From Spirogloea muscicola (lineage: Eukaryota; Streptophyta; Zygnematophyceae; Spirogloeales; Spirogloeaceae): a DNA stretch of 25,224 nucleotides. A program made the position numbers and the translations under genes. The notes below the pieces were generated by a model that made no database searches, was not told the DNA's origin, and saw only the letters and a list, made by a program, of their open reading frames with translations. Position 1 is the first letter of the stretch, and the number at the start of each line of letters is the position of its first letter. This document shows, one piece after another, positions 1-25,224 of the stretch. The DNA is taken from the NCBI GenBank assembly GCA_009602725.1, contig WELB01000019.1, positions 1-25,224 on the forward strand, written 5' to 3'.

Positions 1-493
1 CCGGGCAGCGCGCCCCCCGACGGCGCCAGCTGACGGCTGCCGCGCTGCCCAGCCGCATGCCCTGCCCGGGGCGAGCGTGCGGCTGCCCAGCACCCGCCAG
101 CTCACTGGCCAGTACTGCTGCCTGCCCCTTGCGCGCCCGCTGTAAGTCAGCACTGCTGGCAGGTCCGCCGGCTTCTGAAGCTCGCGGGGCGAGGTAATCT
201 TCCTTCCCGCTTTGTCTACTTGATACCATCATTCGCGTAGGCCACGCTTGGCTGTATGGTGCTGGCTGCTTGCCCGAGTCTGAGTAAGTCAACTGCTTGG
301 ACGTTGTGGCGAGTGTGTCCTGCAGGCCGCCGACCTTGATTTCCAGGTCGGCGGCCTGAATTTCAGGTGGCTATCATCGTCGTCGTCCGAGCGGACGGTA
401 GCTTACCTCTGCGCACTGTCGTGTCAATGATGTGATTGTGCTTCATGACATGGCTGATTGTGGTTGTGTGTATCCCGCTTGTAGAGCTCTGCA
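1..493. other. Upstream region of the alpha-galactosidase gene
   Basis: No gene could be supported here. The first 120 or so bases are very GC-rich and could be the edge of a neighbouring gene outside the window, but no recognisable protein was read in them. The rest is the presumed promoter and 5' UTR of the gene starting at 494. The main structure is the perfect inverted repeat at 323-358, listed separately. Confidence 0.5.
323..358. repeat. Perfect 14-bp inverted repeat (hairpin) upstream of the GH27 start
   Basis: The arm CAGGCCGCCGACCT at 323-336 is the exact reverse complement of 345-358, separated by an 8-base loop. The right arm runs straight into a second near-palindrome, CCTGAATTTCAGG at 356-368. 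It lies about 135 bases before the start codon, so it falls in the promoter or 5' UTR. It could be a protein-binding site, an RNA hairpin, or a fold-back replication error. The function is unknown. Confidence 0.8.
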
Positions 494-3400
494 ATGGCAA
501 TTTGGAGGAAATTCGCAGCCGTGCTACTCCTGCTGGCATGGCCATCAGCTATGGCAGAGGCCTTGACTTATAAAGAGTTTTCACATGACCAACTCAAGCC
601 TTTCCACCCAAGCTTGTCATCCAAGGCACAGCTTGGCCGCCCAGTACAGAAAAGGGGACTTGCTGCAGCTCCCAACCTTGACAATGGCCTCGGACGGACT
701 CCTCAGATGGGGTAAGTAAGTACGGTTGGAGTAGCTTGGCTGATATGTGATCGATCTCATTAGGCGAATACCATATCTGGATCTGGGACAAGGACAATCA
801 TCAGGTTTGTTGTCTACTTCACCAATATTTTCTGGCAGGTCCGCGCACTTGGAATACTTGCCTTCAGCTCATTGATCGCTCATACTTAGTCGAAATCATG
901 ATGACTTTTGACATCTATATCCTTTGCAGTTGGAACAGCTGGAACCGCTTTCATTGCGAGATCAATGAGACCTTGATCATGGAGACAGGTGAACTTTGGA
1001 CTTCATCACCACAAAGCTCTTCACTGCATCCTCAGTGGTAGCTCTCCTTGCTATCAAAGCAGCAGTTGGAGTGATCCTTTTCCCTTGTGTCTTTCAGCTG
1101 ATGCACTTGTCTCGACTGGCCTTGCTGCCCTGGGATATGAGTATGTCAACATTGGTCTGTAGTCCAACCTGAATCCTAAGATCTTGCAATTTTTCATGTC
1201 AATATGCTAGTCCTGTCATCAATCCTGAATAAGATATGTGAAGATTGCAGCAGTGTACTTCTTTCACATTCTCTTGTCTGTCATAACGCCATGAGGAATG
1301 GCAAAATGTATCTCAATATACCATACATCATGGTTGGCATCTTGCACAGTAATTACTGAATCAGCTGCTTAAATTGCTTTGGTATGCTTTTCTTCAAACA
1401 ACAGATGATTGCTGGGCTGCTTTGGCTCGAGATCCAAAGGTTGGTAGCACTGCAGTGAACAAGGGGTTTCCTTGCAAGTCAATGCTGCAATGCAAGTACA
1501 GATGCTGGAGTACTACTTCCCTACACAGTCTACTGCCAGAAGTGCTGCACACACAAGGAGCCAGATTCTGATCACTGTGGGGCTTTTCTTGGTGGATACA
1601 GGGAAACCTTTTGGCAAGGCCTCTTACATTTCCATCAGGAATCAAGGTTCTTGCAGATTATGTGCACAGCCTTGGTTTGAAGCTAGGCATCTATTCTGAT
1701 GCAGGGTATGTAACACCAAGGCCTACCTAACAATTGAGTTGCTTCGAGTTACTTGGAAATAATCTGTATCTAATTGGAACATTTTGGTGTTAATTGGTAA
1801 AAGAGTTTTGAAAGGCAGATAGATGCATTATCAGAAACGCTTTGAGTTGTTGCTGGAGGATTCCTCATCTTGATTCTGCTATATCTTTATCCAAATTGCT
1901 ATGTGGTGCTTCTGTTTCTTATTCTTTTTGGTCTTGATGTCGTGCAACTGTCCTTGAAGAGGTTGTTATTAGGATGCTATTTTCACACTTATTCAGATGC
2001 AAATAGATTGTGTCTTAGTGTTAGATATGGTTGAGTTGGACTTTTTTTGAATCCGTCCGCCGGGTGCATTCCTCCACCAGGTTCCTGACCTGCGCAGGGC
2101 AGCCTGGGTCTCTCACTTATGAACGCCAAGATGCTCAGGCATTTGCATCATGGGTATGTATGCCTGCTCAGATGTATGACCTTTGCTAGTAAGCTGCACT
2201 GGGAGCTTCCTTGAGCATCTGTCAGAATCTCAAGAGTGGCTGGACTCATGCTAAGGTGTTGATTGCAGATGTATGCTTACTAGAGACACACTCACACTTG
2301 TGAAAACTAACTTGTGAAAGCTGCAAGAGTGTCAGAGGAAAATGCTTGTGTTGGTCTGGCAAGTGCATGCTGGCGGGTCATTACACAACTCCCAGGCTCT
2401 TACAGAGGACTGTCTCCTCAGGGTGTAGATTATCTGAAGTACGACAATTGCTACACAGACCTCAGCAAACCAGAGAAGCGGTATGCATCGGCTCTTCTGA
2501 ATCTGTCAGAGAACAGCAAGCCTTTATCTGGCCTTGATTACGAGGTGCCTTTGTCCTTCAAAATTAGTCGTCTGGCTTGACAAGCTTTGAGCAGAAGCAA
2601 CTGCTGAATGCACAGATCTGACATCACCTTGCTTGAACAGGTACCCAAGGATGCGGGATGCACTCAATGCTACTGGACGTCAGATTTTCTTCTCTCTTTG
2701 TGAATGGTGAGCGGGTGCGTAGTGTTTGCAGAGTTTCCCGTAGATACTTTGAAGAATGACAGATTTATTTGTAAGGACAGCCGTTCAAGTATAAATGTGC
2801 ATTTTATACAGGGGTGTGGATTCCCCAGCTATATGGGGTCGCAAGGTCGGGAACAGCTGGCGGACCACGCTTGACATCTACGATTCCTGGTCAAGGTAGC
2901 ACCTTTGCAAATTGTGCTGGCATGTATTCTTTATTGCCTGTTGTTGGACATACCACTGCCTTTCTATCTGTTAAGGTGCACTGTTGTTGAGGTGCACTGC
3001 CATGCTCATAGCATGCAATAGGCTTTCTCATGGTGCTGTGTCCCTGGCCCTTGGCACAGAATTGTGGATCTTGCAAACCAGAACAATGCATGGGCAGCAT
3101 ATGCGGGTCCAGGGGGGTGGAATGGTCAGAGCAGGCACTCAATCCACCTGCAACATTGTCGAGTGACATATTGCACTACTTGGACATCGTGGCAAAGCAT
3201 CCCAATGTTGTTGTATCTGGTGTAAGAGTGTCTCTGTTGGCTACACAGACCCTGACATGCTCGAAGTTGGCAACGGAAACATGACAAATGCGGAGTATCG
3301 TTCGCACTTCAGCATATGGGCTATCATGAAGGTTGTCATTATGCCCATAGCAGCCCTTCTGGAGATCTAAATAGCTTGCTTACAGTTTGCTGGTTGTGAA

Positions 3401-4556
3401 TTCTCCAGCCGTTAGAGCCCGTAGTAGACGAGTGCAGAGCATCTATCACTGGGCTGGTCATGCAGATTAGCTAAATGCTGCTTCCCAGAACCTGGCTCTC
3501 CAAGGGGCAGTGGCTCTGAAGTAGGAGGATGCAAGAGTATTTGAGTCACCTGAGTCGATGGTTGGCTGCGACATAGAACAGGCCCCTCTGATCATTGGCA
3601 ATGACGTCCGAAATATGACGGAGGAAACATTCACCATCCTTTCCAATCGCGAGGTCATTGCTGTCAATCAAGGTAATCAATCTCAGCGGTACTTTTGTTA
3701 CTCCCTTGCTCTGCCATTGAAGTCTTTCCAGTCCAGAGCACCACTTCTATGAGTGGCTTCTTGCTGTGCAAAGAGGAGCTCGAGGGTGTCTGACATGGAG
3801 TATGTTGCGCAGACCCTCTCGGAGTACAAGCGAGAAAAATGCGGCAAGTCAAGGGGCTTGAGGTTTGCTTGTCCTTCTTCTAGCTTGTGCTTCTTTTCAG
3901 CTCTTGATGACTACACCTGTGATATTGCATTGTCGCCTGCCGCCTCATACCTTGGGAAAGTTGTCAACTCAACAGCACTGCTTATGGTCACACACAAATG
4001 GTCTGTGTTGCAAACTTGTGCAGTGCACATTATTCACATCTGTTGCAATTGTGAAATCTGGGCGTTTTGGCTTAAGCTGACCCTGAAGCAGTTGCGGTGG
4101 CATTGCCTGACCATAGCAGACCTGCATGGCAGGTTTGGGCAGGACCTCTTTCTGGAAACAGAGTAGTAATTGCTCTGTGGAACAAGACTCCCATTGAGAG
4201 CCTCATCACGGCCAGGTGGAAGGACATCGGCTTGCCTTCGGTTGCTGTTGCAACCGCCCGGGATCTTTGGCAAGTATGGACTTCTGGCTAGATCTCAGCT
4301 ACTAATCTTTTGGTCAAGTAGTTGCTGTGTGACCTGTATGTAAGAGCCTACTTGTAGTGGCTGGATATTGCCAGCTTGTGCCCAGATCAAGTTGCTCAAA
4401 GCGTATGCAATAGTCAGGGATGTCTTGAGTGACACGTCAAGTTGCTTCCACATGCAGCACCAGAACTTGCAAGGAGTTTACCGGACTTCGTTGACAACGA
4501 TGGTGCCATCCCATGATGTGGCAATGTTTGTTCTGAATGTGACGATTGGAAGCTAG
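494..4556 (+). CDS. Secreted alpha-galactosidase, glycoside hydrolase family 27 (15 exons)
   Basis: This enzyme hydrolyses terminal alpha-1,6-galactose from galacto-oligosaccharides, galactomannans or glycolipids. Exons read by eye are 494-711, 930-988, 1098-1154, 1405-1439, 1602-1705, 2081-2153, 2422-2480, 2641-2706, 2812-2895, 3060-3124, 3249-3331, 3582-3672, 3813-3862, 4133-4273 and 4458-4556. All borders are GT-AG and phases join without a break, giving 427 residues, the usual size of plant GH27 enzymes. A signal peptide covers about residues 1-22 ([23 protein letters not shown] without its last residue). Family motifs in order are [10 protein letters not shown] (73-82), DDCW (112-115), [14 protein letters not shown] with the predicted nucleophile Asp190, [12 protein letters not shown] with predicted acid/base Asp245, [27 protein letters not shown], then the C-terminal beta domain beginning [12 protein letters not shown]. 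Most family members I recall have Gly where Leu244 stands. The secreted or vacuolar location is inferred from the signal peptide. Confidence 0.93.
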
Positions 4557-6484
4557 ATCTGGAAACCTTGCCATGCGGAGCGCGATTTATTTTCCAATTT
4601 TCCCCCATTGGAGAACCCTGCCCTTTTCGGAGAGCGTGTCATGGTAGCAAGTGACTGTCTTTGTCTTGCTGTCACCCTCTTATTGTTTTTAACATTCAGT
4701 CTCATACCACGTCCTGGAGGTAGTAGCAGCACGGCTCCACTGGCAACAGAAAACCAAGTCTGAGATCATTCTACATACTGTCCTTGCAGAGCAACATAGG
4801 AGCAAGACCAGGCTGTAGCTTTTTCATGTATCAATGATGTCAGAGTCCTGCTCACTCATGCTGTATGCCTGTCAATGTTGAGCGCCTCCACTTTCTGATC
4901 AGCATGTAGTGGCGCTGATCAAATGCGGATATTGGGCCTATGAGCTCCTCCAGGGTCATGGGCCCTACATCTTCGTCAGCATTCCCTCCCTTGCAAGCCT
5001 TGGCTACTTGGTGCACATTGACAAGAGGGCCCTGCATACGAGAAGAGAGTGTTATCTTCAATACCTCAAATACAGTGTGAAAAGCCATTGGCGCCTGGAC
5101 GGCTCAGCTGAAGCGAGTTGATCCAACCGCTGGCCTTCTGCTGCATCAAATTCACGCTGTGTCAAACATCTGAGTCATTGCTTGGCTTGTAAATCGTGCA
5201 GCTAGTTGATTCTTATTCTTGCAGATGGTTCTGCTGGAGCCCCTAGCTTATACCCCGCCGCCGGAGCTTGGCCCAGTCTTTGTCGACACAGGAAAACAAC
5301 GTGCAGTCTCTGTGCCACTTGCGCGCTCGGTCTCTTTTTCAATAGGCTGAGGCTGTGTTCGACCTGAGACCGCCATACTTTCAGATACTTTATCAGACAT
5401 ACAGTCATGCTTCAAGCATACAGCCATGGGTTGTAGCATACACTTCCTGGTTGACACCCTTCTTAGCTTTCACACATAGTGTAAAACGCAAAGGGTTTCA
5501 GGCAGGGCAGGATACCATCCGAAAGCGCCCTGATAACCAGCATATTGTGGTCATGGACAATTACAGTGTCCATTGACCAGTTTCCAGTGGTGAGCATCTA
5601 GCTGGGGCTCGCTATACTGGCTCCCGAATGCAAGCAAGCAGGGCAGGGCTCCCCTTTCACCTTATTGCAACCTATCGCATCAAAGTCTCAATCTCCCTTT
5701 GCGTCTCAGTCCGCCGCGGTCTTTGGTGAACGATCCTGCACCTCCAGGAGTCTGCCTGATTGATGATGTCGTACTGTTGGCAAAGAGTAGGACCATTACA
5801 TCTGAGCATCACTGCATCCTTTCTTCTGTCACTCACGGCAAGTGGACCCTAGACGTCTCTGATCTGGATAGGTCCACATTAAGGCCGGTTGACCAGTCTT
5901 TCCGCCAAGCAAGCTTTGAGATCGACGATTGGATCGCAAAGGATGACGTACTTTCATGTCGTATTTACTGCAATTCCTTGCTTCATGGCAGTCGTATCGT
6001 CCATAGGATTTCAGTAAGGTGGGCCGTAGAGTCCAATACCAGTAAGAGCATGCAGTCCTTCTTAAGCAGTCCTATGGATGATGTCCTTCATTTACACAGC
6101 ATATGTGCAACCACTTAGAGAGCGGACCAGAAGATTTTAACTTGCGTGCAAAATACAGCCGAGATCCACCATGGGCTGCATTGAAGTCGAGACAGGGTCC
6201 GAGATAGGTCCGAGGATGTGATACATTGTCAATGAGACTGATTGAACTCTGGGAATCCTTTAGGAGTGCATCACATTTTCCGATAGAGCGCTGACTCAAC
6301 GGCCTGACGCACCCATACAGGTAGGAGTGAGGGTCTAAGGGCTGATCGAGGCCTTGCCTTCTATGCTTGGCTGGACCCTTGGCAGGTGACTCAAAGAGTC
6401 GGGCACTGGCATCGAATCCGTCAAATTTGTGCCTCCATTCTCCAGCTCTGCTGAGATGACCACCTTTGCTTGTTTAGCACGCCG
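4557..6484. other. Gene-poor stretch after the GH27 gene
   Basis: No gene can be supported. The first part is presumably 3' UTR of the GH27 gene. Several short open frames occur: 4852-5088 on minus, 5225-5348 on plus just after a good acceptor-like TTCTTGCAG, and 5699-6118 on plus. None has a family motif I can name with confidence. A TGTAA motif, the green-algal polyadenylation signal, appears near 5186, but that is too far downstream to assign safely. The 5699-6118 frame is listed separately as a weak retroelement candidate. Confidence 0.4.
5699..6118 (+). pseudogene. Possible decayed reverse-transcriptase fragment (weak)
   Basis: The frame is open for 139 codons but has no ATG at its start. 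It includes the stretch VCLIDDVVLLAKSRT near its beginning, which resembles RT catalytic motif C (aromatic-x-D-D followed by hydrophobic residues, as in YADDVVLLA). The usual Tyr or Phe before the two aspartates is not present here. The rest does not look like a known thumb domain. It sits in a stretch containing other retroelement debris, which makes the reading plausible. A chance open frame is equally possible. Confidence 0.22.
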
Positions 6485-6835
6485 TGGTAGTCGGGCCGGT
6501 AGCTTGGGGCATATCAACGGCCCGCAAGCATTAGTTGCTTGCGGCAGTATGCGGCTCTCGCTTGCTTTGCAGCGTTCTGAGGCTCTAGCTATACATTAGC
6601 GTACTGGGCGCGCACTCCTGGCCACTCGCTTGCGATGTGGTACTCTGACACTAGATTAGTCTGACAGATATGTATGTGCTCAACTGTAAATACTAGAGTC
6701 CCCCTTCAGATCTGCTTTTTATTCTGTGACCTCAATCCATTCTTAGTTTTTCATTGTTCTTGTTACGAACAGTATATTGGCTTGCCTTTCACCTACCTTT
6801 CATTTTATGCGCACCGCGCGCCTTCTGTCTGTTCC
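6485..6835 (+). repeat. Truncated copy of the retroelement 3' tail (copy 1)
   Basis: This segment matches the tails at 9269-9592 and 9650-9960 by eye. Shared blocks are GTAGTCGGGCCGGTAGCTT (versus GTAGTCGGGCGGGTAGCTT), CCCGCAAGC followed by GTTGC, the GCAGCG block, CAGATATGTATGTGCTCA at about 6664, and TGCGCACCGCGCGCCTTCT at 6808-6826. Sequence 5' of the tail is missing, as expected for a copy whose reverse transcription stopped early. Confidence 0.75.
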
Positions 6836-6880
6836 AGGCCATTGTGAAAGTGTGCACACGGGCAAACTAGTGCAGAAAAG

Positions 6881-6933
6881 TGCAGAAGACCAAGGCTACA
6901 TGAAACGAAGCCCTATGCTAAGGTGGCTAAAGG
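6881..6933 (+). repeat. Short dispersed repeat, inverted partner at 17071-17122
   Basis: GGCTACATGAAACGAAGCCC and the following CTATGCTAAGGTGGCTAAAGG match the reverse complement of about 17071-17122 with only a few differences. A weaker echo, GTGGGGCTACACAAAGCGAAGC, lies at about 7048-7070. The two main copies lie about 10 kb apart in opposite orientation, each next to a retroelement tail motif (6808-6826 and 17174-17190). They are probably parts of one mobile-element family. Confidence 0.7.
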
Positions 6934-7952
6934 TGTGAACTTAGTACCCACGGGTGAGCACATACAAAGCCGACAAGCTAACTTGGGGAGCCGGAGCGCC
7001 GCCAAGGGAGGCCAATTCAAGCCAACACATTGTTTAGGCAAATGCTGAAGTGGGGCTACACAAAGCGAAGCAGTTGGAAGCAGTTGGAAGCGAGTGGAAA
7101 GCAAGCGCGGCCAGATTGACTGGTGGCTGGGAAAGGAGTGGAAAGCAGTTGCCGGGCGGGCGGAGCCCGGGCGCGAGAGCCAGTGGGGCGGGCGAGGCCA
7201 ACCGCGGTACGGCCTGGGCGGGCCGGAGGACGGCGGGCGGCCCGCGCAGCCCCCCCCCCCCCTTGCGGCTTTTTTGGAGAAGCCAAAACTCCCCTCCCTG
7301 GAACGGCTCCCCACCCTCCCCGCCGCCGTCCGCGGCCGCCGCCGCCGCCGCCGTCCGCTGCCCGCTGACTCGCGTGCGCCAGCGCCCCCGCCGGCCCCGA
7401 CGCCATGCTGGGGGCTGCAAGAGCCGAGGCGGCTCGCGCAGCTCTTCGCTTCGGCGCGCCGCTCGCTCTTACGGCACCCGCAGCACGACTGCTGCGTCGA
7501 GGGCCGCCACTGCGTCAGGGGCCACCCTGCCCATCCTCCCAGCGGCCCCTCCAGCTCCTCTCCCTCCCCCTGCTCCAGCGGGTGCGGAGGCCGCCGCGAG
7601 CGAGGGTCGCAGCCCTCAGATTGTGCGCACGCCTGTGGCGACCACGACATCAACGTCGACACCGGAGCCCGAGTTCCTTGGCGTCGGAGTGTCTGCGCCT
7701 GTCGAGCAAGCCCAGCTGCTTGCACATCCAAGCTCGGCCACCTCGGATGCAGACTCCGAAACTCCGAACATGGACCCGCGAGTTGGCATTGTCGTCAGCC
7801 CACCACGATCAAGTGATTCCCCCACCTGGCGGCCTTTGAGTTTGTTGGCTCTGCTCCGTCCCTCTCCCCCCCCAGCTCCACCCTTGCACTCTCCAGTTCA
7901 TCCCCCAGTGCCCGCTCCGGAGCCGCCACCGTTGCTCCCTCTACCTCCTNGA
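6934..7952. other. GC-rich low-complexity stretch with CCG triplet runs
   Basis: Long open frames exist in several phases here simply because the DNA is extremely GC-rich. A C-run at about 7249-7262 and a CCG/GCC triplet tract at about 7319-7360 stand out. The plus-strand frame that runs into the RT fragment at 7953 is open from 7050, so some of its Pro/Ala/Ser-rich translation could be the N-terminal part of the retroelement ORF. I cannot show this. A single ambiguous base occurs at 7950. Confidence 0.5.
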
Positions 7953-8243
7953 CGCTTTGGCAGAGCAGGAGAGCTCTCTCGAGCCGCTCAGGCCCTCTGC
8001 CCCGACCCCTTGGCAGCAAACAATGAGGCCACTGAAGCCACCTTGCGCCAGCTGCATCCTCCTCCTCAGCACCCTCTTGAGCCCTGGGTTGGCGAGCTCC
8101 CCACTCCTCTTGAACTTTCAGCAGATGCGCTCCGCACGGCCCTCACCAAAGCCCCCCGAATGGTGTCTGGAGGCCCTTCTGGATGGCTCTTCGAGCACCT
8201 ACGGGACATCTTCCAAAATGGAGACGAAAGAAGCTTCTCTCTG
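7953..8243 (+). pseudogene. N-terminal RT fragment of a non-LTR retrotransposon, cut off by a repeat
   Basis: The translation contains LRQLHPPPQHPLEP, then a segment of the form LELSADALRTALTKAP and finally GGPSGWLFEHLRDIF. This is the arrangement seen at the start of RT domains in a large group of algal and fungal non-LTR elements: a run of prolines, an alpha-helical lead-in, then GPSG-x-x-x-EHL. Just after this point, at about 8240, the frame leaves RT-like sequence and enters hairpin-repeat DNA. The catalytic palm and thumb are absent. The matching C-terminal part appears on the same strand at 8648, so these look like two ends of one element with the middle lost and repeat DNA in its place. 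Confidence 0.7.
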
Positions 8244-8286
8244 CTCCTCTCCCCCTTGCGGGGCGGGGCCCGAAGAAGGAGAAGAA

Positions 8287-8520
8287 AGGGCGCGCCCATT
8301 GAGGATAGGGGAGAGAAGGGCTCGCCCATTGAGGATAGGGGCTGGAAAACCAGCCCGAAAAAGAATGAACGAAGGACGAGAAGGGGGCCAGGGGAAGCGC
8401 TAAGACAATAAGCGCACACAGAAACAAAGCAGCTACGTATCACTCAGTAACCCCTGCTAAGCAGCCTCAGGTCAGAGACGCTCGGCTCCTGAAAGTGGGT
8501 CCCCTGGCCAGAGCCAGAGG
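8287..8520 (+). repeat. Hairpin-bearing dispersed repeat, copy A
   Basis: The copy holds two CGCCCATTGAGGATAGGGG blocks (8293 and 8323), the hairpin GGGCTGG-AAAA-CCAGCCC at 8339-8356, an A-rich GAATGAACGAAGGACGAGAAG segment split by small differences among copies, GGCCAGGGGAAGCGCTAAG, AGCAGCTACG, CACTCAGTAACCCCTGCTAAG and a tail GTGGGTCCCCTGGCCAG. The same order of blocks recurs at 11005-11215. The tail recurs at 11640-11670. No protein function is implied. Confidence 0.85.
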
Positions 8521-8547
8521 CCAGCAGCGAGGGCTCTGCGAAGAAGG

Positions 8548-8625
8548 AGCTCGCCCATTGAGGAGAAGGGCTGGAAAAAGCCAGCCCAAAAAGGAATGAA
8601 CAAAGGCCGAGGAAGGAGCCACTTA
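8548..8625 (+). repeat. Hairpin-bearing dispersed repeat, copy B (short)
   Basis: CTCGCCCATTGAGGAGAAGG is followed by the hairpin GGGCTGG-AAAAAG-CCAGCCC (8568-8587) and then AAAAAGGAATGAACAAAGGC. It matches the first half of copy A and lacks the second half. Confidence 0.8.
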
Positions 8626-8647
8626 CGAGGACCACTCCCAGAGTTGA

Positions 8648-9490
8648 CCACTTCTTCTCGTGCGCCATGACATTCAGGACATAAGCTCTCCGGGAGCGTC
8701 GGAGTGGCTCAACGCTCCGCCAATCTACGAATCCCTCCGGCTCTCCGACGACCTCTTCCGGACGGCCGTCCACCACCATCTCGGCCTCCCTCCACTTTGT
8801 TTGGCGGGCATTCGACAGTGTGAATGTGGCCATCGTTAGGAGGATGAGACCTCTCGGCAGCTCCACATGCTTCGATGTGTTGAGGGAAGTGAACGTAATG
8901 CCTCCCACAATCTTATCAGAGACGCTGTGTATGGCTTGGTGCGCGAGGCAGGATGTCATGCGGCCATGGAGGTGCCGGGCATCATGCCGGTATTCCAGAA
9001 GCGTGGCAGCCCTTACGTCAGGCGTGTGGGTGTGGAGGCCACTGCTCGAAATGGTGGGCCTCGTCTTCTCCTCGACGTCGTTCTCATCGACGCATTCCAA
9101 CCAGGGGCATCCACGCCAACTGTGCCAGGTTGGGCTTCACATCATGCGGAGAAGAAGAAGGACCTCACCCGGGGCGACCATTTCTTCCCATGCGCCATGG
9201 ACATATACGGCGGCTACGGATCGAAGTGGTCTTCCCTCCTCCATCGCCTGGCACAGCATGTCGATGCCCGCCGACGTAGTCGGGCGGGTAGCTTAGGGCA
9301 CTCTAGCGTCCCGCAAGCCATCGTTGCCTGCTATAGAATGCGGCTATCATTGAGTCTGCAGCGCTCCCAGGCATCGCGATACACCAGCCTGGCTGGGCGT
9401 GCATTAGGCCAGGCTAATGGCTTCCGTGGTTGTGGTCTGGCTCCTGAGCTTAGCTTGTCAGATATGTATGTGCTCACTCGAGGATATTAG
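8648..9490 (+). pseudogene. C-terminal zinc-knuckle and endonuclease-like part of a non-LTR retrotransposon ORF
   Basis: One frame opens after a TGA at 8645 and reads EWLNAPPIYESLRLSDDLFR, then CECGHR, an in-frame TAG at about 8836, and on through QLHMLRCVEG, ERNASHNLIRDAVYGLVREA, a block with LLLDVVLIDAFQP, HFFPCAMDIYGGYGSKW and LLHRLAQHVDARR. The CxC...HxxxC cysteine-histidine knuckle followed by a His-x-x-x-Arg helix, a DV strand and a FxP-x-A-x-D-x-x-GG block is the conserved C-terminus of RT proteins in this algal group. It is related to the restriction-endonuclease-like domains of R2-type elements. The in-frame stop and the missing RT core make it a pseudogene. The true protein end is probably shortly after residue block VDARR. 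The remaining open frame lies in the 3' tail. Confidence 0.8.
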
Positions 9491-9592
9491 TGCCCCCCTT
9501 AGCTAACTCATTGCCCCGTTACCAGGACATTTGTAAAGGCTAGAAGTGGCTAGAATCTTTCAATTCCATGCGCACCGCGCGCCTTCTCTCTC
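9269..9592 (+). repeat. Retroelement 3' tail, copy 2 (attached to the C-terminal domain)
   Basis: The tail runs from the end of the endonuclease-like domain through GTAGTCGGGCGGGTAGCTTA, CTGCAGCGCTCCCAGGCATC, CAGATATGTATGTGCTCACT and ends near TGCGCACCGCGCGCCTTCTC at 9569-9588. It is followed directly by the next, 5'-truncated copy at 9595. Confidence 0.8.
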
Positions 9593-9594
9593 AG

Positions 9595-9960
9595 GGCGGC
9601 TACGGTACTAAGTGGTCTTCCCTCCTCCATCGCCAGGCACAGCTTGTCGATGCCCACCGACGGGCGGGTAGCTTAGGCGTTGTAGTGTCCGTCAAGCACT
9701 AGTTGCTTGCTATAAAGTGCGGCTTCCGTTGATTCTGCAGCGCTCCCAGGCACTCACAATACACCAGCGTGCTGAGCGCGCACTAGGCCAGGCAAATGGC
9801 TTGCGTGGTGGTGCCCTGGCTCCTCAGCTTAGCTTGTCGGATATGTATGTGCTCACTCGTGGCACTGGAGACTCCCTTAGCCAGCCTAATGCCCAATTAC
9901 CAGGACTTTGCAAGGCTCGGATTGACCTCCCTTTTGTTTCAGCGCACCGCGGAACTTTCT
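9595..9960 (+). mobile_element. 5'-truncated tandem copy of the same retroelement
   Basis: This copy starts inside the endonuclease-like domain at the codons for GGYGTKWSSLLHR, matching GGYGSKWSSLLHR of the neighbour, continues through AQLVDAHRRAGS to a stop near 9702, and then repeats the whole 3' tail (GCGGGTAGCTTAGG, CTGCAGCGCTCCCAGGCACT, GGATATGTATGTGCTCACTC, CAGCGCACCGCGGAACTT). A clean 5' cut with an intact 3' end is the hallmark of target-primed reverse transcription. It sits head to tail directly behind copy 2. Confidence 0.78.
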
Positions 9961-10500
9961 TGTTGATGACGACGCGTGGGCGCCGAGGGCGGGGTATTTG
10001 GACTCTGATGAACACCCCCCGACTTTCGGGCTGGCCAGCCTTCTGCAGCCGTCGGCCCTTTCGGAAGAGCTTCTTCTCCTCGGACCTTGCCCGTCCTTCT
10101 GGCCTGACCAGCCATTGCTTTCAATTAGAAGAGCTGTTTCTTCTGGGCTGGCCCTGTCAAAGCCATCGCCTCCTACTGGAAGAGCTTCCCGTTGTGGGCT
10201 CTCCGCAGGAGGCGGTAGCTGTAAGAAGCCGGCCAGAGAGGAGGCGCGCGGTGCCCATGACTTTCCATTCCAAGGGAGGCCAAGCGGATACGGTGTTCGA
10301 TTCCTGGGCTAGACGGGGCCAAGGGAAGCGGGGCGAAAGCACAACTGGAGAGCCGGAGAGGAGCAACTAGGCGACCAAGAGGGGAGCGAGAGGTGCTAGA
10401 TCGAAGTGACGCCCACTCGAGGAGTCTAACGGCCGCCGTAATGGTCGCTAACACGACCCTGTTCAGTAATGCCTGTCGGAGGCACTGATAGAAGTTTGGA
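9961..10500. repeat. Cluster of short GGCTGGCC / GGAAGAGCTTC repeats
   Basis: Units of the form GGGCTGGCC...(CT)GCAGCC or CAAAGCC...GGAAGAGCTTC occur at about 10029-10080, 10120-10165 and 10151-10195. Related units lie at about 16210-16345 and 16958-17005 in the same orientation, and an inverted one at about 11470-11522 (CTTCCAGGAGAAGGCGG...GGCCAGCCC). No gene was recognised. Open frames across it are not family-like. Confidence 0.55.
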
Positions 10501-11004
10501 GACCGGGCTCCCTAGGACTTGGCCACACATGGCCACACATGGCCTCCCCATCTCTTAATATACACGCATTTCCTAGGAGCAGAGGGGACCACGCCAGAGG
10601 TCGCGGCTGCCGCTTCTAAGCAGCGGGCAGATGCGAGGCAAGCAGCAACTCCGGGCTGCAGCAGGACGGGGAGGCGCAGGCGGTGGAGCATGGAGCGAGG
10701 CCCGGGTGCTCGCTCGCTCGCCATGAGCTGCGCCCGTCGCCATGCCTCCGCTCGCCGCGCCGGGCCGTGGCAGCGTGTGCAACCGAGGCTGCCGACGAGC
10801 TCGAGGAGCTCGAGGGGCACTGCCGGTCACAAGCGGCGCAGGCAGGCTCCGCCGGGCTCGGCACCGTGCCGGCTGCCGGGCCCGGCCGTGCCCCGCGCCG
10901 ACGCCTTGCGCCGTCGCCCTCTCTGCACAGGAGCCGCCTAAGCTGGCCGTCCGGCAGCCGCCGCAGCCTCGTGGCGCGTGGGGGACGGGGGCAGGCAGCA
11001 CCAG
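10501..11004. other. GC-rich stretch without a recognisable gene
   Basis: A 10-base unit GGCCACACAT is repeated twice plus four bases at about 10521-10544. From about 10600 onward the DNA is GC-rich and open in several frames on both strands, a sign of composition rather than coding. No start, splice pattern or motif supports a gene. Confidence 0.45.
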
Positions 11005-11215
11005 GGCCCATTGAGGATAGGGGCTGGTAAAAAAGCCAGCCCAAGAAAGGATGAGCAAAGGACGAGAAGAAAAAAAAAGAAATAAAAAAGAAGGGGCCAG
11101 GGGCAGCACTAAGAAAACAAGCACAAGAAGAAAGAACTGTAAGCAGCTACGAAGCACTCAGTAACCCCTGCCTAAGCAGCCTCCGGTCAGAGAAACTTGG
11201 AGGCAACCAGAGGGG
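11005..11215 (+). repeat. Hairpin-bearing dispersed repeat, copy C
   Basis: It carries GCCCATTGAGGATAGGGG, the hairpin GGGCTGG-taaaaaag-CCAGCCC (11021-11042), an A-rich insertion-expanded segment, GGCCAGGGGCAGCACTAAG, AGCAGCTACGAAGCACTCAG and TAACCCCTGCCTAAGCAGCC. Block order is the same as in copy A at 8287-8520. Confidence 0.85.
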
Positions 11216-11235
11216 GCATAGGAAGGAAGGAAGGG

Positions 11236-11280
11236 CTCGCCCATTGAGGATAGGGGCTGGAAAAGCGAGGGGGCTTTTGC
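11236..11280 (+). repeat. Hairpin-repeat fragment, copy D
   Basis: CTCGCCCATTGAGGATAGGG is followed by GGCTGGAAAAG, after which the match to the family stops. The second hairpin arm is lost. Confidence 0.75.
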
Positions 11281-11504
11281 AAGAGCTCACTTCTTCCGGC
11301 TGCGGGCCGAGGCTGCAGAAGGCCCCGCCTGAGAGAAGGCGCGTGCAGTACGCATGAATGGTGGGGAAGGGGGAGGCAGAAACAAGCCAGCACACAGCTC
11401 GGGCATGAGCTAGAGAAACGAATGGGGCAACGGGCGGAGGGGCCCTGTGTGCCACAAGGGGGCCCACGAAGAAGAAGGATGACGCTTCCAGGAGAAGGCG
11501 GTGA

Positions 11505-11690
11505 CTAAGAGAGGCCAGCCCAAAGAAAAGGAATGCACAAAGTACGAAAGGGCCAGGGAAAGCGCTACAGCCAGCACACAAGGAATCAAGCAGCTCCGGG
11601 AATTTCAGTGAAACCCTGCTAAACAGAGAAGCTGGGCCTCCTGGTAGCGGGTCCCCCGGCCAGGGGCCAGTGCCGTGCAGGGGAGGGGCC
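11505..11690 (+). repeat. Hairpin-repeat fragment, copy E (3' part)
   Basis: This copy begins at the second hairpin arm (GGCCAGCCCAAAGAAAAGG) and continues GGCCAGGGAAAGCGCTA, AGCAGCTCCGG, AACCCTGCTAA and GGCCTCCTGGTAGCGGGTCC, aligning with the second half and tail of copy A. Confidence 0.7.
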
Positions 11691-12314
11691 GGGGGCTGCT
11701 GCGCGCGGGCAAAGCAGGCGCCGCGGCCTGCGCTCGAACCTCCGGGCGGAAGGAAGGCCAAGGGGGCCCCCCTCCGCCGGAGCGACATCCGGTGCCTGCC
11801 ACGTGTCGAGCGCGCGAAGCCGGCATCGTGGCCGGCGCCCCGTCGGCTGCGCACGCGACGTGGCACGCCGCCTCGGGGCCCGGCGCGGGGCCGGTCAGCC
11901 CGCCACAAAAAAAAAAAAAAAAAAAAAAAAAANNNNNNNNNNNNNNNNNNNNNNNNNNNNNNNNNNNNNNNNNNNNNNNNNNNNNNNNNNNNNNNNNNNN
12001 NNNNNNNNNNNNNNNNNNNNNNNNNNNNNNNNNNNNNNNNNNNNNNNNNNNNNNNNNNNNNNNNNNNNNNNNNNNNNNNNNNNNNNNNNNNNNNNNNNNN
12101 NNNNNNNNNNNNNNNNNNNNNNNNNNNNNNNNNNNNNNNNNNNNNNNNNNNNNNNNNNNNNNNNNNNNNNNNNNNNNNNNNNNNNNNNNNNNNNNNNNNN
12201 NNNNNNNNNNNNNNNNNNNNNNNNNNNNNNNNNNNNNNNNNNNNNNNNNNNNNNNNNNNNNNNNNNNNNNNNNNNNNNNNNNNNNNNNNNNNNNNNNNNN
12301 NNNNNNNNNNNNNN
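11691..12314. other. GC-rich end, A26 run and assembly gap
   Basis: GC-rich sequence ends in a run of 26 A (11907-11932) directly followed by 382 N (11933-12314). The gap means any open frame drawn across it is meaningless. The A-run may be a real poly(A) tail of a retro-insert, or a homopolymer at which sequencing failed. Confidence 0.9.
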
Positions 12315-13172
12315 GCGGCGTGCGCCCGCGCGCCGGGGCCCGGGGGCTGGGCTGCCCGCATGCGCAGCCGCGACGCAGCCGCTGCGCCGAGGCGCGACCC
12401 CTGCGCTTCTGCATGGCTCTGGGCAGGCCGCAGCGTGGAGAGTCGTGCGTCAGAGTCCAGAGACATGAGCCCCCGGATTGGATTTGGCTGTCACCGGAAA
12501 CGCGGACTCGCGCTGCACTTGGATGTAGCCCCTCACTGCTCCATGCGGCGTGCAGGCTCCCGTCGGTGCTGGTGGCAGACATAGGAGATCCATCACAAGC
12601 GGGCGGCCCCGCGCCAGCCATTTCGCCGACTTCTATTCCATGGCAGCATCATACCCAGGTCCCGGATCGAGAACGCATAATGCAACAGTTCGCAACAGCA
12701 CATCCTTTGTCCCCACATTGCATTGCGGGGATATCACGACCGAGCTCGCAGCTGACATTGCTTCCTATCGCCAAGCCGCGAGATACGCTCGCTCGATTCG
12801 GCGAGGCCACCATGCTGAACCAACATTCGCGCATGCTGACAGGCGCAGAGAGCGCTCGGCACACCGGACAAGTGGGTCTCCTTTCTCGACGGCCAGGCCC
12901 TGCCGGCGGCACCGAGCCTTCTGAAGATTCTCACCACTGCGCTGCTCTCCTTATCTGGCAGCAATCTGCCTGCCACAAGCCTCTCGCAGGTCAGCACATG
13001 CGGCAAGCCCTTCTGCCAGGGACGCAGATGGCTCATGCCCTTGCCCGTCATGTACTGCGCCTCCTCTTTCCAATCCTCCTGAAGCATGTTGCCCTCTATA
13101 GACCTCCGGAGGTGCTCCCTGATCATAGGAGACTGACATGAATCCAGTAACAAGCGGAAGCCCGGGCTGAAG
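12315..13172. other. Upstream region of the bHLH gene; long open frame of unknown status
   Basis: A plus-strand frame stays open from the gap edge to the TGA at 13139-13141, about 275 codons. It is not in phase with the bHLH start at 13173. Its translation shows no motif I recognise, and the opposite strand is also open for much of this stretch. It could be a 5' exon of the bHLH gene, a separate transcript, or chance in GC-rich DNA. Otherwise this is 5' UTR and promoter. Confidence 0.4.
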
Positions 13173-13208
13173 ATGCAGCGACCCAAGCTGAAGATGCAGC
13201 GACCCGTT
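13167..13208 (+). repeat. 21-bp tandem duplication at the bHLH start codon
   Basis: CTGAAGATGCAGCGACCC occurs at 13167 and again at 13188, a period of 21 bases. It is in frame and duplicates the codons for KLKMQRP. Two in-frame ATGs result (13173 and 13194), so translation could begin at either. Confidence 0.9.
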
Positions 13209-15600
13209 ATTGTGCAGATGGCTGCAGAGGCGTCGTACGCACCCCTCATGCAGCAGAACCAGCTCCTGGCATTGTTGACCAGACAAGGGTCTCCCTTGGC
13301 AGCGACTGCCAACAAGGCCAGCCTGCCGCTGATGCACCGGATGCTGAACCTTCTTGACTCGTCCGGCCCCATGGCATGTGCAACCAACGGGATGAGCCTT
13401 CCCCTGTTGGCGGCCTCGCTGCAGGGCTCTGCACACTCTCCTGACTTCCCTGCTCTCGAGCCTCGCCAACCTGGGACAGCCTCAGCACCTGCCGACAGCT
13501 TCTGCCCGCTGGCGCCCAAAACACCTCACAGCAGCACCTGCAATGTGCCACTGCCATCACCCAGCACGGCGCTAGGGAGGGCCGCTTCTACCAGACCGCG
13601 CAGCAAGCGAAAGGCCCCTGCTCTGACCATCATCCCGCCAGAGAAGCTTGGGACCTGGGATGGCGATGAGGCCATGGACTGCATTGTGGATGCTGGCAGC
13701 AGATCGGCGCTGGTGTCACAGAGGGTCTGTGTAGGCAAGGGGGGCAAGGTCACTCCGCAACTATGCCTCAGCGAGGCTGCCAATCTGGCAAGGCGTTTAG
13801 CGAAGAAACCTCCAAGTCAGATCACTGACGAGGAGCTGTGGGAGCTCTATGTGCACGGTTTATTGGCCTCCCCGTTCAGATCCAAGGACCAACAGAGACT
13901 GGCGGGAGCGATCAGTGAGGCAGCAAGGCTTGCTGAGAAGAAGGTCGAAGATGCGGTGGCTGTGGCAGCGGCAGCGGCACCAGCGGCTGCAGTGAATATT
14001 GCGCTGTCCGCACAGGGGTTGAGCGTCACAGGTGACCATTCACTTCCGTGGAGCAGGACTGCGAATACTGATGATAGCACCATGGACGGCAATGCCAATG
14101 TTGATGCTGGTGAGATGAGCCTCTTTCATGACGACAAGGTCCAGCAGCTGCTTACCTTTTCGGACATCTGGCTGGCATCACCTCGGAACAGCTTCAGAAA
14201 CATCCTTGCGTCGCCAAGCACTGGGCCAGTCCTGCTCTCGCCAAGGTGCAAGGACTTCTCAGAACTCTTCCCAGCAGGGCTTGTGTCGCCTGGTTACCAG
14301 CCAGCGTACACAGACAGCTGCATTGCCGCGGATGCTGAATGCGTGTCACCAACCCCTGAGATCATCACAAGGGCCGCGTTATCAGCAGACATGACTCAAG
14401 CCGGCGGTGCTGCTGGCTTGGTCCAGACCGGGTCCAGCACCCGCAAGAGCGCTGGCAACTCCACGGTGGCCAGCTGTGTGACCACGTCTCAGGGCTCCCT
14501 CGCCATAGGAAGCATGGGCAGCGACAAGAGCTGCCTCGGCGGGCTGCTTCCGCAGTCCCTACTCCCTTGCAATGGCGAGATCAAGCCAAGCTCGTCCGTG
14601 GTGCCGTGGGTGAAGCATGCATCTTGCACCAGCAGCGAAGATGGCGGCAATCAAAGCAGCGATGCTGAGTGCATCGAGTCTCCACGCAAGCTCCTTTGCA
14701 ATGTCTTGGAGGATACGGAGGTGGCCACCAGCTGCTGCCCTGCCGAGCGCGCCTCCAAGGTCCCCAGGACATCTGAGCCTCCACGACGATTCCCCCTCTT
14801 AAGGTTGTGTTTGGACGCAGGCGATGAATTCGAGACTGCAATCTGTAGATCGGATGAGGCCGAGCCAAGAACGGAGTATGTACCAAGCAGCCGCCAGCTT
14901 GTGTGCCAAGTGGAGATGAGCAGCACAGCTGGCGGCCTGGTGGCAGCACGCTTGGAGACGCCTACAGTTCCAAAAGTAGCAGCAAGATCACGATTCGGAA
15001 CGAGCTCGCCCATGTCAATGAAGAGGCCGCACTTCAGATTTCCAACCACCTCCACATGCAACACCGCTTTAAAAAGGTTTGCCTCCGATGGAACTGCAAT
15101 GGCTGGAGAGAATGCCAAGGCCGACATGAGGAGTGAGTGGAGTCGCATGCAACTGGCGGATCCCCAGACTGGGGCACCGCGATCGCGGAGGGAGAGGTTG
15201 ACAGACCGATACAGAGCTCTGCAGGTAAGGACGCAGCCTCCTGCTCAGGACTGCTTCTGAGTATCCGCTTTACTCAATCTTTGTTTCATGACTGGCTACC
15301 AAGTCCTCTCTTTGTTGCTCCTTTGTGCACAAGTTTTCAATGCATTGTTTCTGTTCATGAGTCAGATACAAGAGAAGACTGCAGTACTCATGCGAATCAC
15401 TGCTGCAGACACTTCTCCCCTCAAAGGAGAAGACGGACATCGCCACCATGCTGCAGGATGCTGCCGACTATGTCAACTTCCTCCAGCAGCGCGTTGAGGT
15501 GCGCAGGGCTCACATGGCGTTTCTAGGCAGAGCTGCTCGATGTGTGCACCCCATATTTGTGATGTATAAAAATGATGCCAAGCCCACCGAAGCCCTTTGA
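13173..15600 (+). CDS. bHLH transcription factor, RSL-like, with long N-terminal region
   Basis: Exon 1 (13173-15224) encodes 684 residues. The intron 15225-15408 (GTAAGG...TGCAG) splits the bHLH. Exon 2 starts at 15409. The joined domain reads DPQTGAPRSRRERLTDRYR, then ALQTLLPSKEKTDIATMLQD and AADYVNFLQQRVE: basic region and helix 1 (about 663-684), loop and helix 2 (685-714). The DPQ-x-x-A-x-R-x-RRER start and the LxPxxxKxDxxxML loop/helix 2 resemble the streptophyte RSL (group VIIIc) class. As in that class, the E-box-reading His and Glu of ordinary bHLHs are missing. Exon 2 may run to the TGA at 15598-15600 (747 residues), or splice at the GTGCGC at 15499. Earlier features are a basic run PRSKRKAP near residue 142, a helix with ITDEELWELYVHGLLASPFR near 217-236, an Ala run near 263-275, and many Ser-Pro sites. 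An in-frame stop at 13134 supports the start. Nuclear and dimeric action is inferred. Confidence 0.85.
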
Positions 15601-17040
15601 CACGATGTGCTTGCGCTGTGATTGCCAGACTCTCAGCAAGTCAAGCCAGCACCCTGAGGAGGCTGAGAAGCAGTATGACCTCAACAGTCGGGGCCTGTGC
15701 CTCATGGCAATTTCTGTAGTCAGTGGAATTTTGACGTCCTCCAATGCTATCTCTGATTGACCTGAGAATTGCACTACCATTGGACAGGGAAGAAGGCGTC
15801 TCTGAGAGCTCAACCTAGTAGTGATCACACGCCATAACAGTCTTGACCGTCTTAGTATTGTCTACTGCAAGGAGACCTCTTGTGGCCCTGATTGCAGCAG
15901 TACATAGTTCCTGGGCCGCAATACATGATGGATGAGAAGCCGGCCAAGGAGTGGGGCCCTGGATGCTCCACCGTCCATTGAGCTCGAGCTCTTGGATATG
16001 ATGTCACCATTGCGAGCCTATATTTAAACGCCGGATCTTGAGGTTGATCCGTTGTGCACACTCACAGCTCCTGCAAAATGATCAAGCAGAGAAAGTCATT
16101 GCGTCATAGCTAAGGCTTCTATGAGCGACCAGCTTTATGATTGTCTCGTTATGGGCCTTAAATGTCAAAGATGGTGCGAACATGGCCAGGACGTGGTAGT
16201 CGCACTCCCTTGGGCTGGTCCTGTCAGATCACTGAGCTCTATCATCATACTCCTAAAGCGCAGCTGGCCCAGCCAAGCCGGGGGTCAACTTTTCATCTTG
16301 TCAACGGCTCTGGAGCTGGCCCTCACTAGTCAGTTCAGAAGAGCTTTTCCTCGGCTGAGGCCGTCATGCAAGTCAGCAGGGAGGGGGTTGGCCGGGTTCT
16401 GGCCATCGAGGTTGTGGGGTCTGGCAAGCTGCAGCAACCTCCCCTCCAACAGCTCAGGTCTCACCTTCTGTGTGCCGTTGATAGATGTACTGAGCGAGGA
16501 CCGCCATGTCACACCAGTCCAGTCCCTTCCAGGCCCGGCAGGTCTGCAGCTCCCAGATAAATTCAGTAGGGCAAGTGGCACCAGTCGAGTATGCCCACCT
16601 TCCTGTACCTCCTCAGGATCAATCATAGCAGCACTCTAAAGGCCAAGCCTTGCACCATCTCGCAGCTCGCTGAGCCCACGACTCCAGCCCGTGTTGTGCA
16701 GACGCCCTAGCGTGGCCTGGCCTGCCGCATCAGCAGTACAAGGCTGGCACCAATGCTGACTAGGGTGAAAATCAGCCTTACTCCAGTACGGCGCCACCAA
16801 GCTGGTCAACAGAACAAGCGCGGCCAGCCTGGTCAATAGAGGCCGACTTCCCATGCAGGGCAGCTGCGCTCACTTTGGTTTGATCAGGGATCCATGAGGA
16901 TCACTTAATTTCCTGGGATTTATTCGCTCCCTTGGACCTTGTTCATCTTCTGCAGGCTGGCTGGCCTTTCACAGCCATTTCCCCCTTCGGAAGAGTTCTT
17001 GTCCTGGCAGTACTGCTTGTGCTCGGATTCCAGTGTCAAG
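15601..17040. other. Non-coding stretch between bHLH and EXECUTER genes
   Basis: No gene was recognised. The left part is presumably bHLH 3' UTR or further intron if exon 2 splices at 15499. From about 16190 to 17005 there are scattered relatives of the GGGCTGG(T/C)CCTGTCA and GAAGAGCTTTTCCTCGG repeats found near 10030-10195. Open frames such as 16121-16639 overlap these repeats and show no family motif. Confidence 0.45.
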
Positions 17041-17226
17041 GCGCCTTCTCTCTCCGATCGGGTCGCGATTACCTTAGCCACTTAGCATAGGGCTTCGTTC
17101 AATGTAGCCCACTTCTTGCACAAGCTTTTGCCTGGTCAATGAATTGGCTTGCATTGGGCCCCTATTCCAATTCATGCGCACCGCGAGCCTAATCTCTTCG
17201 CTCTGATCAGGTCGCGGTTTGTACGT
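17041..17226 (+). repeat. Two retroelement-tail ends flanking an inverted short repeat
   Basis: GCGCCTTCTCTCTCCGATC plus GGGTCGCGATT at 17041-17070 is echoed by ATGCGCACCGCGAGCCT and CTGATCAGGTCGCGGTTT at 17174-17220. The motif TGCGCACCGCG ties them to the tails ending at 6826 and 9588. Between them lies the reverse complement (about 17071-17122) of the short repeat at 6881-6933. Confidence 0.65.
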
Positions 17227-17526
17227 GAAGCGTCAGCCACCGTGAGGTGACGGAGGGGGGGGCGGGCCCGCGCACGCCCATCGGACGGCTCAGGGGGCCA
17301 GCGGGGGGGTGGGACTCATCGGACGGTCCTGGGCACGCCAGCGGCCTGCCCACCTTCCCGTGCCGCCGNCGCGGCGGCGGCGGCGGCGGCGGCAGCGGCG
17401 AAGCCAGGCGCTGGACGGGGCTCCAGCCGCAGGCCGAGTTCAGCGCGAGGATCGCCGGCGGAGATATCCAGCTGGTCTTGCCCGGGGGGGCAGGCAGTCC
17501 CGTCTTGGACGCGGGACCTTGCACAT
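17227..17526. other. GC-rich 5' region of the EXECUTER gene with CGG triplet tract
   Basis: This is the presumed promoter and 5' UTR. A CCG tract turning into a CGG tract at about 17362-17400 could fold back on itself. One base there (17369) is N, probably because of this. A G-run lies at about 17484-17490. Confidence 0.6.
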
Positions 17527-20500
17527 ATGGCGTCGACGGCGGCCGCAGTGGCGGTCCCGGGCTTGCCGGCGCCAGAGCTCCAGCTCCCGGGGGTTCCGGC
17601 GTGCGTCAGCGGCGGCCGCGTCCACTCGTCCATGTCCGCGGGCTCGTCGCGCGCAGCGTGCGCCGACAACCCGCGCCGCTCGACGGGCCGCCGCGCCGCG
17701 ACTGGCGGCAGCATCTGCCACCTGAGCTGCCAGCTTGAGAGCTCCCGGCGAGGCGGGAGAAGCAACAGGCGAGCAGTCTGCTCGGCCGTCGTGGCTGCCG
17801 ACCGGCTTGCCGGCCAGCCTGCGCTCGCCGCGCAGCGGATGGCGCCGCAGGGGCTGGATGGCCGTCGCAGCGTCGACGGCATGGGGAGGAAGCCGCGGCC
17901 AGACAGCGCCGCGCGGCGGGGCAGGAAGATGTGTGCTGCCGGCTCCTCCGAGCCGCGCTCCGACAGGACAGAGGAGGCGAGCCTCGAGGAGGGCGATCAG
18001 CGGCCCTCCAAGCTTGCAGGGCCTGCCGGCGACCAAGTGGAGGGTCCCTGCCAGCCCTGGGGTAACGCCGCCCGGCGCAAGAGGCTCCAGGAAGTGGCGA
18101 CGCGCGTCGGTGATCCATTCCGGGACATGATCACGTCCGCATCCAAGCGGTTGCAGAACTATCTGGACAACCACAGCCCCCAGACCTCTGCTGACGAGAG
18201 CGAGGAGAACGACGGGCCGGCGGACGACTGGACCAAGTGGCAGACGGTGATTGCGGAAGTAGAGGAGCGAGACACTATCGTGACTGCTCTGAAGGTCAGT
18301 GGCCCTGGCAGGCTGTCAGCTTACTACAATGTACATATCAGATGTTTGCACAGGTCAAGCGCAGACCATCGGCTTGGATGTGCCCTTATAGGCATGTTAT
18401 GACATTGCCTTGCTCTGGGCACTCCTTACAGGAGCAATAACTTGTATGTAATGAGGACTTACCGTCACGAGGACTTACTGTATATATGATCTATTGTCGT
18501 GCAGTTCCAGCTAGAGGATGCTGTGGACAAAGAAGACTATCAAGAAGCTGCAAAACTAAAGGACGTCATTGGCGGAATAATGGCAAAAGACACAGTCACT
18601 GAGGTGTTGGATGCCTTACAGGTGACTTGGCTCTTATCCCTTCAGTACAACAAGCAATACACGTTCAACTGCATGAGTTAGCAGATCGTGCTGTGGTCTG
18701 CCTCTTCTTCAAGGCTGGTGGAGTGAGACGCTGTGACACAAGCCTTTGTATGATCTGTGACAATGTAACCCTCTCTATTGTGCTGTATCCAATAGTTGGT
18801 CCTATGGACACAGTGTCATATCAATGCACATCCCTTTTAGACTCACACTTTCATGCCTGCCTATGGGTGCTTATGGATATGGCGGCAGCTTGCTTTGGCT
18901 GAGGAGCGCTATGCGGATGCTGCAATGTATCGGGATGAGGCGGGTGTTGGACTGGTACGTGAGCTCCACGTGATGCTGGATGCAAAGCAACTCAGTGGAG
19001 GCAGGGGCACAGGTCTCCTTAGCACGCCGCACTGAATTGAATGCTCTAAGTTTTATCGTTGATAAACCCTTGCTTGGACGCTTTGCGCAGATTGGTTGGT
19101 GGGTAGGGTTGGCAGAGGGCGCGAATGACCCCTTTGGACGCATCCTTCAGATTTATCCATCAGATGGGAGGTTGTTGGGCAGGAGCTACACAGCAAAGTA
19201 AGTTGTCAACACCTGAGCAGCCTCATGACTGAAGCATGTCTGTGCATGTGCTTGATTCAGCGGTGGCCTGCGCAGGTGGTTCTGTGTACTGAGGCTTTGG
19301 GTGATTCGAGTGGTAATGCAGGCAACTGGCAGTTGCTGGGCATGGTTCGGCCATCTTTGAGATTTTTGTGGCAAGAGACAGTCGTGGGCGATATAGGAAG
19401 CAGGTATTGGGATCACAATGAACCATGCCTCGGTCAAAAGATTGCAAGTCAATTTGCAGTGGTACCCAAGTCACTGAACAAGTGCTCGTCGTTACATGAC
19501 GATTACTGCTACCCACCCAGTTGTGCATATATCCAGAGCTATACTGACTGCCTATCATTGGGACATGCAGGCGGTGTACTTGAGAAGAGATCCACCTTCT
19601 GCAACGCAAGGTCTTGTTACGACAGGGACTGAAGAGGTTGTGGACGCTGACAAGCAGAGTGACAATGTGAAGGTAGAGGAGGTAGACGTAGAAAAGACTG
19701 GGAGCAGCGCAGATGAGGACAAGCCCAAGGCGGATATCAAGGGGACTGAGGAAGGACTTGGGGGCATCCTCAACTTCTTGAAGGATCGCATGCCCGGTGT
19801 AAAGCTTAAGGTCTTCAAGGTGTCGGCTCCTGAGGACGTTGATGTAGACCTTCCCAAGATAGTGGAACAGATCATGGAGGATAGGGCAGAGAAGGCCACT
19901 GGTCAAGTGAAGGCAGATAGGGACCAGACTGCTGACGGTAGTGGTAGTGAGGCCTCAGGAGGACAAAAGGAGGGCGACGATATTAAGACTGCGTCAGGGA
20001 AAGGAGAGGATGGCACTGCAGACGAGGTAGAGGAGGGGATGCCTGTGAGAGTAGTTCTGGGTGGAGTTCTGTCGGGTGCCAGCAACCTGTCAGACGACAG
20101 GCCCAAGCTTCCAGTACGGGTGCCTGCAAGGATGGAGATGAGGGGCAGGGACGTCTTCTTGTTTAGTATGGAGGACGGGCTTGCGGAGGCAAGCCCGCCG
20201 CACGATGCCAAGTTCTCTCGTCAGATGCAGATTGCTACTCAAGCAATGTCGGAGATGATGCCTGACGACGTTGCAAAGGTCTTCTGGAATGTGGATGTTG
20301 ACAAGCTAAGCAGCCAGGTATGTGTAGGTCTTGCGGTTGACAAGGGAGACCGATATGCTCGATTTTGCAAATCTCTATCTATGTAATGATGGGTGGGTCA
20401 CTGTTCTCTGATAAGGAGCAGTGTCGCTCGGTGGTATGTTTCTTCATATGCAATTGCTATTACTTCAGTAAAAATCCTAGATGGTATAGATTGCTACACG

Positions 20501-22021
20501 GATTGTGAGAGACGATGCCACATCTCCCCCAGACTTTATATCTTTGCCATGGCTTTCTATTGCACATGCACCTACGCATGTCGTGTTCGCTTGAAGCCCT
20601 TGCAATAGAAGTGGGTGTGTTGGCTGAACAGAATGGTGGCAAGATGAACGAGTTGGTTAAGGGGCAGATGGGCGAAGTTGTCAAGGCGGCTGTCAGCCAG
20701 GTCCAGAAGAGGAAGGAGCTCTCTCCGCGCACGTTATTCAAGAGGATCAATGTCGCTGATGCGAACGCAGACTCCCTCAGTGGTAAGAGCTTATATTACT
20801 CCTGCATATCTTGGGCATAAGGAGTGGTGCAGGCAGGTTGATGCCAGTCAAAGGGCTCTGTAACGAGTGAGGGCTCCCATACAGGTCTGTACATTGGAGC
20901 ATTTGGACCGTACACGTCCGAGGTGGTGCAGCTGCAGCGTAAGTATGGTCGTTGGGAGGGCGACGGTTCTGCAGACGACATTGGTTTACCATATGAATAT
21001 GTCGAAGCTGTGAAATTGACGGGCGACCTTAACGTACCAGCTGGCCAGGTCAGCCATTACTGTATTGGTGTACTATTGCTTGTGGTGGTTGTCCTCAACG
21101 CTCACTCTTAATAATAGTGTGGGGGTAAACTGTGAACGAATTGCTAACGTCCTGAGCGCTTACATGCATCCGCTTTGCTCTTGCAGGTGACCTTTCGAGC
21201 TAAGATTGGACGTGAAGACCGCTTGTCACATCGAGGAATCTATCCAGAGGAGATTGGTGTGGTATGTCCTCTTGCAAGGATTGGTGAATCTGAGTATAGC
21301 ACAGCGCACCCAGCAGTATATCTGGTCAAGTTGGTGCTAAAGGCTGGTCATAGTTGAGGCGTTTGCCTCTTCAGTCTCTTCTTTCAGGTTGCAGTTCGAC
21401 CTTTGATGACCGATGGGCATCTTTTGTTGTGCTTGCAGACAGCACGCTACAAAGGCCAGGGTAGACTAGCAGAACCTGGTTTCCGCAATCCGAGGTGGAT
21501 AGAGGGGGAGCTTGTGTTACTGGATGGCAAGGTGTGTCTTCTGTGGTGTTTGTTGCTATGCTTATATGATGTACCTGTAATTTGGATGGAATCTGGAAGG
21601 CTTGAGTTCAGGTGACTCTGATCGTAGAGTCCTCCTGCATCTTGTCCAGCTACATGGAGAACTCGAATCATGGTCTGACAATTATCATAGTTTCTACAAC
21701 CTGCTGCCTTTCTTTAAAAGAGGTTAATGGCTTGTCATGTGCAATGTCATCTCTCAGAACCAGGGATTATTAGCTGATACCTATGTGGCAAACAAGCTCT
21801 GAAGCAGAGGAGCTCTGCAGCAGTATATTGCCTTCAAGAGAATGATCTTCTTATCGTTGATTGTTGCACAGTCACTGGCGATGACAATGAAAGGAGCTGG
21901 CAGTGCGAGCAGCGCAGAGCTGGGCTTTGTGTACACTGTCCCCGAGAAGCACTTCCTTGTTCTGTTTAATCGGCTCAAGCTCCAGGACTATGTGCACAGA
22001 CTGGGCACTCAGCTCAGCTAG
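17527..22021 (+). CDS. EX1: EXECUTER family chloroplast singlet-oxygen sensor (11 exons)
   Basis: In plants EXECUTER proteins sit at thylakoid grana margins, where oxidation of a Trp in the C-terminal sensor domain triggers FtsH proteolysis and retrograde signalling. Exons read are 17527-18294, 18505-18621, 18889-18954, 19091-19197, 19322-19403, 19571-20317, about 20533-20782, 20885-21048, 21187-21261, 21439-21531 and 21872-22021, giving about 872 residues. The exon 7 acceptor is uncertain; all other phases join cleanly. Motifs in order: a Ser/Ala/Arg-rich N-terminus suited to a transit peptide; [19 protein letters not shown] (to 256); the UVR-like [20 protein letters not shown] and [17 protein letters not shown] (257-317); [18 protein letters not shown] (318 on); [68 protein letters not shown]; then [24 protein letters not shown] and [13 protein letters not shown]. 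Trp812 lies in the position expected for the plant sensor Trp643 (my inference). Exon 6 is acidic and longer than in plants. EX2 is the alternative name; algal copies may predate the EX1/EX2 split. Confidence 0.93.
18257..18294 (+). other. Start of the conserved EXECUTER core at the exon 1 end
   Basis: The codons for [13 protein letters not shown] close exon 1 at 18294, phase 0, right before GTCAGT. They join FQLEDAVD in exon 2 to give the helical lead into the UVR-like repeat. This marks where conservation begins. The 230 or so residues before it are low complexity. Confidence 0.7.
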
Positions 22022-22553
22022 ACTTTCTTATAGGCTTGTTTGAGCAACCAGCTCATGATGTAGTACTTGATGAGCTGAGACAGTCTGTTGGAGGCGCTGC
22101 CCTATCTGGGCGGTTCTGCCCTACCTGGGCATGAAAGCCTCCTTGTGCAGAAAACTTGTTGGCCTTTCCTGTAGCCCCTCCCGACCTTTTTGGATTTTGC
22201 AGTCAAGTTTGTCAAACCTTTGTAATCAGCTCAAGGAAACATTGGAAAGTAGATCACAAGTGGCCGGCACCCAGCGATGACCATCAAGCTGCCATACTTA
22301 TGAGTTGTCTACGGTTGGGGGTGCATGCGGTGCACATTCGTATTCTGTTGGGCCTCTGTGCTAAGCTGGCGCGCATCATATCCGTATACAATCAGACCTC
22401 TGAGTGCCTCCTCCCAACTTGCAGGCAGGCTAGGTTGTGTCACTGAGTCTCTTTGTCTAAGTTGTCAGTCTGACTTCATGAAGTCACTTGCAGTAACGAG
22501 CTAATAGAATGACCTTGTGCAGCAAGTGTATTCTTAATAGGGATTGCCTCTTG
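22022..22553. other. Convergent 3' intergenic region between EXECUTER and CCDC22
   Basis: No gene is seen. The two flanking genes end facing each other, so this stretch holds both 3' UTRs. TGTAA at 22221-22225, about 200 bases after the EXECUTER stop, is a candidate green-algal polyadenylation signal for that gene. No equally clear signal was found for the minus-strand gene. Confidence 0.5.
22221..22225 (+). terminator. Candidate TGTAA polyadenylation signal of the EXECUTER gene
   Basis: TGTAA is the usual chlorophyte polyadenylation motif. It occurs here on the coding strand about 200 bases past the stop codon. A five-base motif is expected by chance in this length, so support is weak. Confidence 0.3.
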
Positions 22554-25224
22554 TCAGCTTCCCTTGTCCAACTGACGCTGAAGCTCTAAATTCTCAGCCC
22601 GGACAGCCTCAAGGTCCCTACGTAGACGTGTAGCATCAGTGGGCCGCTTGGTGAGGTTGTCAAGCTCATCCTGCAGCTCGGCTACCTGGCGCTCGGCGCG
22701 GTCGGCGTCGGCGGCGCGGGCGCTCAGCGCCTCAAAGCTCTGATGCATGTGAGCCAGCAGCCGGTATGCATCCCGGCAGATGATGTCCTTCTAAGCATTC
22801 CTGGCATAAGACCCCAGTCATAGGTGATCAGGATTCCGACTATGTGATCAGGTTCACGGGCTAGGGCCAGGCTTCGACGCTGAGCTTAAGGAGCACAATT
22901 AAGCTTTAAGCTTTAATTGATACAAGGCGAGCACCAGTTGCTTTCATCCTGTAGCAATAAGCTGTACGTAAGTGGAGAGAGCATGTCAAAGCTCTTCAAT
23001 TGCTCATCATCAAGGCGGAGCATGCAGGACTATGGAGTCGGGCAATGGTAGGAGGTTTGCACAGGCACCTGAAAACAAGCTCGTCAACAAGGGCGTCCTC
23101 GCGGGCGAGGCGGTCAGCGGCAGCGTTGGCTTCACGCTGAACGCTGCGCACGCTGTCCAGGATGGACGCGTTCACTGCCTCTTGCTTGCGGAGGTGCCGC
23201 ACGAGCTCCATAATACGGCCCACGTACGCGCCGCGGCCCGCAACTGGTGCTCCTGGCACCGCCTCCAGCTCCGCCACCAACGCCTCTTCCTCCTCCTTGC
23301 TGCACAGCCACAAGCAAAATGGCCTGTAGGACTAACACAAACTTAAGATAGTATTAAGTCCATGGCTGGCAACAACTTCTACTTCCTCGACTGCACCCTG
23401 ACATACTCTCGTGCAGTGGGGCGAACACGGTCTCCAACCAGGCCTCAGGGCTTCAGCAACGAAGCCTCAGCCCTGACTTCAGAAGCGACTTGCATTCTAG
23501 CAGCTGGCCAAGAAGAGACTTTGCGACCAGTATTGCTACTGCGCGCTGCTCGCCCTGCGGCGGCAGTGGTGCAGCAAGGGGTTGAGGCTCCGCACGTGGC
23601 CCGGAGGAGTGCAGCAGTCTCGTGCAGCCGGTCAGTAGCGCGAGCGCTTTGGCTGGCCGCCGCTGCTTCCTCTTGTCGCAGCCCGTCCAGCTCAGCCATC
23701 AGCGGCGCCCTCAACGCCTCCCTGGTTGGCGGCAAGAGAGCCGGCAAGAGCACAGCGAGCACACATTGCAGGCTCAAGACCTTCGACCAGAATACTGGAG
23801 CTGAGCTTTCTGATGGTCCTTGATGTGCAGAGATGCAGCAACCTGTATACATTCGGGCAAATAAGGGGACCTGGTTTGTAGTCATCATATTAGACAACAA
23901 TTTACCCCTAATGTAGCAACTGGAGTTCAAGTGGGCGCACCACTCCGCTTGCAATTGGGCACGCCGCGCTTCGCCATCACGCAACCGCTGTCGAAGGCCA
24001 GCGGCTGCTTCAGCAGCAGCCTCTCCACGCCTCACGGTGCCCAGCACCAGCTCGGCGGCGCGCTCCATGAGGAACAGTGCCGCCTCGCGGCCCCGTGCGG
24101 CTGCCTCTTTTGCTGCAGCCTCATGCTCATTTGCCTCTGCAAGCCTGTCTGTCTGCGCAACAAGGTGCACGATGGAAATGGACTCAGCAACTTCGCAGTA
24201 ACTTTGCAGCTGGGGCTCAACTAGCTCTCTGTGGTTCTCGTAGAATCAAGAGCTTGATACCATACGCCCTCAGCCTACACCCAGTTACTATCCCCAAGAG
24301 CTGAGACACTCGGCAGCAGAGGAGGACTACTGGCTGTGGTTGTGCAGGTCCAAGATCAAAGAGATTAGTAGTCTACACCACATTGATGCTTCTCTAAGCC
24401 ATCAAGCGCTGCTCACCCGGGCATCGGCGGCAGCCGCATCGCCCACCGGCCGACCCGCCACAGTGCCTGTCGCAACCGAAGCCCCATCCAAGCCGTCTCG
24501 GTAGCTGTCATCCGGCGCCAGCAGGCACGGCGGCCAGCAGCCGCCTCTTCCAAGCACTGCCGTCTGAGTCCCCGTGCGTGCAACAGCGCCGTGTTGGGGG
24601 GTCCATGATGCCGTCCTCACAGCGGCGGCGCCGGCGGAGGGGCTGTCAGCGTCTCGGAGGACTGTGGCAGCCTCTCTGACAGGGCTCGCTGGAAGCGGAG
24701 GCTCTCCACCGCTGCCAGAGGAGGTGCTCTCCTGCAGGCACTGGGCCAGCGCCGTCGACACAGCCGCCGAGAGCCGCGTCGGCAGTGGCGCCGTCCCTGG
24801 CGCCGCAGCGGCCGCACCCTGCCGACGCAGGGGCCGGCGGAGGCGCGGCTTGGCAGCGGCGGCGGCGCTGTGGGCGTGCGAGAGCTGGGTGGCGAGGAAC
24901 TGGAGGAGCGCGCGGGTGTCGCCCTCGCTGGGGTACAGGAACTGGCAGCACCGCGCCGGCCATCAGGCGGCTGCGCTTGCCCGCGAGGCTCAGGGTTCAG
25001 GGGTTCAGGGTTTGTGGGTGTCAGGGCGGGAGGGAGAGGGCCTTGTGGACGCCAAGCTCAGGGGAGCGGGCTCTGCGGGGGGGCCCTGCCTGGTGGAAGC
25101 CGAGCTCGTGGCGGTAGCCCAGCTGCTTGACGGCGGCCGCCAGGTTGGCGCACAGCCGGAAGCGCGCCGACGCCTCGCGCGGGAAGCCGCCCGGCAGGCC
25201 CGCCCCGGCGGCGGCGGCTCCGGC
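22554..25224 (-). CDS. CCDC22: CCDC22 homologue, Commander/CCC complex subunit (partial at window edge)
   Basis: CCDC22 pairs with CCDC93 and COMMD proteins in the Commander complex, which recycles membrane cargo from endosomes. Minus-strand exons read (5' to 3') are 25224-25090 (continuing outside), 24941-24621, 24563-24417, 24209-23941, 23721-23596, 23299-23069 and 22790-22554, about 489 residues. The N-terminal calponin-homology-like domain shows SARFRLCANLAAAVKQLGYR then HELGFHQ joined to FLYPSEGDTRALLQFLA. A Pro/Ala-rich linker follows, then coiled coil (HLVAQTDRLAEANEHEAAAK, LQAEW joined to EALRAPLMAELDGLR, KEEEEALVAELEAVPG). The C-terminus has YVGRIMELVRHLRKQEAVNA, ALVDELVF and KDIICRDAYRLLAHMHQSFE, matching the metazoan block with TDELVF, KxYxxLAxLH. 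Phases join except between 23069 and 22790, where a tiny exon encoding about three or four residues is probably missing from my model. The first intron seems to use a GC donor (CAG/GCAGGG at 25089-25084). The first exon is off the window. Confidence 0.85.
24944..25089 (-). other. Probable GC-AG intron in the CCDC22 gene
   Basis: The codons for HELGFHQ end at 25090 and those for FLYPSEGD start at 24941. Together they match the family continuity across this point. The base pair after the CAG exon end is GC, giving CAG/GCAGGG, and the acceptor is CTGCCAG. There is no GT that would keep both motifs, so a GC-AG intron is the simplest reading. GC donors are a known minor class in eukaryotes, including algae. 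Confidence 0.65.

Follow-up and report, generated by a model that had tools for sequence, protein, structure and literature searches.

In Arabidopsis EX1 (AT4G33630), the oxidised residue is reported to be Trp643, in the peptide 643-WVDGELVILDGK-654 (Dogra et al. 2019, PMC6597547). Trp565 and Trp643 both lie within DUF3506 of EX1, and a Gly646 to Asp change is reported to abolish Trp643 oxidation and signalling (PMC6597547). The substituted proteins W643A and W643L are described as unstable. For EX2 (AT1G27510), a review and a citing paper place the oxidation at Trp530 and describe the protein as a negative modulator. Both proteins are reported to associate with ClpC1, with enrichment in a ClpC1 trap of 178.5-fold for EX1 and 215.7-fold for EX2. 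In human FBXO31, which is the substrate receptor of the ubiquitin ligase SCF-FBXO31 and carries an F-box in place of the UVR motif, the related domain is reported to read C-terminal amides, and Asp334 and Thr343 to be needed for the binding. Ancestral-state work places the EX family, although not sensing, in the ancestor of Chloroplastida. We also drew on further literature sources (PMC8889267, PMC8491031, PMC8320531, PMC11135702, PMC9121098, PMC11821526, PMC6990121, PMC12898417, PMC10731243, PMC6960194, PMC4067076, PMC3022906, PMC4316694).

We analysed a window of 25,224 nucleotides, the whole stretch of DNA under study, in which the plus-strand locus at 17527-22021 is, as judged from its predicted product, a complete EXECUTER-family gene with a UVR motif and a C-terminal DUF3506/SOS domain. 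The gene probably encodes a bona fide EXECUTER that would be imported into the chloroplast and would sense singlet oxygen through W779, a role inferred from Arabidopsis.

Gene model and domain architecture

The spliced gene was modelled with 11 exons, which join into one frame that stays open for 839 codons up to the stop (Table 1). GT-AG borders occur at 10 of 10 introns; since splice sites were picked by the GT-AG rule, the agreement proves no more than that a model of this kind can be built. The model begins at the first in-frame ATG downstream of a stop at 17248-17250. The least certain junction is that between exons 6 and 7, where the frame stays open with 21 donor/acceptor pairs, and for which we adopted the donor at 20317 and the acceptor at 20632. 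The undetermined bases of the window form a 382-N run at 11933-12314 and single Ns at 7950 and 17369, and the gene itself is N-free. Past the stop, TGTAA, a chlorophyte polyadenylation signal, occurs once (at 22221, 200 bases downstream), close to chance for one 5-mer in such a length, and AATAAA is absent from the 579 bases that follow the stop. The window contains no tRNA genes and no Rfam families at gathering scores.

Table 1. Exons of the EXECUTER-family gene model, in window coordinates
Feature	Coordinates	Strand	Content
Exon 1	17527..18294	+	Start codon, putative chloroplast transit peptide, N-terminal region
Exon 2	18505..18621	+	Bulk of UVR motif (PF02151, E=6.8e-6)
Exon 3	18889..18954	+	17-residue second UVR-like repeat, by eye
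Exon 4	19091..19197	+	IGWW pair W320/W321
Exon 5	19322..19403	+	GT-AG borders, frame kept
Exon 6	19571..20317	+	Linker, 249 residues: 51 acidic, 32 basic
Exon 7	20632..20782	+	SOS domain start; F665 in TLFKRI; acceptor picked from several
Exon 8	20885..21048	+	SOS domain; W703, F686, D727, V730
Exon 9	21187..21261	+	SOS domain; T736
Exon 10	21439..21531	+	EPGFRNPRW, sensor W779, G782
Exon 11	21872..22021	+	Ser/Ala-rich insert, GFVYT with T812, C-terminus, stop TAG

Two Pfam families were matched by the predicted protein, at scores well above chance expectation. PF12014, presumably the former DUF3506, covers residues 667-828 over profile positions 3-155 of 156 (E = 2.9e-28, 99.7 bits, cut-off 22), and the UVR motif PF02151 covers residues 252-278, encoded by the end of exon 1 and by exon 2 (26.1 bits, cut-off 21.5); the second UVR-like repeat in exon 3 received no separate Pfam score. 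By a simple composition count, the first 110 residues, where the putative transit peptide would lie, contain 4 acidic, 13 basic and 39 Ser, Thr or Ala residues. F665 lies 15 residues ahead of GLYIG and may well be the equivalent of EX1 Phe528. The earlier note had read the locus as an algal EXECUTER. An algal host is plausible, and the EXECUTER identity is borne out by UVR and a nearly complete PF12014 domain standing in the order of EX1, together with a matched sensor peptide that sits inside the PF12014 match.

The alignments covered the published EX1 peptides and Trp positions, and FBXO31. Among viral contigs 2 stretches matched a peptide pattern for the domain, as did 32 among prokaryote genome contigs, and none was confirmed as a relative; a degenerate DNA pattern for a 15-residue peptide of the protein gave no matches in either the viral or the prokaryote collection. 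The part from the UVR motif to the linker gave 11 weak matches in the PDB, some of them to ATP synthase alpha and none with an E-value below 0.05, no match in NCBIfam, and the UVR motif alone in Pfam.

It had also been proposed that exon 6 carries a long acidic insert unlike plant copies. We rejected this as a novelty. The distance from the WW pair to the first SOS Trp is 382 residues here and 366 in EX1 as calculated from published Trp positions, a comparison of length only, and by this measure there is no insertion relative to Arabidopsis. Of all stretches of 100 residues, the one starting at residue 214, before exon 6, is the most acidic (net 18 acidic), while the most acidic 100 residues of exon 6 have net 11 acidic.

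The probable sensor tryptophan and its surroundings

The motif EPGFRNPRW is intact, as the earlier note had stated. W779 follows its Arg and begins a 12-residue tryptic peptide identical to the EX1 peptide WVDGELVILDGK in 9 of 12 letters, and the same tryptic sites bound the two peptides. It is this published oxidised peptide that fixes the Trp of EPGFRNPRW as the equivalent of EX1 Trp643. Around it, G782, three residues past W779, corresponds to EX1 Gly646, and W703 to EX1 Trp565 (GRWEGDG versus the published GQWKGGK), with 76 residues between W703 and W779 compared with 78 between the EX1 pair. Counting from the protein end, by which the residue had been placed earlier, does not itself locate it, as W779 lies 60 residues from the end and Trp643 lies 41, taking EX1 to be 684 residues long.

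By analogy with Arabidopsis, singlet oxygen from photosynthetic membranes would oxidise W779, the oxidised protein would be recognised and then degraded by plastid proteases, namely FtsH with contacts to ClpC, and this degradation would start a chloroplast-to-nucleus signal. The replacement of Trp667 by Thr812 would leave such sensing unaffected. An altered second aromatic had been pointed out after a Ser/Ala-rich insertion, and both features are indeed present in exon 11, where a 17-residue Ser/Ala-rich stretch precedes GFVYT. T812 sits where EX1 probably has Trp667, and the PF12014 match extends beyond it. No oxidation of Trp667 is known from Dogra et al. (PMC6597547), so its replacement by Thr812 is probably of no consequence for sensing. 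The Trp667/Thr812 exchange was thus rejected as a sensor issue, Trp643 being the residue named there as oxidised.

A possible, if unlikely, alternative is that this is an EXECUTER orthologue without sensing, in which W779 serves the SOS fold, the protein has another task in plastid proteostasis, and sensing arose later in plants. Because EX1 proteins substituted at W643 are unstable, the Trp may have been kept for its part in folding and not for sensing. The association of EX1 and EX2 with ClpC1 would fit such a task, as would the Chlamydomonas DUF3506 protein, reported to exist without the Trps. Expression of the Klebsormidium EX gene is likewise described as unresponsive to high light, although Arabidopsis EX1 is controlled by turnover. 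Against this reading, the residue is a Trp, reported to be a fast target of singlet oxygen, and the sequence around it is almost that of EX1. Furthermore, the FBXO31 residue aligned to W779 is Arg483, so the SOS fold alone does not demand a Trp at this position. We favour W779 as a probable sensor.

Kinship with FBXO31

The FBXO31 segment (PDB 5vzt) also belongs to PF12014 (6e-52), with 217 residues over profile positions 9-154 compared with 162 residues over 3-155 in the window protein. The link came from this common Pfam family and not from sequence search of the PDB, where phmmer with the SOS part (E up to 10) returned 10 sequences, the best at E = 0.18 and none of them FBXO31. Local alignment with FBXO31 scored 66 for the pocket half and 43 for the Trp half, values reached by 0 of 2000 and 2 of 2000 shuffles, respectively. 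Both proteins contain a TGD-x-N-[IV]-PAGQ-x-T segment that includes the pocket residues Asp334 and Thr343. The FBXO31 pocket residues Tyr309, Asp334, Ile337 and Thr343 align to F686, D727, V730 and T736, two identical and two conservative. At 19 identities in the 41 columns of this alignment, both key residues would be identical by chance with a probability of about 0.21, and the pocket identities are thus no evidence beyond homology. Arabidopsis EX1 probably has Ala, not Thr, at the place of Thr343. Pfam (E up to 1) gave only PF12014 and UVR, with no F-box in the 839 residues.

Kinship with a reader of oxidised protein ends hints at the function of the SOS domain. We suggest, with little confidence, that EXECUTER could be the plastid counterpart of FBXO31, an amide-binding damage reader wired through its UVR motif to Clp/FtsH rather than to SCF. 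Singlet-oxygen sensing by the Trp would then go hand in hand with the reading of photosystem proteins cleaved by oxidation, and the window copy would have kept the Trp as well as a pocket resembling the FBXO31 one. Among open-licence PubMed Central papers (CC0/CC BY/CC BY-SA), none pairs FBXO31 with EXECUTER, or DUF3506 with F-box. A stricter form, in which the SOS pocket binds C-terminal amides of damaged plastid fragments, the UVR end delivers them to ClpC, and Trp oxidation is an off-switch or self-destruction step, strikes us as quite unlikely. The near end-to-end family match, the shuffle scores, the identical or conservatively replaced pocket residues and the trapping of EX1 and EX2 by ClpC1 all speak for it, but the chance level of the key identities, the failure of the PDB search to find FBXO31 and the presumed Ala of EX1 count against it.

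It is improbable that W703 is the oxidised site here, in the manner of EX2 Trp530. W703 is conserved, and the Trp number reported for EX2 does differ from that of EX1, but EX1 Trp565 is reported not to be oxidised, and W565L EX1 complements fully (PMC6597547). That the gene is broken or wrongly assembled, as the Ns of the window and the ambiguous exon 6/7 junction might allow, is extremely improbable, and a pseudogene reading was rejected, given 839 codons open across 11 exons, no N in the gene and both domains above curated cut-offs.

Comparison with known EXECUTER proteins

The sole DUF3506 protein of Chlamydomonas, Cre03.g163500, reportedly has none of these Trps and, as the best match in that alga, a similarity of only 10.2% to EX1 and 11.2% to EX2, which suggests that a green alga can do without the Trp sensor. 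The earlier note's idea that sensing may be ancestral to green plants would require a chlorophyte host as well as oxidation of the Trp. If the host of the window is a chlorophyte, the Arabidopsis sensor site would predate the split of chlorophytes and the land-plant line, and the absence reported for Chlamydomonas would be a loss and not the ancestral state. If the host is a streptophyte alga, the claim of an ancestral site shrinks.

The window protein has the DUF domain and UVR motif in common with EX2. Compared with EX1, it carries 122 additional residues ahead of the WW pair (320 versus 198), has 9 more residues from the sensor Trp to the place of Trp667, where Thr812 stands, and presumably extends about 10 residues further at the C-terminus. 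In both proteins the N-terminal part holds UVR, and DUF3506/SOS forms the C-terminal end. EX1 Trp643, Gly646, Trp565 and the Trp198/199 pair are all matched in the window protein, the last by W320/W321 as judged by order and adjacency.

The gene and its surroundings

The EXECUTER-family gene was modelled with 11 exons, and its spliced frame is open over 839 codons. All 10 introns are GT-AG, but that rule was itself used to choose the splice sites; the start codon is the first in-frame ATG downstream of an upstream stop. The exon 6/7 junction is ambiguous, as the frame stays open with 21 donor/acceptor pairs, and donor 20317 (CAG/GTATGT) and acceptor 20632 (AACAG/AATG) were selected as adding the least intron-like peptide. 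Pfam detects a UVR motif at residues 252-278 (E=6.8e-6) and Cyclin_D1_bind (PF12014) at residues 667-828 (E=2.9e-28; profile positions 3-155 of 156), and no other family at E up to 1. PF12014, which we take to be the former DUF3506, is called here the SOS domain. The UVR plus DUF3506 architecture is shared with Arabidopsis EXECUTER1 (EX1), as described in the accessible text of PMC6597547. Exon 3 (18889-18954) resembles a second UVR repeat; only one UVR stretch was scored by Pfam. The region after the UVR (19091-19600; IGWWVGL...GRSYTAKQL...IFEIFVARD) matched no Pfam or NCBIfam family and, convincingly, no PDB entry; it is a further EXECUTER region. Homologue searches of viral and prokaryote contig collections confirmed no relative. 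The EXECUTER gene at this locus is real and apparently complete.

Features of the window
Feature	Position	Strand	Remark
EXECUTER-family gene	17527-22021	+	
CCDC22-family gene (Commander complex)	22554-23331, perhaps to about 24960	-	PF05667; convergent with the EXECUTER gene
Intron-rich alpha-galactosidase gene	about 490-4560, ends by eye	+	PF16499 (Melibiase_2)
Assembly gap	11907-12314		26 A (11907-11932), then 382 N (11933-12314)
Stop-free frame, 707 residues	13137-15260	+	

For the CCDC22-family gene, PF05667 scored above cut-off on 22996-23331 (E=3.6e-13) and below it on 22554-22790 (E=9.9e-4); CCDC22_N also fell below cut-off on 24402-24962 (E=0.042). Such a neighbour may speak against a seed plant as the source. 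Two hand-spliced alpha-galactosidase pieces, one junction being guessed, matched their family at E=2e-14 and 7e-26. Pfam assigns no family to the 707-residue frame, even with E allowed up to 0.1. Both strands of the GC-rich positions 7000-11150 hold open frames, and peptide fragments (e.g. SLSDMYVLTRG) recur there; these were judged by eye to be retroelement remnants. Three of the open frames gave no Pfam match above cut-off.

Sensor tryptophan, second aromatic and acidic stretch

EX1 contains 11 Trp residues (67, 88, 111, 113, 116, 198, 199, 264, 565, 643, 667), and its oxidised peptide 643-WVDGELVILDGK-654 carries Trp643 oxidation (accessible text of PMC6597547, Dogra et al. 2019); the tabulated mass of 1374.71 agrees with our computed 1374.70 for the N-formylkynurenine form. 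According to the same source, F528C and G646D block this oxidation; oxidation does not occur at Trp565, and the W565L variant complements. The window protein has eight Trp (178, 235, 238, 320, 321, 619, 703, 779). W779 is preceded by Arg and opens a 12-residue peptide aligned with EX1 643-654, so trypsin would release a peptide spanning these same 12 positions. G782 is the counterpart of Gly646, W703 of Trp565 (76 residues from the sensor Trp, versus 78 in EX1) and W320/W321 of Trp198/199. The published oxidised peptide thus bears out the earlier note's placement of the sensor Trp in EPGFRNPRW. Counting from the protein end, by which that placement had been reached, does not yield it, as W779 lies 60 residues from the end versus 41 in EX1, whose length we take to be 684 residues. 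Judged by sequence, the sensor site is intact.

EX1 Trp667, presumably the W of GFVYW (which fits its published position), lies 24 residues past the sensor, and Thr812 of GFVYT lies 33 past W779; nine extra residues are therefore present, within the stretch opening exon 11. The second aromatic has indeed changed, but the reported sensor, Trp643, is a different residue. In Dogra et al., DUF3506 includes both Trp565 and Trp643; no statement on Trp667 oxidation was found in the accessible text (PMC6597547). The Pfam match extends past Thr812, which counts against simply placing this residue outside the domain.

Exon 6, described earlier as a long acidic insert unlike plant copies, encodes 249 residues (51 acidic, 32 basic); its most acidic 100 residues are net 11, versus net 18 for the stretch starting at residue 214. 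The span linking the WW pair with the SOS domain's first Trp is 382 residues long, versus 366 in EX1, so that, lengths alone being compared, the acidic part is not an added block. The longer part is the N-terminus, with WW at 320 versus 198. Both oddities raised in the earlier note, the second aromatic and the acidic stretch, are minor.

Green algae and the Arabidopsis mechanism

The one DUF3506 protein of Chlamydomonas, Cre03.g163500, reportedly lacks the oxidation-target Trps (accessible text of PMC8491031), the EX family is assigned to the Chloroplastida ancestor in available parts of a PLoS Biology atlas (PMC11135702), and expression of a Klebsormidium EX gene is described as unaffected by high light (PMC9121098, in part). 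In the window, the copy is apparently algal and has its sensor site intact. The evolutionary claim depends on which organism carries the gene; if a chlorophyte, the site would be old and lost in Chlamydomonas. The reading with most support carries over the mechanism known from Arabidopsis, in which Trp oxidation would lead to proteolysis and then to a signal; we infer all steps beyond sequence by analogy.

FBXO31 and the SOS domain

Human FBXO31, an F-box protein and SCF substrate receptor (letters confirmed against PDB 5vzt), matches PF12014 at profile positions 9-154 (E=6e-52) and so shares this family with the window protein; it was absent from the matches when PDB sequences were searched directly with the SOS part. 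Its domain binds C-terminal amides formed on oxidative cleavage; binding is lost with Y309A, I337D or T343V, and amide binding with D334N (accessible text of PMC11821526). In local alignment, the pocket residues Tyr309, Asp334, Ile337 and Thr343 fall on F686, D727, V730 and T736. The pocket half scored 66 (reached by 0/2000 shuffles) and the Trp half 43 (2/2000). FBXO31 has Arg483 at W779, Gly486 at G782 and GFVWL in the part corresponding to GFVYT. At 19 identical columns out of 41 aligned, a pair of identical pocket residues would turn up in about one case in five, which supports homology and leaves shared function open.

EX1 and EXECUTER2 were enriched 178.5-fold and 215.7-fold in a ClpC1 trap, and branches of another family, UVR1, differ in what they gained, a UVR in one and an F-box-like domain in a second (both PMC8889267, accessible text). 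Together with the FBXO31 family link, these suggest our boldest reading, by analogy, that EXECUTER may be a plastid damage reader, connected to Clp in the way that FBXO31 connects to SCF. No paper treating FBXO31 together with EXECUTER was found among open-licence articles in PubMed Central. The family link with FBXO31 most deserves follow-up.
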